Positions 1 to 64,000 of a stretch of DNA of 64,000 bases are shown piece by piece. Under the pieces are notes generated by a model, which saw only the letters and a list, made by a program, of their open reading frames with translations, had not been told where the DNA came from and ran no database searches. Each line of letters opens with the position of its first letter. The first letter of the stretch is position 1. The translations under genes and the position numbers were made by a program. The stretch spans positions 62,001 through 126,000 of the forward strand of contig NZ_JAAOTJ010000001.1 in assembly GCF_011297335.1 (NCBI RefSeq). Reading direction: 5' to 3'. The DNA comes from Catellatospora methionotrophica (GTDB taxonomy: Bacteria > Actinomycetota > Actinomycetes > Mycobacteriales > Micromonosporaceae).

Positions 1-389
1 GAGGTGATCCGGCGTCCACGCACCGCGTCGACGTCGACCAGGATCCAGCCGCCGTGGCAGATCACCGCGACCGGCCGTCCTGTGTCGAGGAATCCACGTA
101 CGAAGTCGCGGGCGGGCTCCTGCCAGCGCAGCAGGTCACCGTTGGGCACGCCGCCGGGCAGCACCAGCGCCGCGAACTGCGCGGGGTCGGCCTCGGCCGC
201 TGTCTGGTCCACCGAGAACGTGTCTCCGGGCGTCAGATGGTGGTATGCCTGCACACTGCCGGACTCCGGTGAGATCAGCTTCGGGGTCGCCCCCGCGTCC
301 TGGACCGCCTGCCAGGGGTCGGTCAGCTCCACCTGCTCGATGCCCTCCTTCGCGACGAGGAAGGCGACGTTCCTGCCATTGCCGTTCAT
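1..389 (-). CDS. PfpI/DJ-1 family type 1 glutamine amidotransferase-like protein (3' end outside window)
   Basis: The first 129 codons of a PfpI/YhbO-type protein run off the left edge. The ATG at 389 opens with MNGNGRNVAFLVAKEGIEQV. Residues about 75-80 carry the LPGGVPNGD strand. The nucleophile elbow AVICHGGW (Cys in a G-rich turn) is near residue 113, followed by the WILVDVDAVRGRRIT region typical of the family. Family members are deglycases or chaperone-like stress proteins acting on glycated proteins in the cytoplasm; the substrate here is unknown. A SigB-like promoter lies 33 bp upstream, consistent with a general stress role. Frame and motifs are clear, and only the C-terminal third is missing. 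Confidence 0.85.
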   Translation of the reverse strand, partial: MNGNGRNVAFLVAKEGIEQVELTDPWQAVQDAGATPKLISPESGSVQAYHHLTPGDTFSVDQTAAEADPAQFAALVLPGGVPNGDLLRWQEPARDFVRGFLDTGRPVAVICHGGWILVDVDAVRGRRIT

Positions 390-421
390 GTCCACCTGCT
401 TCCGGTCGATTCCGGTGTGGC

Positions 422-446
422 GTACCCCCGCTGAACTCACCGAAAC
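422..446 (-). promoter_or_regulatory. SigB/SigF-type stress promoter candidate
   Basis: On the minus strand GTTT (443-446) is followed after 15 bases by GGGTAC (422-427). This matches the GTTT-N14-16-GGGTAY pattern of actinobacterial SigB/SigF-group promoters. It lies 33 bp upstream of the PfpI-like start codon. The match is sequence-based only; use of the promoter is inferred. Confidence 0.55.
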
Positions 447-573
447 GCGGCAAAGCGCCAATCGACACTTACGACCCGTTCGACCACACATGGGCTTCGA
501 GTACCAGTGGCAGGATGTCGTCGACCCGGTGGCGCACGTTGGCCTGCGGCCGGCGTCGGCTGCGGGGAGCCTG

Positions 574-879
574 TCAGAGGATCGGTTTTCCGCCGGTCAC
601 CGCGATCATCGCGCCGGAGATGTAGCTCGCCTCGTCGGAGGCCAGCAGTACGAACACCGGGGCGACCTCCTTGGGCTCACCGGGGCGGCCCAGCGGAGTG
701 TTCTTGCCGAACTCCTCGACCTGCTCCGGCGGCATGGTGGACGAGATCAGCGAGGTCCAGATCGGCCCGGGGGCGACGATGTTGACCCGGATCTTCCGGT
801 CGCCGAGCAGCTGCGCCAGGCCGGCGGTGCGCTCGGTTCGCGAAACAGTCGGTCCTCCCGGCGCACCGATGCATGGCAC
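574..879 (-). pseudogene. C-terminal fragment of a short-chain dehydrogenase/reductase
   Basis: From about 828 down to the stop at 574 the frame encodes the last ~85 residues of an SDR: an IRVNIVAPGPIWT strand, the PLGRPGEPKEVAPVFVLLAS helix and the C-terminal SGAMIAVTGGKPIL. The Rossmann TGxxxGIG motif, the NNAG motif and the catalytic YxxxK are absent. Residues upstream of about 828 do not resemble the family. It is therefore the 3' remnant of a classical ~280-residue SDR and cannot be catalytic. Whether it is still translated is unknown. Confidence 0.7.
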
Positions 880-957
880 CGGAAGAACGAACGAGGGCGA
901 ACATGTCTGCTCTGGTCCCCGTCTCGGTGCCGGCCTAATCGCGCCCGTGGCACCTGT

Positions 958-1230
958 TCAAGCAGCGTGGCGGCCTTTTTCGTGATCCGGCGGGTCTACC
1001 GGCGCCGCGATCGCCGTGGGTATGTCCCCGGTGTCGCCCGGCGTGGTGCGCGCGGTTACCGCACCCTCACCAGAGGTGGCCTGATCGGCGGGCTCGGCGA
1101 ACCTCCCCGGCGGCTGTGCGAGATCATGCTGCAGGTGCGCAGCTTCCTCGCCCGCAACCTGCTTGTCCGGCGCGGAGGCCCTTTCAGCGACCTGGGCCTC
1201 ATCGCTGTCATCATCGTGCGTGCTAGTCAT
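958..1230 (-). CDS. Small acidic, probably disordered hypothetical protein
   Basis: A 90-residue ORF rich in Asp, Glu, Ala, Pro and Gln with no hydrophobic segment. It begins MTSTHDDDSDEAQVAER behind a GGGAGC ribosome-binding site. I recognise no domain. A GTTT-N15-GGGAAC element 58 bp upstream resembles a weaker form of the stress promoter in front of the PfpI-like gene. It may be a small stress-induced hydrophilic protein, but it could also be a chance ORF in GC-rich DNA. Confidence 0.45.
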   Translation of the reverse strand: MTSTHDDDSDEAQVAERASAPDKQVAGEEAAHLQHDLAQPPGRFAEPADQATSGEGAVTARTTPGDTGDIPTAIAAPVDPPDHEKGRHAA

Positions 1231-1287
1231 TTCGCTCCCGTCCCGACGTCGCGCAGGCGTCGCCTCGCGCGCTTGATCGGGGTTGAA

Positions 1288-1312
1288 GTTCCCGCCGTCC
1301 CAGCGGGCAAAC
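1288..1312 (-). promoter_or_regulatory. Weak SigB-like promoter candidate
   Basis: Minus-strand GTTT (1309-1312), a 15-base spacer and GGGAAC (1288-1293). The spacing is that of SigB-group promoters, but the -10 element has A where T is expected in GGGTAC. It faces the small acidic ORF starting at 1230. Confidence 0.3.
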
Positions 1313-1326
1313 CTTCGGTTCGCATC

Positions 1327-1348
1327 CGGCGGGCGACGTGGCCCGCCG
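1327..1348. terminator. Hairpin downstream of the SDR gene
   Basis: CGGCGGGC (1327-1334) pairs perfectly with GCCCGCCG (1341-1348) across a six-base loop, with further outer pairing of TTCGG and CCGAA. It lies about 30 bp beyond the stop of the SDR gene at 1379. There is no U-tract, as is common in actinobacteria. Confidence 0.4.
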
Positions 1349-1378
1349 AGCCGAACGCGCGGGAGACACGGGAACCCC

Positions 1379-2383
1379 TCAGCGCCCGGTCCACTGCAGG
1401 GCGTGGACGTGACTCAGCCGGTCGCGTAGACGTAGTCGGTGGCGCAGTTGCGACAGCGCCACGCCCGGTATGCCGGCCAGGGCGGCCAGCGGCACCCGGC
1501 GTCCGCCGTCGACACGCCGGGGCTGCTCGACCGGGTTGACGAGGTTGCCCTCCCACGGTGGCGTCGGCGGCCCGAACTGAGCGGTCTGGCCGTACCAGAC
1601 CAGTAACCGCTCGGCGACCGCCGGAGCCAGCCGCCACGACCAGGCCACCGTCGCGGCGGCGGGGCCGACCAGGCTCTGCCGGCGCGGGTGCTCCAGCAGA
1701 CGCACGATGCGATCGGCGACGCGCTGGGGAGCGCCCATCGGACGGGGCGGGATGATCTCGCGGCCCATGTAGTTGGCAGCCCACGCGAACAGCGGTGTGT
1801 CAACCGACGACGGCAGGACCGTACACACCGAGATGCGATCCTCGCCGTCGGCGATCAGCTCCTGCCGCAGCGCGTCGGCCATCCCCTGCACCGCGTGCTT
1901 GGCCATCGAGTACGCGCCCAGAAACGGCAGTGACATCTCCGACAGCACCGAACCGACCATGATCAGCACCCCTCCCCCAGCGGTGCGCAGCCGCGGCACG
2001 ACGGCCCGCGCGCCGTGCAGGTAGCCGAAGACGTCCACGTCGACAGTGCGGTGCACCTGGTCCAGCGGCAGGTCGAGCAGCCGCCCGTAGACGGCTACCC
2101 CGGCGTTGTTGACCCACGCGTCGATGCGCCCGAACTCGGCCTCGGCGGCTGCCGCGAGTCGCTCCACCGCATCGGGGTCGGCGGTGTCGGTCGGCACCTC
2201 CAACACCCGCGCGCCACGCAGCCGGCACCGCTGCCCTATCTGCGTGAGCCCGTGCGGGCTGCGGGCGGCGAGCACGATCCGGGCGCCCCGGCCCGCGAGG
2301 GTCAGCGCGGTGGCGGCGCCGATGCCGCTGGAAGCACCTGTGATCACGACGACGGACTCGTTCAACGATCTGGTCAATGGCAT
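1379..2383 (-). CDS. SDR family NAD(P)-dependent oxidoreductase
   Basis: A 334-residue classical/extended-tail SDR. The N-terminus shows TGASSGIGAA (cofactor glycine motif), followed by NNAG in WVNNAGVAVYG, a Ser in IMVGSV and the catalytic Y-x3-K in AYSMAKHAVQG, so the active site is intact. The core is about 245 residues. The remaining C-terminal ~80 residues, with a VAWSWRLAP hydrophobic stretch, extend beyond the usual length and may attach to membrane, as in other 330-residue SDRs of this subgroup. I chose ATG 2383 (MPLTRSLNESV) because the SDR fold begins there. A TTG at 2431 would add 16 unrelated residues. The substrate cannot be told from sequence. Confidence 0.88.
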   Translation of the reverse strand: MPLTRSLNESVVVITGASSGIGAATALTLAGRGARIVLAARSPHGLTQIGQRCRLRGARVLEVPTDTADPDAVERLAAAAEAEFGRIDAWVNNAGVAVYGRLLDLPLDQVHRTVDVDVFGYLHGARAVVPRLRTAGGGVLIMVGSVLSEMSLPFLGAYSMAKHAVQGMADALRQELIADGEDRISVCTVLPSSVDTPLFAWAANYMGREIIPPRPMGAPQRVADRIVRLLEHPRRQSLVGPAAATVAWSWRLAPAVAERLLVWYGQTAQFGPPTPPWEGNLVNPVEQPRRVDGGRRVPLAALAGIPGVALSQLRHRLRLRDRLSHVHALQWTGR

Positions 2384-2578
2384 CCGGTGGCAGTACCCCG
2401 CCGAACCGTGGTCTAGTCGCTCCGATACCAAACCTGACCACTGCCATCGCGGCGCACCGGCACTACGACCGCCCGGCCGACGGCATCGCCGCCTGACGGC
2501 CCCCCGACGCGGCGCCGAGCCAACCGGAGCCGCGACGGGCCCGTACCCCTCCGTCTGCGCGCGCCGGACGCCAGGTCG

Positions 2579-3808
2579 TCAGAGGCGGGCAGCCAGATGG
2601 CCCGCGAGATGGTCGACCACGGCGCGGGCGTCGTCCTCGATGCCGTGGATGAAGGTGGACCGCCGCCGCCGTAGCAGGGGCAGACCCAGTGCGTACAGCC
2701 CCGGGCTGTCGACGACCCCGCCGTGGTGCCTGAGCCGGCCCTTGCCGTCGAGCACGGGCACGTCGAGCCAGCTGTAGTCCGGCCGGTATCCGGTCGCCCA
2801 GACGATCGTGCGGATCTCACCACGGGTCAGGTCGAGCTGCAACCGGGCCGAGTCAGCCAGCCGTGTGGGCGGGAACCGCTCGGGCGCGCCGTCCACACCT
2901 GTCGTACCGGCCCACTCGTCGAAGGTGTCCAGCAGCCGGTCCAGCTTCAGGTCCGCCAGTGCGACCACGTTGCGCAGCCCGCCGGAGAACAGCGCACGGC
3001 CGTCCCGCAGTCCCGCCAATCGGCCCACCAGCTCGACGCCCGACGCCGAGAGCGCGTCGAGGTCGAGGGTGCGCCGCTCGGGTGTCCCGATGAGCTGCGG
3101 CGAGGGCAGGCGGCGGGCCCGGTCGAGGTCGTCGACCTCGTCGTGGCGCTGATCCCATACGCCGCAGGCGTCCATCCACCACAGCACGTCGCGCCCGCGG
3201 TAGGTGCGCGGCAGCCGCACGTGCTCCCCCACGGACAGGACCACGGGCCGGCCGGACCGGCGCAGCTCGTCGGCCAGCTGCACGCCGGTCGCCGACGCGC
3301 CCACGACCAGCACGCCCCCGTCCGGCAGCAGGTCGGGCCAGCGGTAGTCGAACGGGGTCAGCTGGGTGACGGAGTCCGGCACGGCCTCACGCACCGACGG
3401 CACCACCGGCACGTTGCAGGCGCCGGTGGCGATCACCACCGCCCGGCACCGGATCGGACCGCCGCTGGTGGCGAGCTGGTACCCGCCGTCGACGCGGCAC
3501 AGTGACAGGACCTCCGTGGCGGTTCGCACCGGAGCGCGCGACACCGTGGCGAAGCGCTCGATGAACGTGATCACCTCGCGCATCGACATGTAGCCGTCGC
3601 GGTCCGGGCCGTCGTAGTGAAGGCCCGGAAGGCGGCTCTGCCAGTTGGGGGTGAGCAGCCGCAGCGACTCCCAGCGTTCCCGGCGCCAGGAGTTCGCCAC
3701 CTCGCCGCGTTCGAGCACGACGTGGTCGATCGCGCGCTCGCTGAGGAAGTGGCTCGCGGCCAGGCCCGCGTGCCCCGCGCCGATGACGACCGTGGTGACG
3801 CGCTCGAT
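2579..3808 (-). CDS. Flavin-containing monooxygenase-like NAD(P)/FAD-dependent oxidoreductase
   Basis: About 409 residues. The FAD-binding motif VVIGAGHAGLAAS lies at the very N-terminus, LLTPNWQSRLPG and a second Rossmann motif VVGASATGVQLADEL (NADPH) follow in the middle, and the ATG motif IVWATGYRPDYSWLD lies near the C-terminus. This layout fits class B flavoprotein oxidases/monooxygenases of the Trk/MenG-like type that pair with OsmC genes. The frame is open back to 3838, but no in-frame ATG, GTG or TTG precedes the FAD motif. The first is GTG 3718, which would delete it. I therefore placed the start at ATC 3808, directly after the OsmC stop, and the true start is uncertain. It is probably cotranscribed with OsmC (13 bp apart). 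Confidence 0.8.
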   Translation of the reverse strand: MERVTTVVIGAGHAGLAASHFLSERAIDHVVLERGEVANSWRRERWESLRLLTPNWQSRLPGLHYDGPDRDGYMSMREVITFIERFATVSRAPVRTATEVLSLCRVDGGYQLATSGGPIRCRAVVIATGACNVPVVPSVREAVPDSVTQLTPFDYRWPDLLPDGGVLVVGASATGVQLADELRRSGRPVVLSVGEHVRLPRTYRGRDVLWWMDACGVWDQRHDEVDDLDRARRLPSPQLIGTPERRTLDLDALSASGVELVGRLAGLRDGRALFSGGLRNVVALADLKLDRLLDTFDEWAGTTGVDGAPERFPPTRLADSARLQLDLTRGEIRTIVWATGYRPDYSWLDVPVLDGKGRLRHHGGVVDSPGLYALGLPLLRRRRSTFIHGIEDDARAVVDHLAGHLAARL

Positions 3809-3821
3809 GACTCTGCCCTGC

Positions 3822-4370
3822 TCAGGCGACCGCGACGGTCACGTTGGTGGGGTTGGTGAGGGCGTCGAAGACGGCGGAGCGTTTCTGGGACTGCGCCACC
3901 AGCGCCTCGATCTCCTGCTGGGAGGCGTCGGCGTCGATCGTGAAGGTCACCTTGACGTCGTTGAAGCCGTTGCGGACGTCGCTGTCGACGCCGAGGATGC
4001 CCCGGATGTCGTGCTGGCCCTCCACCGTCGACTCGACGGAGCGGAGCTGGATGCCGCGGTTCTGCGCCACCGAGGCGACGCCCGCGGTCAGGCAGGAGGC
4101 CAGGCCGACGAGCAGGTACTCGATCGGGGTGATGCCGTTGTCCTCGGCGGCGAAGACGGCCGGGTGGTCGGCGTCGAACACCGTCTCGGTCTTGTGGCTC
4201 TGCTCCTGCCCGAGGCCGAAGAAGTTCTGGATGCGGGTCGTGCTGTGCACGCCGTTGCGCCAGGTCGAGGTGGCCCGCCAGGTGAACTGGGCCGCGTCGG
4301 GGGCGTCCTTGAGCGCCCCGCGGGCGTCGAGCAGTGCCTGGACGTTCACGCCGTTGTCGACGGTGGTCAT
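3822..4370 (-). CDS. OsmC family protein (peroxide/thiol stress)
   Basis: 182 residues with the OsmC/Ohr fold: a two-strand N-terminal part WRATSTWRNGVHSTTRI, then EYLLVGLASCLTAGVASVAQNRG. The Cys in the central helix (LASCLTAG) is the peroxidatic Cys position of OsmC-like proteins. The usual second Cys is not evident (LGVDSDVRNGFNDVKV), so it is more like the YhfA/OsmC-like subgroup than Ohr. The start at ATG 4370 follows a purine-rich GAGGGG. It is divergent from metX, sharing an 82-bp promoter region, and is followed at 13 bp by the flavin monooxygenase, suggesting a two-gene redox operon. Confidence 0.88.
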   Translation of the reverse strand: MTTVDNGVNVQALLDARGALKDAPDAAQFTWRATSTWRNGVHSTTRIQNFFGLGQEQSHKTETVFDADHPAVFAAEDNGITPIEYLLVGLASCLTAGVASVAQNRGIQLRSVESTVEGQHDIRGILGVDSDVRNGFNDVKVTFTIDADASQQEIEALVAQSQKRSAVFDALTNPTNVTVAVA

Positions 4371-4452
4371 GGGTGGTGCCCCTCTCGATCTTTACCCTAC
4401 AATTCCTATCGGAGAGACCGACATTAACATCGACCGCCACGGAGGAACAGAC

Positions 4453-5700
4453 ATGATCGCGCCCGTGGGCCCGAACGCGACGGTCGCCGCCGGGTCCGTC
4501 GGCAGCACCGAGACGCGACACGTCGACCTGCCCCGGCCGGTCCCGCTGGACTGCGGGCGCGAACTGCATCCGGTCCGGATCGCCTACGAGACCTACGGCG
4601 TCCTGTCACCCGAACGGGACAACGTCATCCTGGTGTGCCACGCACTCAGCGGGGACGCCCACGCCGCGGGCCTCGCGTCCACGCCGCCGGAGGCCGGCAC
4701 CCGCGACGGATTCGCCGCCGAGGCCCGCGACGGTGCGGCAGGCAAGGCACTGGGCTGGTGGGACGGGATGATCGGCCCCGGCAAGGCGTTCGACACCGAC
4801 CGCTTCTTCGTCGTGTCCAGCAACGTGCTCGGCGGCTGCCGCGGCACCACCGGCCCCTCCTCGACCGACCCCGCGACCGGCGCACCGTACGGAACGGACT
4901 TTCCCGTGATCACCGTCGCGGACATGGTCCGCGCGCAGCGCGCGTTGCTCGACGAGCTCGGCATCACCCGGCTGGCGGCTGTCGCGGGCGGCTCGCTGGG
5001 CGGCATGCAGGCACTGCAGTGGGCGGTGCGGTACCCCGACCAGGTCGACGCGATCGTGGTCATCGCCAGCACACCCGCCCTGCACCCGCAGGGCGTGGCC
5101 TGGAACGCCATCGCCCGCGACGCGATCATGCGGGACCCGGCCTGGCAGGGCGGGCACTACCACGGCACCGGGCGGCAACCCGACGCCGGCATGGGCGTCG
5201 CGCGCATGGTCGGGCACATCACCTACCTGTCGGCGCCCGCGCTGGAGGACCGGTTCGGGCGGCGGCTGCAGTTCGCCGACGACATCCGGCACACCATCAC
5301 CGAACCGGAGTTCGAGGTCGAGAGCTACCTGCGCCACCAGGCCGACACCTTCGTCAAACGCTTCGACGCCAACACCTACCTGTACACCTCGCGCGCCCTG
5401 ACATACTTCGATCTGGCCCGCGAGCACGGCGGCGGCTCGCTCGACCGGGCGCTCGGCGGCGTCCTGGCCCGCACGCTGCTGATCGCGTTCAGCTCCGACT
5501 GGCTGTACCCGCCGGCCGCCTCGGAGCAGATCGCCGCTTCGCTGCGCGCGCTCGGCAAGCCCGTCGAGTACCACCTGATCGAGGCCCCGCACGGCCACGA
5601 CAGCTTCCTGCTGGAGGAAGCGCGCCAGACCCCCGTCATCCGGCACTTCCTGACCGGAGCCGGAGCCGACTCATCGACGCCGAGGAAGAGGCACGAGTGA
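4453..5700 (+). CDS. metX: Homoserine O-acetyltransferase
   Basis: A 415-residue alpha/beta hydrolase of the MetX family. It acylates L-homoserine using an acyl-CoA in the cytoplasm, the first committed step of methionine synthesis by direct sulfhydrylation. Visible features are NVILVCHALSGDAH at residues 57-70, the nucleophile elbow AVAGGSLGGMQALQW with Ser about 181, the Asp in AFSSDWLYPP and the His in APHGHDSF, so the triad is complete. The start at ATG 4453 has a GGAGG 7 bp upstream (4441). Its stop overlaps the metY start by 4 bases, so the two are translationally coupled. Confidence 0.95.
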   Translation: MIAPVGPNATVAAGSVGSTETRHVDLPRPVPLDCGRELHPVRIAYETYGVLSPERDNVILVCHALSGDAHAAGLASTPPEAGTRDGFAAEARDGAAGKALGWWDGMIGPGKAFDTDRFFVVSSNVLGGCRGTTGPSSTDPATGAPYGTDFPVITVADMVRAQRALLDELGITRLAAVAGGSLGGMQALQWAVRYPDQVDAIVVIASTPALHPQGVAWNAIARDAIMRDPAWQGGHYHGTGRQPDAGMGVARMVGHITYLSAPALEDRFGRRLQFADDIRHTITEPEFEVESYLRHQADTFVKRFDANTYLYTSRALTYFDLAREHGGGSLDRALGGVLARTLLIAFSSDWLYPPAASEQIAASLRALGKPVEYHLIEAPHGHDSFLLEEARQTPVIRHFLTGAGADSSTPRKRHE

Positions 5701-7031
5701 CCAGCAGACTCCCCCGCACCGAGCAGGACCGCGCGTTCGGATTCGAGACCCGGCAGCTGCACGCCGGGCAGCGGCCGGACCCGAACACCGGCGCGCGCGC
5801 CGTGCCGATCTTCCAGACCACCAGCTACGTGTTCGAGGACCCGGAGTCGGCGGCGGCTTACTTCAACCTGCAGGAGTACGGCAACACGTACTCGCGCATC
5901 ATGAACCCGACGGTCGCGGTGTTCGAGGAGCGCGTCGCCAACCTCGAAGGCGGCTGCGGCGCGGTCGCGTTCGCCAGCGGCATCGCCGCGCAGGCCGCCG
6001 CGCTGTTCACGCTGCTGGAACCCGGCGACCACGTCGTCTCCTCCAGCGCGCTCTACGGCGGGACGGTCAACCAGTTCAAGCACCTGCTGCGCAAGATGAA
6101 CGTCGAACTGGCGTGGGTGGACCCCGACGACCCGCAGGCCTGGCGGGACGCGGTCCGCCCGAACACCAAGGCGTTCTTCGCCGAGACGATCGGCAACCCG
6201 GCCGGCAACGTGCTGGACATCGAGACCGTCGCGGCGATCGCGCACGAGCACGGGCTGCCGCTGGTCGTCGACAACACGTTCGCCACGCCGTACCTGTGCC
6301 GCCCGATCGAGTGGGGCGCCGACATCGTGATCCACTCTGCGACGAAGTTCATCGGCGGCCACGGCACCAGCATCGGCGGCGTGGTCGTGGAGGCAGGGAC
6401 GTTCGACTGGTCCAACGGGCGCTTCCCGGTGATCGCGCAGCCGTCGCCCGCGTACCACGGACTGCAGTTCCACGAGACCTTCGGCATGTACGGCTACCTG
6501 ATGAAGCTGCGCGCGGAGACCCTGCGCGACCTCGGCGCGGCGCTGTCACCGTTCAACGCCTTCCTGCTGCTGCAGGGGCTGGAGACGCTGTCGCTGCGGA
6601 TGGACCGGCACGTCGGCAACGCCCGCGCCGTCGCAGAGTTCCTGGCCTCGCACGAACTGGCCGCGAACGTGACCTACGCCGGGCTGCCCGGCAGCCGGTA
6701 CGAGCCACTGGTGCGCAAGTACCTGCCGCGGGGCGCGGGGGCGGTGTTCTCCTTCGACTGCGCCGGGGGCCGCGACGGCGGGCAGGACTTCATCCGCGGC
6801 GTGACGCTGTGGTCCCACCTGGCCAACGTCGGCGACGCGAAGAGCCTGATCATCCATCCGGCGAGCACCACGCACCGGCAGCTCGGCGACGCCGAGCTGC
6901 GCGCGGCAGGCGTGAGCGCCGGGACGGTGCGGCTGTCGGTGGGCACCGAGTCGGTCGACGACCTGGTCTGGGACCTGGAGCAGGGCTTCGCGAGCGTCAC
7001 GGCGAACCTCGGCACGGCGGTGGCGGCATGA
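5697..7031 (+). CDS. metY: O-acetylhomoserine aminocarboxypropyltransferase (bifunctional OAH/OAS sulfhydrylase)
   Basis: 444 residues, Cys/Met-metabolism PLP family. It converts O-acetylhomoserine and sulfide to homocysteine. Visible are the substrate/PLP loops YSRIMNPT and FASGIAAQAA, the PLP Asp in VVDNTFATPYLCRP, the Schiff-base Lys in VIHSATKFIGGHG and the C-terminal SVGTESVDDLVWDLEQG. The start is GTG 5697, which overlaps the metX stop (GTGA). A GGAAGAGG precedes it. The length is normal for the family. It forms a tight operon with metX and the CoA-binding protein gene. Confidence 0.95.
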   Translation: MTSRLPRTEQDRAFGFETRQLHAGQRPDPNTGARAVPIFQTTSYVFEDPESAAAYFNLQEYGNTYSRIMNPTVAVFEERVANLEGGCGAVAFASGIAAQAAALFTLLEPGDHVVSSSALYGGTVNQFKHLLRKMNVELAWVDPDDPQAWRDAVRPNTKAFFAETIGNPAGNVLDIETVAAIAHEHGLPLVVDNTFATPYLCRPIEWGADIVIHSATKFIGGHGTSIGGVVVEAGTFDWSNGRFPVIAQPSPAYHGLQFHETFGMYGYLMKLRAETLRDLGAALSPFNAFLLLQGLETLSLRMDRHVGNARAVAEFLASHELAANVTYAGLPGSRYEPLVRKYLPRGAGAVFSFDCAGGRDGGQDFIRGVTLWSHLANVGDAKSLIIHPASTTHRQLGDAELRAAGVSAGTVRLSVGTESVDDLVWDLEQGFASVTANLGTAVAA

Positions 7032-7510
7032 GCGACCTCAGCCGATACCAGGACCCGGCGACGATCCAGCAGGTGATCCACCGCGCGAAGACGATCGCGG
7101 TCGTCGGCCTGTCCGGCAACGAGCTGCGGGCCAGCTACTTCGTCGGCTACTACCTGCAGCGGCACGGCTACCAGGTCATCCCGGTCAACCCCCGCGAGAC
7201 GCGGATCCTCGGCCAGACGTGCTACCCCAGCCTGCTCGACGTGCCCGTGGCGGTGGACCTGGTCAACGTGTTCCGCGCGCCTGACGCGCTGCCCGGCGTC
7301 GCCCGCGAGGCCGTGCGGATCGGGGCCGGGGCGCTGTGGTGCCAGTTCGGGGTCGTCAACGACGAGGGCAACGCCGTCGCGGCCGACGGCGGGCTCGATC
7401 TCGTGGTGGACCGCTGCCTCAAGATCGAGCACGCCCGGTACGTCGGCCGGATGCACTGGCTCGGCTTCAACACCCAGCGCATCACGTCTGTGCGCACCGG
7501 GCTGCAGTAG
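7028..7510 (+). CDS. CoA-binding protein (YccU-like Rossmann domain)
   Basis: 160 residues. A single CoA_binding Rossmann domain runs from KTIAVVGLSGNELRASYFVG (glycine motif, residues about 21-40) through VIPVNPRE to VDLVNVFR and ALWCQFGVVN. The family is common next to metXY in actinobacteria, but its biochemical role is unproven; CoA binding is inferred from the fold. The ATG at 7028 overlaps the metY stop by 4 bases, so it is the third gene of the metX-metY unit. Confidence 0.9.
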   Translation: MSDLSRYQDPATIQQVIHRAKTIAVVGLSGNELRASYFVGYYLQRHGYQVIPVNPRETRILGQTCYPSLLDVPVAVDLVNVFRAPDALPGVAREAVRIGAGALWCQFGVVNDEGNAVAADGGLDLVVDRCLKIEHARYVGRMHWLGFNTQRITSVRTGLQ

Positions 7511-7517
7511 TGCCGGT

Positions 7518-7637
7518 GACCGTTTCCTCGACGGCGGGCGCATCGTGGAGCAGGGCCCACCCGAGCAGGTGCTCGGCGGGCCTCGCGAGCCGCGTACGCG
7601 GCAGTTCCTGGAGCGGGTGCTCGCGGCGGGCCGCTGA
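7518..7637 (+). pseudogene. C-terminal stub of a polar amino-acid ABC transporter ATPase
   Basis: The frame starting GAC at 7518 reads DRFLDGGRIVEQGPPEQVLG, then PREPRTRQFLERVLAAGR and a stop at 7635. This is the last 39 residues of a GlnQ/HisP-type ATP-binding subunit (the VxFMDxGxIVExGxPxxVL...RTxxFLxxVL tail). Walker A, signature and Walker B are all absent and no start codon is in place, so only the 3' tip survives, 7 bp after the CoA-binding gene. Position after met genes hints at a lost methionine/cystine uptake operon. Confidence 0.75.
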
Positions 7638-7652
7638 GGCGCGGCCCGCCGC
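7623..7652. terminator. Bidirectional hairpin terminator
   Basis: GCGGCGGGCCGC (7623-7634) pairs perfectly with GCGGCCCGCCGC (7641-7652) across a six-base loop. It sits between the metXY transcription unit and the convergent gene ending at 7659. Confidence 0.6.
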
Positions 7653-7658
7653 CGGCGG

Positions 7659-9083
7659 TCAGGACCGGGCGATGCGCAGTACGCCGGTGACCGTGCCCTG
7701 GTAGTAGACGCGGTTCAGCGCCGTGCCCGCGGTCTGGATCGGGTTGACCAGCACCGAGCCGAGCAGCGCCTGGTCCGACACCGCGCCGGTGCGGGCGTCG
7801 ACGGCGGCGAAGTAGTACGGGTCCAGCTCGCCCAGCAGGCCTTCCTGCACGGCGGTGTAGAGCTTGCCGTCGGCGGTGGACAGCCGGGGCAGCGCCGCCG
7901 ACCGGGTCGTGGTCTCCCACACCTGGTCGCAGCCGGTGCCGTCGGCGCGCACGTCGACGCGGACCAGGCCACCGGTGAAGTCGGCGTCGTCCGGCACGCT
8001 CGGGCCCGCGTCCGGCGGCAGCGCCGGGTAGTTGTAGCCGTACGTGTTGGTCAGGAAGACGCTGCGCCCGGCGGCGACCGGCGCGTTCTCGGTGCCGCTG
8101 GCGGCCCGGCCGGTGAACAGCGGACGCGAGCACACCAGGCCGCCGTCGGCCGCGCGCAGCACCAGCAGGTTGCTGTGCGGTGCGGCGTTGTCGGTGATGA
8201 CGACGTATTCGGTGCCGGAGGCCGGTCCGAAGAAGACCGGAGTCGCACCGCTGCCCCAGCTGAGCTGGCCGGGTTTCCGCGTCGGCCCACGGTCGTAGGC
8301 GTGCCGCCAGCGTAGCGCCGGAGTTCCCGCGGCCCCGGCGTCGAACAGGTACAGGGCATGGTCGCTGGTGACCGCGACACCGCCGGGGACCGTGGACAGG
8401 CTGTTGGCGATACGCTCGCCGGCCGGCAGCCGGTAGGCGCTCACCGCGCCGGTCGCCGGGTCGTACACCCCGACGGTGCCCGCCGCGGTGATGAACCAGA
8501 CCCGCCGGTCGTAGCCCGCCAGCACGCCCACCACGGAGTCGTCGGCGGCGACAGCAGCGGCCAGCGACGTCTTCTCGGCCACGCGCAGCGTCCAGATGCC
8601 GAACAGGCCTCGGCGGTGCTCGATGCGGAGCAGGTCACGGTTACCGTCGACGACCACGACCCGGTCGGTGTCGTCGAGGTAGGCGTAGACGCCGCCGAGC
8701 AGATTGCCCTTGGCGATGGTCAGCCGGGCCAGGGAGTTGCCGGTGGCGCGGTCGAGCAGGTGTACTGCCGGGTTCTGGCCGAGCACGTCGGTGCACAGTG
8801 CGAGCAGTTGCCCGTCACCGCCGTGCAGCAGGGTCGGGCAGGCCGCGAGCAGGGTCGCGCGGGTCACGGTCACCGGCGCGCCCGCCGGGCCGGGCTGGGC
8901 GAAGGTCTTGGCCGAGGCGCTGTCGCCATGTGTGCTGGCACCGCCGGCGGGGGCGGTAGCCGGGTTCTGCGGGGCCGCGGGGACGAACTCGGGGGGCCCG
9001 GCGGCCACGGGCGTGCCGGGCAGGGTCAGTGCGAGAAGCACGCTGAGCGCCGCGAACGGCACGATGCGGCGAGACATGGTCAC
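7659..9083 (-). CDS. Secreted beta-propeller (PQQ-like repeat) protein
   Basis: 474 residues. A cleavable signal peptide is apparent: MTMSRR, a hydrophobic core FAALSVLLALTLPG, then VAAG. After a Pro/Ala-rich linker the body repeats a D-x-A-T-G-x pattern (LLDRATGNSLARL, VYDPATGAVSAYRL, VDARTGAVSD) typical of PQQ-like/WD-type propeller blades, though I see no full cofactor-binding set. It is probably an exported, non-enzymatic binding or scaffold protein; the function is unknown. The start GTG 9083 has AGGAG 8 bp upstream; ATG 9077 is two codons inside. It is convergent with the metXY operon. Confidence 0.8.
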   Translation of the reverse strand: MTMSRRIVPFAALSVLLALTLPGTPVAAGPPEFVPAAPQNPATAPAGGASTHGDSASAKTFAQPGPAGAPVTVTRATLLAACPTLLHGGDGQLLALCTDVLGQNPAVHLLDRATGNSLARLTIAKGNLLGGVYAYLDDTDRVVVVDGNRDLLRIEHRRGLFGIWTLRVAEKTSLAAAVAADDSVVGVLAGYDRRVWFITAAGTVGVYDPATGAVSAYRLPAGERIANSLSTVPGGVAVTSDHALYLFDAGAAGTPALRWRHAYDRGPTRKPGQLSWGSGATPVFFGPASGTEYVVITDNAAPHSNLLVLRAADGGLVCSRPLFTGRAASGTENAPVAAGRSVFLTNTYGYNYPALPPDAGPSVPDDADFTGGLVRVDVRADGTGCDQVWETTTRSAALPRLSTADGKLYTAVQEGLLGELDPYYFAAVDARTGAVSDQALLGSVLVNPIQTAGTALNRVYYQGTVTGVLRIARS

Positions 9084-9195
9084 GAAGACGACTCCTGAGG
9101 GTGGTCGTGATCGTCCGATGAGGACCGCATAATCCTACTACGCATATGGAATTTGTAGAGATTCATCCAGCAGGGGGCCGGGCCGCCAGCCGATC

Positions 9196-9345
9196 ATGCG
9201 CCGCTGCGCGAACGTGGTCACCTCGGCCGCCGACAGCATCGGCCCGCTGGGCGAGATGTGGGTCGGCGTCGCGGTCACCCACCAGGGCCTCACCACGCTG
9301 GGCGTACCGCAGCAGGCGCTGGACGCGGGTCATCCGGAGTGCCCG
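9196..9345 (+). pseudogene. Dyp-type peroxidase fragment
   Basis: The frame from 9196 reads NVVTSAADSIGPLGEMWVGV and then AVTHQGLTTLGVPQQALDA. This resembles the N-terminal beta-strand/helix of Dyp-type peroxidases (the xFTxxGLxALGVPxxxLxxF motif). The reading frame loses similarity after about 9345, and the catalytic GxxDG and heme His regions are not found. There is no plausible start or full-length gene. It is probably a relic of a lost peroxidase gene, identified by motif memory only. Confidence 0.45.
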
Positions 9346-9495
9346 TCAGCGACGCCGTACTTCGGCGTTTCGCGGCGATCGCCTCTGCCAGCGGGCCCGA
9401 GTGGCGCGATCGCCTCCGCCATGAGGTCACGACAGTTCGCCGAGACAGCCGCCGAATGTCGCGTTTAGACTGGCTGTTCACTTATGGAGGGCGAT

Positions 9496-10839
9496 GTGAC
9501 AAGCCTCGATCATCCGGATGCGCAGCTTCCCGCGGCCGCGCCCGCGCCGACGGCCTTGCGTCGCAGCACGGGGTGGCTCATCGACTACACGATCGTCATG
9601 GTACCCGGAGTCGTCCTCGTCGGCCTCGGGCTGACCAGCGTCGTGAACGGGCTGGCCGGCTCTGCCGGCGCTACCGCCGCCGAGACGGCACTGGACCTGG
9701 TCACGGGAAGCGGCGCGGGGCTTAGCAAGATCACCTCCAGTTTCTGGAGCAGCGTGACCGGCCCGCTGCTCGCCGCGATCCTCGCCGTCCCGCTGCTGCA
9801 GTTCCTCTACCTGTCGGCGATGCTGAGCTGGTGGGGCCGGACGGTCGGGAAGATGATCACTGATACGCGGGTGGTCGCCGCCGCCGGGCAGCCACGCCTG
9901 GGGGCCGGGCGCGCCGTCGGCCGGGCGTTCTGCACCACCCTGCTCGAGACCGGCCTGCTCGCCGTCGCCTTCGTGCTCGTCATCACCGGGCCGCGCATCG
10001 TCGGGCTGGCGCTGTGGGCGGCCGCGATCGCCGCGTTCTGGCTCAACCTCGTCGGCGCCGTGGGCGTACGCCGGCGCACCCTGATCGATCGCGTCACCGG
10101 AACCGCCATCGTGCGCACCACGGTGTACGCGGACGCCGCCGCCCGCGCGGCCGTCCTCGCCCGGCGTACCTCCGAGGCGGCCGCCGCGGCGGGCCGCCGG
10201 ACCTCCGACGCGGCCGCCATCGCGGCGCGCCGCACCTCCGACGCCGCGACCGTGGCAGCAGACGCGGCAGCGGTCGCCGCGCAGATGGCCTTCGAGGGCA
10301 CGGCTACGCTGGCCGCCAGCGCCCCGGTGCAGCAGGCGGTGACCGGCGCCGGACAGGCCGCGCTGCGGGCCCGCGACAGCGCGGCGACGCTGGCCCGCAG
10401 CGTCCCGGTGCAGCAGGTGAAGGCGAAGACGGCAGACGTCGCGGCAACGGTCGCACAGTCGGCCAAGGACGGTGCCGACCGGCTCGCCCGCAGCGCGCCG
10501 GTGCAGCAGGCGCTGAACTCGCAGGCCGCACAGCAGGCGCAGGCGATCGGCCAGGCGGGCGCCCAGCGTGCCCGGGAGCTCGGCGGCCAGACCGCCGACC
10601 GCGCCCGGCAGGTCGGCGGCCGCGCCCAGCAGCTGTGGCGCGACCGGCGCGCACGGCGATCCGGTCTGCCGCCGGAGGTGACGCCCGCGCCGCTGGAGGG
10701 TCAGTGGGCGGAGATCTTCGACGAGCCGGACCCGACGGTCCCCGCGGATCGACCGGCCGGGTCCTGGCCTGCCGCCGAACCGCAGGCCGCGTTCGACCCG
10801 ACGCCTTCGCCCTGGCCCGACAAGCGCGGCATCATCTGA
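9496..10839 (+). CDS. RDD family membrane protein with long Ala-rich C-terminal tail
   Basis: About 447 residues. The RDD domain occupies residues about 10-210: RRSTGWLIDYTIVM (the R..D signature), a second segment ILAVPLLQFLYLSAMLSWWG followed by TVGKMITDTRVV, and a third and fourth hydrophobic stretch around VAFVLVITGP and ALWAAAIAAFWLN, ending LIDRVTGTAIV. The remaining ~240 residues are Ala/Gln/Arg-rich with recurring RRTSDAAA and SAPVQQA units, predicted long helix or coiled coil. The start GTG 9496 is preferred because GGAGG lies 5 bp upstream; an ATG at 9484 contains that Shine-Dalgarno within its own codons. A role in transport or envelope organisation is possible; the family is uncharacterised. 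Confidence 0.85.
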   Translation: MTSLDHPDAQLPAAAPAPTALRRSTGWLIDYTIVMVPGVVLVGLGLTSVVNGLAGSAGATAAETALDLVTGSGAGLSKITSSFWSSVTGPLLAAILAVPLLQFLYLSAMLSWWGRTVGKMITDTRVVAAAGQPRLGAGRAVGRAFCTTLLETGLLAVAFVLVITGPRIVGLALWAAAIAAFWLNLVGAVGVRRRTLIDRVTGTAIVRTTVYADAAARAAVLARRTSEAAAAAGRRTSDAAAIAARRTSDAATVAADAAAVAAQMAFEGTATLAASAPVQQAVTGAGQAALRARDSAATLARSVPVQQVKAKTADVAATVAQSAKDGADRLARSAPVQQALNSQAAQQAQAIGQAGAQRARELGGQTADRARQVGGRAQQLWRDRRARRSGLPPEVTPAPLEGQWAEIFDEPDPTVPADRPAGSWPAAEPQAAFDPTPSPWPDKRGII

Positions 10840-10849
10840 TGGGAACGTC

Positions 10850-10890
10850 GCATCCGGCCGGCCCGCCACGACGACGGGCCGGCCGGATGC
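10850..10890. terminator. Strong bidirectional hairpin terminator
   Basis: GCATCCGGCCGGCCCG (10850-10865) and CGGGCCGGCCGGATGC (10875-10890) form a perfect 16-bp stem with a 9-base loop. It sits exactly between the convergent RDD and subtilase genes. Confidence 0.85.
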
Positions 10891-10894
10891 GGCG

Positions 10895-12898
10895 TCAGCC
10901 GGGCAGGTAGCCGCTCGCCACCGGGAGGTCGCTGACGAGCCCGAACGTGAGGATGTCCACGGCACCGCCACCGCTGCGGACGTACCAGACGGCCGACCCG
11001 TTGTCCGGGCGGGTGATCGCCGGCAGGGTGACGCCGCCGCCGAGGTACGCCCCCGGCACGAGCCGGTCGCCTGACTGGCCGAACCGGATGCCGTAGAAGC
11101 CGCCACCGGAACCCGGCTTGATGTACCACGTCGCGTCCGAGGCCCGCCACACGGCCAGATCGGCCCGGCGATCACCGTCGAAGTCCGCCGGGACCAGCCG
11201 GTCCCCGGTGCTGCCGAAGCTCTGGCGGACCGTGGCGCCGTCCGTCGAGCGCAACAGGTACCAGGCGTTCTCCGACGGCCGGTGAACGGCCGGGTCGGCT
11301 CTGCCGTCACCGTCGTAGTCGGCCGGTACGGGCACGTCGCCGGTACGACCGAACTGCACCGCGCGGACCGCGCCGTCGAAGCTGCGCCGGATCCACCACA
11401 TGCCGTCCGACGGCCGCCAGATCGCGATGTCGGTGCGCCGGTCGCCGTCGAAGTCCTCCGCGACCGTGACGTCGGTGGCCTGGCCGAAGGCCACGATGTC
11501 AGCCGTGGCCGTGGAGCTGCGCCTGATCCACCACGTGCCGGTCGAGGGGCGGAAGACCGCCGCGTCGGTCCTGGCGTCGCCGTCGTAGTCGCCGGGCACG
11601 ATACGGTCGCCAGGGCTGCCCCACACGATGCGGTAGGAGCCAGCGCTCGCGGTCGGCGGGATGTGCCAGGTGCCGTCGCCGGGCCGCCACACGGCGCGGT
11701 CGGTGCGCCCGTCGCCGTCGAAGTCGCTGCGTGCCGCCAACCGGGGCAGCGGGAACAGCGTGTGCAGCAGGACGGCAGACGTTCCGATCGGGGTGCCCTG
11801 CCCGACGATGGCATCACGCACCTGCTGTGGTGTCGCGTACGGGTGGTACTGGAGGTACAGCGCCGCCGCGCCCGTCACGTGCGGCGCGGCGACCGAGGTG
11901 CCGTGTTTGACCTCGCTGGCGGTGTCGCCGGAGATGGACGCGGAGGTGATGTCCTCGCCCGGGGCGTAGACGTCCAGGCATGGTCCGCCGTTGGTCAACA
12001 CCGCCCGCCGGTCCATGCGGTCGGTCGCGCCGACGGTGACGGCCTCGGCTATCCGGGCCGGGGTGACGGCACAGGCGTCCGCACCGTCGTTGCCCGCCGC
12101 GACGGAGTACGTGATCCCGCTCGCGATCGAGGCCCGTACCGCGTCTTCGAGCGGCGGGAAGACGCACCGGCAGGTGAGGCTCATGTTGACCACGGCCGGC
12201 CGGACGGCGTTGGCGGCGATCCAGTCGACTCCGGCGAGCACGATGGACATCGCTCCGGCGCTCTCGCAGTTGAGGACCCGGACGGCGTGCAGGGTGACGT
12301 GCTTGGCCACGCCGAAGCTGCTGCCGCCGACGGTGCCTGCCACGTGGGTGCCGTGACCGTTGCAGTCCTGCGGGTCGGCGTCTTTCTCCATGAAGTCCCA
12401 GCCGTTGCCGACCCGTCCGGCGAACTGCTGGTGGGTCTTGCGGATGCCGCTGTCGAGCACGTAGGCGTGGACTCCGGATCCGGTGGCCGTGTACTGGTAC
12501 TGGCCGTCGAGCGGCAGCGCACGCTGGTCGATGCGGTCGAGTCCCCAGCTGGCCGCCGACTCGGCGGCGGTCGCGATGGCGTCCTGCTGGACGGAGGCGA
12601 CGGTGGGTTCCCGGCGCACCGCGGCCAGCGCGGTGGCGTTCAACGTGGCGGCGAACCCGTGCAGCGCTGTCGCGTAGCGGTGGTTGATCACGCCGCCGTT
12701 GCCGACGGCCGCCTGCTCGGCGGCCTGGGGGGCGGCCCCGTCGCGCAGGACGACGACGTACTTGTCTTCGAACCCGGGCCCCGGGTCCCTCAGCACGGCC
12801 GGCGCGAGCGCCGCCGGGACGGGGGCGCCCAGCACGGGTGTTGCCGTGCCGGCGACGGTGAACAGCACCAGAGCGGCTACTGCGGTTCTGCGGACCAT
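10895..12898 (-). CDS. Secreted S8 family serine peptidase with C-terminal VCBS/FG-GAP-like repeats
   Basis: 667 residues from ATG 12898. A signal peptide (MVRR then [15 protein letters not shown]) is followed by an inhibitor-I9-like prodomain ([11 protein letters not shown]...). The subtilisin catalytic domain has Asp 149 in YVLDSG, His 182 in GHGTHVAGT, oxyanion Asn 270 in AAGN and Ser 335 in [12 protein letters not shown]; the full triad is present. After about residue 370 come seven repeats of about 47 residues with the pattern DFDGDxRTDxAVWRPxxGTWxI, calcium-binding VCBS/FG-GAP-like blades. It is an extracellular protease with a C-terminal propeller for substrate or surface binding. The in-frame extension upstream of 12898 is probably untranslated. 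Confidence 0.92.
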
Positions 12899-13160
12899 CA
12901 CATTCCCTTCGGCGTCGGCAGCCGACACGTGTGGGAGTCCGCGGCGGCCGGTCACCGCCGTTCGCGTCATAGCAATGGCTGCCATCGATGGAGCCGAGAA
13001 GATACCAGGCGCGTACGGGGTGGCGGAAGCCGTGCGTAGGCGGGCCGCTGAATCGGCAGCGACCGACTGGCCCACCTGCGCACGGGCGTCGGCTCAGGCT
13101 GCCTGCTTGGGGGCCTTGCGGGCGAGGACGAGTCCGGTCGCGGCCAGCGAGAGGCCCGCA

Positions 13161-13365
13161 TCAGCTGTAGCAGCTCCGCCAGCGTTCGTCGAGGCGTCGC
13201 TGGGCGAGCTCGCCCAGCAGCCAGCACAGTCCGAGGCCGGTGGCGCATCCGGTCGCCACGCCGGCCCAGGCGCTGCGCTGAGCGATCAGGACCGTGGGCG
13301 ACGGCGACGGCGGTCAGGGCCAGGCAGAGGAGCACCTGCGTGAAGTCGGTCGGGTTCTCGACCAT
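13161..13365 (-). pseudogene. Frameshifted small membrane-protein gene
   Basis: ATG 13365 starts MVENPTDFTQVLLCLALTAV. A shift of one base near 13300 joins it to VLIAQRSAWAGVATGCATGL and then GLCWLLGELAQRR with a stop at 13161. The span of 205 bases equals 68 codons plus one, consistent with one indel. The two halves look like two transmembrane helices of one ~65-residue protein. It starts 38 bp after the stop of the RsbW-like gene. A third frame just downstream (13094-13196) ends AGLSLAATGLVLARKAPKQAA, resembling the tail of another membrane-anchored protein. Both readings are tentative. Confidence 0.35.
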
Positions 13366-13403
13366 GTTGCCGGTGCGTCGGCGCGGATCGGCGATGGGAT
13401 CGG

Positions 13404-13808
13404 TCAAAGACGGAAGGTGAGCCGCCACACGGAGCGGCCCTGCTCGCTGTGCAGGAAGAAGCCGTCGCTGAGCTCACCGGCGAGGTCCAGTCCCCATCCC
13501 CCGCCCTTCGCGTGCGCCTGCGGCTGCGGCCGGCGGAAGGTACCGGAGTCGATGATCTCGCATATCAGCAGGCCAGCGTCGTCGTGCCAGACCCGCACCA
13601 GGCCACCCGCGTGGGTGTGCAGCAGGGTGTTGGTGGCGATCTCGCTGACGGCGATCTCCAGCGCGGCGGCCCGGTCATCGTCCAGGCCGCCGGTAACCGC
13701 TGCCTGATACGCGAACCGGCGCATCGCCGCCAGGTCGCCGGCGCTGTCGAAGCCGGCTGACGGCGTGTGTGGTGGAGCAGGCTTGAACGGTTCTGCTACT
13801 TGCTGCAT
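13404..13808 (-). CDS. RsbW-like ATP-binding anti-sigma factor / serine kinase
   Basis: 134 residues, HATPase_c_2 family. The N-box is ALEIAVSEIATNTLLH and the G2-like region GGGWGLDLAGELSDGF; the C-terminus WRLTFRL closes the fold. Such proteins bind and inhibit a SigB-type factor or phosphorylate STAS antagonists. A SpoIIE phosphatase and a STAS protein lie within 2 kb, so a partner-switch module is likely. The start ATG 13808 has GGAGAGG just upstream. No sigma factor of the SigB type is in this window, so its partner is encoded elsewhere. Confidence 0.85.
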   Translation of the reverse strand: MQQVAEPFKPAPPHTPSAGFDSAGDLAAMRRFAYQAAVTGGLDDDRAAALEIAVSEIATNTLLHTHAGGLVRVWHDDAGLLICEIIDSGTFRRPQPQAHAKGGGWGLDLAGELSDGFFLHSEQGRSVWRLTFRL

Positions 13809-14039
13809 ACGCCTCTCCGACCGTCGTCATCACCCTGCAGGCGACGGAGGCCACCAAATTAGCGAGAGAACCCGGTCCACACCCGACCAGCGCTCGCGAA
13901 GGGTTGCCCGGTGAACCTGATCTGCGATGGTACTGATGTATGCGTACCGACGGCGACCACTGTTCAAACCGTGCCGGATGGATCTCTCAGCAGCGCCTCG
14001 CCGGCCAGCCCAGCGCCGGTCTGGCGGTCCGGCGGCCCG

Positions 14040-14045
14040 TATGAT
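14040..14045 (+). promoter_or_regulatory. -10 element TATGAT for a leaderless SpoIIE transcript
   Basis: TATGAT at 14040-14045 is a near-perfect -10 hexamer ending 6 bp before the GTG at 14052. This spacing is typical of actinobacterial leaderless mRNAs and supports that codon as the true start. Confidence 0.5.
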
Positions 14046-14051
14046 TCGGGG

Positions 14052-15308
14052 GTGGATCTCAGCGGCGGTACGTCGATGGTGGCTGCGGCGCTGGAGGCGG
14101 TCGAGGACGCGGCTCCCGTCGATGCCCTGGAGGCCGTCACGCGTGAGCTGGGCGAGGCGCTGTCCGCCCGATCAGTGTCGTTCCTCATCGCCGACCTTGG
14201 CGGGCGGGCGCTGGTCCGGCTGGCCCACGTGCCGGGGCGAGCCGGCGGGGCGTCGGCCGGGTCTGACGGGGTCGAGCAGGCGACCTTCATTCCCTTCGAC
14301 GGCGGCGAGCAGGAGCAGGCGCTGCGCACCCAGACGCCGCGGGTGCTGGCCGGCGACGGGGGCTGGACCGTGCTGGCGCCGGTCACCGAACGCGGTGACG
14401 CGATCGGGTTGCTGGAACTGGTGCTGCCCGACGAGCCGGACGCCCGTGCGCTGGCGGAGATCGGCCGGACCGCGCACCTGCTGGGCTTCGTGGTGATCGC
14501 GAGCCGGCGGCACACCGACCTGTTCGAGTGGGGTCAGCGGACCACACCGTTCAACCTGTCGGCGGAGATCCAGCGCCGCCTGCTGCCGGGGGCGTTCACC
14601 TGCGAGGCCGGCGCGTTCACCCTGTCGGGATGGCTGGAGCCGGCCGCGAGCGTCGGCGGGGACACGTTCGACTACTCGCTGGCCCGTGACGTGCTGCATT
14701 TCAGCGTCACCGACGCGATGGGCCACGGGGTCGCCAGTGCGCTGACCGCGACGCTGGGCGTCGGCAGCCTGCGCAACAGCCGGCGCAGGGGCCTGAGCCT
14801 GGTGGAGCAGGCTGAGGTCGCCAGTGCCGCGGTGTCCGAGCACGCCCGCACCGGCAGCACCTTCATCACGGCACTGCTCGGCCGCGTCGATCTGACCACC
14901 GGCGTGTGTGCGGTGGTCAACGCCGGGCACCTGCCGCCGCTGCTGGTCCGCGACGGCCGGGTGGCGCCGTTGGCGCTGCCGCGCAACTTCCCGCTGGGCA
15001 TGGTGGCCGGCTCGACCTTCGACAGCGGGCAGGTGGCGTTGCTGCCGGGCGACCGGCTGGTCATGGTCACCGACGGGATGCGCGAGCGCGAGGCCGCAGA
15101 CCTGGACCTGACCGCCGCCCTGCTGCAGGCCGTGGATCTGCACCCCCGCGAGGTCACCCGCGTGCTGGCCGACGCGGTCCTGCGGGTGGCCGGGCCCACG
15201 CTGTCCGACGACGCCACGCTGCTCATCATCGACTGGTACGGGAGCCACGGACGGCTGCGGAGCAGCTCTGCCGGTGCGGACACCTCCCGCGCCAGCGGTG
15301 AACGGTAG
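14052..15308 (+). CDS. SpoIIE/PP2C-type serine phosphatase
   Basis: 418 residues from GTG 14052. Residues about 20-150 form a GAF-like sensor region (SVSFLIADLGGRALVRLAHV). The SpoIIE domain follows with EIQRRLLPG, GGDTFDYS, TDAMGHGVASAL (metal-binding Asp-Gly-His-Gly), GSTFITALLGRVD, VNAGHLPPLLVR, LVMVTDGMRERE and DDATLLIIDW, so all phosphatase motifs are present. It is predicted to dephosphorylate a STAS anti-anti-sigma factor in response to a signal. An upstream in-frame GTG at 13911 would add 47 low-complexity residues and is less likely. It is convergent with the STAS gene. Confidence 0.88.
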   Translation: MDLSGGTSMVAAALEAVEDAAPVDALEAVTRELGEALSARSVSFLIADLGGRALVRLAHVPGRAGGASAGSDGVEQATFIPFDGGEQEQALRTQTPRVLAGDGGWTVLAPVTERGDAIGLLELVLPDEPDARALAEIGRTAHLLGFVVIASRRHTDLFEWGQRTTPFNLSAEIQRRLLPGAFTCEAGAFTLSGWLEPAASVGGDTFDYSLARDVLHFSVTDAMGHGVASALTATLGVGSLRNSRRRGLSLVEQAEVASAAVSEHARTGSTFITALLGRVDLTTGVCAVVNAGHLPPLLVRDGRVAPLALPRNFPLGMVAGSTFDSGQVALLPGDRLVMVTDGMREREAADLDLTAALLQAVDLHPREVTRVLADAVLRVAGPTLSDDATLLIIDWYGSHGRLRSSSAGADTSRASGER

Positions 15309-15316
15309 AACGGGCC

Positions 15317-15661
15317 TCAGGCGGCCAGGTCGGCTTCGGCCGCCGCAACGGTGTCATAGATCCGGACGAGGCGGTCCACCGAGGTCAGCTCCATCACCCT
15401 GAGGACCAGCGGCCGAGTCACAGCGACACGAACGTGCCCGTTGCGGGGTTGCAGCTGTTCGTGCAGCCACACGATCGTGCCCAGCGCGGTCGAGTCCAGG
15501 AACGCCACGTCGGTGAGGTCGAGCACCACGACGCGGGCGCCGTCCTGCAGAACCTGATGCAAGCCCTGCCGCAGGTCCGGGTCGGTGGCCAGATCGAGTT
15601 CTCCGCCCAACTGCACGACAACACATCCCCGGCCCGGCCTGGTCGCCAATGACAGATTCAC
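15317..15661 (-). CDS. STAS domain anti-sigma factor antagonist
   Basis: 114 residues from GTG 15661, which has GGAGGA 8 bp upstream. The fold shows VVVQLGGELDLATDPDLRQG, then VVLDLTDVAFLDSTALGTIV, where the Ser in FLDSTALG is the conserved phospho-acceptor of RsbV/SpoIIAA proteins. It is the expected substrate of the neighbouring RsbW-like kinase and SpoIIE phosphatase. It lies convergently 8 bp from the phosphatase gene. Confidence 0.9.
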   Translation of the reverse strand: MNLSLATRPGRGCVVVQLGGELDLATDPDLRQGLHQVLQDGARVVVLDLTDVAFLDSTALGTIVWLHEQLQPRNGHVRVAVTRPLVLRVMELTSVDRLVRIYDTVAAAEADLAA

Positions 15662-15784
15662 CGCGGGCGTCCTCCGATCAGATGTGCGCCAGCCCTGCGC
15701 CACCGCAACAGTTTACGCGCGTGCCAGGTTGCTGCCCGCATGACAACCGTTTCGAACCTCCGGCTGCCATAGGAAACGGTGCCC

Positions 15785-15815
15785 AATTTCATGTCAATGC
15801 TATTGACATGAAATT
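15785..15815. promoter_or_regulatory. Perfect 14-bp inverted repeat: TetR autoregulatory operator
   Basis: AATTTCATGTCAAT (15785-15798), spacer GCT, ATTGACATGAAATT (15802-15815). This AT-rich palindrome stands out in GC-rich DNA. It contains TTGACA (15804-15809), a consensus -35 element, and overlaps ATG 15808 of the tetR gene. It is very probably the TetR binding site. Confidence 0.8.
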
Positions 15816-16398
15816 GAGAGAGCGATTGACTCAGCGGGTGAACCGCGCCTACGTGCAGACAGCTCGAGCCGCGGCGACCGAGCAGACCCGGCGGACGATC
15901 CTCGACGCCACCGTCGATGTCGTACGCGAGCAGGGCTCGGTCGAGTTCACCCTCGGCGAAGTGGCCGGGGCCGCGGGCGTCAGCGTGCAGACCGTGCTGC
16001 GGCACTTCGGCGACCGGCAGGGGCTGTTCGCTGCGGCGATCGGCCACGCCTGCGACCAGGTCGCCGCCGAACGCGCCGCCGCGCCCGGCGATCCCGACAC
16101 CGCCGTCACCGTGCTGTTCGACCACTACGAACGCTGGGGGCGGGCCATGCTGCGCCTGCTCGGCCTGGACACTGCCGACGCGCTCGCGGCCACGGCGCAG
16201 GGCCGCGAACTGCACCGCGCGTGGGTGCGCCACGTGTTCGCCACCGGCCCGGACGACGACGCGGTCACCGACCTGCTGGTGGTCGCCACCGACCTGTACA
16301 CCTGGCGGCTGCTCGTCCTGGATCTCGGCCTGGCCCGCGCCACCGCCGAGGACCGGGTCCGGCAGCTCGTCACCGCGATCCTGGGAGACCGACGATGA
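15808..16398 (+). CDS. TetR/AcrR family transcriptional regulator
   Basis: 196 residues. The N-terminal HTH is RRTILDATVDVVREQGS, then FTLGEVAGAAGVSVQTVLRHFG with the recognition helix VSVQTVLRHF, followed by a variable ligand-binding domain. The gene overlaps the next (glycosyltransferase) by 4 bases, so it most likely represses itself and that enzyme through the palindrome at 15785-15815. ATG 15808 lies inside that palindrome and lacks a Shine-Dalgarno. A GTG at 15838 (MNRAYVQTARAAATEQ), about 28 bp after the TTGACA, may be the true start of a leaderless message. Confidence 0.9.
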   Translation: MKLRERLTQRVNRAYVQTARAAATEQTRRTILDATVDVVREQGSVEFTLGEVAGAAGVSVQTVLRHFGDRQGLFAAAIGHACDQVAAERAAAPGDPDTAVTVLFDHYERWGRAMLRLLGLDTADALAATAQGRELHRAWVRHVFATGPDDDAVTDLLVVATDLYTWRLLVLDLGLARATAEDRVRQLVTAILGDRR

Positions 16399-17516
16399 CC
16401 TCATACCTGTTCGTCACCTGGGACGGCGGCGGCAACGTGCCGCCGGCCCTGGGCATCGCCGCGGAGCTCCAGCGCCGCGGCAACCGTGTCCGGGTGCTCG
16501 GGCACGCCCAGCAGCAGGCCGCCGTGCAGGCCGCGGGCCTGCCGTTCGAGCCGTACCGGCACGCCACGCGGTGGTCGGCGTCAGCGCCCGCGAGCACGCC
16601 GGCATGGGCGTGGAAGTACCTGCGCCTGTGCACCGACCGGCGCGGCATCACCGAGGTCCGGGAGAGCCTGCGCCGTGAACCGGCGGAGGTGGCCGTCGTC
16701 GACTGCATGATGCTCGGCGCCATCCACGGCGCCCAGCTGGCGGATGTGCACCAGGTGACGCTCACCCACACCCTGCCCGAATACCTGGACCGCGGCCTGG
16801 ACCGTGGACCGATCGGCAAGGCCGGGCGGCTGCTGGGCCTGTCACCACGACGCCTGTGGGGCGGCGCGCAACTCGAACTGGTGGCCACGCTCGCCGAGCT
16901 CGCACCCGGCACGCGGCTGGCCGCCAACGCCCGCTACACCGGCCCCGTGTGGACCGCCGTGCCGCCGGTCCCGGTGCCGCCCGCCGCGGGCGGCACTCCG
17001 GCGATCCTGGTCAGTCTCAGCAGCATCTACTACGTCGGCCAGACCCGCACGCTGCGCTCGATCGTGGAGGCGGTCGCCGACCTGCCGGTACGCGTCGTGC
17101 TCACGACCGGGCACGGTGTCCGACCCGCCGACCTGACGGCACCGGCCAACGTGGAAGTGCACCAGTACCTGCCGCACAGCCAGGTGCTGCCGCACGTCCA
17201 GCTGGTCGTCGGGCACGGCGGCCACGCCACCACGATGCAGGCCCTGGCCCACGACCTGCCGCTGGTACTCATGCCCATGTCACCGCTGGCCGATCAGCCG
17301 CTCGTGGCGCGCGCGGTCGCCGAGCAGGGCGCGGGACTGGTCGTAAGCAGGTCCGCGCCACCGGCCGTGATCCGGGCCGCGATCGAGCGCCTGCTGGCCG
17401 ACGGTCCGCACCGGGCCGCGGCGGCACGGCTGGGCGCGCAGATCCGGGCTGTCGACGGTGCGGTGACCGCCGCAGACCTGCTGGAGGAGTCCGTGGCCGG
17501 TCGACGCCCGCGCTGA
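16395..17516 (+). CDS. MGT/UGT-type glycosyltransferase (GT1)
   Basis: 373 residues, GT-B fold. The N-terminus is LFVTWDGGGNVPPALGIAAE. The C-terminal nucleotide-sugar site includes VVGHGGHATTMQALAHDLPL, LMPMSPLADQPLVARAV and an AAIERLL tail, as in macrolide/MGT family enzymes that glycosylate small hydrophobic acceptors. The ATG at 16395 overlaps the TetR stop (ATGA). A TetR-MGT pair suggests ligand-induced inactivation of an antibiotic or modification of a metabolite. The acceptor is unknown. Confidence 0.88.
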   Translation: MTSYLFVTWDGGGNVPPALGIAAELQRRGNRVRVLGHAQQQAAVQAAGLPFEPYRHATRWSASAPASTPAWAWKYLRLCTDRRGITEVRESLRREPAEVAVVDCMMLGAIHGAQLADVHQVTLTHTLPEYLDRGLDRGPIGKAGRLLGLSPRRLWGGAQLELVATLAELAPGTRLAANARYTGPVWTAVPPVPVPPAAGGTPAILVSLSSIYYVGQTRTLRSIVEAVADLPVRVVLTTGHGVRPADLTAPANVEVHQYLPHSQVLPHVQLVVGHGGHATTMQALAHDLPLVLMPMSPLADQPLVARAVAEQGAGLVVSRSAPPAVIRAAIERLLADGPHRAAAARLGAQIRAVDGAVTAADLLEESVAGRRPR

Positions 17517-17650
17517 CCGGCCGGACGCGACCGGTGGGCGCACGGAACGGGCAGCTCGCCGCCCTCTGGCACCCCGTCGACCGGCACTTCACCGTCGTAG
17601 GGGAACCGGCAGGGGAAGCCGTGGGTGAGCGAGTGCGTCTGCGGGCTCGG

Positions 17651-18655
17651 TCACAGCAGCGCCTCCAGGTAGCCGGGCTTCGAGGCCGGGACGACGTCGT
17701 CCGCGGTGAGATAGCGCAGAGTCCGCGTCTCCCACTCGTGATAACCGCCCATCCAGGCGGCCATGACCTCGACGTAGATCCGGACGGTGTCCTGCTCCGC
17801 CGCGGTCAGGCCCAGCGCCGTGCCCATCTGGGGCACCTCGTCGGCCAGCTGCCGGAACCGGGCGGTGCGCTCGCCGACCGCCCGGCGTGTCCGCTCGACC
17901 GCATCGGCGCGTGACAGCGCGTTCTCGTGCGCGACGACCAGGACGAAGTTGTCCATGTCGCCGCGTGCGGCCTCCTTCTCCAGGGAGTACACGTCGTTGC
18001 ACATCAAGGTCACGTCGACGGTGATCGTGCGCATGATCCGCAGCTGCGGGCTGTGGAACGCCGCGGGCGGCACGTCGATGCCGGCGGCCCGCTCCCCCAG
18101 CGACACGGGCACTCCCGTGCCGGACATGCCGCGGCGGACCTCGAGAAAGCTCTCCATATCGGCGGGCAGGCCGCGGCACCGGTTGATCGCCTCATGGGCG
18201 TAGGTCGCGAAGTAGTACTCCCACTCGTGGGCGGCGCGCGCCCGCCACCCGGCACCGGTGCCGTCCAGGCTGCGTTCCCACAGTTCACGAAACGCCCGCA
18301 GGCAGCGGTTGCCGCCGCGCGTGGACCGGGGTTCGTGTACGGCGTCGATGAACGTCTGGCAGGTGCGCGCGACCTCGTCGGGCCGACGACCGAGCGGCCC
18401 GTCGAACTGGTCGTCGAAGAGGAAGAAGAACGCCATGACATCGGCGCACAGGGTGAGTGCCCCGGCGTCGCGGGCATGCGGGTAGCCCAGCGCGGCCAGG
18501 CCGGCCATGTCCCAGCTGCCGTACCAGTCCGTCGCGTCCGGCCCGTCGACGAGCCGGTGCTCGCGTACCCAGCTGAGGTTGGCTGCGCGTGCGTGCTCCA
18601 GGTGCGGGCTGGTCCGCAGCGGAAACGGCAGGTCGAATGTGACGTTTTGCGGCAC
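17651..18655 (-). CDS. Class I terpene synthase (cyclase)
   Basis: 334 residues, bacterial terpene synthase family 2. The aspartate-rich motif DDQFD is at residues 81-85. The NSE triad N220-x3-S224-x3-E228 (NDVYSLEKE) is intact, so Mg-diphosphate binding is predicted. It should cyclise farnesyl or geranyl diphosphate; the product cannot be predicted. GTG 18655 is preferred because AAGGGG lies 8 bp upstream; a TTG at 18670 is alternative. No prenyltransferase or P450 adjoins it. The TetR-glycosyltransferase pair lies beyond its 3' end on the other strand. Confidence 0.9.
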   Translation of the reverse strand: MPQNVTFDLPFPLRTSPHLEHARAANLSWVREHRLVDGPDATDWYGSWDMAGLAALGYPHARDAGALTLCADVMAFFFLFDDQFDGPLGRRPDEVARTCQTFIDAVHEPRSTRGGNRCLRAFRELWERSLDGTGAGWRARAAHEWEYYFATYAHEAINRCRGLPADMESFLEVRRGMSGTGVPVSLGERAAGIDVPPAAFHSPQLRIMRTITVDVTLMCNDVYSLEKEAARGDMDNFVLVVAHENALSRADAVERTRRAVGERTARFRQLADEVPQMGTALGLTAAEQDTVRIYVEVMAAWMGGYHEWETRTLRYLTADDVVPASKPGYLEALL

Positions 18656-18669
18656 GGCCGGCCCCTTCA

Positions 18670-19240
<571 letters not shown>

Positions 19241-19248
19241 GGCGTCCG

Positions 19249-19254
19249 TAGGAT
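19249..19254 (+). promoter_or_regulatory. -10 element TAGGAT, leaderless LuxR transcript
   Basis: TAGGAT ends 6 bp before ATG 19261, and no Shine-Dalgarno is present. The spacing is that expected for a leaderless mRNA. Confidence 0.45.
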
Positions 19255-19260
19255 GCGCCG

Positions 19261-21855
19261 ATGGCGGATCGATGGCCGTTCACGGGGCGTGAGGCGCAGC
19301 TGCGCGAGATCGCGGCACTGCTGCGCGGCCCGGACGGGTACGGGGTCGTGCTCGCCGGCGCGGCGGGATTCGGCAAGTCCCGGCTGGCCCGTGCCGCGCT
19401 GGCCGAGGCGGCGGAGCGGGGCGCGGTCACCCGCTGGGCCGCCGCGAGCTCGGCCGCGCGGGCCCTGCCGCTGGGTGCCTTCGGCGCGCTGGTCACCGCC
19501 TCCGACGCCGATCCGAGCCTGCTGCTGCGACGCGCCGCGCAGGCCCTGGCCGCCGGCACCCCGCCGGAACGGCTGGTCATCGCCGTCGACGACGCCCACC
19601 AGCTCGACGACGTTTCCGCGCTGCTGCTGCACCAGCTCGCCGTGCAGCGCCAGGCCAGGCTGCTGCTCACGGTGCGCACCGGCGAACCGGCACCGGACCT
19701 GGTCACCGCGCTGTGGAAGGACGGATACCTGCAACGGGTGGATCTCGGGCCGCTGCCGATCGAGGACACCGCGCGGCTGCTCGACAACGTGCTCGGCGCA
19801 ACGGTGGCCGAGGCCGACATCCGCCGGTTGTGGGAACTCACCCGCGGCAACGTCCTCTACCTGCGCCACCTCGTCACCGCCGAGGCCGCCGCCGGACGCC
19901 TGTACGCCGACCGCGGCGTCTGGCACTGGACCGGCCGGCCGGAACTGCCCCCGGGCCTGACCGAACTCGTCGGCGCGGCGATGGGCGAGCTGTCCCCGGC
20001 CGAGAAGGCGGTGACGGACCTGCTGGCGCTGGCCGAACCGCTCGCTGTCGCCGTGCTGGCCGGGCTCGCCGACCCGGCCGCTGTCGAAGCCGCCGAGCAG
20101 CGCGGTGTCGTCACGGTCGCCGTCGAGGACGGGGAGCTGACCGCCCGGCTGGCGCACCCGCTGTACGCCGAGGCGTGCCGCGCGGCGCTGGGCACGCTGC
20201 GGGCGCGGCGGCTGCGCGGCGCGATCGCGGGTGCGCTGCCCGGCCACGACGTGCTACGCCGGGCGGTGCTGCTGCTGGACTCCGATCTAGACCCGGACCG
20301 CGACCTGTTCGTCGCGGCCGGACGGCAGGCCGCGCAGCTGTGTGACCTGAACCTGTCTGAGCGGCTGGGCCGGGCGGGCGTGGCAGCCGGGGGCGGCTAC
20401 GCCGCGCAGCAGCTGGTCACGGCTTCGCTGGTGGGAATGGCACGGTACGAGCGTGCCGAGGAGGAGTTCGCGGCACTGATCCGGCTCGCCGCCTCCGACG
20501 ACGAGGTGGCCACCGCGGCCGTCGGGCAGGTGCTGCACCTGGCGTTCACCGCGGCCCAGCCACTGCAGGCGGCGTCCGCGCTGGCCGAGGCCGAGCGGCG
20601 GGTCACCGCACCGAGGGCGGCGTCGCGGCTGCTCGCGATACGGGCGCTGCTGGACGGCCAGGGCGGCCGCCCGCAGCAGGCCATGGCATCCGCCGAAGCG
20701 GCCCTGACCGGCGCGGACGTGCCCGATGAGGCGGTGCTGCTGGGCTGTTCCGGGCTGGTCATCGCGCTCGGCTCGGCGGGGCGGGCCGACGAGATCCAGG
20801 CGGTGGCCCAGCGGGCCCTGGCCGCCGCGGCACAGTCCCCGGAGCTGGCGTTCTACGCGATCCCGATGACGGGGCTGTGGACGCACGGCCTCGTGGCGGC
20901 CGGCTACCTGGGCGAGGCCGCCGCGATCGCCGAGGAGTTCCGGCGCACGTCGGGCGAGATGGTGTTCGGCAGGGAGATCGCCACCGTCCTGGCCGGGTTC
21001 GTCGCGATGGCGCAGGGCAGGCTGGGGTCGGCGCTGCCGCTGCTGCGCGACGCCCGGTCCGCGCTGGTGCCATTCGGTGACGCGGGCGGCTGGGGCTACA
21101 CCAACCTCGTACTGCTCGCGCAGGCTGAGGCCATGGCCGGGGACGCGGCCGCGGCGTCGGCGCGGCTGGCCGACGCCGCGGCTGGCCGGCACGCCACCCT
21201 CGGGTTCCTGGTCCCGGCCGAGGCGCTCGCGCGGGCGTGGGTGCTCGCGGCCACCGGTGCGGTCAGCCGGGCCCGCGCGACAGCCCGGGAGGCGGCGGCC
21301 GCGGCGGCAGCGCACGGGATGGCCGCGTACGAGGTGGGCGCACTGCAGGCGGCCGTCGGCTTCGGCGACCGGGACGCCGCGCAGCGGCTCGCTGAACTGT
21401 CGCGGCTGGTGCAGGGGCCGCGCGTGGCGCTGGCGGCGGCGCACGCGGCGGCGCTGTCCGGCGGGGACCCGGCCCGGCTGGACGCGGCGGCCACGGCCTG
21501 GGAGCAGGCCGGGGAACTCGTGGCAGCGGCCGACGCCGCGGCGCAGGCGGCAGTGCTGTGGGCCGAGCGGGGCCGCCACGGCTCGGCGGCGGGGGCCGCC
21601 GCCCGCGCCCACCGGATCGCGGCGTCGACCGGGGGTCTGCGTACGCCCGCGCTGGTGGCGGCGGCCCGGCCGCTGCCGGTGAGCGAACGTGAACGCGAAG
21701 TGATCACCCTGGCCGCGGCGGGGCTGTCCAACCGGGAGATAGCCGAGCGGCTGTTCGTGTCGGTGCGCACCGTCGAGGGCCACGTGTACCGGGCCGGGGC
21801 CAAGACCGGGGTGAGCGCGCGGGCCCGGTTCCGGGACCTGCTGGAGCCGCCGTGA
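19261..21855 (+). CDS. LuxR family transcriptional regulator of the LAL (AAA-ATPase) type
   Basis: 864 residues. An N-terminal AAA domain has Walker A GAAGFGKSRL (residues about 32-41) and a Walker B-like VIAVDDAHQLDD. A long Ala-rich TPR-like helical middle follows. The C-terminus is a LuxR HTH: SEREREVITLAAAGLSNREI, then AERLFVSVRTVEGHVYRAG. LAL proteins are cytoplasmic, ATP-binding activators, often of secondary metabolism or maltose-type regulons. The target is unknown; the nearest candidates are the terpene synthase and the flanking surface genes. Length and domain order are normal. Confidence 0.92.
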   Translation: MADRWPFTGREAQLREIAALLRGPDGYGVVLAGAAGFGKSRLARAALAEAAERGAVTRWAAASSAARALPLGAFGALVTASDADPSLLLRRAAQALAAGTPPERLVIAVDDAHQLDDVSALLLHQLAVQRQARLLLTVRTGEPAPDLVTALWKDGYLQRVDLGPLPIEDTARLLDNVLGATVAEADIRRLWELTRGNVLYLRHLVTAEAAAGRLYADRGVWHWTGRPELPPGLTELVGAAMGELSPAEKAVTDLLALAEPLAVAVLAGLADPAAVEAAEQRGVVTVAVEDGELTARLAHPLYAEACRAALGTLRARRLRGAIAGALPGHDVLRRAVLLLDSDLDPDRDLFVAAGRQAAQLCDLNLSERLGRAGVAAGGGYAAQQLVTASLVGMARYERAEEEFAALIRLAASDDEVATAAVGQVLHLAFTAAQPLQAASALAEAERRVTAPRAASRLLAIRALLDGQGGRPQQAMASAEAALTGADVPDEAVLLGCSGLVIALGSAGRADEIQAVAQRALAAAAQSPELAFYAIPMTGLWTHGLVAAGYLGEAAAIAEEFRRTSGEMVFGREIATVLAGFVAMAQGRLGSALPLLRDARSALVPFGDAGGWGYTNLVLLAQAEAMAGDAAAASARLADAAAGRHATLGFLVPAEALARAWVLAATGAVSRARATAREAAAAAAAHGMAAYEVGALQAAVGFGDRDAAQRLAELSRLVQGPRVALAAAHAAALSGGDPARLDAAATAWEQAGELVAAADAAAQAAVLWAERGRHGSAAGAAARAHRIAASTGGLRTPALVAAARPLPVSEREREVITLAAAGLSNREIAERLFVSVRTVEGHVYRAGAKTGVSARARFRDLLEPP

Positions 21856-21883
21856 CGGGCACCGGTGTCACACCGGCGCCCGT
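21855..21883. terminator. Hairpin terminator between convergent genes
   Basis: ACGGGCACCGGTGT (21855-21868) pairs with ACACCGGCGCCCGT (21870-21883) with one A-C mismatch and almost no loop, so a real hairpin would open a few central pairs. It lies 6 bp before the end of the convergent lipoprotein gene. Confidence 0.6.
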
Positions 21884-21889
21884 CGTGGA

Positions 21890-22960
21890 TCAGCAGGTGA
21901 CGGCCAGGTGGAACGGCAGGTCGGCCAGCCCGCCCTGCATGTTCTTCGTCTCGACGTAGACGCCCTTGGGTCCGTCGTGGCCACCGGCGGCGAAGACCAG
22001 GCCCGGCGCGTACACCAGGTCGTTCTTCGGATCGCCGACGGTGGCCGTGTACGCGCAGCCCTTCACGTCGGAGCCGAACGTCACCTCGTAGCGGCCCGGG
22101 CCGAGCCTGCGCACACCGCTCATCCCCGCCGAACGCACCGCCCTGCCCGTGCCGTCGACGACGGCGAAGCGGCCCTCGCACCGTACGGCCAGGTGGAACG
22201 GCATGTCGGCCAGGCCGCCCTGCAGGTTCTTCGTCTCGACGTAGACGCCGTTCGGGCCGTCGTGGCCACCTGCGGTGAAGACCAGACCGGGCGTGTAGAC
22301 GAGCTCGTTGTTCGGATCACCGACGGAGGCCGTGTACGCGCAGCCCTTCACGTCGGAGCCGAACGTCACCTCGTAGCGGCCCGCGCCGAGCCTGCGCGTA
22401 CCGCTGGCCCCCGCCGATCGCACCGTGGCCCCGGCGGCGTCGACGACCGCCCAGCGACCGCCGTCGCCGCACTGCACCGACAGATGGAACGGCAGGTCGG
22501 CCAGCCCGCCCTGCATGTTCTTGGTCTCGACGTAGACGCCTTCGGGCTTCTTGTGCCCGCCTGCGGTGAACACCGTGCCCGGCGTGTACACCAGTTTGTT
22601 CGCCGGATCGGCGACGGTGGCGACGTACGCGCAGTCGCGGACGTCGGTGGTGAACGTCATCTCCCACCGCCCCGTACTGATCTTGCTGAAGGAGCTGCTT
22701 CCCCCGGCGCGCACCATCCGCCCCTCGCTGTTGGTGACCACCCACGTGCCCGTCTTCGCCACCTTCGGCTGCGACGGCCGTGCGCTGCCCGAAGACTGCG
22801 GCCCGGCCCCGCCGCCGCTGTCGGGTGAGTCAGCCGGCGCGGGTGCCGAAGCGGGGATCTGCGGGTTCGCTCCGGGCGTACCCGGCACGCATCCGGCCAG
22901 CGTCATCGTCAGTGCCAGCAGGCTCACCGTGCCCGCTGCCGCTGTCCTCGTCATCAACAT
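21890..22960 (-). CDS. Lipoprotein with three tandem ~94-residue repeats
   Basis: 356 residues. A lipoprotein signal peptide ends in the lipobox LAGC (residues 21-24), then comes a Pro/Ser/Ala linker to about residue 68. Three tandem domains follow (about 71-164, 168-261, 262-356), each with VTFGSDVKGCAYTA, a DP-N-LVYTPGLVF-AGGHDGP segment, GVYVETKN-QGGLAD-PFHLAV and a terminal Cys, giving two Cys per repeat, probably a disulfide. Repeats 2 and 3 are nearly identical; repeat 1 is more diverged. I know no function for this repeat. It should be anchored outside the membrane. Start ATG 22960, or ATG 22954 with better spacing from AAGGAG. Confidence 0.85.
   Translation of the reverse strand: MLMTRTAAAGTVSLLALTMTLAGCVPGTPGANPQIPASAPAPADSPDSGGGAGPQSSGSARPSQPKVAKTGTWVVTNSEGRMVRAGGSSSFSKISTGRWEMTFTTDVRDCAYVATVADPANKLVYTPGTVFTAGGHKKPEGVYVETKNMQGGLADLPFHLSVQCGDGGRWAVVDAAGATVRSAGASGTRRLGAGRYEVTFGSDVKGCAYTASVGDPNNELVYTPGLVFTAGGHDGPNGVYVETKNLQGGLADMPFHLAVRCEGRFAVVDGTGRAVRSAGMSGVRRLGPGRYEVTFGSDVKGCAYTATVGDPKNDLVYAPGLVFAAGGHDGPKGVYVETKNMQGGLADLPFHLAVTC
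21893..22750 (-). repeat. Three in-frame tandem repeats of about 280 bp
   Basis: The DNA encoding the three lipoprotein domains (about 22750-22469, 22459-22178, 22177-21893) is itself repeated. Blocks such as those coding for GSDVKGCAYTA and QGGLADLPFHL recur with few differences, so the array arose by recent duplication. Confidence 0.75.
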
Positions 22961-23083
22961 GTGCTCCTTGTGTCAATCCTCAGGCGGGCCGGTGACGACC
23001 TCGCCGCGCACCATGGTCCGACCACGACCACGGCCGGTCGCGAGTAATCGGGTACTCGACCTGCGGCAGCGGTCCGTGGCGCG

Positions 23084-26000
23084 TCAGCCTGGTGGGACGG
23101 TGAAGGTGTAGTCCGCGGTGGACAGGTCGACCTGAGTGATGCCCAGCCCGTACCGGGCCGCCGGATCCGCCGGTACGAACTCGACCGGTCCGCAGAACGG
23201 GCGTGCCCCGACCTCGACCTTTCCGGTGTCCAGGTTCAGCACCTCGTACCAGATCCCGGCCGCGCAGTCGGGGGTGTCGGTGAACCGCGCCTTGCCCGCC
23301 GCGGCACGGTCGAGGGCGTAGAGGTCCATCCGGCCCGGCACGTCGATCCGGCCGGTGACCCGCTCACCGATCCTGGCGGCCAGCTCCCGGACCTTGATCG
23401 TGACCAGTTCGAACTGGTACCGGCCCTTCTTGCCGTCCACGCCGACGACTTCCAGGCGGTAGTCCGCCTTGGGGTCGGGGACCTCGAACCGGATGGTGCC
23501 GCCGGTGCAGGGCCGGTGGTCGTTGCTGACGCCGACCAGGCTGATCGACAACGACTGGTCGCAGCCGGGGCCCGGTCCGGTCCAGCCGGACACGTAGAAC
23601 CAGCGCGCCGCGCCCAGCGCCAGCGGGAACCGGTCCCGCTGCTGCGCCGAGCCGATGTCGCCACCGGCGAACCGCCCGTCGCCGAGGGTCTGGCCCGAGC
23701 GCACCGTGTCGGCCAGGAAACGCTGCAGCGCCGCGGCGCCGGTGGCGTAACCGGTGTCGCCGGTGACGCCGACGTCGACGACGCAGTTGGCCAGCTGCAC
23801 CGGGTCGGTGACCCCGGCCGCGCGGCAGGCCTGCTCGGCGGCAGCCCGGTCAGGGGAGTTCTGCGCGGTCACCGGGCCGCTCGGAAAGTCCGGGTCGGTG
23901 AAGGTGGCGGTGCTCTGCCCCGGCCCGTAGTCGAACAGCGTCGTCTGCTCGGTAACCCGCCAGCTGTCGACGAGCCGGCCGTGGATGTCGGCGAAGGACG
24001 GATCGGTCAGTGTCGTGCCGTCGCGCAGTTTCAGGTCGCCGCGCTTGTCGCCGTCGAAGTCGCCGAGCAGGCCCCGCATCCGGCCGCGATGCTCCGGGGC
24101 CGGGCCGACCTGCACGGTCAGGCTCGCCTGGACGGCGAACACCCACGCCTGCGAGCCGTCCGGCCAGGTCAGCAAATAGGTCTGCGGGCCGCGCCGCAGC
24201 TGCCCGCCGCCGGGCAGCCGCAGGCCGCCTGCACCGACCTCGGTGACGGTGCCGTTGACCCGGACCGTGATCGCGCCCGCGTCGCCGGTGAAGCCGACCC
24301 GGTCGGCCCCGACCCGCATCGCGAACGCCACGTTGATCGCCGCCGTGGTCGATCCGGCGACCGGCGCGGTGCGCGACTGCACCTCCAGCTGGCCGTCCGG
24401 GCTGGCGGTGAGCGTGTACTCCCCCACCGACTGCAGGTCGTAGTAGTGGCCGTCGTAGGTGTTCAGGTGCGGGTCGGTGGTCGACCCGCCGCAGCCGGTG
24501 CAGCGCACCTCGGCCTTGTCGTCGCCGAGCCCGTCCTTGGCTCCGGGCCCACCCGGGGCGTTGGGGTCGGCGGCGCCGGCGTCCCAGCGCCCGGCGCGCA
24601 TCGGTTTCGGTTTCGGCTTCTCCCGGCAGAACCGGTCCAGGCTCAGGCCGGTCGCCGCGGCGACAGCGGGCTGGTCGGCACCGGTGACGGTCAGCCAGGC
24701 CTGCTGCCCGATCGGGATGAAGTTCAGGTCGGGCCGGTAGCCGTCGGGACACTGGCAGCCGCCCGGCCTGGCGCAGTAGACGAACTGCGCGGCCTGATGC
24801 AGGGGCAGGTCGATGCCGGGGTCGGCACCGAACCGGCCCCAGATCGGGCCGCTGCCCTGCGGCTGGCTCAGCATCACCACATCCGCGCTGAACGCCAGCC
24901 GGACCAGGCCCGCGGCGTAGGGCTGCGACGCGGCGGCGGCCGGGCCGCCCTCGTTCGTCACGGCCTGGGCGTCGGCCGGTGCGCCGTGCGAGCCCAGCCC
25001 CGGCATGTTCACCCACCAGGCCGGGCCGCGACCGGCGTCGCCGGTGAAGCTCGACGCGAACCCGGCGAGGAAGTTCTCCGACCCGGCGCCGATCGTGGCG
25101 ATGTACGCGGCCATGCTGTAGTCCTCGCCCGCCACCCCGACGATGTCCTTGACCCGCTCCTGCAGGCCCGGCCAGACCTGCTCGGCGTAGCCGAAGAAGC
25201 CCAGCGCCGTGTAGGAGCGCTGGAAGACGGGCCGGCCGGGCTCGGCGGCGTATCCCGCCAGCGTCGCGGTGAGGTCAGGCGTCGCCCCGACCACCCGGTA
25301 GGTCACCCACTGGTTCAGTCCCTCGTCGATCCACGGCGGGATCGCGACGAAGCCGTTGGCGTCGCGGCGGTCCACGGCGATCTGCCGGAACAGGCAGTGG
25401 GTGAGCTCGTGCACGAAGATGGCCAGCCGGGCCGTGCCCTGGTACGCCTGACCGCCCTTGAACACCGTCACCCGGCAGCGGTAGCTGCCGTCGGGCAGGT
25501 ACTGGCCCAGGGTGTCGGCGAGGATGTCCTGCCCGAACTCGTCCTTGTCGTTGTCGGCGCGGCAGACGATCACCGCCGCGGTGAAATCGGCCCCGAGCAG
25601 CCTGGCGAGTTCGGCCTTCACCCCCGGCACCACGGCGGCGTACTCGTCGGTCTTGGCCTCGCTGATCCGCAGGCCGGCCCGCTGCGGGCAGTCCCAGCGG
25701 ACCTGCGGCGCGGACGCCGCCGCCAGGCGCATGCCGTTGACGACCGGCCCGGTGCCGGACAGTCCCAGCGCGTCGGCCACGATGGCCTGCTCCGCGCCGG
25801 TCAGCTCGTTCCAGTGGGACAGGATCCAGGCGGCCGCGTCCGAGGTGGACCGGGCCGGGCCGAACTCCCCCGGTGGCTTCTCGACCCCGGGCAGCGGAGT
25901 GTAGGCGAGCGTGAACGCCTGCCGGGCCAGGTCCAGGCTGACCGTGCCATCGGCGGAGAGCTGGCCGTACAGGCGGTCCCAGGCGTTCGGTGCGGTCTCG

Positions 26001-26176
26001 TCCGCGCGACCGAACCACCACCAGCCTGCTCCGGCGGCGAGCACCAGCACCGTGGCCAGCGCGATCCACCGGGTCCCGGCGGGCGTCCGCCAGGGTTTCA
26101 GCACGCGACGCCAGGCCGGTGCCCGATCGCCCGCCGCTGGGTCCTTCGATCGGCCGTCGGCCCGTACGCGCAGCAT
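23084..26176 (-). CDS. Membrane-anchored gluzincin-like protease with von Willebrand factor D domain
   Basis: 1030 residues. A single N-terminal membrane segment (ALATVLVLAAGAGWWWF, about 39-55) exports the rest. A peptidase-MA-like region carries HELTH at 256-260 and an Asp-Glu-Gly at 284-286 (WIDEGLNQW), the third zinc ligand position of gluzincins, so activity is plausible. A Cys-rich segment (YCARPGGCQCPDGY) precedes a VWD domain starting near residue 562 with CGGSTTDPHLNTYDGHYYD and ending GLLGDFDGDKRGD. The C-terminal ~250 residues are beta-rich, with PPC-like strands. Such VWD-zincin fusions are known from actinomycetes but are uncharacterised. Starts at ATG 26176, 92 bp after the GT cassette. 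Confidence 0.82.
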   Translation of the reverse strand: MLRVRADGRSKDPAAGDRAPAWRRVLKPWRTPAGTRWIALATVLVLAAGAGWWWFGRADETAPNAWDRLYGQLSADGTVSLDLARQAFTLAYTPLPGVEKPPGEFGPARSTSDAAAWILSHWNELTGAEQAIVADALGLSGTGPVVNGMRLAAASAPQVRWDCPQRAGLRISEAKTDEYAAVVPGVKAELARLLGADFTAAVIVCRADNDKDEFGQDILADTLGQYLPDGSYRCRVTVFKGGQAYQGTARLAIFVHELTHCLFRQIAVDRRDANGFVAIPPWIDEGLNQWVTYRVVGATPDLTATLAGYAAEPGRPVFQRSYTALGFFGYAEQVWPGLQERVKDIVGVAGEDYSMAAYIATIGAGSENFLAGFASSFTGDAGRGPAWWVNMPGLGSHGAPADAQAVTNEGGPAAAASQPYAAGLVRLAFSADVVMLSQPQGSGPIWGRFGADPGIDLPLHQAAQFVYCARPGGCQCPDGYRPDLNFIPIGQQAWLTVTGADQPAVAAATGLSLDRFCREKPKPKPMRAGRWDAGAADPNAPGGPGAKDGLGDDKAEVRCTGCGGSTTDPHLNTYDGHYYDLQSVGEYTLTASPDGQLEVQSRTAPVAGSTTAAINVAFAMRVGADRVGFTGDAGAITVRVNGTVTEVGAGGLRLPGGGQLRRGPQTYLLTWPDGSQAWVFAVQASLTVQVGPAPEHRGRMRGLLGDFDGDKRGDLKLRDGTTLTDPSFADIHGRLVDSWRVTEQTTLFDYGPGQSTATFTDPDFPSGPVTAQNSPDRAAAEQACRAAGVTDPVQLANCVVDVGVTGDTGYATGAAALQRFLADTVRSGQTLGDGRFAGGDIGSAQQRDRFPLALGAARWFYVSGWTGPGPGCDQSLSISLVGVSNDHRPCTGGTIRFEVPDPKADYRLEVVGVDGKKGRYQFELVTIKVRELAARIGERVTGRIDVPGRMDLYALDRAAAGKARFTDTPDCAAGIWYEVLNLDTGKVEVGARPFCGPVEFVPADPAARYGLGITQVDLSTADYTFTVPPG

Positions 26177-26268
26177 CCACGAACGGTGGCACGGGGATGG
26201 GAGTGGCGGGCAGGTAGTGGACTACTCGAAACCCCGTCACCGAGCCCTCGGCAGCGCCCTCGCCGGGA

Positions 26269-27105
26269 TCACCAGCGGGCCAGCCGGCGGGCGTGTCGCA
26301 GGTGACGGCGATACAGGCCGACCGCCGGCGTGGACGGGCAGGTGGCCAGCCAGGGCTTCTCCGCGCCGACGAAGTGCAGCACCACCGGCGACGACGGCAC
26401 GGTGGCAGCGGCGACGATCGGATGCACCCAGTCGCCGAGTTCGGCGAACCGGTCGACCTCGAAGGTGTTGAACTCCGGCGGCAGCGGCTGGACCGAGTCG
26501 TCACGCAGTCCCCAGAGGTTGAGCGCGTCCTGGTCGTTGTAGTGGATGTGCTGCCCATCGTGGCGCATGATCCGGGCCACGCCGGTGCGCAGCCGGGCCA
26601 GTTCCGCGGTGTGGCACCACATCGCGCCGGCGTTGAAGTACGGGCGGCCCCGAAACGCGGGCCAGCGGTCGGCCACCCCCGGCAGTGCCGGCCCGGCACC
26701 CACGGAGTGGTTGAACAGGTCGCGTACCAGTCCGATCCGGCCACGGGCGAGCGCGCCCAGCGGGCTGGTGAGGTCTCCCAGCACCAGCACGTCGCTGTCC
26801 AGATACACCAGGTGGGGGCGGCCGACGAAGTCCGGGGCGAAGTCGAACCGCAGATAGGTGGCCGTCGAGATGTAGGAGCCGTCCACGACCCGCCAGCCCG
26901 GCCTGACCCACCGCACGTCGAAGGACCGGAAACCCAGGAAGCGCACGATCGCCGCCATCGTGGCCGCATCGGTGCGCGACAGGTCGGGTGTCAGCACCCT
27001 GATCGCCGTCGACGCCCGGTCGGGGGAAGCGTCGGCCAGCGAGATCAGGGTCACCATCGAGGGCAGGAGGTACGCGGTGTCGATGCACAAGCCGACGGCG
27101 AACAC
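26269..27105 (-). CDS. Glycosyltransferase family 8 protein (first copy)
   Basis: 278 residues, GT-A fold. The DxD motif is in LVYLDSDVLVLGDL and the family's N-x-Q-D is in HYNDQDALNLWGL; a late HFVGAEKPW motif matches the GT8 C-terminal HxxGxxKPW signature. It should be a retaining glycosyltransferase using a UDP-sugar. The start ATG 27105 is 3 bp after the GT2 stop. It is about half identical by eye to the GT8 at 28125-28982, so the two are paralogues flanking a GT2. Confidence 0.92.
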   Translation of the reverse strand: MFAVGLCIDTAYLLPSMVTLISLADASPDRASTAIRVLTPDLSRTDAATMAAIVRFLGFRSFDVRWVRPGWRVVDGSYISTATYLRFDFAPDFVGRPHLVYLDSDVLVLGDLTSPLGALARGRIGLVRDLFNHSVGAGPALPGVADRWPAFRGRPYFNAGAMWCHTAELARLRTGVARIMRHDGQHIHYNDQDALNLWGLRDDSVQPLPPEFNTFEVDRFAELGDWVHPIVAAATVPSSPVVLHFVGAEKPWLATCPSTPAVGLYRRHLRHARRLARW

Positions 27106-27108
27106 GGC

Positions 27109-28128
27109 TCAGGCCCGCGTCGCTGCCCGACCCGGCAGGAACTCCCGGTCGTCGGTGTAGACGAAGGTGCACACCGCCGACACCGGTCGCCCCTGGCGCA
27201 GCGCCTCCCAGGTGATGCCCGCGTCGAAGGCAAGATCGACCAGTGCACCACCCCACCGGCGTACCAGCTGCGGCCCGGTGCGCGGCAACGCGACCAGCAC
27301 CGGCACCGCTGCCCCGAGCAGGACCCACGGCGGCAGTCCCGTGCGGACACCCGCCACCGCGAACACCATGGCCATGAGGCTGATCGCGACCGGGTTGGCG
27401 CGCCAGGTCCGGCGATGGCGATGACGCGAGGACAGGAACACATCGGCCCGGCCGTACGTGAACTGCTTGGCCAGCACCTGGCTCCACCGCCCGGCCGCGT
27501 CCCGCTGATGCAGCACGGCGGCCCGCGCGCAGGTCAGCCAGCGGTACCCCTGATCGCAGGCGCGTACGCCGAGATCGACGTCCTCACCGCCCACCACCGT
27601 GAACGCCCCCTCGTCGAACCCGCCCAACCGGACGAACGCCTCCCGGCGTACACACAGATTGCTGGTCGTGCCCCAGCCGACCTGGGTGTAGCGGGCGGCC
27701 ACATCGCCTGCGTTCTGGTAGAGCCGGCTGAAGTCCAGGATCTGCCACAGTGGCGTCCGGTCACCTGACCAGATGGTGGCCCCGGCGACCCCGGCCACGT
27801 CGGCGGGTGCACCGGCCAGCGCGGCGAGATGGCCGACGATCAGCTCAGGTGTGGCCACGCAGTCCGAGTCGACGAACAGCAGCACGTCATGGCTGGCGGC
27901 CCGGACGGCCAGGTTGCGTTTGGCGCCAGCGGCCCGCGGCCCGCGCAGGTGACGCACGCCCAGCTGGACGCACCGACAACGCAGCGCCTGGAACTCCGGC
28001 TCGGGCGAGTCGTCCACCACGATGATCTCCACCGGCGCGTCGACCGCGCGTGCGGCGACCAGCAGCGAGGCCAGCAGCTCGCTGACATGGCGCAGACGAC
28101 CCCGGTGGGTGGGCACGCACACGGTCAC
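27109..28128 (-). CDS. Glycosyltransferase family 2 protein
   Basis: 339 residues from GTG 28128, which overlaps the upstream GT8 stop (GTGA). GT2 features are VCVPTHRGR, IIVVDDSPEPEF, AKRNLAV, FVDSDCVATPELI (DxD-like) and GGEDVDLGVRACDQGYRW (ED motif). Two hydrophobic helices near residues 250-300 (SLMAMVFAVAGV, WVLLGAAVPVLVAL) suggest membrane association. It probably builds a surface glycan together with the two GT8 enzymes in the same operon. Confidence 0.92.
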   Translation of the reverse strand: MTVCVPTHRGRLRHVSELLASLLVAARAVDAPVEIIVVDDSPEPEFQALRCRCVQLGVRHLRGPRAAGAKRNLAVRAASHDVLLFVDSDCVATPELIVGHLAALAGAPADVAGVAGATIWSGDRTPLWQILDFSRLYQNAGDVAARYTQVGWGTTSNLCVRREAFVRLGGFDEGAFTVVGGEDVDLGVRACDQGYRWLTCARAAVLHQRDAAGRWSQVLAKQFTYGRADVFLSSRHRHRRTWRANPVAISLMAMVFAVAGVRTGLPPWVLLGAAVPVLVALPRTGPQLVRRWGGALVDLAFDAGITWEALRQGRPVSAVCTFVYTDDREFLPGRAATRA

Positions 28129-28982
28129 TGCCAACGGATCCCCGCTGTCGGGTCCTTGGCCCGGCTGACCAGGCTTGCCGCCTGTCGCAGGTAGCTGCGG
28201 TAGAGGCGTACACCCTCGGTGTCGGGGCAGGTCGGCTGCCACGGCTTGTCCGGGCCGACGAAGTGCAGCACCACCGGGGTGCCCTCGCGGGCCCGGCTCT
28301 GGGCACCGTCTTCGAACCGGTCCAGCTCGAAGCGGTTGTAGGCAGGCGGGGCGGGCACGACAGCGCTGCCGTGCAGAGCCCACAGGTTCAACGCGTCCTG
28401 GTCGTTGAAGTGGATGTGCTGCCCGGCTCCGGCCATGATCCGGGTGATCGACCGATTCAAGCCGCTCAGCAGGCTGGTCGGGCACCACATCACCCCCGCG
28501 TTGAAGTAGGGCCGGCCCCGGAACGCGGGCCACCGGTCCGCCACGCCCGGCAGTGCCGCGCCCCGGCCCACCGTCGCCACGAGTTCGTCCTGGACCAGAG
28601 CCAGCCGGCTAGGGCCGAGGCCGTCCAGCGGTGTGGCGAGGTCGCCGAGCACGACCAGGTCGCCGTCCAGATAGATCAGATGGTCGTCGCCGACGAAGTC
28701 AGCGGTGAACGCGAAGCGCAGGTAGGTGGTGGCGGAGATGTGATCGCAGCTCACCACCTGCCACCGGTCGGTGCGATGCCAGGCGATGTCGAACGACCCG
28801 AATCCCAGCCGAGCGACCACCGAGGCCATCGTCTCGGCGCGGCCCCGGCTCAAGTCGGCGGTCAACACACGCACGCCCACGGACTTGAGGTCACCGGCGG
28901 GCTGGCTGTCGGCCAGGGAGGTCAACGTGGTCAGCGCCGGCACGAAATACGCCTCGTCGATGCAGACGCCCACCGTATACAT
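28125..28982 (-). CDS. Glycosyltransferase family 8 protein (second copy)
   Basis: 285 residues from ATG 28982 (MYTVGVCIDEAYFVPAL). DxD is in LIYLDGDLVVLGDL, N-x-Q-D in HFNDQDALNLWAL and HFVGPDKPW near the C-terminus, all as in GT8 retaining transferases. It is the first gene of the GT8-GT2-GT8 operon. An in-frame extension to TTG 29024 is not supported by similarity with its paralogue. Confidence 0.92.
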   Translation of the reverse strand: MYTVGVCIDEAYFVPALTTLTSLADSQPAGDLKSVGVRVLTADLSRGRAETMASVVARLGFGSFDIAWHRTDRWQVVSCDHISATTYLRFAFTADFVGDDHLIYLDGDLVVLGDLATPLDGLGPSRLALVQDELVATVGRGAALPGVADRWPAFRGRPYFNAGVMWCPTSLLSGLNRSITRIMAGAGQHIHFNDQDALNLWALHGSAVVPAPPAYNRFELDRFEDGAQSRAREGTPVVLHFVGPDKPWQPTCPDTEGVRLYRSYLRQAASLVSRAKDPTAGIRWQ

Positions 28983-29155
28983 GCCGAATCCCGTCACTTG
29001 TACGCGAACCGTAGCACAATACATTCACGCCTGTCATCGTCTTCGGATCGCTCGGCCCGACGCCGGCAACGCGCCGCCTTGCCGGGCGATGGCGGGCATG
29101 ACCGGCGCAGGGGGACCTGTATCGACCGGTCAGCGCGGGTACTAACCTGCGCGGC

Positions 29156-30118
29156 ATGACAGACGATCGCGTTCATGGTGTGCAACTGCTCGTGCCGGGA
29201 AGTGCCGCAACGATGGCCCAATGGCAGGACTCACTCGGACGCGCAGGTCTGACGCTCGACGGCCGAGGGATCACATCGAAGACTCTCAGCTTTCCCACCC
29301 CGGCCGAGGTCGTCGAGAACGACGGCTCGTTCGGCCCGGCGTTCGGCTACGGCACGATGTCGGCGCAGGAGCAAGCCGCCATCGCCCAGGCCGGCAGCGC
29401 CCTGGTCCTTGACCTGCCGGTTCACCTCGACACGGTGCCGGGTGAAACAGCGACGCTGATCGCCGCGCTGGGCGAGGCCGGGGCGCTGGGCGTGCGACTC
29501 GAACAGTCGAAGCTGGGCTGGCCTGTCGAGCGCTGGGTGCAGGCCCTCGACAGCCGTGACCCGTGGATGCTCTACCGCTGCGCGGTGGTGGTGCTGCAGG
29601 ACCGCGGCGTGTCGCGATCCTGCGGTATGCACGCATTCGGGCTGCCGGATGCACAGGTCGAGGCTCCACCCGCCGAGGCCAACCAGCTGCTCGGCTCACT
29701 CAACGTGTACCAGCTGGCGGAGGACCCCGTCCTGGTCAGCGGCGACACGTTCAGCCCTGACGCGCAGACCCCCCGCCGACGGCTGGAGCGCTGGCCAGAC
29801 GGCGGCTACCCGCAGGGCCACCCCTGCCACAATCCCTTCGGCACCTGGCGATTGGGCGCCGAAGGAGGCCGAGCAGATCGGCGCAGCGACCTTCGCCCCG
29901 TTTTCATCCCACCGCTGGTGGCCCTCCTCACGGCCGCCGAAGAGAAGGCCGGCAGGCACCTGCACCGCGAGGAGGTGCAGCGCCTCACCGACGAAGGCGC
30001 CTGCATGATGATGACCCACGCCGATGCGAAGAACCTTGAGCGCGGCCGCGGCTACGCCGACCTCGAACCCGAGCTCGCATGGCAGCAGTGGCAGGTCCTC
30101 CGCGAAACCCGGGGCTGA
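29156..30118 (+). CDS. DUF4261-like protein of unknown function
   Basis: 320 residues, soluble, no signal peptide. The middle holds SCGMHAFGLPDAQVE, LNVYQLAEDPVLVSGDTFSP and PRRRLERWPDGGYP, then HNPFGTWRL, which resemble DUF4261-type proteins (my recollection of the family, not a search). No catalytic motif is evident. TAACCT (29143-29148) lies 7 bp before the ATG, suggesting a leaderless transcript. It is divergent from the GT cassette and may be the last gene of its own unit. Confidence 0.75.
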   Translation: MTDDRVHGVQLLVPGSAATMAQWQDSLGRAGLTLDGRGITSKTLSFPTPAEVVENDGSFGPAFGYGTMSAQEQAAIAQAGSALVLDLPVHLDTVPGETATLIAALGEAGALGVRLEQSKLGWPVERWVQALDSRDPWMLYRCAVVVLQDRGVSRSCGMHAFGLPDAQVEAPPAEANQLLGSLNVYQLAEDPVLVSGDTFSPDAQTPRRRLERWPDGGYPQGHPCHNPFGTWRLGAEGGRADRRSDLRPVFIPPLVALLTAAEEKAGRHLHREEVQRLTDEGACMMMTHADAKNLERGRGYADLEPELAWQQWQVLRETRG

Positions 30119-30215
30119 CATAGCAGCGGTCTACTCCCTCCACCGCTCGCACGTCCTGGTCACGGGCTGACCAGGCACGCCGGCGGCGATGACCGTCTCG
30201 GACCAGGCGACCTGG

Positions 30216-30899
30216 TCAGGTGAGCAGCCCGCTGCGCCGCAGCCACGTCTCGGCGGCGGCCTGTGCTTGATTGACCTGCTCGCCGCGTACGGCTAGCCCG
30301 GCGCCGACGTCAGCACCCCGGCACGAGGCGGCGTAGTCGCGCTCGGTGGTGCCCAGGCCGCTCATGGCGTAGGTGGTGACCGGGTACACCGTCTTGCCGC
30401 TGAAGTCGTAGCCGTCCGCGAACGTCGACATGATCATCGGAGCGCGTACGTTCCAGATACCGCTGGCCAGCAGCACCGTGTCGTACTCGGTGATCGACGG
30501 CAGCGGGTCGGCGATGGCCGGGCGGGCGTCGGCGTTCTGCTCGCGTACGTTGCGGGCCACGGTGGCGTCGTAGTCGTCGGAGTACGGTTCGGCAGCCTGG
30601 ATGCGATGCGTGTCGCACCTGATCAGCTTGCTGATGATCTCCGCGAGCGCTGCGGTGTTGCCGACCTTGAGGAAGGTGCGGCCTCCGTCGGCGTAGTTCC
30701 ATCCGGCACGGGAGAAGTACGCCAGCAGCACCCTGGGCTGCCCGTCCGGGCTGGCGGTGCCGCCTGGTTGCGCGCTGGTCGCCGGCGGCGGTGGCGCATC
30801 GGCCCCGCACCCTGCCAGCGCGGCCGTGGCCGCTGTGCCGAGTGCTCCCGCTCCGCTCAGGCGCAGCAGGGCCCGGCGACCAATGGCGATGCTGTGCAC
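30216..30899 (-). CDS. Flavodoxin-like lipoprotein (Tat/lipobox signal)
   Basis: 227 residues. The N-terminus has a twin-arginine IGRRALLRLSG, a hydrophobic core and a lipobox LAGC (28-31), so it is likely exported folded by Tat and lipidated. The mature part is a flavodoxin_4-type domain: VLLAYFSRAGWNY (FMN phosphate loop), KLIRCDTHRIQAAEPYSDDY and DTVLLASGIWNVRAPMIMSTF. It is probably an extracytoplasmic FMN redox protein. The start GTG 30899 has GGAGG 6 bp upstream. It lies 47 bp after the aldo/keto reductases on the same strand, so it may be cotranscribed with them. Confidence 0.88.
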   Translation of the reverse strand: MHSIAIGRRALLRLSGAGALGTAATAALAGCGADAPPPPATSAQPGGTASPDGQPRVLLAYFSRAGWNYADGGRTFLKVGNTAALAEIISKLIRCDTHRIQAAEPYSDDYDATVARNVREQNADARPAIADPLPSITEYDTVLLASGIWNVRAPMIMSTFADGYDFSGKTVYPVTTYAMSGLGTTERDYAASCRGADVGAGLAVRGEQVNQAQAAAETWLRRSGLLT

Positions 30900-30946
30900 G
30901 TGGTTCCTCCCAGGCAGATCGTCGGTGTACCGGCGGTCCGGTGCGG

Positions 30947-31930
<984 letters not shown>

Positions 31931-31966
31931 GATGTTCCTCGCTGGTTTCGGTGTGGTGCGGGCGGA

Positions 31967-32824
31967 TCAGTCGACTCGGCGTCCGCCGAGCCATGTGACC
32001 TTCTCCGGGTCGCGGTGGTCGAAGAACAGCGACTCGCCGCCGTCGAGGGCGGCGATCGCGCCCATCTCGTCGTCGGTGAGGTCGAAGTCGAAGATGTCGA
32101 GGTTCTCGGCCATCCGTTCGGGGCGGACCGACTTCGGGATGACGATCACGTCGCGCTGGGTCAGCCAGCGCAGGACGACCTGCCCGACCGACTTGCCGTG
32201 CGCGGCACCGATTCCGGCCAGGACCGGGTTGGTGAACAGGTCGTTCTTGCCCTCGGCGAACGGACCCCACGACTCGATCTGAACGCCATGCTCGGCCATG
32301 ACCCGCTGGTCGGTGTGTCGCTGGAAGAACGGGTGGGTCTCGATCTGATTGACCGCCGGGGTTACGTCGTTGTTCAGGATGAGGTCGACGAGGCGGTCGG
32401 GGTAGAAGTTCGACACGCCGATCGCCCGGCTCAGGCCCTCGCCGTGCAGCTTCTGCATCGCCCGCCACGAGCTGTAGTAGTCGCCCAGCGGCTGGTGGAT
32501 CAGGTACAGGTCGAGGTAGTCCAGGCCCAGCTTGCGCAGGGACTGGTCGAACTCCCGCCGGGCGGTGTCCTCACCAGTGTGCTGAATCCACATCTTCGTG
32601 GTCACGAACAGTTCGGCGCGCGGGATGCCGCTGGCCGCGATCGCGCGGCCGACGGCTTCTTCGTTGCCGTACGAGGCGGCCGTGTCCAGAGCCCGGTAGC
32701 CGGCGGCGAGCGCGTCGGTGACGACCTGTTCGGTGTGCTCGTCGGGGACCTGGAAGACGCCGAAGCCCAGGATCGGCATCTGCACACCGTTGTTGAGCGT
32801 GATCAATCGGTTCTGCGCCGCCAT
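31967..32824 (-). CDS. Aldo/keto reductase (AKR5-like, 2,5-diketo-D-gluconate reductase type)
   Basis: 285 residues from ATG 32824 (GGAGGATCTC just upstream). Features are [25 protein letters not shown] (catalytic Asp/Tyr), [12 protein letters not shown] (Lys), [16 protein letters not shown] (His) and [21 protein letters not shown] (NADPH site). It is first in the operon with the other AKR and probably the flavodoxin. A likely regulatory partner is the divergent XRE gene 132 bp away, a common AKR-XRE pairing in actinobacteria. Confidence 0.93.
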
Positions 32825-32943
32825 GAGATCCTCCTCCAACGTTGTCGAACCTGCTCCTCTCAGCCAACCGCGTTTCGGCCCGGCTAGGCAGTGACGGTCT
32901 TACCCGGTAACGCCAGTGCCTCCCTACCGGCCGGGCCCGGATC

Positions 32944-32949
32944 TAGGGT
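32944..32949 (+). promoter_or_regulatory. -10 element TAGGGT, leaderless XRE transcript
   Basis: TAGGGT ends 7 bp before ATG 32957 and no Shine-Dalgarno is present. It lies in the 132-bp divergent region shared with the aldo/keto reductase operon. Confidence 0.4.
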
Positions 32950-32956
32950 CGAAGGC

Positions 32957-33847
32957 ATGAGCAACAACGACGAGGTCCGCGACTTCCTCACGTCCCGTCG
33001 TGAGCGTCTCACCCCCGACCAGGCGGGGGTGCCGTTGTTCGGCGGCCGCCGTCGGGTCAAGGGCCTGCGCCGCGAAGAGGTCGCGATGCTCGCCGGGATG
33101 AGCAGCGACTACTACACGCGCCTGGAGCGCGGCAACCTCACCGGCGTCTCACAGCCGGTCCTCGACTCGCTGGCCCGTGCGCTGCGACTCGACGAGGCCG
33201 AACGCACCCGCCTGTTCGACCTCGCCGAAACCGCCAACACGTCACACTCCGGCCAGACACCTCGACGTGGAACGAACCGGACGACAGTGCGGCCGGGCGT
33301 GCAGCGCATCCTCGACACGATCAACGCGCCCGCGTACGTCCGCAACGGCCGGATGGACGTCCTGGCCCTCAACCGGCTGGGGCGGGCCCTGTTCGCCGAC
33401 GCGATCGGCGCGAGCGGCGTGTTCAACCTCGCCCGTTACATGTTTCTCGACCCCCGGGCCCAGAACTTCTACCCCGCCTGGCGCACAGTGGCCGCCGACA
33501 GCGTCGCCGCCCTGCGCACCTACGCCGGGCGGAACCCCTACGACCGCGCCCTGACCGACCTGGTCGGCGAGCTGAGCACCCGCAGCGAGGCGTTCCGGAC
33601 CTGGTGGGCCACCCACAACGTGAAACTGCACCACACCGCGACCAAGACGATGCACCACGCCGTCGCCGGGGACCTCGAACTCACCGGTGAGGCCCTTCAC
33701 CTGCCCGCAGACCCCGACCTGACGATCATCACCTACACCTGGGAGCCGGCAAGCGCCACCGAACAGGCCGTCCACTTTCTCGCGTCCTGGAGCAACGCGT
33801 CAGCAGCCCGCGAGCAGCGTCCCGTCTCGGAGAAAGGGCGCAGCTAG
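32957..33847 (+). CDS. XRE family regulator with MmyB-like ligand-binding domain
   Basis: 296 residues. The N-terminal HTH is VKGLRREEVAMLAGMSSDYY then TRLERGNLTGVSQPVLDSL. The rest is the MmyB-like PAS-related domain (NAPAYVRNGRMDVLALNRLG, ARYMFLDPRAQNFYP, then HTATKTMHHAVAGDLELTGE) found in many Streptomyces/Micromonospora regulators and thought to bind fatty-acid-like ligands. It is divergent from the AKR pair, which it probably controls. ATG 32957 is preferred over the earlier in-frame start at 32891. Confidence 0.92.
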   Translation: MSNNDEVRDFLTSRRERLTPDQAGVPLFGGRRRVKGLRREEVAMLAGMSSDYYTRLERGNLTGVSQPVLDSLARALRLDEAERTRLFDLAETANTSHSGQTPRRGTNRTTVRPGVQRILDTINAPAYVRNGRMDVLALNRLGRALFADAIGASGVFNLARYMFLDPRAQNFYPAWRTVAADSVAALRTYAGRNPYDRALTDLVGELSTRSEAFRTWWATHNVKLHHTATKTMHHAVAGDLELTGEALHLPADPDLTIITYTWEPASATEQAVHFLASWSNASAAREQRPVSEKGRS

Positions 33848-33871
33848 CCCTACGAGGGCGACTGGTACGGG

Positions 33872-34290
33872 TTGGTGATGTTGTGTTCGGTGGGGTGGGT
33901 GTCGGGTGCGAAGGTCCCAACATTTCTGGTGAGGCTGGTACTACAGCGGGTCGTGACGACTTCGCGCCGTGCTCGGCCCTATCCCTCCGATCTGTCTGAT
34001 GAACGCTGGGCATTGATCGAGCCGTTGTTGACGGGGTGGCGGGCGGCTCGTGGTGGGCTGGGGATCAGGCCGCCGGTTCACGATCTGCGGGAGATCGTGG
34101 ACCAGAGCGTGAAGACGTCGTCGAACGTGGCCGAGTCCGGCCATGGTGTGGATGCCGCGAAGAAGATCAAGGGCCGGAAGCGGCATGTCGCGGTGGACAC
34201 GTTGGGGCTGCTGCTGGTTCTGGTCACGGCGGCGTCGGTGCATGACACCGCTGGTGGCAGGGACCTAGTCAGGCAGTTGGCGGCGGACCG
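33872..34290 (+). mobile_element. IS5-family insertion sequence remnant with internal deletion
   Basis: The open frame contains the start of an IS5-family transposase (RARPYPSDLSDERWALIEPL, HDLREIVD) joined directly to the central part (QSVKTSSNVAESGHGVDAAK, KIKGRKRHVAVDTLGLLL, VTAASVHDTAGGRDLVRQLA). About 60-65 residues normally lying between these segments, including the first DDE Asp region, are missing, yet the frame is preserved. The C-terminal third is also absent beyond about 34280, where the sequence changes to that of the next gene. It is non-functional. I could not identify clear terminal inverted repeats. It separates the XRE gene from the HEAT-like gene. Confidence 0.8.
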
Positions 34291-34329
34291 GGGCCGCGAG
34301 CTCGCCTGCGGCCAGGCAGAATACCTGCC

Positions 34330-37300
34330 GTGACCAGCGCCCGCGCCCTCCTGCACTCCATCGGCAAGCTCTCCTATCCCCAGCGCATGCGCCTGCTCGC
34401 CCGACACGCCCGGCAGCTGGAGGGGACACCGCAGCTCGGCACGCTGGTGGCAGAGGTGGGCAGGGGCGACAGCTTCGCGCGCGACATGGCGGTGTTCCTG
34501 GCCGGAACGGCCCGTGACGTCGAAGCGCTGCGTCCCTTCCTCGCCGACGCCGACGATGCGATCCGTGCCCGAGCGGTCAAATCGTGGCTGAACAGCGGCC
34601 GCGTGGACCACGAAGAGGTGGCGCTGCTGATGGATGACGCGCCGTATGCGATACGCCAGGTGGTGTACACCCATCTGCGGCGCAAGCGGAGCCGACGGCG
34701 GACGCCCGGACTGGCAGACGTCCTCGTCGACAGGGTGGCGTCGAGGTTCGGCAGCGGGGAGGCGAGCCGCCTGCTGCCCGCCTGCGCACCGCAGACGGTG
34801 GCGCGGCTGCTGCCGGAACTGGGCATGGGCAGCGCCTGGCACGCCACGGCCGTTGCCCACCCCGAACAGGCCCTGGCCGAGGCCCGGCGGCAGCTCGCCC
34901 GGCTACCGGAGTCCCAGCGCACCAGCTGGTGGGGGTGGGTCGGTTTCGGCGTCTTCGGGGCCGCCCGCGAGCATCCCCTGGCGGTGCTGGATCTGCTGGC
35001 CGAGTACGCCCCGGCGACCACGTTGCCGGGGCACTCCACGGCCCATGCACGGCTGGCCAGGGCGTACCCGCAGAGGTTTCTGGATCTGCTGCTCGACCGC
35101 GGGCGGGCGCAGTGTATGCGCCGCGCTCCTCTGTCGCGTGCGCTACTGCAGGCGCTCTCGGTGCTGCCCGACGACCAGATCATCAGGCTCGCGGTCCGGC
35201 TGCGGGAGGCCGGGCGGCTGCCGGAGCTGCTGACGCGGCTGGCGCCGAGCCGGCGGAGCGAGATCTTCGACGGCGCGTACGCGGGGGTCGACCGGGACCA
35301 GGCGACCGTCGCGGACGCGCTCCTGGAGGTGTTGCCGTGGCAGCGCCGAGTGGCCGAAGCCCGTCGCATGCTGGCGCTGGAACGCGTACAGTCCACGGCC
35401 GACCAGGTGCGCCTCACCGCATTCCTGCCCTGGGAGCAAGCCCAGCCGACGCTGCTGACGGCGACCCGGTCCCCGGTGGCCGACGAGCGGGCCTACGCCT
35501 ACGAGAACATCGTGCGGTGCGCGGCACGCTCGGCCGAACCCGGAGTCGTCACCGAGGCCGCGCGGCTGCTCGAGCGGCTGCGCAACGAGCAGGATCCGGT
35601 GCGCTCCCGTGCCCTCGCCGCCCTGGCGGCGGTACCGACCCGGTTGATCGAGGCGGCGGCGGTCGACACGCTGACGACCGTCTTCGCTGACGCGCTGGCG
35701 GCCCGCGACGCGTCGGGGGCGACGCGCTCCGCCGTTGCGCGGGTGGCGCTCGGGGTGCTGGCCACCCATGCCGACGACGCGGCGCTCTCCCAGCCCGCGC
35801 TGCTGTGGCTGGAGGCGCTTTTCGGCGACGACCGGCTGCCCCACCTCGGCCGGTTCGAGCTGCGGCGCGGGCAGGAACAGCAGGCATTCGCCGCCGTACG
35901 GGAGTGGATCGCCAACGGTGTGCGCCGCAACAGGTACGCGCTGCTGCTCCGCTTCACCGCAGCCCTCGGGCGCCGGGCCTACCACCTGCCGGAGCTGCAG
36001 GAGCTGCTGCGCGTGACGATCCGCGACGGCCGGCCCTCGTCTGTCGTGCGCGACGCGGTCGAGCTGTGGCTGGCCGATCCGGCACACCGCGACACCCGTG
36101 TCGAAGAGGTGCTGCGCGGCGACCCCTCCACGATCGCGTTGTATCCGGTCTGGCAGATCGTGAGTGCTCGGCGTACCGACCTGCTGGATCTGGCCTTCGG
36201 CACGAGAGCGCCCGCGGGCGCGTTCATCGCGAAGGGGCCGCGCTGGGTTCCGGGCCATGCCGGTCACGTGCGGCGATGGCTGCCACACCACCGCGCCCGG
36301 TACGTGGAGCTGCTGGGCAAGGTCGCGGCCGATGCCGGAGCGAGTGTCAACGCCCGGTGTGCGGCGATCCGGTCCGCGGCGGTGGTGCCGGACCTCGGCT
36401 GGGCCGCCGTGCAGCGCTGGCACGGCTCCCCCGACGTGGCGCTGGCCGAGGCGGCGCTGGGCGCGCTGCCGTGGACCGACCGGCCTGCGGACGCGCTGCC
36501 GCTGCTCATGGCACATACCGGCGACGACCGTGCGCGGGTCGCCGTCTACGCGATGCGCCGGGCGGCCCGGTTCGTCCCGGCGAGCCGGCTCGGTGAGATC
36601 GTCGCGGCCGCGCTGGCCGGCCCGCTCAAGGTCACCAGCCGCAAGGAGATCGCACGGCTCGCCGCCGACTTCGGCGTACCGCAGGCCTCGTCCATCGTGT
36701 ACGCCGAGTGGCGCCGCCCGGACGCGCACCGCGACGTGCGCGCCGCACTCGTGGGCGTGGCTCGCCAGCGGCCGGACGAGCCCGACGCCTGGCGGATCCT
36801 GACCGGGGCCGTCGAGTCCGGGGAGTACGCGTCCATCGTCGCGGTCGGCGCCGCGCAGCCGATGCTGCTTCCGGACAGCGCCCGGACCCGGTACGCGTCG
36901 CTGATATTGGCCGGTTGCCGCAGCACCGACCCGAAGGCAGCCGAGCATGCGTGGGCGTGCGTGCCGATGTGGGCACCCTGGGCTGCCGATCTCGACTCTG
37001 CGATCATGGCGGGCCTGCTCGATCTCTCCCCGACCGGGCCGGCGCGGTACGCCATCGCCGCCCTCGTGACGCTGCTGCGTGCAGGCGCCGGGTACACGAC
37101 TCTCGGCGACGCCCTGCACCGCCTCGTCGACCTGGACCGGGCGGACCCGGGCGACGACCCGGAGCGTGACCGGATCCCGCTGCGGCACGCGCAGTCCCTG
37201 CTGTCGGCGGTCGCCAGCGCCGTCCGCGGCGACCCGTCCGGCTTCGACCTCGACGCGGCCGCCGACGCGGCCCGGCACGCGGCCGACCACGACCCGTTAC

Positions 37301-37644
37301 TCGTCGAGGCGGTGAGGCTGCTGGTCGAGGTCACCGGTGAGGACGGCATCATCGAAGCGTGCGACCGGCTGACCGACCGGCCCGCGGCGGCCGCCTCCGT
37401 CGCCGAGGACATCCGCGCGGCGGCGCTGCGCCGGGACTGGACCCGGGAACGGGCTCCTCGCCTCGCCCGGCGGCTGCGCGATCGGGGCGATCTCGCGGGC
37501 GGCCTGGCAGCCGCGGCGCTGTGCCGGCTCGGGGTCTCGGTCGGGTTCGCCGAGCCCTACCGCGGGCTGGTCCGCAGCCTGCGGACGCATCCCGTCCCCG
37601 ACGTGCGCGACGCGGCGCACGCCGTCCGGCTAAGCGATCGCTGA
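34330..37644 (+). CDS. Very large HEAT/ARM-repeat-like protein of unknown function
   Basis: 1104 residues, soluble, almost entirely alpha-helical by composition with regularly spaced A-L/V-rich helices such as FLADADDAIRARAVKSWLNS, ALAEAALGALPW and TGDDRARVAVYAMRRAARFV, a HEAT-repeat rhythm. There is no signal peptide or catalytic motif. It probably serves as a protein-protein scaffold. Starts at GTG 34330, with no good Shine-Dalgarno and only about 40 bp from the truncated IS end, so its original promoter may have been replaced by the insertion. Its 3' end overlaps the convergent ORF by 15 bp. Confidence 0.85.
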   Translation: MTSARALLHSIGKLSYPQRMRLLARHARQLEGTPQLGTLVAEVGRGDSFARDMAVFLAGTARDVEALRPFLADADDAIRARAVKSWLNSGRVDHEEVALLMDDAPYAIRQVVYTHLRRKRSRRRTPGLADVLVDRVASRFGSGEASRLLPACAPQTVARLLPELGMGSAWHATAVAHPEQALAEARRQLARLPESQRTSWWGWVGFGVFGAAREHPLAVLDLLAEYAPATTLPGHSTAHARLARAYPQRFLDLLLDRGRAQCMRRAPLSRALLQALSVLPDDQIIRLAVRLREAGRLPELLTRLAPSRRSEIFDGAYAGVDRDQATVADALLEVLPWQRRVAEARRMLALERVQSTADQVRLTAFLPWEQAQPTLLTATRSPVADERAYAYENIVRCAARSAEPGVVTEAARLLERLRNEQDPVRSRALAALAAVPTRLIEAAAVDTLTTVFADALAARDASGATRSAVARVALGVLATHADDAALSQPALLWLEALFGDDRLPHLGRFELRRGQEQQAFAAVREWIANGVRRNRYALLLRFTAALGRRAYHLPELQELLRVTIRDGRPSSVVRDAVELWLADPAHRDTRVEEVLRGDPSTIALYPVWQIVSARRTDLLDLAFGTRAPAGAFIAKGPRWVPGHAGHVRRWLPHHRARYVELLGKVAADAGASVNARCAAIRSAAVVPDLGWAAVQRWHGSPDVALAEAALGALPWTDRPADALPLLMAHTGDDRARVAVYAMRRAARFVPASRLGEIVAAALAGPLKVTSRKEIARLAADFGVPQASSIVYAEWRRPDAHRDVRAALVGVARQRPDEPDAWRILTGAVESGEYASIVAVGAAQPMLLPDSARTRYASLILAGCRSTDPKAAEHAWACVPMWAPWAADLDSAIMAGLLDLSPTGPARYAIAALVTLLRAGAGYTTLGDALHRLVDLDRADPGDDPERDRIPLRHAQSLLSAVASAVRGDPSGFDLDAAADAARHAADHDPLLVEAVRLLVEVTGEDGIIEACDRLTDRPAAAASVAEDIRAAALRRDWTRERAPRLARRLRDRGDLAGGLAAAALCRLGVSVGFAEPYRGLVRSLRTHPVPDVRDAAHAVRLSDR

Positions 37645-37977
37645 CAGTAGAGGTCGCCCGGTCGGCAGCCGGTCGCCGAGGAGTTCACGCCTCTCCCGGC
37701 CGGGGCCGCAGGCGGCACCGCGCATCGCCTCGATGCACAGCAGCCGTCCCATCAGCGTGGGCGACGTGGGATAGGGCGCCTCGGCCGCGGTCCTGACGGC
37801 CAGGGCGAGCGACCTCGCCTCGGGGTACTCGTCGGGCGCGACGCTTACGTCCATCCGGGACACCTGGTGCGCGTGCTGGGCGAGGAACTGCGACCACCAG
37901 GGCGCGCCGCCAGGCGCGATCTCCAAGGTCACGTCGACACTCGCGGTGCCGCGCTGCTCGACCGTCGGGTGACGCAC
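37630..37977 (-). CDS. Hypothetical protein, 115 residues
   Basis: An ORF reading VDVTLEIAPGGAPWWSQFLA, HQVSRMDVSVAPDEYPEARS and SPTLMGRLLCIEAMRG. The mixed composition looks coding rather than random, but I recognise no family. It overlaps the 3' end of the HEAT-like gene by 15 bp (convergent). The start is uncertain: GTG/ATG codons exist near 37977 and 37935. It could be a remnant of a longer gene. Confidence 0.45.
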   Translation of the reverse strand: MRHPTVEQRGTASVDVTLEIAPGGAPWWSQFLAQHAHQVSRMDVSVAPDEYPEARSLALAVRTAAEAPYPTSPTLMGRLLCIEAMRGAACGPGRERRELLGDRLPTGRPLLSAIA

Positions 37978-38059
37978 CGGGCCAGGGCGACCGCGGTCCT
38001 GGCCGGGGCGATCCTGACGGTGTCAGCGGTGTCCTTCTGACCTGCCCCGCCACCTGACG

Positions 38060-38839
38060 TCAATCCCACCAGAAGGACCAGGGGTCGCCGGAGGTGAGGT
38101 GATCAAGATGGGCTGAGAAGTCGTCCGGATCGTTGGAGAGGCTGTCGGCGCAGAAGACCAGGTGCTCTGCGACGACGCGCAGGGCCGCCGACCGGTCGGC
38201 CGGCGGAGCTGCGACCGACAGCGTCAGAACACCGTCGCCGAGGTGCGTCACTCGGGCGCCGAAACGGTCCTCCCAACTCCGCAGGATCGCAGACGACGCG
38301 ATCGGGTCGACAAGGTCCTGGTTGAACAGGCGCCAGGCGATCGACGCGACGACGTCGGCGCTGCGGTCGGCCGGAACCAGCATGAGCCGGCACGGTTCCT
38401 GCGAAGGCCAGTCCACGATGGAGCGATCAGCCCGCACGTCGGCAGGTTCTTGCGGCACGCCCGGCGAAGCCAGCCCCTGCCAGCTCTGGCGGAAGTCCGT
38501 ACCGTCCCAGCCGGCGCCGTCCCAGCACGCGGCGGACGCCATCAGTGCTTCGACGTCGATCTCGTCGATACGGCGCATGGCCTGCCACCGGTCTGGATCG
38601 GCTTCCTCGTCGATGACGGCGCACGGCAGGTCGTACATCAGAACCGGCCACAGCCCCGAACGAGGATGAGCGGTCCTGCACGCGGTCCACTGGTGCGGCG
38701 TGACCGGCTCGTCGCTGACCCAGAACGCAGGCTTCGTCCAGCCGTGGGGAACGAACTGTTCACCGGGCGGCAGCTTCACATCGAGCGAACGACCGGGGCG
38801 CAACAATCCCACCAGAGCGTCCTGCTGACTCGACTCCAT
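38060..38839 (-). CDS. DUF4253 domain-containing protein
   Basis: 259 residues. The C-terminal ~110 residues show the DUF4253 core: RLMLVPADRSADVVASIAWR, ILRSWEDRFGARVTHLGDGV and LTLSVAAPPADRSAALRVVA, ending ADSLSNDPDDFSAHLD and SGDPWSFWWD. The family is widespread in actinobacteria with no proven role; it sits in genomic regions near immunity-type genes in some species, which is only suggestive. No signal peptide. The start ATG 38839 is supported by conservation of MESSQQDALVGLLRPG-like N-termini only weakly. Confidence 0.8.
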   Translation of the reverse strand: MESSQQDALVGLLRPGRSLDVKLPPGEQFVPHGWTKPAFWVSDEPVTPHQWTACRTAHPRSGLWPVLMYDLPCAVIDEEADPDRWQAMRRIDEIDVEALMASAACWDGAGWDGTDFRQSWQGLASPGVPQEPADVRADRSIVDWPSQEPCRLMLVPADRSADVVASIAWRLFNQDLVDPIASSAILRSWEDRFGARVTHLGDGVLTLSVAAPPADRSAALRVVAEHLVFCADSLSNDPDDFSAHLDHLTSGDPWSFWWD

Positions 38840-38978
38840 AGGCGAGACTCTATGCCTTCGGCGACTCCTGGATCACCGTCGCCCGGGGACCGGAAACTCC
38901 GGGCGGGCGGCGACTCTCCTTGCGACACTGAAAAGCCGGGTTTCCAGCCTTGATAACTGCTGAGATCAGCGCGGCAGC

Positions 38979-39007
38979 GGCGGGCCTGACCGATCGCCAG
39001 GCCCGCC
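38979..39007. terminator. Hairpin terminator after the sigma/anti-sigma operon
   Basis: A 10-bp perfect stem, GGCGGGCCTG (38979-38988) with CAGGCCCGCC (38998-39007), and a 9-base loop. It begins immediately beyond the stop of the gene ending at 39012 on the minus strand. Confidence 0.7.
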
Positions 39008-39011
39008 TCGG

Positions 39012-40037
39012 TCAGCGACTCCCGATCCACGCCACGTTGGGCAGCGGACCGAGCCGGATGTGCTCCATGACCTTCACCAGCCGGGCGAACGGGACCGCGC
39101 CCCGCTGGGTGCTGGCGAGCAGGTGGCGTCCATCGGGTAGACGCACCCACAGTTCGTCACCGTCCGGGTTCACCCGGCCCGGCAGCCCCCTGACTGTCGC
39201 CGCTCTACCTCGGCTGTCGAGTTCCCACTGGTCGGTCGCGGTGCCACACATGATCCACAGCCGGCCGCCGGTGAGCATCAGTTCCTGGTTCCAGGCCGAG
39301 ACACTGGGACGGCCGCTGCCGTCGGTGGTGGACCGCGCCAGGATCGCGCTGCCAACCAGGTCGGGCGGCAGCCAGCCGAAGGCCAGCGCACACTCCATGA
39401 TCGTGACATCGTCCGCCACGACCGACTCCGCGATCCGGCGCGCGGTGGCCAGGCCGGGGCGAACGGCGTGCAGGCTCACCCGCAGGAAGCCGCCGTCCGC
39501 CGACGGCCACTCCAGCTCGACGTCGTCGCCGTCCGACCACGCCAGACCGTCGGCCCCGTTAACGGTCACCTTCTTGCCCTGCCGGTCGCTCCTGCGAGGA
39601 TGCCAGGGACTGGCCGCCGATTGGTGGCTGACGGAGATTCGCGGTGCCACGGTCGACTCCGGATGGTCGCCGGGTGCCGACCATTCGCGGGCCGTGTAGG
39701 TCGGCTGCGCGGACAGCACGGCCTGCCGGGCGGACTCCACGAAACCGTCCGGAAGCCAGGTCGGGTGATGGCGTATGGCCACCCCGACGTTGCCGGGCCC
39801 GACCGGCAGGTCCGGGAAGGCAGGCGGCAGCAGGGAACCCGAGGTGGGCCCCGCCTGGGGACGGTCTCGCACGACGAGCGGCGTGGCGGAAGCGACCGCT
39901 GCGACGCCCGCGACCGCCAGCACGGCGCGGCGCTGGCGCAGTTGCCGCATCCGGGCGTTCGTGCCCGCGCGCACCGTCGCGGCATCCGGTGAGTGCTTCG
40001 CCATGTCCAGCAGCGCGGCGCGGATCAGGTCATCCAT
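39012..40037 (-). CDS. Membrane protein cotranscribed with an ECF sigma factor (putative anti-sigma factor)
   Basis: 341 residues. An N-terminal cytoplasmic segment (MDDLIRAALLDMAKHSPDAA) is followed by one membrane helix (AVLAVAGVAAVASATPLVV, about residues 38-56) and a ~280-residue extracytoplasmic domain with GNVGVAIRHHPTWLPDGFVE and VNGADGLAWSDGDDVELEWP. The layout and the 8-bp overlap with the sigma factor gene suggest an anti-sigma or sensor protein, but the N-terminus lacks a zinc HxxxCxxC motif, so this is inference. ATG 40037 is chosen because it overlaps the sigma stop. Confidence 0.78.
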   Translation of the reverse strand: MDDLIRAALLDMAKHSPDAATVRAGTNARMRQLRQRRAVLAVAGVAAVASATPLVVRDRPQAGPTSGSLLPPAFPDLPVGPGNVGVAIRHHPTWLPDGFVESARQAVLSAQPTYTAREWSAPGDHPESTVAPRISVSHQSAASPWHPRRSDRQGKKVTVNGADGLAWSDGDDVELEWPSADGGFLRVSLHAVRPGLATARRIAESVVADDVTIMECALAFGWLPPDLVGSAILARSTTDGSGRPSVSAWNQELMLTGGRLWIMCGTATDQWELDSRGRAATVRGLPGRVNPDGDELWVRLPDGRHLLASTQRGAVPFARLVKVMEHIRLGPLPNVAWIGSR

Positions 40038-40545
40038 GGGCAAGTCCTTCCATTCCGGGTACGCCCACCGGCGCGGACTGCGCCCACAAGGAGGCACGCA
40101 GCGTCGCGATGGCGCGTGAGCTGAGGCTGCGGACGGTGCCGAGACGGCACTCGAGCAGCGTCGCGATCTCGATGTCGGTGAGGTCTTCGTAGAAACGCAG
40201 CGCGATGACGGCCCGCTGTCGGGGCGGCAGCCGGGCGATGTGCCACAGCAGGTGCTGCCGTTCGATGACGGCCGCGGCCGGGTCGGCAACGGCGAGCGCA
40301 TCGCGCGGGAGCAGTGCCGGACGTCGTGCGGCCAGCCGACGCCGCAGCGTGAGGAACTCGTTGAGAACCATCCGCTTCAGGTACGCCCCGGGCTGCTCCA
40401 TGGCACAGATGCGCTGCCAGCGGGGTTGGGCGCGGGCCAGGACCTCCTGGACGACGTCCTGGGCCAGATGCGGGTCGCAGGTGACGACCGTGGCATAGCG
40501 CAGCAGGGTCGGCAGGCAGTTCGTGAGGTATTCGTCGAACGTCAT
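40030..40545 (-). CDS. SigE-family ECF RNA polymerase sigma factor
   Basis: 171 residues. Region 2 is LRYATVVTCDPHLAQDVVQE, region 4 LPPRQRAVIALRFYEDLTDI then EIATLLECRLGTVRSLSSRA with the HTH. This arrangement is typical of the actinobacterial SigE (SACE_1356-type) ECF group. It is encoded directly upstream of, and overlapping, a one-TM protein gene that likely controls it. The target promoters are unknown. Confidence 0.92.
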   Translation of the reverse strand: MTFDEYLTNCLPTLLRYATVVTCDPHLAQDVVQEVLARAQPRWQRICAMEQPGAYLKRMVLNEFLTLRRRLAARRPALLPRDALAVADPAAAVIERQHLLWHIARLPPRQRAVIALRFYEDLTDIEIATLLECRLGTVRSLSSRAIATLRASLWAQSAPVGVPGMEGLAHG

Positions 40546-40791
40546 GGGCTCGCTTCCTGAACGAAGTCTGCCCTACAACGCGCTCGCCGGGCGGTCTGTT
40601 GCACCCGCGCCCACCCGATCTGGAGCACCGCCCGGACAGGAACTCCCTCCGGCTCACCTTTCTCGAATCCCTCCTCGTCGGCACCAACCTCCGGGTCGTT
40701 CTCACGCGCGCCGGTCGAGAACGTCACCGGGACCGGCCATGTGGAATGAATATGTGGCATTCATGTAGTACGGCTCCCTACGTTGTGCCCC

Positions 40792-41820
40792 ATGAAGATG
40801 CCCACGCGGACAAGCCTCGGCCTCACTGCGGCCGCGGCGCTGCTCTTCGCACTGCCGGGACCGGCCCACGCGGCCGCACCCGCACCGGTGTACGCGCCGT
40901 CCACCGCGATCGCCGATCCCGGCGTGCTCCGGGAGAACGGTGACTTCTACGTCTACTCCACCGGATCCGGCGTGCGGGTCAGCCGGGGCGACGAGGCCGT
41001 CGGCCCGTGGAGCAACACGGGCCCGGCGCTCGACCTCGACCCGATGCCCGGCTGGATGGCCAACGGTGACGTATGGGCACCCGACGTGTGGCGCACCGGC
41101 GCCGGGTTCGTCATGTACTTCTCGGCCGTGGCGAAGGACTTCAGCGGCCAGCGGTGCATCGGTGTCGCCGTCAACACCACCGCCGATCCGAGCGGGAAGT
41201 TCCAGCCCGCCGCCCAGCCCCTGGTATGTCCGGGCGGGCGGCACGGCGGCGGGGACCGGGTGCCCGGCCGGCCGATAGCCGATGCCGGGGTCATCGACCC
41301 GTCACCGTTCATCGACAGCGACGGCAGACGCTTCCTGCTGTACAAGACCCAGCAGACACCGTCGACGCTGCGCATGGTCCGCCTGTCCGACAGCGGCGTG
41401 CAATGGTTCGGCAACGACAGCGGTGAACTGCTCCGGCGCGACGGCATCATCGAGAACCCGGTGCTGGTCCAGCGCGGCAACCAGTTCGTGCTGTTCGCCT
41501 CCCGGTACGGCTACGACAACTGCAGCTACGCCACCGTGTGGCTGCGGTCGACCGACCGCTGGCACTTCGGCGGAGCGACCGAGCACAGCCTGCTGACCAC
41601 CGCCGGCACCGGCATCTGCGGACCGGGCGGCAGCGACGTCACCACCTCGCTGGACGGCGGCTGGCGGATCTTCCTGCACGGCTGGGTATGCGGCACCGGC
41701 ACCAGAGCCTGCACGCCGAGCCAGATCGACAACGGCGCCGACCGCCGTCGCTCCCTCTACGCGGCCATCCTGAACTGGGGCGCCGACAACGCGACCCCCG
41801 TCGTCGGCGCGTTCCTCTGA
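40792..41820 (+). CDS. Secreted glycoside hydrolase family 43-like protein
   Basis: 342 residues with a signal peptide (MKMPTRTSLGLTAAAALLFA then GPAHAA). Five-bladed propeller landmarks are AIADPGVLRENGDFYVYST (catalytic-base Asp region), GDVWAPDVWRTGAGFVMYFS, AGVIDPSPFIDSDGRRFLLY and IIENPVLVQRGNQFVLFAS with the candidate acid Glu in IIENP. It should hydrolyse an extracellular arabino- or xylo-glycan; specificity is unknown. The 246 bp upstream of its start hold no gene, but include a GAATGAATATGTGGCATTC imperfect palindrome (about 40744-40762) and TACGTT 7 bp before the ATG. The next gene is 20 bp downstream. Confidence 0.85.
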   Translation: MKMPTRTSLGLTAAAALLFALPGPAHAAAPAPVYAPSTAIADPGVLRENGDFYVYSTGSGVRVSRGDEAVGPWSNTGPALDLDPMPGWMANGDVWAPDVWRTGAGFVMYFSAVAKDFSGQRCIGVAVNTTADPSGKFQPAAQPLVCPGGRHGGGDRVPGRPIADAGVIDPSPFIDSDGRRFLLYKTQQTPSTLRMVRLSDSGVQWFGNDSGELLRRDGIIENPVLVQRGNQFVLFASRYGYDNCSYATVWLRSTDRWHFGGATEHSLLTTAGTGICGPGGSDVTTSLDGGWRIFLHGWVCGTGTRACTPSQIDNGADRRRSLYAAILNWGADNATPVVGAFL

Positions 41821-41840
41821 TCTCGCGAAAGGAGACAGCA

Positions 41841-42596
41841 ATGCACGTAAAGCGCGTCATGTGCGTCCTGGTCGCCGCCACGGCGGTGCTGACCGGTCTG
41901 GCGGCTCCCGCGTCGGCGGCACCGGTGACGCTGCGGTTCGTCACCGCCAACGTCGACTTCGGGGTGTCCCAGGCCAACGTCAGGCAGGACTGGCAGAACG
42001 TCATCGCTCCCCACGCCGACATCGCCCTGCTCCAGGAGACCAAGTCCATCCGGCTGGCCGACTTCGTCGACACCGGCACCTGGCTGGTCCTGCAGGACAC
42101 GTCGGCCGAGGACCGCGCCGGCAGCGCGCTGGTGATCCGGCGCTCGGTGTTCACCGACCGGGACACCTTCGGCCTCGTCAAGGGTGTCGACGCGAGTCCG
42201 TGCCCGGACGGCGGCATCATGACCCGCTGGATCGCCAAGGTCAACATCAGGCTGAACAACGGCCGCTGGATCCGCGTCGCCTCCCTGCACATGCCGCCGC
42301 CCCGCTGCCAGACCGGGCCGGGCAGCCCGTACGACGACATGGGTTTCAGCATCGTGAACTTCGTCCGCGGCTCCGACCGGCTGACCGTGCTCGGCGCCGA
42401 CTGGAACAAGGTCGTCGACGACGACCCCAACGACATCGCCGCCCGAGCGAACCTCGAACCCAACGGGCCTAACGACGGCCTGCGCATCGACGGCTTCATG
42501 TACAGCAGGTCGCTGGACAACTGCTGCCTGGCCCGGCTCGCCGCCATTCACAGTGAGCACCGGCCGATCCAGATCAAGATGACGATCCCGAGCTGA
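41841..42596 (+). CDS. Secreted endonuclease/exonuclease/phosphatase-fold protein
   Basis: 251 residues. A signal peptide (MHVKRVMCVLVAATAVLTGL, then AAPASAA) precedes an EEP fold: RFVTANVDFG, DIALLQETKS with the metal-binding Glu, RIRVASLHMPPPR-type strand (IRVASLHM), LTVLGADWN (Asp-x-Asn) and HSEHRPIQIKM with the C-terminal His. The catalytic set is largely present. It may be an extracellular nuclease or phosphodiesterase. SD AAAGGAG is well placed before ATG 41841, and it is probably cotranscribed with the GH43-like gene. Confidence 0.83.
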   Translation: MHVKRVMCVLVAATAVLTGLAAPASAAPVTLRFVTANVDFGVSQANVRQDWQNVIAPHADIALLQETKSIRLADFVDTGTWLVLQDTSAEDRAGSALVIRRSVFTDRDTFGLVKGVDASPCPDGGIMTRWIAKVNIRLNNGRWIRVASLHMPPPRCQTGPGSPYDDMGFSIVNFVRGSDRLTVLGADWNKVVDDDPNDIAARANLEPNGPNDGLRIDGFMYSRSLDNCCLARLAAIHSEHRPIQIKMTIPS

Positions 42597-42618
42597 CCCG
42601 GCCGCCGACCGAACAGTC

Positions 42619-42662
42619 GAATGCTGGGCCCGCCATGCGCCACGATGGCGGGCCCAGCATTC
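42619..42662. terminator. Strong hairpin terminator
   Basis: GAATGCTGGGCCCGCCAT (42619-42636) and ATGGCGGGCCCAGCATTC (42645-42662) make a perfect 18-bp stem with an 8-base loop, 22 bp after the endonuclease-like gene. Confidence 0.88.
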
Positions 42663-42710
42663 GGGCAGTGGTGGTGTTCCCGCATCGCCGATGACGCGTT
42701 CAGGTATACA

Positions 42711-42757
42711 TGCCATTCGATGGCAAGAAGTGGCAAGCGATTGCCGACTTCTGCCAT
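42711..42757. promoter_or_regulatory. LacI-type operator cluster
   Basis: A palindrome TGCCATTCGATGGCA (42711-42725) is followed by TGGCA (42731) and GGCAAGCGATTGCC (42732-42745) and then TGCCAT (42752-42757). All lie within 70 bp upstream of the lacI-family start at 42778. Inverted half-sites of this kind fit an autoregulatory LacI operator. Confidence 0.55.
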
Positions 42758-42777
42758 TGCGTGTTCTTCTGCCTGGT

Positions 42778-43779
42778 ATGGACCAACGCCCCCGGCGCGT
42801 CACGATCAACGACATCGCAGCAGCCACCGGCTTTGCCGCGTCCACCGTGTCCCGGGCCCTGTCTCGACCTGGGCGGGTCAACGCCGTCACCCGTGATGCC
42901 ATCACGCAGGTTGCCCGAAGCTTGTCCTACGTGCCGAACACGCACGCCCGCGCGCTGACCTCGGGACGCACCGAAACGGTGGCGGTCCTGGTTTCCGACG
43001 TGACCAACCCGTTCTACTTCGGGCTGATTCGCGGCACCCAGCACCAGCTCAAAGCGGCCGGATACGCTCACCTGCTCATCGACAGTGAGAACTCCGGCGG
43101 GCTGGAGTCGCACATGCTGACCAAGATGCGCCAGTCCATCGACGGGGCGATCCTGGCCGCTTCCCGCCTGCCGGACCGCCTGCTGGCCGCGCTGGCCGCC
43201 GAGCTGCCCATCGTCGCCATAAACCGCAACGTCCACGGCGTCCCGAGCGTGCTGATCGATTCGCCGTCGGGGGTAGCCCAGGCGACGGAGCATCTCATCT
43301 CGCTGGGACACCGCGAGATCGCCTACCTGTCCGGACCGGAGAACTCCTGGGCCAACGCGGCTCGCTGGCGTGCACTCGTCACCACCGCCGCCAGGCACGG
43401 CCTGCCGGTACGGCGCCTGGGGCCTTTCCCGGCCGACCGGATGAACGGCTCGGCTGCGGCTGACGCGCTGATCAACACGAACGTGACGGCCTGCATCACG
43501 TTCAACGACCTGCTGGCCATCGGCGTGCTGGCCCGGCTCCACGAGCGAGGTGTCAACGTGCCCGGCCAGATCAGCATCGTCGGCTGCGACGACATCTTCG
43601 GGGCCGACTTCTGCCACCCCACGCTGACCACCCTGACCGCGCCCATCGAACAGGCCGGCCAGGTGGCGGTGTCCATGCTGCTGACCCGCCTGCACGAAGG
43701 AGCGCCGACAACACGTCAATCGATCGTGCTGCCGACGCACCTTACCGTACGTGACTCGACGGGACCTGCCCCTGACTAG
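42778..43779 (+). CDS. LacI family transcriptional regulator
   Basis: 333 residues from ATG 42778. The HTH/hinge is VTINDIAAATGFAASTVSRA then LSRPGRVNAVTRDAI, and the periplasmic-binding-like sensor domain includes VAVLVSDVTNPFYFGLIRG, AAILAASRLPDRLL-type strands and ISIVGCDDIFGADFCHPTLT. It should repress sugar-use genes. The neighbouring secreted GH43-like enzyme and DUF1996 protein are plausible targets, since TGCCA/TTGCC motifs recur upstream of both. No sugar transporter adjoins it. Confidence 0.93.
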   Translation: MDQRPRRVTINDIAAATGFAASTVSRALSRPGRVNAVTRDAITQVARSLSYVPNTHARALTSGRTETVAVLVSDVTNPFYFGLIRGTQHQLKAAGYAHLLIDSENSGGLESHMLTKMRQSIDGAILAASRLPDRLLAALAAELPIVAINRNVHGVPSVLIDSPSGVAQATEHLISLGHREIAYLSGPENSWANAARWRALVTTAARHGLPVRRLGPFPADRMNGSAAADALINTNVTACITFNDLLAIGVLARLHERGVNVPGQISIVGCDDIFGADFCHPTLTTLTAPIEQAGQVAVSMLLTRLHEGAPTTRQSIVLPTHLTVRDSTGPAPD

Positions 43780-43824
43780 GTAAGGCTCACGGGGTTCGCC
43801 AGATGGCGGTGTTTCGAGCGGATG

Positions 43825-44691
43825 TCACGGCTTGTGGGGGTCCACGCCGTAGCCGTTGCACTGGCGCCCGCCGTTGATGCAGTGGCCGACCAGGTATACC
43901 TGACGCGCGTTGTTCCACCCGTTCATGAAGTCGTAGTGGAACGAGTAGCCGGTGCCGGACGAGTAGGCCAGACCACCGGTGTTTCCGCCGGGCAGCGGGT
44001 ACGGAAGTTTGACCTGCAGCTGCGGCAGCGGCACCGGGTGCGACGCCGGGCAGACGCCGTTGACCGGCCAGACCATGTGGGACTTGTGATCCGGCGTGTC
44101 CAGGTCGACACCGTTCCAGCAGCTCGGTGCCTTCATACGCATGACCAGCGAGGACCCGCTCGGACACGATGACGGGATTGCCTTGCCCTTGTAGCCGGGG
44201 CACTGCCACTCGCCGGTGAAGTTCGTATCCGTCGTCATCTTCGCGTCGCCGACGACGAGCCGGAAGCCCGGCGGGAACGGGCGCACGGTGCGGTAGTCCT
44301 TCACATCGGACTTGTAGTAGACCGTCGGCTTGTCCGGCAGCCTCACCACGCCGTTCTGCAGCAGCGTCGGGAACCAGTACCCCGAGGCGTCGAGGGTGTC
44401 CTCGCAGGATGTCGCCCCACCGACCAGCGACTGCGTCGTGGAGTTCGCGTTGGTCGCCGGGTTGCCGATGAACGTGTGGTTGTGGGAGGCCCCTGCCAGA
44501 CCCGGAAACACGATCGGGTCGTCGTTGAGCCGGTGAGTGACGGTGCAGTTCGCGTGCATCTCCTGGTACGGAGCGAACGGCGGATCGTCTGCCGCGCCGG
44601 CCGGCGACTGCCCGGAGACCGTCATCACGACGGCCACGGCAGCCAGTGCGGTCAGGTGGAGCCGAAACCTCCGCATGATTCGAATGCTCAT
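43825..44691 (-). CDS. Secreted DUF1996 domain-containing protein
   Basis: 288 residues from ATG 44691 (GGAGG upstream). A signal peptide (HLTALAAVAVVMTVSGQSPA then GAA) is followed by the DUF1996 core: NCTVTHRLNDDPIVFPGLAG, SHNHTFIGN, GYWFPTLLQNG, SHMVWPVNGVCPASHPVPLP and GYSFHYDFMNGWN, with conserved His and Cys residues. Fungal and actinobacterial members are extracellular and sometimes attached to cellulose- or lectin-type modules; none is seen here. Its enzymatic role is unknown. It lies convergent with the LacI gene, 45 bp apart. Confidence 0.88.
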   Translation of the reverse strand: MSIRIMRRFRLHLTALAAVAVVMTVSGQSPAGAADDPPFAPYQEMHANCTVTHRLNDDPIVFPGLAGASHNHTFIGNPATNANSTTQSLVGGATSCEDTLDASGYWFPTLLQNGVVRLPDKPTVYYKSDVKDYRTVRPFPPGFRLVVGDAKMTTDTNFTGEWQCPGYKGKAIPSSCPSGSSLVMRMKAPSCWNGVDLDTPDHKSHMVWPVNGVCPASHPVPLPQLQVKLPYPLPGGNTGGLAYSSGTGYSFHYDFMNGWNNARQVYLVGHCINGGRQCNGYGVDPHKP

Positions 44692-45020
44692 GACGCCTCC
44701 TTGGCGAGTCTGAATTGAGCATCGTTGATGGGTGATTCGGACCTTAGCAACGGCGAAACCTGCTCGAAACGAGTTGCCATAAATTGCCGTAAATGCTTGC
44801 CTACGGGTGATCAGCACCAGCACTTCGGCAGCTTCCTGACGGCACCGGCGTTGGAAATTTTCGAAGATGAGTAGCCCTGTCGCAACCTGCCTTCATTCAT
44901 TGCCGGTAGCCGACCACCGACAGCAACCGGTTCATTTGCGAAAAAGTATCGCGAAAGATGTCTAGCGGTCCGCGTACCTGGGAACGGCTGATGAGCCGTT
45001 CAAGTAGAGGGAGTAGGCCG
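44692..45020. other. Intergenic region with TTGCC direct repeats
   Basis: This 329-bp divergent region is richer in A and T than its surroundings and holds no gene. TTGCC occurs at 44774, 44784 and 44797, the last about 105 bp upstream of the DUF1996 start. These may be half-sites for the LacI-type regulator nearby. The Asp23 operon side has GAGGGAG before ATG 45021, but no clear -10/-35 pair. Confidence 0.4.
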
Positions 45021-45485
45021 ATGACGCAGACCATGGAACGTCCCCCGGCGCCTGGCCCGGACACGGGCGCGACAAAGCCGCGCAATGACCGCCTGACGAC
45101 TGATACCGGCAAGATCAGCGTCGCGCAGGGAGTGGTACAGAAGATCGCCGGCATAGCGTGCCGCGAGGTCGCCGGGGTCTACTCGATGGGCACCGGCTCC
45201 GCGCGGGCCTTCGGCGCTCTGCGGGAGCGGATTCCGGGCAGTTCGGGGCCGAACGTCGCACAGGGCGTCGGCGTGGAGGTGGGCGAGACGCAGGCCGCCG
45301 TCGACCTCGACATCGTCGTCGACTACGGGGCCAGCATCTCCGAGCTCGGCCGCAGTGTCCAGCGCAACGTCAAGCAGTCGATCGAGCGGATGACAGGGCT
45401 CGAAGTCGTCGAGGTCAACGTCAACGTCGACGACGTACATCTGCCGGACACGGGCGAGGATCGCAGTCCGGCCCGGGTCGAGTGA
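45021..45485 (+). CDS. Asp23/Gls24 family envelope stress protein (first copy)
   Basis: 154 residues. The Asp23 domain reads GKISVAQGVVQKIAGIACRE, VAGVYSMGTG, QAAVDLDIVVDYGASISELG and SVQRNVKQSIERMTGLEVVE with VNVNVDDVHLP at the end. Proteins of this family form membrane-associated filaments anchored by AmaP in Staphylococcus; in actinobacteria the role is inferred. It is the first of six adjoining genes. The ATG at 45021 has GAGGGAG upstream. Its stop overlaps the next start by one base. Confidence 0.92.
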   Translation: MTQTMERPPAPGPDTGATKPRNDRLTTDTGKISVAQGVVQKIAGIACREVAGVYSMGTGSARAFGALRERIPGSSGPNVAQGVGVEVGETQAAVDLDIVVDYGASISELGRSVQRNVKQSIERMTGLEVVEVNVNVDDVHLPDTGEDRSPARVE

Positions 45486-45940
45486 TGAGCGTGTCGGCGT
45501 CCGCGCCGCCGCCGGTGGTGGACGGCGTGGATGTCGAGGCGGTGGCGGCTGCCACCCGCGCCTGCCGGGGTGTCGAGAAGTTGCTGGTGGGCCTCCCGGA
45601 GGTGGCGACCTACCTGCCGGGACGGCGCGTGCCCGGCGTTCGGGTGTCGGACACGACGGTCGAGGTGCAGCTGAGAGCGGCGTGGGCGATACCGGCGTAC
45701 GAGGTCGGCGCGGCCGTTCAAGCCGCGGTAGCGCCGCTGGCCGGTGGCCGCGCCGTGGACGTGAGGATCGCCGAGCTGGGCGACCCGCCGGCCATCACCC
45801 CGGACGGAGCAGACTCGCGGCCCACGGCCGTCGCGAGCCGACCCGGAGCACGCCTGGCGCAGGCGGCGATGGCATCAGACAAGATCCAGGGCGATCCGCT
45901 GCTGGCCGAGTTCCGCACCACCTCGGTGGCCGCACTTTAG
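45485..45940 (+). CDS. Asp23-operon-associated hypothetical protein
   Basis: 151 residues. The central ~80 residues (VPGVRVSDTTVEVQLRAAWA, IPAYEVGAAVQAAVAPLAGG) look like a degenerate Asp23-like alpha/beta unit, and the C-terminus is LLAEFRTTSVAAL. Proteins of this kind occur between Asp23 genes in actinomycete operons. No catalytic motif or membrane segment. It starts with an ATG that overlaps the previous stop (TGATG). Confidence 0.8.
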   Translation: MSVSASAPPPVVDGVDVEAVAAATRACRGVEKLLVGLPEVATYLPGRRVPGVRVSDTTVEVQLRAAWAIPAYEVGAAVQAAVAPLAGGRAVDVRIAELGDPPAITPDGADSRPTAVASRPGARLAQAAMASDKIQGDPLLAEFRTTSVAAL

Positions 45941-45949
45941 GGGTAGATC

Positions 45950-46141
45950 ATGAGCCAGAGCATGTACGGCACGGCAGTCGGCCTGGTCCTGGGCACGGTA
46001 CTCGTATTCGCGGGGTTCGGACCGATGCTGCTGGTGGCCCTGTTCGGCCTCGCCGGCTGGACCGTGGCCAAGGTCCTCGCCGGCGAACTCGATCCCACCC
46101 GATTCGGGTCCAACGTGACGCAGCGGCGGAGCCCACGATGA
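45950..46141 (+). CDS. Small integral membrane protein (DUF2273-like)
   Basis: 63 residues with one or two hydrophobic segments: YGTAVGLVLGTVLVFAGFGP and MLLVALFGLAGWTVAKVLAG, ending in the basic tail RFGSNVTQRRSPR. Small DUF2273 proteins accompany Asp23/AmaP genes and probably help membrane attachment. The ATG lies 9 bp after the previous stop, and the gene overlaps the next by 4 bases. Confidence 0.85.
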   Translation: MSQSMYGTAVGLVLGTVLVFAGFGPMLLVALFGLAGWTVAKVLAGELDPTRFGSNVTQRRSPR

Positions 46142-46566
46142 CCGCCACCACCCGGCAGCCACCCGCACCGCCGAGTCCGGCGCACGCCGACTCCGCATCG
46201 GCGGCGACCGGAGCGATACACATCAGCGAGGACGTGATCGCCAAGCTGGCGTCGCAGGCCGCCGGAGAACTGCCCGACGTGGGCGGGCCACACGGACTGG
46301 CCCGCCTGCCGGGTGCCGACATCATCGGCGGCAAGGCAGACCTCACCCGCAGGCCGAAGGCCGTCGCGCACCTCGACGGCGGCCGGGCCGATCTGGAACT
46401 GGCAGTCAGCGTGCGCTGGCCGGCCAGCCTGCCAGAGGTCACCACGACGCTGCGGGACCACGTCCGGGCCCGAGTCGAGCAGCTCACCGGGCTGCCCGTC
46501 GGAGCCGTGGACATCGAGGTCACGGACCTCCTCGCCGACAACGGCGCCGGCACCCGCGTGCACTAG
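46138..46566 (+). CDS. Asp23/Gls24 family envelope stress protein (second copy)
   Basis: 142 residues. The domain includes GAIHISEDVIAKLASQAAGE, LPDVGGPHGLARLPG, LELAVSVRWPASLPEVTTTL and HVRARVEQLTGLPVGAVDIE. It is clearly related to the first Asp23 copy but diverged, implying a heteromeric pair. The ATG 46138 overlaps the DUF2273-like stop (ATGA). Confidence 0.9.
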   Translation: MTATTRQPPAPPSPAHADSASAATGAIHISEDVIAKLASQAAGELPDVGGPHGLARLPGADIIGGKADLTRRPKAVAHLDGGRADLELAVSVRWPASLPEVTTTLRDHVRARVEQLTGLPVGAVDIEVTDLLADNGAGTRVH

Positions 46567-46581
46567 CCGAAAGGAGCCGGC

Positions 46582-47112
46582 ATGAGACGGCTCGTCAACC
46601 GCCTGCTCGCGCTGATCGCCTGCCTGGCCCTGATCACCGCCGCGACACTGGTCATCGCCGAGATCGCGGCCGCCGCACTGGGCAGGGCACCGGTGCTGGT
46701 CGACTGGCCGTCCGCCGCCGCATGGGCCGGACAGTACACCTGGGGCCAGTCCCGGACCCTGGCCGTCAGCCTGCTGCTGCTGGCAGCCGGCCTCGCGCTG
46801 GTGCTCGGGCAGCTCTGGCCATCCCGGAGCCGGCGGCTGCCGCTGAACAGCCACGACCCCGCCACCGACCTGGCGGTGACCCGCCGGACCCTGGCCCGTG
46901 ATGTCTCCTCCGCCGTCAGTGGGGTCGAAGGCGTCGAGCCCGGCCGGGTGAGGATCGGACGTTCGAGCATCGCCGTCCAGGCCACCGCCCCTGCGGCCGG
47001 CGACAGCAAGGCGCTGGCTGAGCAGGTTGAGAACGCGATAAGCGGACGTCTCGAACGGCTGCGACTGCGCCGCACCCCGCGGCTGGCGGTCAAGCTGACC
47101 CGGAGGGCCTGA
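46582..47112 (+). CDS. DUF6286-type membrane protein of the Asp23 operon
   Basis: 176 residues with two N-terminal membrane helices (LLALIACLALITAATLVIAE and LAVSLLLLAAGLALVLGQLW) and a cytoplasmic C-terminal domain (DVSSAVSGVEGVEPGRVRIG...ERLRLRRTPRLAVKLTRRA). The layout parallels that of AmaP encoded next, suggesting a second membrane anchor. AAAGGAG precedes the ATG at 46582. The stop overlaps the next ATG by one base. Confidence 0.85.
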   Translation: MRRLVNRLLALIACLALITAATLVIAEIAAAALGRAPVLVDWPSAAAWAGQYTWGQSRTLAVSLLLLAAGLALVLGQLWPSRSRRLPLNSHDPATDLAVTRRTLARDVSSAVSGVEGVEPGRVRIGRSSIAVQATAPAAGDSKALAEQVENAISGRLERLRLRRTPRLAVKLTRRA

Positions 47113-47690
47113 TGAACGTCGACCGATTCAACCGTGGCGTCCTGCTCGTGCTGGGCCTGCTGCTGCTTGCCGCCGGAGCTGCCGGGGCGCTCGCATACAC
47201 CGACGCCCTGGGCTGGTCCATGGCCGACCGCGCCGTGGCAGACAACGCGGTCAGCCGCTACGTCGCCGCCAACGGCCGGTGGTTGTGGCCCCTGGTCGCC
47301 GCGGCGGCTCTGCTCGTGCTCGTACTGGCTGTCAGATGGCTCGTCTCGGTCCTGCTGGCCACCGACCGTGCGCGCACGCTGGCGGTGCGCACCGACCGGC
47401 CGGCCGACGAACACACCACCCTGGCCGGTCCGGCGCTCGAAGCGGCGGTACGCGACCAGATCGAGGGCTATCGGGGCGTCGCCTCGGCGAGGGTTCGCCT
47501 CACCGGCAAGCCGCGACAACCGACGATGGCGATTGACGTGCACACCTCGACGCAAGCCGGTGAGCTCGCCGAACTGTGTCAGCGAATCCAGCAAGGGGTC
47601 CTGGCGGATGCGCGTCGCGTACTGGACCGCCCCGACCTGCCTGTCCGGCTCGACGTCGATGCCACAGGGGCCGGTCCACGGGTCGCCTAG
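47112..47690 (+). CDS. amaP: Alkaline shock response membrane anchor protein AmaP
   Basis: 192 residues. Two membrane helices (GVLLVLGLLLLAAGAAGALA and WLWPLVAAAALLVLVLAVRW) are followed by a soluble domain with AAVRDQIEGYRGVASARVRL. AmaP recruits Asp23 filaments to the membrane in Firmicutes. It is the last gene of the six-gene operon and is followed by a strong hairpin. Confidence 0.87.
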   Translation: MNVDRFNRGVLLVLGLLLLAAGAAGALAYTDALGWSMADRAVADNAVSRYVAANGRWLWPLVAAAALLVLVLAVRWLVSVLLATDRARTLAVRTDRPADEHTTLAGPALEAAVRDQIEGYRGVASARVRLTGKPRQPTMAIDVHTSTQAGELAELCQRIQQGVLADARRVLDRPDLPVRLDVDATGAGPRVA

Positions 47691-47704
47691 CACCCGCCCG
47701 CTTC

Positions 47705-47745
47705 GTGAAGGCCCGGTACGGCACAGCGCCGCACCGGGCCTTCAC
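47705..47745. terminator. Hairpin terminator of the Asp23/AmaP operon
   Basis: GTGAAGGCCCGGTACGGC (47705-47722) pairs with GCCGCACCGGGCCTTCAC (47728-47745) with one mismatch and a 5-base loop, starting 15 bp after the amaP stop. Confidence 0.85.
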
Positions 47746-47782
47746 CGCACCGTACGTAGCCCACCGGTCGGTCAGGACGCCG

Positions 47783-47836
47783 TGCCATCCGTCAGCCATC
47801 GCGATGCCATCCGCCGACCATCATCGTGCCATTGAT
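47783..47836 (+). promoter_or_regulatory. Phased 11-bp direct-repeat array (PHO-box-like)
   Basis: CCAT occurs at 47785, 47796, 47807, 47818 and 47829, exactly 11 bp apart. The stronger TGCCAT form recurs every 22 bp (47783, 47805, 47827). TAATCT (47843-47848) behind it could be the -10 of the PhoX-like gene. Streptomyces PhoP binds 11-bp direct repeats containing TCAYYYG-like cores, and units such as TGCCATCCGCC approach that form. The periodicity is seen directly; PhoP binding is inference. Confidence 0.55.
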
Positions 47837-47882
47837 GATTGTTAATCTCTTGCCGGTCGTCGTCCGGTGAGGAGGGTTCGTG

Positions 47883-49337
47883 GTGAGCTTCGACAGGCGC
47901 ACACTGCTGCGCGGTGCCGCGCTGGCCGGCGCGGGGATGGCCGCCGGGCCGTTCGCCGGATTCGCCGCCAGGGCCGGGGCGAGCCCCGCACCGCAGGTGG
48001 AACTCGTGCCGATCGCCGACGAGCGCGACGGCGCGGTCCGGCTATGGCTGCCCGACGGCTTCGGCTACCGGTCCTTCCACGACACCGAGACCCCCGTGAT
48101 CCTCGACGACGGCGCGACGCTGCCCGGACGGCACGACGGCATGGGCGCCTTCCGCGGCCGGCACGGCAATTACCTGCTGGTACGCAACCACGAGATGAAC
48201 ACGATCGGCACCGCGTTCGGACCGGCCGGCACCGTCTACGATCCGGCGGCCGGCGGCGGCACCACCACCGTGGAGGTGACCCGGCACGGGGCCGTCGTCG
48301 GGGCGCGCACCAGTCTCAGCGGCACGCTGAACAACTGCTCGGGCGGCATCATGCCGTGGGGATCGTGGATCACCTGCGAGGAGACCGTCAACGGCCCGGA
48401 CGTCGGCCCGGACTTCACCGGCACGCCCAACATCGCGCTGCAGCGCAGGCACGGGTTCGTCTTCGAGGTCCCGCTGCGCGGCGCCGTCGACCCGCAGCCC
48501 ATCACGGCCGCCGGCCGGTTCGCGCACGAGTCGGTCGCCTACGACCCGCGCCACGGCGTGCTCTACCTGACCGAGGACAACTTCGGCTACGCCAGCGGCT
48601 TCTACCGCTACCTGCCCCCACGCCATGCGAAGGGCGGTGGGCGCATCGCCGACGGCGGACGCCTGCAGGCGCTGGCGGTGCGCGGCCGACCGCAGCACAA
48701 CCTGGCGGCGGAGCAGCAGACGGGCGCGACCTTCCCGGTGGAGTGGGTCGACATCGACGATCCCGCGCCGACCTTCCCGTATACCCCCGGCGTCTCCGCG
48801 CCGACCAGCAACGACACGGCGCTGAGCTACGTCGCCGCGCAGGGCTGGGCCGGGGGCGCGGCCTGGTTCTCCCGGCTGGAAGGTTCCGCCTACGACCGGG
48901 GCGTCGTCCACTTCACCTCCACGCAGGGCGGCGGCGCGCCGGAGGCAGGGCCCGGCCCGATCGCCGACGGGTTCGGCAACGGGCACGGCCAGATCTGGGC
49001 GTACGACATCGACGCTCAGGTCCTGCGGTTGACCTACCAGTCCCCCGGCCCGGACACCCTGGACTTCCCCGACAACGTGACGACCAGCCCGCGGGGCACC
49101 CTCGTGGTGTGCGAGGACAGCACCGGCGACAACTACCTGCGCGGCCTGACCAGGCACGGCCAGCTGTTCGACATCGGCCTCAACCGGCTGGTCGGCGGCA
49201 ACGGCGCGCCCCGCTACGGCGACGAGTTCGCGGGGGCGACGTTCAGCCCCGACGGGCACACGCTGTTCGTCAACATCCAGGCCACGAAGGGCATGACGTT
49301 CGCGATCTGGGGCCCGTGGCGCCGGATCGGCGTCTGA
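47883..49337 (+). CDS. Tat-exported DUF839/PhoX-like protein
   Basis: 484 residues. A Tat signal (FDRRTLLRGAALAGAGMAAG) is followed by the DUF839/PhoX-like propeller: HDGMGAFRGRHGNYLLVRNHE, LNNCSGGIMPWGSWITCEE, GRFAHESVAYDPRHGVLYLT and EDSTGDNYLRGLT with FSPDGHTLFVNIQ near the end. PhoX enzymes are Ca/Fe-dependent secreted alkaline phosphatases; NHE, TCEE and HES-type ligand residues are present here. GTG 47883 is favoured by GGAGGG 6 bp upstream; GTG 47880 is one codon earlier. The phased repeats upstream suggest phosphate control. Confidence 0.88.
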   Translation: MSFDRRTLLRGAALAGAGMAAGPFAGFAARAGASPAPQVELVPIADERDGAVRLWLPDGFGYRSFHDTETPVILDDGATLPGRHDGMGAFRGRHGNYLLVRNHEMNTIGTAFGPAGTVYDPAAGGGTTTVEVTRHGAVVGARTSLSGTLNNCSGGIMPWGSWITCEETVNGPDVGPDFTGTPNIALQRRHGFVFEVPLRGAVDPQPITAAGRFAHESVAYDPRHGVLYLTEDNFGYASGFYRYLPPRHAKGGGRIADGGRLQALAVRGRPQHNLAAEQQTGATFPVEWVDIDDPAPTFPYTPGVSAPTSNDTALSYVAAQGWAGGAAWFSRLEGSAYDRGVVHFTSTQGGGAPEAGPGPIADGFGNGHGQIWAYDIDAQVLRLTYQSPGPDTLDFPDNVTTSPRGTLVVCEDSTGDNYLRGLTRHGQLFDIGLNRLVGGNGAPRYGDEFAGATFSPDGHTLFVNIQATKGMTFAIWGPWRRIGV

Positions 49338-49349
49338 GGTGCCGGGCCG

Positions 49350-50189
49350 ATGACCGGGAAGCTGCGCGGCCTGCACTCGTACTGGCACGTGCCCGGCGAG
49401 CGCCCGCTGCCGTACCGGCGGCTGGCGCTGCCGACGTGGCTGCTGGGCGTGCTGTCGTGGCAGCGCCACGCCGGGCCGATCGACCTGCTGGCCGACCAGC
49501 CGACAGCCGACTGGCTGGACGCGCTGGGCCTGCTCGACGGCTACGACCGGGTCGAGGTGTTCGACGCCACCGAGTTCGACGGCCGCTACCGCCGGGCGGA
49601 GTGCTTCGCGCTGCCGAAGCTGCTGGGCATGGCGCGCCATCCCGGTTCGGTGCTGGTCGACACGGACGCCTTTCTGCTCGGCGAGCTGCGCCTGGAGGGG
49701 ACGGGCAGCCACTTCGCGCACCTGGAACGCGGTGACGCGCCGTTCTACGCCCGGCTGCACGAGGTCGCGAACCCGGCCGGGGTGAGCCTGCCGCCGTCGC
49801 TGCCGTACGTGGGCAACACGGCGCTGTTCCGGGCCGCCGACGCGGACCTGGCGCGGCGTATCAGCGCGGCGGGGCTGGCGTTCCTCGACGGCAACCCGGG
49901 CACGCCCGGCCGCGACGCCGCGCTGCACATGACGGTCGCGGAGCAGGTCCTGGCCACGCACCTGACGGCCGAGGCCGGGCACGAGGTCGTCAACGTGTTC
50001 GGCGCGCTGTGGTCGCCGCACGACCGGCACTGGGAGGTCGGCCCGCCCGCCTTCGGGCACCTGTGGCATCTGAAGCGCTACCACCAGCCCGGCGGCCTCG
50101 CCGCGGCGTACGCGCGGGTCAGCCGCATCCTGCGCGACGAGTACGGCGTCGGCGAGGCGCGCCTGCGGGAGCTGGTCGCGGACCTGTGA
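49350..50189 (+). CDS. Glycosyltransferase-like protein (DUF6734-type, DxD motif)
   Basis: 279 residues. A GT-A-like core is suggested by FALPKLLGMARHPGSVLVDT and DTDAFLLGEL (DxD), then SHFAHLERGDAPFYA, SLPYVGNTALFRAADADLAR and FGHLWHLKRYHQ with a late His. It resembles proteins annotated DUF6734 and GT32/capsular-type transferases, but I cannot assign a family firmly. It starts 12 bp after the PhoX-like gene yet belongs functionally with the downstream cluster, 72 bp before the first ligase. Confidence 0.65.
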   Translation: MTGKLRGLHSYWHVPGERPLPYRRLALPTWLLGVLSWQRHAGPIDLLADQPTADWLDALGLLDGYDRVEVFDATEFDGRYRRAECFALPKLLGMARHPGSVLVDTDAFLLGELRLEGTGSHFAHLERGDAPFYARLHEVANPAGVSLPPSLPYVGNTALFRAADADLARRISAAGLAFLDGNPGTPGRDAALHMTVAEQVLATHLTAEAGHEVVNVFGALWSPHDRHWEVGPPAFGHLWHLKRYHQPGGLAAAYARVSRILRDEYGVGEARLRELVADL

Positions 50190-50261
50190 CCGGCCGCGGC
50201 GGCGACCTGCCGTCGCGCACGACTCAGGGGCCTGGTGCCCTGGAAGGTGAGGTGGCGGCAG

Positions 50262-51671
50262 ATGGCCGACATCGTGCAGGCGGTGCTGGCGCACCGGTCG
50301 GACCGGCGTCCCGCCATCGTCGGTGACGACCGCTCGACGTCGTACGCCGAGCTGGTGGAGCTGATCCGGCGGCTGTCGGGGGGTCTGCGGCGGCACTTCC
50401 CGCAGGGGCAGGACGTGTGCCTGGTCGTGTCCCACCCGGGCCTGGAGGAGTCGCTGGCGCTGACCCTGGCGGGATGGTCGCTCGGGCTGCGGGTGGCGGT
50501 GCTGCCGCCGTATCTGAAGGCCAGGGAGCTGGACCACGTGCTGGCCGAGTGCAGCCCGGTGGTGACCGTGTCGGACGTGACGCCGGACGCGCCGGGGTCG
50601 GTGTCGTTCGCGACGCTGCTGGACGGCCCGGCCGCCGAGCCGGGCACGGCGGCGGCGCACGCCTGGCTGCAGACGTTCACCAGCGGCACGACGGGGCGCT
50701 CCAAGTGCGTCGACCGGCAGGTGGGCCGCCTCAGCGACGACATCGAACAGCTGGCCCTGGCGATCGGGCTCAGCCCCGATGACCGGGTGACGGCGATGAC
50801 GACGGCGCTGTCGACGACCTCCGTGCTGCCCGCGCTGTATGCCGGTGCGACGGTTGCCACCGTCGCGCTGCAGTCGGGTCGCCAGTTCTGGCAGGCCATC
50901 GACGACCAGGAGATCACGGTCGTGTCGGGCACCCCCTACGCGTACGAGTTCGCGGTACGCAAGGCGCCCGAGGCCGAGCGGCTCAAGCGGGTGCGGATGG
51001 CGCTGACGACCTCGGCGCGGCTGCGGCCGTCGACGGCCCGGCAGTTCATGCGCGACACGGGCATCGCCGTACGCAACATCATGTGCAGCAGCGAGTCGGG
51101 CCACGTGGCCTACAACGACAGCGACGACGCGGACCTGCTCGCGACGTCGGTGGGGCGGCCGTTGCCGGGGGTCGACGTGCAGATCCGCGACGCGGACGGG
51201 CGGGTGCTGCCCGCGGGCGAGGCGGGCCGGATCTGCGTGCGCAGCCCGTACACGGCGACCCGCTACCGCAACCGGCCCGACGCGACGGCCGAGACGTTCC
51301 AGGGCGACTGGGTGGTCAGCACCGACGTCGGCTTCCTCGATCCGCGCGGCTTCCTGCACCTGACCGGCCGGGACGACCACAAGATCCATTTCGGGGCGGC
51401 GAAGCTCGACCCGCAGGAGCTGGAGGACGTGCTGCTGCGCCACCCGGCGGTCCGCGACGCCGTGGTGTCGGGCGAGGCCCACGACCGGCTCGGCCAGATC
51501 CCGGTCGCGCGGGTCGTCGCCGACGGGCCGGCCACCGCCGCGGAGCTGCTGGCGTACTGCCGGGAACAGCTCAGTGCCACGAAGGTGCCGCAGCGGGTCG
51601 AGTTCGTCGACAGCATCGCCAAGGACTTCAAAGGCCAGCCGGTACGGCCCCGGGCCGTCCGCTTCGACTGA
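50262..51671 (+). CDS. AMP-dependent acyl/aryl ligase with altered A10 motif
   Basis: 469 residues, ANL superfamily. P-loop-like A3 motif TFTSGTTGRSKCV, A5 MCSSESGHVAYN, A7 STDVGFLD and A8 LTGRDDHKIHFGAAKLDPQE are present. At A10, where the catalytic Lys normally follows TG, this protein has AKDFKGQPVRP, so Gln occupies the Lys position (Lys two residues earlier). Adenylation may be weak or lost, or the Lys at the shifted position may substitute. It is the first ligase of the cluster; an ACP gene follows 28 bp downstream. ATG 50262 is preferred; GTG 50235 is upstream in frame. Confidence 0.85.
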   Translation: MADIVQAVLAHRSDRRPAIVGDDRSTSYAELVELIRRLSGGLRRHFPQGQDVCLVVSHPGLEESLALTLAGWSLGLRVAVLPPYLKARELDHVLAECSPVVTVSDVTPDAPGSVSFATLLDGPAAEPGTAAAHAWLQTFTSGTTGRSKCVDRQVGRLSDDIEQLALAIGLSPDDRVTAMTTALSTTSVLPALYAGATVATVALQSGRQFWQAIDDQEITVVSGTPYAYEFAVRKAPEAERLKRVRMALTTSARLRPSTARQFMRDTGIAVRNIMCSSESGHVAYNDSDDADLLATSVGRPLPGVDVQIRDADGRVLPAGEAGRICVRSPYTATRYRNRPDATAETFQGDWVVSTDVGFLDPRGFLHLTGRDDHKIHFGAAKLDPQELEDVLLRHPAVRDAVVSGEAHDRLGQIPVARVVADGPATAAELLAYCREQLSATKVPQRVEFVDSIAKDFKGQPVRPRAVRFD

Positions 51672-51699
51672 CGTGCCGAACCAGACAGGGAGCCACCAC

Positions 51700-51969
51700 A
51701 TGAGCACACCCATCACGGGCGAGCAGGCGATCCGGGACCGGATCCGCGCGGTCGTCGAACGGATCCTCGGCCACCCCCTCGAACCCGGCGCCGACGAGCT
51801 GACCGACCTGGACTCGCTGCAGGTGCTGGAGCTGATGGTCTCGCTGGAGGAGGAGTTCGACATCGACTCCGACCGCATCATCGAGACCCAGACCGACTGG
51901 TGGACGTCCCTGGACGGCCTGGTCGCCTCCGTGGGCAGGCTCAGCGACCCGGCGACGGAGCAGGCGTAG
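51700..51969 (+). CDS. Acyl carrier protein
   Basis: 89 residues, acidic. The phosphopantetheine-attachment motif is LTDLDSLQVLELMVSLEEEF, with Ser in DSLQ. The third helix region DIDSDRIIETQTDWWTSLDG completes the fold. It should be the covalent tether for the product intermediates. It lies between the two ligase genes, so one or both probably load it. ATG 51700 follows AGGGAG. Confidence 0.92.
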   Translation: MSTPITGEQAIRDRIRAVVERILGHPLEPGADELTDLDSLQVLELMVSLEEEFDIDSDRIIETQTDWWTSLDGLVASVGRLSDPATEQA

Positions 51970-51973
51970 CGCC

Positions 51974-53383
51974 ATGGCCACCCCGACCCTGCTCGACCTC
52001 GCGCGCGCCAGCACCGGCACCGTGGTCGTCGACGGCGCCCGGCTCGCCGCCGCCGACCTGGTCGCCGCCGCCCGCCCGGCCGCCGCGGCGCTGCACGAGC
52101 GCGGGGTGCGACCCGGCGACGGCGTGCTGCTGGTCGACGACGGCGGCGGCGCGGACCTGCTGGCCGCGATGCTCGGCGTCTGGTGGGTCGGGGGCCGGGC
52201 GGCGGTGCTGCCGGCCGGGGCGCCGGCCGTGCACCGGGCCGCGGTGCTGCGCCAGACAGGGGCGGTGCTGACCGTGTCCGCCGACGCCGGGCCGGGGCAG
52301 GCCGCCTACGCCGATCTGCTCGCGCACCCGGGCCGAGCCGTGGCGCAGGTGTGCGACCCGCAGGACGCCGCGCTGGACGTCTTCTCCTCCGGCACCACCG
52401 GGCAGGCCAAGTGCGTCAGCTTCAGCCACGGGGCGCTGTGGCGCAACGTGCAGGCGTACGCCGACCGGCTCGGCCTGTCCGGCCGGGACGTGCTCTACTC
52501 CCCGCTGCCGCTGTCGCTGGCCGGGGTGCTGGGCATGGTGCTGCTGCCGGGCCTGCTGGCCGGGGCGAGCGTGCACCTGGGCCGCCTGGGCGGCGCGCAG
52601 GCCGCGTGGGCGGGGCGGCAGCTGGACGCCGCCGAGCCGACGCTGCTCTACGGCGTGCCGTACACCTTCGAGATCCTCGCCCGGCAGCGCGCCCCGCGCC
52701 GCACCGCGGCTCTGCGCTGGGCCGTGTGCAGCTCCGCGCCGCTGCCCGCCGCGACGTTCGACCGGGTGCACGCCCACCTGGGCGTGCCGCCCCGCAGCTC
52801 GTACTGCCTCGTCGAGGCGGGCACGGTCACCGTCAACACCTCCGCCGACCTCGACGAGCTGCGCCACACCGTCGGCGGCGTGCTGGACGGGGTCGAGCTG
52901 ACGCTCGAACCGGCGGCCGACGGTGCCGGCCGGATCGTCATCGGGGGGACCAGCTGCGGCTCCGGCTACCGCCACGACGGCGAGCTGCGGCCGTTTCCCG
53001 GCGGCGCGGTGCGCACCAACGACCTGGGCCGCCTGGCAGGCGGGCAGCTCGTCGTCACCGGCCGCGTCGACGAGGTGATCCAGGTCGCGGGCCAGTCCGT
53101 CGACCTCGCGCACCTGTCGCGGGTGCTGGCCGACTGCCCCGGCCTGGGCGACCACGCCGTGGTCGTCGACCAGCACGAGCAGCTCGGCACCGTGCCGGTG
53201 CTGCTCGTCGAGACCGGCTCGACGACCGCGTCGGCGGCGGAGCTGCTGGCCTTCTGCCGGGCGCGGCTGCGCGCCGTCGAGGTGCCCCGGCAGGTCCGCT
53301 TCGTCGACACCATCGCCCGCACCGCCACCGGCAAGGTGCCGCTGGCCGGCGCGGGACCCCAGCGAGAGGGAGCAGGCAGCTGA
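51974..53383 (+). CDS. AMP-dependent acyl ligase (second, canonical motifs)
   Basis: 469 residues, ANL superfamily. A3 is FSSGTTGQAKCVSFSHGAL, A5 SYCLVEAGTV, A7 RTNDLGRL, A8 VVTGRVDEVIQVAGQSVDLA and A10 IARTATGKVPL with the catalytic Lys. So this one should be an active carboxylate-AMP ligase, likely the loader of the ACP encoded 4 bp upstream. It shares the length and fold of the first ligase but is diverged from it. The stop overlaps a CTG start of the next gene (CTGA). Confidence 0.88.
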   Translation: MATPTLLDLARASTGTVVVDGARLAAADLVAAARPAAAALHERGVRPGDGVLLVDDGGGADLLAAMLGVWWVGGRAAVLPAGAPAVHRAAVLRQTGAVLTVSADAGPGQAAYADLLAHPGRAVAQVCDPQDAALDVFSSGTTGQAKCVSFSHGALWRNVQAYADRLGLSGRDVLYSPLPLSLAGVLGMVLLPGLLAGASVHLGRLGGAQAAWAGRQLDAAEPTLLYGVPYTFEILARQRAPRRTAALRWAVCSSAPLPAATFDRVHAHLGVPPRSSYCLVEAGTVTVNTSADLDELRHTVGGVLDGVELTLEPAADGAGRIVIGGTSCGSGYRHDGELRPFPGGAVRTNDLGRLAGGQLVVTGRVDEVIQVAGQSVDLAHLSRVLADCPGLGDHAVVVDQHEQLGTVPVLLVETGSTTASAAELLAFCRARLRAVEVPRQVRFVDTIARTATGKVPLAGAGPQREGAGS

Positions 53384-54648
53384 GCACCCACACCCCCACC
53401 GCACCGGTCGCGCATCCGTGGGATGCCGGCCCCCGCTTCCACACCAGCCTGCGCAGCCCGCTGGCCACCGACGAGTGGGCCTGGCGGGTGCTGCCGCCGG
53501 CGCACCCGGCGCTGCTGGCCCGCCCCAGCGTGCTGCGCCGCAGCGACCCCGGTGACGCCTTCGCGGTCATCGCGCGCCGCTACGGCGAGCCGACCGGCTA
53601 CTGCGTGCTGGGCGGCAACGTCGCCGCGGTGAGCAGCTGGACCGGGCTGAGCTTCGCCGACCAGTACCAGGCGGTCACCGCCGGTGCGGGCGTGTTCCCG
53701 TGCGGCGGCATGTACTACCTGTCGCTGACCGGCCCGCACGCCGCCGATGTGCTGAACCTGCTCAGCCCGCGCCGCTTCGACCGGCTGGAGGTCGGCCAGG
53801 CCACCTTCGCGATCTTCACGACACCGGAGGGCACCGTCGACACCGAGGGCGTGGTCCTGCGAGTGGGCCCGGACGCGTTCCAGGTCTCGATCGGCGGCGA
53901 GACCAACCCCCCGACCTGGCTGTACGACGCCCTGGAGCGCCACCCCGGCACCGTCGCCCAGGAGGCCGACCTCAGCTCGTTCAACATCAAGGGGCCCCGC
54001 CGGATGGAGGCGATGGCGCGGCTGCTGTCCGAGACGCACGCCGCGCGGCTGGCCACGCTCGGCACGTTTCGCGGCATGCCGGTGCGCACCCGCTGGGGCG
54101 CCGACGCGTGGGTCGTGCGCACCGTGATCGGCGTCGAGCTGTGGGCCAGCGCCGAGGTGACGCACGAGGCGTGGCAGGCGATGACCGCCGAGCCGGCCGT
54201 GTTCACCCCGTGCGGCTGGGACCTGCTGGCCACGTACCGGCTGGAATGCCCCGACTTCGCGTTCTACCTGTGCCCGCTGGACATCCACCGGGGCACCTAC
54301 CTGTTCGACGCGGGGCTGGGCCACGTGGTGTCGCCGGAGCGGACCGGTGAGTACGTCGGGCGGCAGGCGCTGAGCGACCCGGCCCGCTGGGGCGGGCGGC
54401 TGTGGATCGGGGGCCTGCGCGCCGCCGACCCGGACGCCGGACGCCGCCGCATCGGCGAGCCGCTGCCGGCGCTGCCCACGGGCGGACCCGCCGGCTACGT
54501 CACGTCGGCGGGGCACTCGCCCCGGGCCGGACGTGAGCTGTGCTTCGCGCACCTGGACGTCGCGGTCCGGCCCGGTGACACGGTCGGGTTCGCCGACGGC
54601 ACCACCTGGCAGGTCGTCCCACTGCCGATCCAGCCCCCGGCGCCGTGA
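53380..54648 (+). CDS. GcvT-like aminomethyltransferase/folate-dependent protein
   Basis: 422 residues. GcvT features are YQAVTAGAGVFPCGGMYYLS, LTGPHAADVLNLLSPRRFDR, LEVGQATFAIFTTPEGTVDT and DVVLRVGPDAFQVSIGGETN, with a C-terminal barrel (RPGDTVGFADGTTWQV). GcvT homologues bind tetrahydrofolate and take C1 units from amines or sulfur compounds. The frame is open from before 53380, but the first canonical start is far inside the domain; CTG 53380, overlapping the ligase stop and 7 bp after GGGAG, is the best start. Its role in the pathway is unknown. Confidence 0.82.
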   Translation: MSTHTPTAPVAHPWDAGPRFHTSLRSPLATDEWAWRVLPPAHPALLARPSVLRRSDPGDAFAVIARRYGEPTGYCVLGGNVAAVSSWTGLSFADQYQAVTAGAGVFPCGGMYYLSLTGPHAADVLNLLSPRRFDRLEVGQATFAIFTTPEGTVDTEGVVLRVGPDAFQVSIGGETNPPTWLYDALERHPGTVAQEADLSSFNIKGPRRMEAMARLLSETHAARLATLGTFRGMPVRTRWGADAWVVRTVIGVELWASAEVTHEAWQAMTAEPAVFTPCGWDLLATYRLECPDFAFYLCPLDIHRGTYLFDAGLGHVVSPERTGEYVGRQALSDPARWGGRLWIGGLRAADPDAGRRRIGEPLPALPTGGPAGYVTSAGHSPRAGRELCFAHLDVAVRPGDTVGFADGTTWQVVPLPIQPPAP

Positions 54649-54697
54649 CGGCCCGGCCACGCGGCCACGCGCCGCACCCGTACGAGAAGGAGGCGTC

Positions 54698-55405
54698 ATG
54701 GCGGTGAACTTCGTACTGATGCTGACCGAGCGGGACGTCACCATCCCCGACGCGGTCGAGGTGTACCGCGGCCTGGAGGTCGACGGCCTGGCACACGTCG
54801 CGTTCAAGGACGTCGGCGTCGAGCCCAGCGCGGCCCGGAAGCTGACCGACGCCGCGCACGCCGACGGCCGCCAGGTGCTGCTGGAGCTGGCCGACCTGAG
54901 CGACCACGGCCAGGAACAGGGCCTGCGGCTCGCGCTGGACCTGGGTGTGGACCAGGTGGTGGCCCGCTGGCGGCCCGACTTCGCCGCGCGGCTGGCCGAC
55001 CCGGACGCCCCGCGGTACTGGCCGTTCGTGGGCTCGCTGTCGGGCAGCCCGCTGGCCCTGTCCAGCACCCCGGAGGAGCTGGCGGCGATGGCCGGGCAGC
55101 TCAGCGACGCCGGGGTCGGGGGCATGGTGCTGATGCCGTACCGCCAGCACGCCCACGACGCCGCCGCGCTGCTGGCCGGCACCGCGCGGGCGGCCTCGGT
55201 GCCGGTGCTGGTCGCCGGTGGGGTCAAGGACCCGTCGCAGGTCGCCGACATCGCCCGTGCGGGCGCGTGGGGTTTCACGATGGGCGGCGCCGCGCTGGCG
55301 GACCGCCACGACGACCCGTCCTCGGTCAGCCGACGGGTCGCCGACCTGCTGCAGCTGTGCCGACAGCTCGGACCCGAGCCCGGACCGACCGAGGAGAACG
55401 TGTGA
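54698..55405 (+). CDS. TIM-barrel protein of unknown function
   Basis: 235 residues. The pattern LVEVDGLAHVAFKDVGV-like strand, VLLELADLSDHG, VVARWRPDF, GVGGMVLMPYRQH and VLVAGGVKDPSQVADIARAG then WGFTMGGAAL is that of a HisA/TrpC/ThiE-like phosphate-binding barrel. The GG motifs at the C-terminus are the expected phosphate grip. I cannot name the reaction. AAGGAGG sits 5 bp before ATG 54698. It is 50 bp after the GcvT-like gene and overlaps the PLP enzyme gene by one base. Confidence 0.72.
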   Translation: MAVNFVLMLTERDVTIPDAVEVYRGLEVDGLAHVAFKDVGVEPSAARKLTDAAHADGRQVLLELADLSDHGQEQGLRLALDLGVDQVVARWRPDFAARLADPDAPRYWPFVGSLSGSPLALSSTPEELAAMAGQLSDAGVGGMVLMPYRQHAHDAAALLAGTARAASVPVLVAGGVKDPSQVADIARAGAWGFTMGGAALADRHDDPSSVSRRVADLLQLCRQLGPEPGPTEENV

Positions 55406-56565
55406 TGAGACTGGTTTGTGCAGACTGCTCCGCCGACGCAGGTGACGGTCCGGTCGACGGCCCCACCGAGTGGCTGTGCGTACGCTGCGGCGGCACGCTC
55501 ACCCCGTCCGTGGAGCGGTTCGACGACTGGAGCCGGGCCGTGACGGACGTGGCGGGCGTCGGGCGGTACGCCGCGCTGCTGCCCGTGGCGCAGCCGGACC
55601 ACCTGGTCAGCAGTGCCGAGGCGCTGGTCCCGCTGGACAGTCCGCGGCTGGCCGCGGCGCTGGGCGTGGCGTCGGTGCGGGTGCTGCCGCAGACCCGCAA
55701 CACCACCGGCACGTTCAAGGACAACGAGGGCGTGCTGCTGGCGGCCAAGTGCCGCGAGTGGGGCCTGTCGGCGGTGTGCATGCACAGCTCCGGCAACACC
55801 GCGCGGGCGTACCAGTTCTACATGGACCGGGCCGGGGTCACCTGCACCGGGTTCGTGCCGCAGGCCTCGGCGTACAAGTGCCCGACGGCGCTGCTGGGCA
55901 CGTCGCCGATCATCGCGGTGCCGGGCAACATGGCCGACGCGGCCGAGGTCGCGGCGGCGTACAGCAAGGACACCGGCGCGCTGCGGCTGACGCCCAGCCA
56001 GTGGAAGATCGAGGGCAAGGCACCGCTGGGGCTGGCCCTGGCCGAGCACTGCCCCGGGGCGTCGGTCATCGCGGTCACCATCGCCAGCGGCTACGGCCCG
56101 CTGGGCATCGAGCGCGGCATCCAGCGGGCCCGCGCGGCCGGGCTGCGCTCGGTCGGGCAGCACACGTTCCGGCTGTTCCAGGCCAGGGACGCGGCGCTGC
56201 TCGGGGCGGCCGTACGCGACGGGCGCGCCGAGATCGACCTCGCCGAGATGGTCGCGCCCGAGCACGCGTTCGAGCCGACGCTGCAGTCCACCAACCCGAA
56301 CCGGACCCTGCCGCTGATGCGCCGGCTGCTGGAGCAGACGGGGTCACGGATCGACCCGGTCCCCGACGTGCGCGTGGAGGCCGAGGCGCACCTGCTGGCT
56401 CAGGTGTGCGACGAGCTGGGCGCGCCGCTGGAGTACGCGACCGAGAAGTCGGCGTTCATCTGCTGGGCCGGGCTGCGCCAGGCCGCCGAGCAGGGCGAGC
56501 TGTCGCAGCACGACGACGTCGTCATGATCCTCAGTGGTTCGGCGCCGCAGGACCGGCTGCCGTGA
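55405..56565 (+). CDS. Threonine synthase-like PLP-dependent enzyme
   Basis: 386 residues. An N-terminal zinc-ribbon-like CADCS...CVRCGG, then NTTGTFKDNEGVLLAAK with the PLP Lys (FKD), SSGNTARAYQFYMDRAGVTC (substrate/PLP phosphate loop), GYGPLGIERGI and SGSAP near the C-terminus. It is fold type II, close to threonine synthase and cysteate synthase. Because a full threonine pathway copy is unlikely in a cluster, a replacement reaction on a phosphorylated amino acid is inferred. Its last 35 bp overlap the convergent dehydrogenase gene. Confidence 0.88.
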   Translation: MRLVCADCSADAGDGPVDGPTEWLCVRCGGTLTPSVERFDDWSRAVTDVAGVGRYAALLPVAQPDHLVSSAEALVPLDSPRLAAALGVASVRVLPQTRNTTGTFKDNEGVLLAAKCREWGLSAVCMHSSGNTARAYQFYMDRAGVTCTGFVPQASAYKCPTALLGTSPIIAVPGNMADAAEVAAAYSKDTGALRLTPSQWKIEGKAPLGLALAEHCPGASVIAVTIASGYGPLGIERGIQRARAAGLRSVGQHTFRLFQARDAALLGAAVRDGRAEIDLAEMVAPEHAFEPTLQSTNPNRTLPLMRRLLEQTGSRIDPVPDVRVEAEAHLLAQVCDELGAPLEYATEKSAFICWAGLRQAAEQGELSQHDDVVMILSGSAPQDRLP

Positions 56566-57754
56566 CCGCGCCTGGCGCACGCGCGGGCGGGTCTGCCGCC
56601 GGGGCCGTGCCGAAGCGTTCGGCGAACCGGGCCAGGTACGCCGCATCGGGTGCGCGGCCCGCGCAGCGGATCGGCGGAGCGGTGACGGCCAGGCGGTCGA
56701 GCACGGCCAGGTTCGCGACCACAGTGGGCACGGGCACGCCCATGCCCAACGTCGCGGGCAGCTCCGGCTCGGCCGCCATGAGCAGCGGCGACAGGATGCA
56801 GCTGGTGATGGTGCGGTCATGGTGAACGCCGGCGTTCCAGCCCAGCTCGTGCAGCAGCGGCGGGGCGTAGGAGCGCACCGGGAACGGCTCGGCCAGGGCC
56901 AGCAGCCCGCCGTTGGCCAGCAGCAGGTCGGCGGCGGCGTCGACGCGGGCGTAGGCCCGGCCGACGTCGAAGCAGTGCGGCACGGAGTCGTCCACGATGA
57001 TGCAGCCGGGGGCGAGGCGGTCGACGTCGAGCGCGTTGGGTGTGCTGGTGCAGCCGATGACCAGCCCCGCCCGGTGGCCGTGGCCGCCGGGGGCGGTGGC
57101 GTCGGCGACCGCCACGTCCAGGCCCGGCCGCTCCTGCCGCAGGCGGTCGGCGAACTGCTCGACGGCGGCGCGCTTGCCGGGCAGGTCGGACAGGACGAGA
57201 CGGCGGGGCGCGCCCAGTGTGGCCAGCGTGGCGGTGACGGTGGCCTGGCCGATCGAGCCCAGTCCCAGCACGGTGACGGCCTCGTGCGCCCAGTGGCGGG
57301 CGCTGACGTCGAGCACGTGCTCGACGGTCCGGACGATGGCGGCGACGGTGGTGGCGTGGCCGGTGGTGAGGGTTCCGTCGGGGGCGTCGAGCAGGCGGCC
57401 GTAGCCGGTGGCCGACGCCAGCAGTCCGGCCAGCGACACGTGACCGGCTCCCATGGCGCGGGCCTGGGCGATGGCGGCCTGCGCGTAGTGCACGGTCGTG
57501 GCGTCGTCGCGCACCATGTCGCGGTAGGTCAGCGGCAGCGTGAAGATCGCGGTGCAGCCCAGCGGGGTGTCCATCAGCGCGGTGACGAACGGCGCGTCGC
57601 CGAGCCGGGCGCGCAGTGCGGCCGGGGTCAGGCCGAGACGGCGGGCGACGTTGGTGCCGAAGTACGACAGCGTGGCGGCGCTCACCTGCTCGCCTTCGCC
57701 GGCCAGGACGGGCGGGGTGAGGGTGCGGAGGTAGCTGCCGGGAATGGGGTTCAC
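56531..57754 (-). CDS. Acyl-ACP reductase-like NAD(P)-dependent dehydrogenase
   Basis: 407 residues from GTG 57754 (GGAG 8 bp upstream). The N-terminal part has MGAGHVSLAGLLASATGYGR and TTGHATTVAAIVRTVEHVL, then a Rossmann domain VTVLGLGSIGQATVTATLAT and LVIGCTSTPNALDVDRLAPG with IIVDDSVPHCFDVG. The order and motifs resemble cyanobacterial acyl-ACP reductase (aldehyde-forming), more than ornithine cyclodeaminase, to which such proteins are also assigned. Reduction of the ACP-bound intermediate is therefore plausible. It is divergent from the first oxidase and convergent with the PLP enzyme (35-bp overlap). Confidence 0.65.
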   Translation of the reverse strand: MNPIPGSYLRTLTPPVLAGEGEQVSAATLSYFGTNVARRLGLTPAALRARLGDAPFVTALMDTPLGCTAIFTLPLTYRDMVRDDATTVHYAQAAIAQARAMGAGHVSLAGLLASATGYGRLLDAPDGTLTTGHATTVAAIVRTVEHVLDVSARHWAHEAVTVLGLGSIGQATVTATLATLGAPRRLVLSDLPGKRAAVEQFADRLRQERPGLDVAVADATAPGGHGHRAGLVIGCTSTPNALDVDRLAPGCIIVDDSVPHCFDVGRAYARVDAAADLLLANGGLLALAEPFPVRSYAPPLLHELGWNAGVHHDRTITSCILSPLLMAAEPELPATLGMGVPVPTVVANLAVLDRLAVTAPPIRCAGRAPDAAYLARFAERFGTAPAADPPARAPGAVTAAGPAAPNH

Positions 57755-57807
57755 GTGCCCGTCTCCTTCGTGGACCGGCGGCACCTGGCCGCCTTCGCAC
57801 CACATTC

Positions 57808-57836
57808 TATCGACATCAGACAATATTTATCGACAT
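57808..57836. repeat. Two TATCGACAT direct repeats in a divergent promoter
   Basis: TATCGACAT at 57808-57816 and 57828-57836 are 20 bp apart, two helical turns, within an AT-rich 110-bp divergent region. The second copy is part of ATCGACATGGGCCGAT (57829-57844). TAGAAT (57804-57809, minus strand) may be a -10. They look like binding sites for a dimeric repressor controlling both directions of the cluster. Confidence 0.55.
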
Positions 57837-57864
57837 GGGCCGATAACCGGGGTGGTGGCGCGTG

Positions 57865-58956
57865 ATGACCGCCGTCGACGTCGCCGTGATCGGGCTGGGC
57901 GTGTACGGCAGCGCCGTCGCGGACGCGCTGGCCCGCTGCGGGCGGCGGGTGCTGGCCGTGGAGCAGTCGGGCGCGGACGAGGTCGGCGGCGCGTCGCAGG
58001 GTCCGGTCCGGATGCTGCGCACCCACGATCCGGATCGGCCCGAGCTGGACGGGCTGGCCCGCCGCGCGGCCCGGCAGTGGCGGGCGCTGTCCGCTGCGCA
58101 GCCGTCGCCACTGCTGCGTGCCGTCGCGGGGGTGTTCGTAAGGCCACCGGCCGCCCGCCCGCTGCTAGCCGCGTCCGGCCGGCCTTCGCTCGGGAGTCGT
58201 GACCGGTCGTTGCCCGCCGGGCATCCGCTGCGGCTGCCCCTGGCGGTGCCCGCAGGCTGGGAGGTCGCGGGCAGTCGCGGCTGCGGCCTGCTGGACGCCC
58301 GCGCCGCCGTGCTGGCCCTGCGCGAGCGGGCTCGGGCGCACGGCGCGACGCTGCTGTTCGGCCGCCGAGCCGAACTGGCCACCCGTGCACCCGAGGAACC
58401 GGTGCGCATCAGCGTCGGCGACCGGCGGGTGACCGCCGCGCGCCTGCTGATCTGCGTCGGGGCGTGGAGCACCGGGCTGCCCGCCTGGGCGCGGGTGCCC
58501 GGCCTGCGGGTCGAACCGACCTACATGCAGGTGGCGACGTTCGCCGAGGCGGCGCTCGGCGGGTCGGCGTACTACGTGTTCGGGCACGGGGACGAACGCT
58601 TCTGCGCCATCCCGCTGACCTCCGGCGGGCTGCAGTTCGGCCACTTCGCCCAGCCGGCGGCGGCATCGAGCCCGCCGGATCGGGCCGAGGCGAGCTGGCG
58701 GCGGGACGCGGCGGCGCTGGCGCGGTTCGTGCCCGACCTCGGGCCCGCGCTGACCCGGAGCACGGTGGCGGGCTGCTACAGCACTCCACCCGGCGGGGCG
58801 TTCACGCTGCGCTGGGCGTCGCCGTACGCGGCCACGCTGGTGGCCTGCTCGGGGGTGGGGTTCAAGTACGCCCCCGCGGTGGCCGAGCTGGTCGTCGCGG
58901 CGCTGGACCAGCGCCTGGCGCGGCGGCCCGGCCTGCGGGTGGAGGCTGCCCGGTGA
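57865..58956 (+). CDS. FAD-dependent amine/amino-acid oxidase-like enzyme (DAO family)
   Basis: 363 residues from ATG 57865 (or GTG 57862). The dinucleotide-binding motif VAVIGLGVYGSAVADALARC is at the N-terminus, followed by VRMLRTHDPDRPEL, LICVGAWSTGLPAWARVPGL and a C-terminal CSGVGFKYAPAVAELV. This is the sarcosine oxidase/SoxA type; the covalent-FAD Cys position near GFKYAP is not preserved clearly. It oxidises an amine in the cytoplasm, substrate unknown. It is divergent from the reductase-like gene. Confidence 0.85.
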   Translation: MTAVDVAVIGLGVYGSAVADALARCGRRVLAVEQSGADEVGGASQGPVRMLRTHDPDRPELDGLARRAARQWRALSAAQPSPLLRAVAGVFVRPPAARPLLAASGRPSLGSRDRSLPAGHPLRLPLAVPAGWEVAGSRGCGLLDARAAVLALRERARAHGATLLFGRRAELATRAPEEPVRISVGDRRVTAARLLICVGAWSTGLPAWARVPGLRVEPTYMQVATFAEAALGGSAYYVFGHGDERFCAIPLTSGGLQFGHFAQPAAASSPPDRAEASWRRDAAALARFVPDLGPALTRSTVAGCYSTPPGGAFTLRWASPYAATLVACSGVGFKYAPAVAELVVAALDQRLARRPGLRVEAAR

Positions 58957-59003
58957 CCGGCAGGGCGATGTTCCACACCGGACAGGCTGTCCGGATGGCG
59001 GCA

Positions 59004-59032
59004 TTGTTAGGCAACCGTCCTGATCGTAGGCT
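59004..59032 (+). promoter_or_regulatory. Promoter for the ABC exporter operon, leaderless start
   Basis: TTGTTA (59004-59009), a 17-bp spacer and TAGGCT (59027-59032) end 6 bp before GTG 59039, and no Shine-Dalgarno is present. Both hexamers and spacing fit a sigma-70-type promoter giving a leaderless message. Confidence 0.6.
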
Positions 59033-59038
59033 CGGGCG

Positions 59039-60028
59039 GTGCCGATGACATCGCCAGGTATCGACGTACGCGACCTGTCCATGGTCTACCGGGTGCCGGT
59101 GCGCGAGGCAGGGGTGCGCGCGGCCATACGCAGCCTCTGGCAGCGCCGTACCCGCGAGGTCACCGCCCTGGACGGGATCGGCTTCCAGGTGGGCGCGGGC
59201 GAGGCGGTCGGCCTGATCGGGCCCAACGGCGCGGGCAAGACCAGCCTCATGAAGATCATGGCGGGGATCCTGCGGCCCACCGGCGGCAGCGTCCGGGTCC
59301 TCGGCCGGGAGCCGTTCGACCGCCACCCCGACCACCTGCGCCGCATCGCCCTGGTCCGGGGCAGCCAGCCACTGGGCGGCGCACCCGAGCTGACCGTCAT
59401 GGACAGTCTGCAATACCAGGGCCTGGTGTACGACGTGGCCGCCGGGCAGCTGCGGCGCAACCTCGCCGAACTGGTGGACCTGCTCGACCTCGGCGGCCTG
59501 CTGGAGCGGCAGGTGCGGGCGCTGTCGCTCGGCGAGCGGATGCGGGCCGGGCTCGCCATGGCCCTGGTGTACCGCCCCGCCGTGCTGTTCCTCGACGAGC
59601 CGACCATCGGGCTGGACGTGTCCGCGGCGGTGCAGACCCGCCGGTTCCTGCGCCGCTACGTGGCCCAGACCGGTGCCACCATGATCCTGACCAGCCACTA
59701 CATGGCCGACGTGGCCGAGCTGTGCCCCCGCGTCGTGCTCATCAACCACGGCGCGCAGGTCTACGACGGCTCCCTGCCCGAACTCACCGCGCACGTGGGG
59801 CGCGACAGGCTCGTCGAGGTCGTCCTCGCCGACGACGCCGAGCCGCCCGCCGGCGCGCACGCCCTCGGCGACGGCCGTTACCAGCTCAGCGTCGCCCGCG
59901 ACCAGGTGCCCGACACCGTCGGCCGGTTGCTGGCCGACACCCGGGTGCTGGACCTCGGCATCAAGGAAGCCCCGCTGGACGTGCTGATGGACGAGATCTA
60001 CCGCCGGACCGGGACGCGGGCCCGATGA
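59039..60028 (+). CDS. ABC transporter ATP-binding protein (ABC-2 exporter)
   Basis: 329 residues. Walker A GLIGPNGAGKTSLMKIMAG, signature LSLGERMRAGLAMAL (LSLGE rather than LSGGQ), Walker B AVLFLDEPTIGLD and H-loop LTSHYMADVAEL. The C-terminal extension resembles NatA/DRA-type drug exporters. It overlaps the first permease gene by 4 bases. It should energise export of the cluster product. Start GTG 59039, or ATG 59045 two codons inside. Confidence 0.93.
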   Translation: MPMTSPGIDVRDLSMVYRVPVREAGVRAAIRSLWQRRTREVTALDGIGFQVGAGEAVGLIGPNGAGKTSLMKIMAGILRPTGGSVRVLGREPFDRHPDHLRRIALVRGSQPLGGAPELTVMDSLQYQGLVYDVAAGQLRRNLAELVDLLDLGGLLERQVRALSLGERMRAGLAMALVYRPAVLFLDEPTIGLDVSAAVQTRRFLRRYVAQTGATMILTSHYMADVAELCPRVVLINHGAQVYDGSLPELTAHVGRDRLVEVVLADDAEPPAGAHALGDGRYQLSVARDQVPDTVGRLLADTRVLDLGIKEAPLDVLMDEIYRRTGTRAR

Positions 60029-60786
60029 CCCGGTTGCCGCGGCTGCTCTGGCTCAACGTCGAACGCCAGTTCCTGACCTGGTCCGGGGCGTGGTGGTTCG
60101 TGTTCGCGCTGGCCGCGGGGCAGCTCGTGCCGCCCCTGGTCGGCCTAGCCGTGTGGCACGCCGTCCTGCCCGACAGCAGCCGGGTCACCAGCTACTACCT
60201 GGCGGTGCTGTTCGTCGCCGCCACCACCGCCTCGTACGAGAACCACACCTTCGCCCAGCGCATCTACAAGGGCACCATCGCCGACGACCTGCTGCGCCCG
60301 CAGCCGGCGGTGCTCGGGCCGCTGGGCGAGAACCTCGCCATCCGGGCCTGGATCGGCCTCACCGCCGTCCCGGTCGTCGTGCTGGTCGCGGCCACGACGA
60401 CGGTGTCGTTCCCGCCCGGGGCGCTGGCCGCGGCCCTGCCCGCCTGGCTCGGCGCGGGGCTGCTGCGGTTCCTGTTCACCTGGTGCCTGGCACTGACCGC
60501 GTTCTGGACCGAGCGGGTGCACGCGATCACCGCCTTCGCCACGACCGTGCTGTACCTGCTGGGCGGCACCGCCGTACCCGTCGACCTGCTCCCGCGGCCG
60601 TGGGCGGAGCTGGCCCCCTACCTGCCGTTCTACGCCATGCTCGGCCTGCCCGCCGACATCGCCACGGCCGGGGCGGGCCCGGTCCGGGGGCTGCTCGTGC
60701 AGGCGGGGTGGCTGCTGGCCACGGGTGCGCTGGCGGTCGTGCTGTGGCGGCGCGGCCTGCGCCGCCACACCGCCGTGGGAGGGTGA
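60025..60786 (+). CDS. ABC-2 family transporter permease (first)
   Basis: 253 residues with about six hydrophobic segments, e.g. FALAAGQLVPPLVGLAVWHA, YYLAVLFVAATTASYE, LTAVPVVVLVAATTTVSF and LLVQAGWLLATGALAVVLWR. The loop QRIYKGTIADDLLRPQPAVL (interaction with the ATPase) is typical of ABC-2/DUF990 permeases. The ATG overlaps the ATPase stop (ATGA). Confidence 0.9.
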   Translation: MTRLPRLLWLNVERQFLTWSGAWWFVFALAAGQLVPPLVGLAVWHAVLPDSSRVTSYYLAVLFVAATTASYENHTFAQRIYKGTIADDLLRPQPAVLGPLGENLAIRAWIGLTAVPVVVLVAATTTVSFPPGALAAALPAWLGAGLLRFLFTWCLALTAFWTERVHAITAFATTVLYLLGGTAVPVDLLPRPWAELAPYLPFYAMLGLPADIATAGAGPVRGLLVQAGWLLATGALAVVLWRRGLRRHTAVGG

Positions 60787-60787
60787 C

Positions 60788-61570
60788 ATGCGGCTGCTGC
60801 GCCTGCTGGGCGCGACCTTCTCGCTGGCTGTGCGCCGCACCCTGACGCACCGGGTGAACCTGCTGTTCGACCTGGGCCAGTCGGTCGCCGGAGTGGTCGC
60901 GGCGCTGGCCGCGACGCTGGCCGTCTACCACCGGACCGACACCCTCGCCGGTTGGACCCGGCCCCAGGCGCTGGTCCTGATCGGCATGTTCGCGACGGTG
61001 TCGGGCGTACGCGCCGCGCTGATCGACCCCAGCCTGTCGCGGATGGTCGGCACGATCCGCGACGGCACCATGGACGAGGCGCTGCTGCGCCCCGCACCGA
61101 GCTGGTTCACCGTCAGCTGCCGCGACCACGCCCCGCTGGCACTGGGCCAGACGCTGCTGGGCCTGGGCGTGATCGCCGCCGGGGCGGCGCGGCTGCCCGA
61201 GCCGCCCGGACCGCTCAACATCGCCGCGGCCGCGGTGCTGGCCTGCTGCGCGATCGCCCTGAGCTGGGCGCTGTCACTGATGGTGGCGTGCCTGGGCTTC
61301 TGGGCCGGGCGGCTGGAACTGGCTCCGATGACCGCCTCGCTGTGGGACGTCGGCCGCTACCCCGCCGGGATCTACCAGCGTCCACTGCGGACCGCGCTGA
61401 CGTACGTGATCCCGCTGGCGGGCATGGTCACCCTGCCCGCCGCGGCGCTGACCCGGCCCGGCTGGGCCGGCGCGCTCGCGGCCGGGGCGGCGTCGACGGC
61501 GGCCCTGGTCGCCCTGGCGCTGCTGCTGTTCCGGCGCGGCCTGCGGCGCTACACCGGAGCGACGTCGTGA
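60788..61570 (+). CDS. ABC-2 family transporter permease (second)
   Basis: 260 residues. Hydrophobic segments include VAGVVAALAATLAVYH, LVLIGMFATVSGVRAAL, VLACCAIALSWALSLMVACL and AALVALALLLFRRGLRRY. The loop TIRDGTMDEALLRPAPSWFT matches the coupling loop of the first permease. The two permeases are paralogous and form the heterodimeric membrane part with the ATPase. ATG 60788 lies 1 bp after the previous stop. Confidence 0.9.
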   Translation: MRLLRLLGATFSLAVRRTLTHRVNLLFDLGQSVAGVVAALAATLAVYHRTDTLAGWTRPQALVLIGMFATVSGVRAALIDPSLSRMVGTIRDGTMDEALLRPAPSWFTVSCRDHAPLALGQTLLGLGVIAAGAARLPEPPGPLNIAAAAVLACCAIALSWALSLMVACLGFWAGRLELAPMTASLWDVGRYPAGIYQRPLRTALTYVIPLAGMVTLPAAALTRPGWAGALAAGAASTAALVALALLLFRRGLRRYTGATS

Positions 61571-62037
61571 GCCCCGGGCACCGGCTGCCGGTGACGGTGC
61601 GCACCCCGCTGCGGATCGGCGCGGCGACGGTCTGGGTCGACCCCGAGGCGGGCACCGTGCGCTGCGAGGCGATGAACCGCGTCCGGACCCTGCTGGCCGG
61701 GCTCGACCCGGCGAGCTACCTGGTCGCCGGGCCCCGGGAGGCGATCGTGGCGACGGCCGCGTCAGGGCGGGCGCTCAGCTTCGCCGTCACCGGCGGCGCG
61801 CCCGCCGCGCTGGGCGCGCGGCCGAAACCGGACTGGTGCGAGGCCGTCGAGCAGACCCTGCCCGCCCCGCAGGAGCAGGTGACCGGATGGCTGGAGGTCG
61901 GCGTACGCGACCACGCCGGGACATGGCACTGCAGCATCCCGCAGGGCAACCTGCCGCGCCTGCAGGCGCTGCTGGCCCGGCGCGGCCACCCGCTGGTCTA
62001 CATCACCCGCATCCAGGTGGACGCCGATGACCGCTGA
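61567..62037 (+). CDS. Hypothetical protein, cluster-associated
   Basis: 156 residues from GTG 61567, overlapping the permease stop (GTGA). It reads LPVTVRTPLRIGAATVWVDP, VRCEAMNRVRTLLAGLDPAS and ITRIQVDADD at the end; a mixed alpha/beta soluble protein without a recognised family or membrane segment. Its tight coupling between exporter and oxidase genes suggests a pathway-specific helper. Confidence 0.75.
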   Translation: MSPGHRLPVTVRTPLRIGAATVWVDPEAGTVRCEAMNRVRTLLAGLDPASYLVAGPREAIVATAASGRALSFAVTGGAPAALGARPKPDWCEAVEQTLPAPQEQVTGWLEVGVRDHAGTWHCSIPQGNLPRLQALLARRGHPLVYITRIQVDADDR

Positions 62038-63226
62038 ACCGCTGCCCGAGGCCCGACTGGACTGGCCCGGCGTCGTCGTGGTCGGCGGCGGCGTCACCGG
62101 GCTGCTGACCGCGCTGGAACTGGACCGGCGGGGCATCGCCGCGCTGGTCCTCGACCAGGCCGCCGCCTGCTGCGCACAGAGCGGCCAGGCACACGGATGG
62201 CTGCACCGCGGCGGCATCTTCCCCGACACCGGCACCGCCGATGTGGAACTGCTCGACCAGGGCGCGCGAGCCTGGGCGCGGCTGCTCGACCAGCACCCCG
62301 ACCCGGCGGCGGTCGACTGCCGGGTGGGCGGCCTGCACCCGCGCACCCTCGACGCGGTCACCGCGGTGTGGCGGCACCTGCGGCTGCCGTACCAGCACGC
62401 CACGCCCGGCGCCGCCTGCGCGTGGGCCCTGCACGCCCCCGAACGCGCCGTCGTGCCCCTGCGGGTGCTGCGTCCGCTCCTGGCGGGCACACGGGTGGCC
62501 CTGCGCCGGGCCGAGGCGACAGGCATCACCGCGTACGGGAACACGGCCCGCTCCCTGACCGTCCGCGCCGGGCAGCGGCTGTTCCGGGTGAACGCCGACG
62601 CGTTCGTCCTGGCCGCCGGTGCCGGGATCGCCGCACTGCTGCCCCGCGCCGCGCCCGCCGACCGGCTCGCCCACCGCCTGTCGTTCATGCTGGTGGCCCG
62701 GTCGGCGGCCGCGCCGGCACACGCGCTGGCCATCCCGGAGCAGGAGGCCCTGGGCCTGTTCACCGTGCCGCGCACCGGCGGCGGGCACCGCTACAGCCTG
62801 CTGTCGAACTTCATCAGCTACGCGCCCACCGCCGACCTGGGCCACAGCCGCGCCAACTGGCTGTCCGGCATCGCGCCCACGGTCCTTCGGTTCCTGCCAG
62901 GGCTGTGGGAGTCGCCAGACACCCGCTGGGGGGTGTACGCGGCGGTCAAGGCGGAGCCGACCCGGCCCGTCGCGCTCGGCGCGCCCACCATGGCCCTACT
63001 GCCCACCGGTCACGCGAACGTGGCCGCGGGCGTGCCCGGCAAACTCGTGCTCGCCCCGCTACTGGCCCAGGCCCTGGCCGAGGCGGTGAGCGGACACGCC
63101 CGCCCGGCCCCCGCCACACCGGCCGCCGCACCGGACGCGCTGCCCGACCTCCCGTGGGGACCCGAGGAGTGGGAGATCACCGCCCTGGTACGCCGGTCGA
63201 CCCTGTTCGCCGGGGAGGCCCCGTGA
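62027..63226 (+). CDS. FAD-dependent oxidoreductase (DAO family, second)
   Basis: 399 residues. The FAD motif is GVVVVGGGVTGLLTALELDR, then ALVLDQAAACCAQSGQAHGW, VLAAGAGIAALLPR and the C-terminal HANVAAGVPGKLVLAPLLAQ (GG-motif for FAD). It is only distantly related to the first DAO enzyme of the cluster. It should oxidise an amine or hydroxy acid. The ATG overlaps the previous gene by 11 bp, and its stop overlaps the next GTG. Confidence 0.85.
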   Translation: MTAEPLPEARLDWPGVVVVGGGVTGLLTALELDRRGIAALVLDQAAACCAQSGQAHGWLHRGGIFPDTGTADVELLDQGARAWARLLDQHPDPAAVDCRVGGLHPRTLDAVTAVWRHLRLPYQHATPGAACAWALHAPERAVVPLRVLRPLLAGTRVALRRAEATGITAYGNTARSLTVRAGQRLFRVNADAFVLAAGAGIAALLPRAAPADRLAHRLSFMLVARSAAAPAHALAIPEQEALGLFTVPRTGGGHRYSLLSNFISYAPTADLGHSRANWLSGIAPTVLRFLPGLWESPDTRWGVYAAVKAEPTRPVALGAPTMALLPTGHANVAAGVPGKLVLAPLLAQALAEAVSGHARPAPATPAAAPDALPDLPWGPEEWEITALVRRSTLFAGEAP

Positions 63227-64000
63227 GACTGGCGATCGTCGCCGACGCCTGCCTGCCGACCGCCGACGACTGGTCGCGCAACCCCCGCACGCTGGCCGAG
63301 GGCCTCACCGGGCTCGGCCACGAGGTGACGCTGCTGGCCACCGCGTCCGGCACGCCGACCGCCGCCGACCACACCGGACGGCACGCCCGAGCACTGCTGT
63401 CGCCCTGCGGCGCCGACACCGGTCAGGCGCTGACACTGCTGCGGCCGGGCTGCGACACGGTGCTGTCCCTCGGCACCGCAGCGCCGACCGCCGCCGCTGT
63501 GCTGGCCGCGACCCTCGGCATCCCCCTGGCCGTGTTCCTGCCGCCCCGGCTGTTCGACGCCGACCCGCCGCCCGCCGGCTACGGGCGGCTGCTGTGCCGG
63601 CACCTGCCCGCCGCGATGCTGATCACCGAGAGCCGCCGCCAGCTGGCCACGGCCCGGCACCACGGCGCCGACCCGCACCGCGTCTTCGTCGTGCCGCCCG
63701 GCATCGACGTCGGCCCGCCGCCCGCGCCCGGCGGCCGCGGCGACGACGGACGGCTGCGCCTGCTGGTCGACGCCACCGGCACCGCCGCCCAGGAGCAGCG
63801 ATTCCTCGCCGACGTGCTGGCCACCCTGGCGGCGGGACGGCACCGCATCCACACGACCGTGCTCGGCGACGGCACGACCGGCCACCTCTGGGACGGGCGA
63901 CCCGACACCGCCGTACTCACGCCATCCGACACCGCCGCGCTGGCGGGCCTGTACCACGACGCCGACGTGATCCTCGTGCCCGGCGGCGGCGACCGCACGG
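63223..64000 (+). CDS. Glycosyltransferase family 4-like protein (3' end outside window)
   Basis: The first 259 residues from GTG 63223 (overlaps the previous stop). GT-B features: MRLAIVADACLPTADDWSRN, LAEGLTGLGHEVTLLAT, then VFVVPPGIDVGPPP (the linker to the second Rossmann domain), LRLLVDATGTA and VLTPSDTAALAGLYHDADVI near the cut. It likely attaches a sugar to the cluster product. The catalytic ExxxxxxxE segment lies beyond the window edge. Confidence 0.8.
   Translation, partial: MRLAIVADACLPTADDWSRNPRTLAEGLTGLGHEVTLLATASGTPTAADHTGRHARALLSPCGADTGQALTLLRPGCDTVLSLGTAAPTAAAVLAATLGIPLAVFLPPRLFDADPPPAGYGRLLCRHLPAAMLITESRRQLATARHHGADPHRVFVVPPGIDVGPPPAPGGRGDDGRLRLLVDATGTAAQEQRFLADVLATLAAGRHRIHTTVLGDGTTGHLWDGRPDTAVLTPSDTAALAGLYHDADVILVPGGGDRT

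Follow-up and report, generated by a model that had tools for sequence, protein, structure and literature searches.

A probable specialised-metabolite cluster with a stand-alone carrier protein in Catellatospora methionotrophica

Background

What might a gene cluster make that carries ligases and a carrier protein, with neither a ketosynthase nor a condensation domain? The question is raised by the right-hand end of the window, the 64,000-nucleotide stretch of DNA analysed here, which comes from Catellatospora methionotrophica, a bacterium with a large genome. A first-pass annotation had noted the absence of both domains, and neither was found in Pfam scans of the called genes between 49350 and 73925. 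Carrier-protein pathways of this kind may be missed by detectors centred on PKS/NRPS core domains. On balance we lean toward reading the locus as a whole as a pathway in which a carrier-tethered acid would be converted to an aldehyde and then to a glycosylated, exported product.

Extent and singularity of the cluster

The genes from 49350 to at least 68147 form a specialised-metabolite cluster of roughly 20-25 kb that probably ends at 73925. As the first-pass annotation expected, it continues beyond 64000: the operon reaches 68147, and past the window it holds glycosyltransferase-type genes (three in all), a class IV aminotransferase (PF01063) and an APH-type kinase; a SARP gene comes next. 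A second carrier block, comprising an SDR thioester reductase, FkbH, ACP and VOC, lies at 70.4-73.9 kb. Two runs, 49350-56565 and 57862-68147, are tight and co-directional. The statement that nearly all reading frames overlap was too strong: with the start codons chosen, on which such counts depend, 16 same-strand junctions lie between 49350 and 68147, and eight of them overlap. One more, from ligase 2 to the GcvT-fold gene, may or may not overlap because the start codon is uncertain, and seven have spacers of 1-88 bp. A GC-frame script supplied the gene calls for relatives and some of those beyond the window.

On the right, nucleotide alignment with three genomes of the same genus (G751, G752 and G754) starts at 74011, 85 bases past the VOC gene, same-genus alignments shorter than 250 bases having been left out. 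On the left, among the matches listed, four congeners match at 45.0-47.7 kb; the gene at 47880-49337 matches them at other places, and its own genome carries a 66% paralogue of it on a different contig.

The cluster is real, and singular in the samples searched. The threonine-synthase-like PLP gene was detected in none of 393 other genomes of the class (1e-25) and none of 10 congeners (1e-20); gene A (49350..50189, plus strand) was not found in 10 others of the genus at 1e-6, and viral contigs yielded no homologue of the PLP enzyme. These absences are not absolute because only four or seven first-look candidates per genome were scored in the larger genome searches. The first-pass annotation had staked its reading on co-conservation, and here it is partly undercut: no second genome with the full gene set was found in the samples searched, so the case for co-function rests on proximity. 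In the open-access literature we found no cluster uniting GcvT, threonine synthase and a carrier protein, which leaves the claim that no such pathway is described unproven, and nothing on a PigE-type thioester reductase with an amino aldehyde, nor any mention of 9E4X.

Are these genes, then, one pathway at all? They could instead be two or three unrelated small operons on one island: an acid-to-aldehyde unit, a glycoside export and glycosyltransferase unit, and an FkbH-ACP unit. The failure to find co-conservation, the mosaic left side (45.0-47.7 kb as compared with the gene at 47880-49337) and the different partners of the GcvT-fold gene in three other genomes (G083, G914 and G346) fit such an island. 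However, the long, mostly overlapping run at 57862-68147 mixes a DAO gene, the exporter, glycosyltransferases and the aminotransferase, and there is a single SARP gene; we regard an island of unrelated operons as unlikely.

The ligase pair, the carrier protein and the thioester reductase

The two ANL ligases (50262..51671 and 51974..53383) and the stand-alone ACP that they flank (51700..51969), all on the plus strand, were recognized correctly at first pass. The ligases have AMP-binding domains (PF00501, 149.9 and 116.7 bits, respectively) and the carrier a PP-binding domain (PF00550, 25.3 bits against a cut-off of 20.8); a DSL motif is visible by eye in its translation. The two ligases look like duplicates that were retained on either side of one ACP, because ligase 2 is the best other match of ligase 1 in its own genome (1.2e-44, the next being 6e-26, among 59 matches including self). 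Ligase 1 has five plasmid matches (27-30% identity); ligase 2 has none at 1e-20.

Which acid would they activate? An amino-acid-derived one had been proposed, and this is weakened by alignment with the ANL domains of the same genome, for which six of the eight loci were used, the motif that guided the cutting being missing from the other two. In NRPS A domains for alpha-amino acids, the Asp of the FD stretch contacts the alpha-amino group. The FD stretch with this Asp is present in five of the six own-genome domains but in neither cluster ligase (there are alignment gaps near the position). At the A10 position, all six domains and ligase 2 have Lys and ligase 1 has Gln, so that ligase 1 may be inactive or may perform half a reaction.

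The thioester (acyl-ACP) reductase gene (56531..57823) is on the minus strand and encodes a stand-alone 430-residue protein of the PigE/TamH type. Its earlier description as an acyl-ACP-reductase-like dehydrogenase is borne out by matches to the PigE model (NF053554, 3e-11; 42 bits, far under the cut-off of 850) and to PDB entries 9e4x/9e4s (7e-37); no Pfam family was matched. Against the proposed role, the Cys of its PHCF motif is kept in only five of 10 aligned relatives. Relatives occur in three plasmid records. An AlphaFold model predicted from the single sequence had low confidence (mean pLDDT 39).

The GcvT-fold, TIM-barrel, PLP and DAO proteins

The GcvT-fold gene (53380..54648, plus strand) starts at a CTG at 53380 or upstream; the next in-frame GTG, at 53488, falls inside the stretch common to its relatives. 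The protein belongs to the GCV_T fold family (PF01571, 68.5 bits; cut-off 25.6), as do GcvT, the sarcosine oxidase alpha subunit and TMAO demethylase. It had been called a GcvT-like folate enzyme performing C1 transfer; the fold stands, but the case for C1 transfer weakens, since the protein falls in a small clade of its own in which the motifs are changed. The D-D and GYTGE motifs line the GcvT active site, and in the alignment they are replaced by VDTE and a shortened IGVE stretch. Scores fall below both NCBIfam GcvT cut-offs (76.1 against 300 and 64.8 against 235.85). Identity is 42-44% to three relatives (in G083, G346 and G914), 38-39% to a Salmonella plasmid protein (two records; no DNA match to its gene was found in E. 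coli genomes) and 26-31% to eight ordinary GcvT-like proteins. Since the profile was built from the cluster protein and those of G346 and G083, only G914 is an independent find among the close relatives; a contig search with the GcvT alignment, run with strict patterns, gave only S. spinosa (one relative from 62 pattern matches).

Both DAO flavoenzymes seen at first pass match PF01266. The first (57862..58956, plus strand; 88.3 bits) is of the monomeric sarcosine oxidase type (PDB 7exs, 3.7e-16); the second (62027..63226, plus strand; 61.5 bits) has no homologue in plasmid records at 1e-5. Nikkomycin-type logic (NikD/NikE/NikA) was considered, and none of the 11 PDB sequences matching DAO1 is named NikD. 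Could the locus then serve oxidative demethylation and formaldehyde capture? The sarcosine-oxidase-type DAO would oxidise an N-methyl or N-CH2 group and its GcvT-fold partner would pass the CH2 unit to folate, a scheme known from dimethylglycine dehydrogenase and TMAO demethylase. Among NCBIfam models, the GcvT-fold protein does match TMAO demethylase best, but at 83 bits against a cut-off of 1100 and with the canonical motifs changed. Immediately downstream of the GcvT-fold gene, G083 and G914 carry a DAO homologue of DAO1 (33% and 36%), but these genomes belong to one genus and are hardly independent; in S. spinosa (G346) the following gene is TauD-like (named by eye), and the 48 kb stretch has no DAO match. 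Demethylation seems quite unlikely as the central function.

The threonine-synthase-like PLP enzyme (55405..56565, plus strand) was rightly identified (PF00291, PALP, 64.5 bits with a cut-off of 35; PDB 6cgq, 1.3e-14). Its TGTFKDN aligns with TGSFKD, the PLP-binding Lys motif of threonine synthases, and SSGNTA is also shared, whereas the glycine-rich region is altered and the score is under the NCBIfam threonine synthase cut-off (84.4 against 303). CxxC pairs can be seen by eye near the N terminus. Identity to plasmid-encoded proteins is 24-28% in the best 15 of 41 matching records.

The TIM-barrel protein (54698..55405, plus strand) is likewise present as described. It matches NMO weakly, under the cut-off, yet homologues turned up in 22 of 72,556 plasmid records (E 0.01), at 25-35% identity, and six of these share its FKDxG, LE, YR and VAG motifs. 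Family members often adjoin PdxA-type dehydrogenases, some also a four-carbon acid sugar kinase; neither was matched in Pfam scans of the cluster. A TrpA/TrpB-like pairing with the PLP enzyme was considered and gained no further support beyond the one-base overlap of the genes and a Trp_syntA match at E 0.09.

Glycosylation and export

All genes here are on the plus strand. The predicted three-gene ABC-2 exporter is confirmed as an ATPase (59045..60028; PF00005, and drrA-like at 173 bits, under the cut-off of 312) with two permeases (60025..60786 and 60788..61570) that match PF06182 (ABC2_membrane_6) at 66.4 and 132.8 bits. A small protein with a GTG start follows (61567..62037) and matched no family. 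Of the two glycosyltransferase-like genes proposed, the GT4-type gene at 63223..64299, which leaves the window at 64000, is supported (PF13692, 40.6 bits); gene A, an orphan of 279 residues, has no meaningful Pfam, NCBIfam or PDB match and resembles a glycosyltransferase only by eye, through a DTD motif.

The second carrier block

FkbH has a glyceryl role. The FkbH domain here scores 266 bits (cut-off 147), and, as in FkbH-ACP glyceryl units, ACP-like and VOC proteins adjoin it; it differs from these units in having no PKS beside it and in being preceded by an SDR thioester reductase (TIGR01746, 261 bits). Two points speak against its belonging to the cluster. Between the SARP gene and the block lie a response-regulator gene and 0.8 kb in which no gene was called. 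Moreover, three FkbH homologues were found, and in both of the two surroundings examined FkbH-ACP-VOC occurs without the rest.

Proposed pathway

From gene content and order we infer the reactions, their substrates and sequence, and the membership of the 70-74 kb block. The ANL pair would activate an acid and tether it to the stand-alone ACP, and the PigE/TamH-type reductase would turn the thioester into an aldehyde, which, or a derivative of which, the class IV aminotransferase encoded shortly past the end of the window may aminate. The two DAO enzymes, the PLP enzyme, the TIM barrel and the GcvT-fold protein might prepare or tailor a small building block; three, perhaps four, glycosyltransferases would add sugars, the exporter would pump the product out, and the second carrier unit may supply a reduced glyceryl C3 piece. 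ACP loading, reduction, possible transamination, glycosylation and export form the best-supported core: of the steps foreseen at first pass, activation, tethering, thioester reduction, glycosylation and export all have a matching family or sequence behind them.

A bolder version, which we hold to be improbable, has two independent carrier proteins, one loaded with the acid by the duplicated ligases and one with glyceryl by FkbH, each feeding a thioester reductase; the two aldehydes would be joined and tailored by a GcvT-fold clade with new chemistry and by the ThrC/TIM-barrel pair. The outcome would be glycosylated small molecules of a new class, made without PKS/NRPS condensation. Least probable is loading of the VinN/VinL/VinM kind, in which a beta- or aryl-amino-acid-like starter is made, loaded onto the ACP by one ligase, protected with an amino acid by the other and transferred to an assembly line elsewhere in the genome: two ligases surround one small ACP and AMP-binding domains occur in many long frames of the genome, but the Vin system has a dedicated acyltransferase and amidase, and Pfam scans of the cluster revealed neither of these and no PKS/NRPS module.

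The cluster, as we prefer to read it, unites enzymes that score below curated models: a GcvT-fold protein from a diverged clade, a ThrC-like enzyme to which the sample offered nothing closely related, and the duplicated ligases, one of them without the A10 lysine. If active, it would perform defined chemistry, and its product is possibly an antibiotic-type glycoside, the operon including an APH-type gene.

Comparison with known systems

The closest parallels are TamA/TamH of tambjamine YP1 and PigE of prodigiosin biosynthesis. TamA (ANL-ACP) coupled with TamH (reductase-transaminase) is reported to turn fatty acids into amines in vitro (PMC9594044), and PMC8341465 supports a thioester-reducing role for PigE. 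As these papers present it, an ANL ligase and ACP tether the acid (TamA), an acyl-ACP-reductase-type enzyme forms the aldehyde, a PLP aminotransferase acts next, and the relevant step needs no KS or C domain (PMC9594044, PMC8341465). The cluster likewise encodes, by sequence, an ANL ligase with its own ACP, and a thioester reductase of this type recognized by homology only, below the PigE cut-off. It differs in having separate genes and two diverged ligases. The class III transaminase fusion characteristic of PigE/TamH is absent, the reductase having no transaminase domain, and the aminotransferase is of class IV (PF01063) instead of class III. To this scheme the cluster adds GcvT-fold, TIM-barrel, ThrC-like, DAO, glycosyltransferase and exporter genes.

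Gene content of the cluster

Gene families were assigned by Pfam, NCBIfam and PDB sequence scans, and contig sequence was analysed up to window coordinate 90000 (the window is positions 62001-126000 of contig C1, in a genome of 8.39 Mb and 56 contigs). The scans back the core gene set of the first-pass annotation: two ANL ligases (50262..51671 and 51974..53383) flanking an ACP (51700..51969), a GcvT-fold protein (53380..54648), a threonine synthase-like PLP enzyme of the PALP family (55405..56565), a PigE/TamH-type reductase on the minus strand (56531..57823), two DAO enzymes (the first, DAO1, at 57862..58956), and an ABC ATPase with two ABC-2 permeases as the exporter. A GT4 glycosyltransferase gene crosses the window end at 64000, and the cluster does extend past this point, as had been proposed. 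It is continued to 68147 by genes for a class IV aminotransferase (64307-65263, 117 bits), an APH-family kinase (65256-66140, L010:5256-6140 in the downstream extension, 65.6 bits), and GT1-type (66137-67297) and GT8-type (67284-68147) glycosyltransferases. The kinase gene, lying within the operon, is a possible self-protection gene. Elsewhere in the window, at 26269-28982, inspection by eye suggested a run of three glycosyltransferase-like genes, two of GT8 and one of GT2 type.

Next come a BTAD/SARP regulator gene on the minus strand (68173-68979), a response regulator gene, and a second carrier block. This block encodes an SDR thioester reductase (70387-71499; 261 bits against a cut-off of 213), FkbH (71577-73334; 266 bits against a cut-off of 147), an ACP-like protein (DSL motif by eye; no Pfam match at 0.001) and, lastly, a VOC protein ending at 73925. 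As in the first-pass annotation, no ketosynthase or condensation domain was reported by the scans, either in the cluster or in the second carrier block. FkbH homologues occur at 1e-40 in three plasmid records, and ACP and VOC genes lie near the homologue in both of the two records opened; FkbH-ACP-VOC is thus a recurring unit and may not depend on the central operon. For the VOC protein, the plasmid records gave no match at 1e-12.

Borders and distribution

Nucleotide alignments to congeners were counted at 250 bases or more. On the right, alignment with three congeners (G751, G752 and G754) starts at 74011, and the second carrier block (70387-73925; L010:10387-13925) stops 85 bases short of it. 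In G751 and G752 the alignment reaches about 89.7 kb, close to where the extended sequence stops (90000); in G754 it spans 1.2 kb, up to the end of the fetched piece. The congener sequence fetched beyond the alignment start had no match of at least 250 bases to window 1-74010. The left flank is mosaic: G750, G755, G756 and G759 all have matches to the DNA at 45.0-47.7 kb, and the gene at 47880-49337 (PhoX/DUF839-like by eye) has its match at a different place in G755, on other contigs in G750 and G759, and at only 42% in G756; contig C19 of the same genome carries a 66% paralogue. The right border is therefore clear whereas the left is not.

The PLP enzyme was found only in its own genome, both among 11 genus genomes (E 1e-20) and among 394 class genomes (E 1e-25), and orphan gene A (49350..50189) was present in one of the 11 genus genomes. 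The GcvT-fold protein was found in three of 397 order genomes at 1e-20. A GcvT profile at 1e-30 matched 23 of 249 genomes in the family of G083, three of them (G083, G346 and G914) at 1e-194 or better; the profile includes G083 and G346, so that G914 is the sole new find among these. The other 20, like the four other matches in the class sample, fell between 1e-32 and 1e-30 and were taken for ordinary GcvT.

When 32-48 kb around each of the three GcvT-fold genes was searched by tblastn with the cluster proteins, the ACP, TIM barrel, PLP enzyme and reductase gave no match. Matches were to the GcvT-fold gene in all three stretches, DAO and ABC ATPases in G083 and G914, the aminotransferase in G346 (Saccharopolyspora spinosa), and one weak ANL match (25%), about 15 kb away, in G914. 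The cluster as such is restricted to one genome in these samples.

GcvT-fold and TIM-barrel proteins

The cluster protein aligns well with four other members of the GcvT-fold clade, of which three come from genomes in the family of G083 and one is encoded on Salmonella plasmids. Alignment with eight ordinary GcvT-like proteins shows that the clade has VDxE where these have DD one position on, and that it lacks the GYTGE loop. The gene directly after the GcvT-fold gene in G083 and G914 encodes a DAO similar to DAO1 (33% and 36%), and the S. spinosa gene adjoins one for a class IV aminotransferase that is 28% identical to that of the cluster. An attractive possibility is that the clade is connected with the removal of a one-carbon unit by oxidation.

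As to surroundings, G083 and G914 (L018, L060/L061) share an operon in which the GcvT-fold and DAO genes come before genes for an aldo-keto reductase, a carbamoyltransferase and a methyltransferase (these three named by eye), and staphylopine-like genes, likewise mostly named by eye, lie near that of G083. At the S. spinosa locus (L015), TauD-like, desaturase-like and methyltransferase-like genes, most of them named by eye, also lie beside the GcvT-fold gene, and the clade gene of a Salmonella IncFIB plasmid (L036:17857-19074) sits amid ordinary plasmid genes.

The TIM barrel (54698..55405) keeps its core motifs in alignment, and a search of 72,556 plasmid records at E 0.01 found homologues in 22. 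Six contexts were opened. In five (Gemmobacter, Bradyrhizobium, Rhizobium, Gluconobacter and Roseateles) a PdxA-type dehydrogenase gene precedes the TIM barrel, itself preceded in three by an annotated four-carbon acid sugar kinase gene; the Staphylococcus homologue has neither. We infer that the TIM barrel handles a small oxo- or hydroxy-acid.

The ligase pair

The genome has 71 AMP-binding matches, some being fragments of one domain and many sitting in long frames. Among the 59 own-genome matches of ligase 1, the best non-self match is ligase 2 (36% identity), and in both KCV follows the P-loop lysine. The two were aligned with six own-genome ANL domains. The A10 position is Lys in all six domains and in ligase 2, and Gln in ligase 1. 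An FD stretch, in a region with alignment gaps close by, is present in five of the six domains and in neither cluster ligase; in NRPS A domains its Asp makes contact with the alpha-amino group. From the A10 Gln and the missing Asp, we read one member of the pair as an adenylating ligase and the other as a partner of putatively altered function; the substrate may be something other than a plain alpha-amino acid.

The thioester reductase and a possible pathway

Residues 42-406 of the reductase match PDB 9e4x and 9e4s ('Amino acid adenylation domain protein') at 7e-37. Ten of 397 order genomes, its own included, have a match at 1e-15; eight of the nine others sit in open frames of 3,706-4,025 aa, and the ninth in a 2,180-aa frame with a stop inside the match. 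Three relatives are on plasmids: that of Pantoea is a gene of its own, that of Streptomyces sp. NBC_00470 matches in part, and that of S. fungicidicus falls within an NRPS/PKS annotation. Because the Cys of the PHCF stretch is kept in only five of 10 aligned relatives, the acyl-enzyme step proposed for PigE is uncertain here.

Gene content and order, the motif changes and the restriction to one genome in the samples are observed; in the pathway that we propose from them, loading onto the carrier would be followed by reduction, amination, glycosylation and export, in that order. Taken as a whole, this explanation has a slightly better than even chance of being right. Carrier pathways without ketosynthase or condensation domains are already known in kind. 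Coupled TamA and TamH are reported to convert fatty acids to amines (PMC9594044), and thioester reduction by PigE is supported (PMC8341465). TamA/TamH together with PigE is the closest working model for the cluster.
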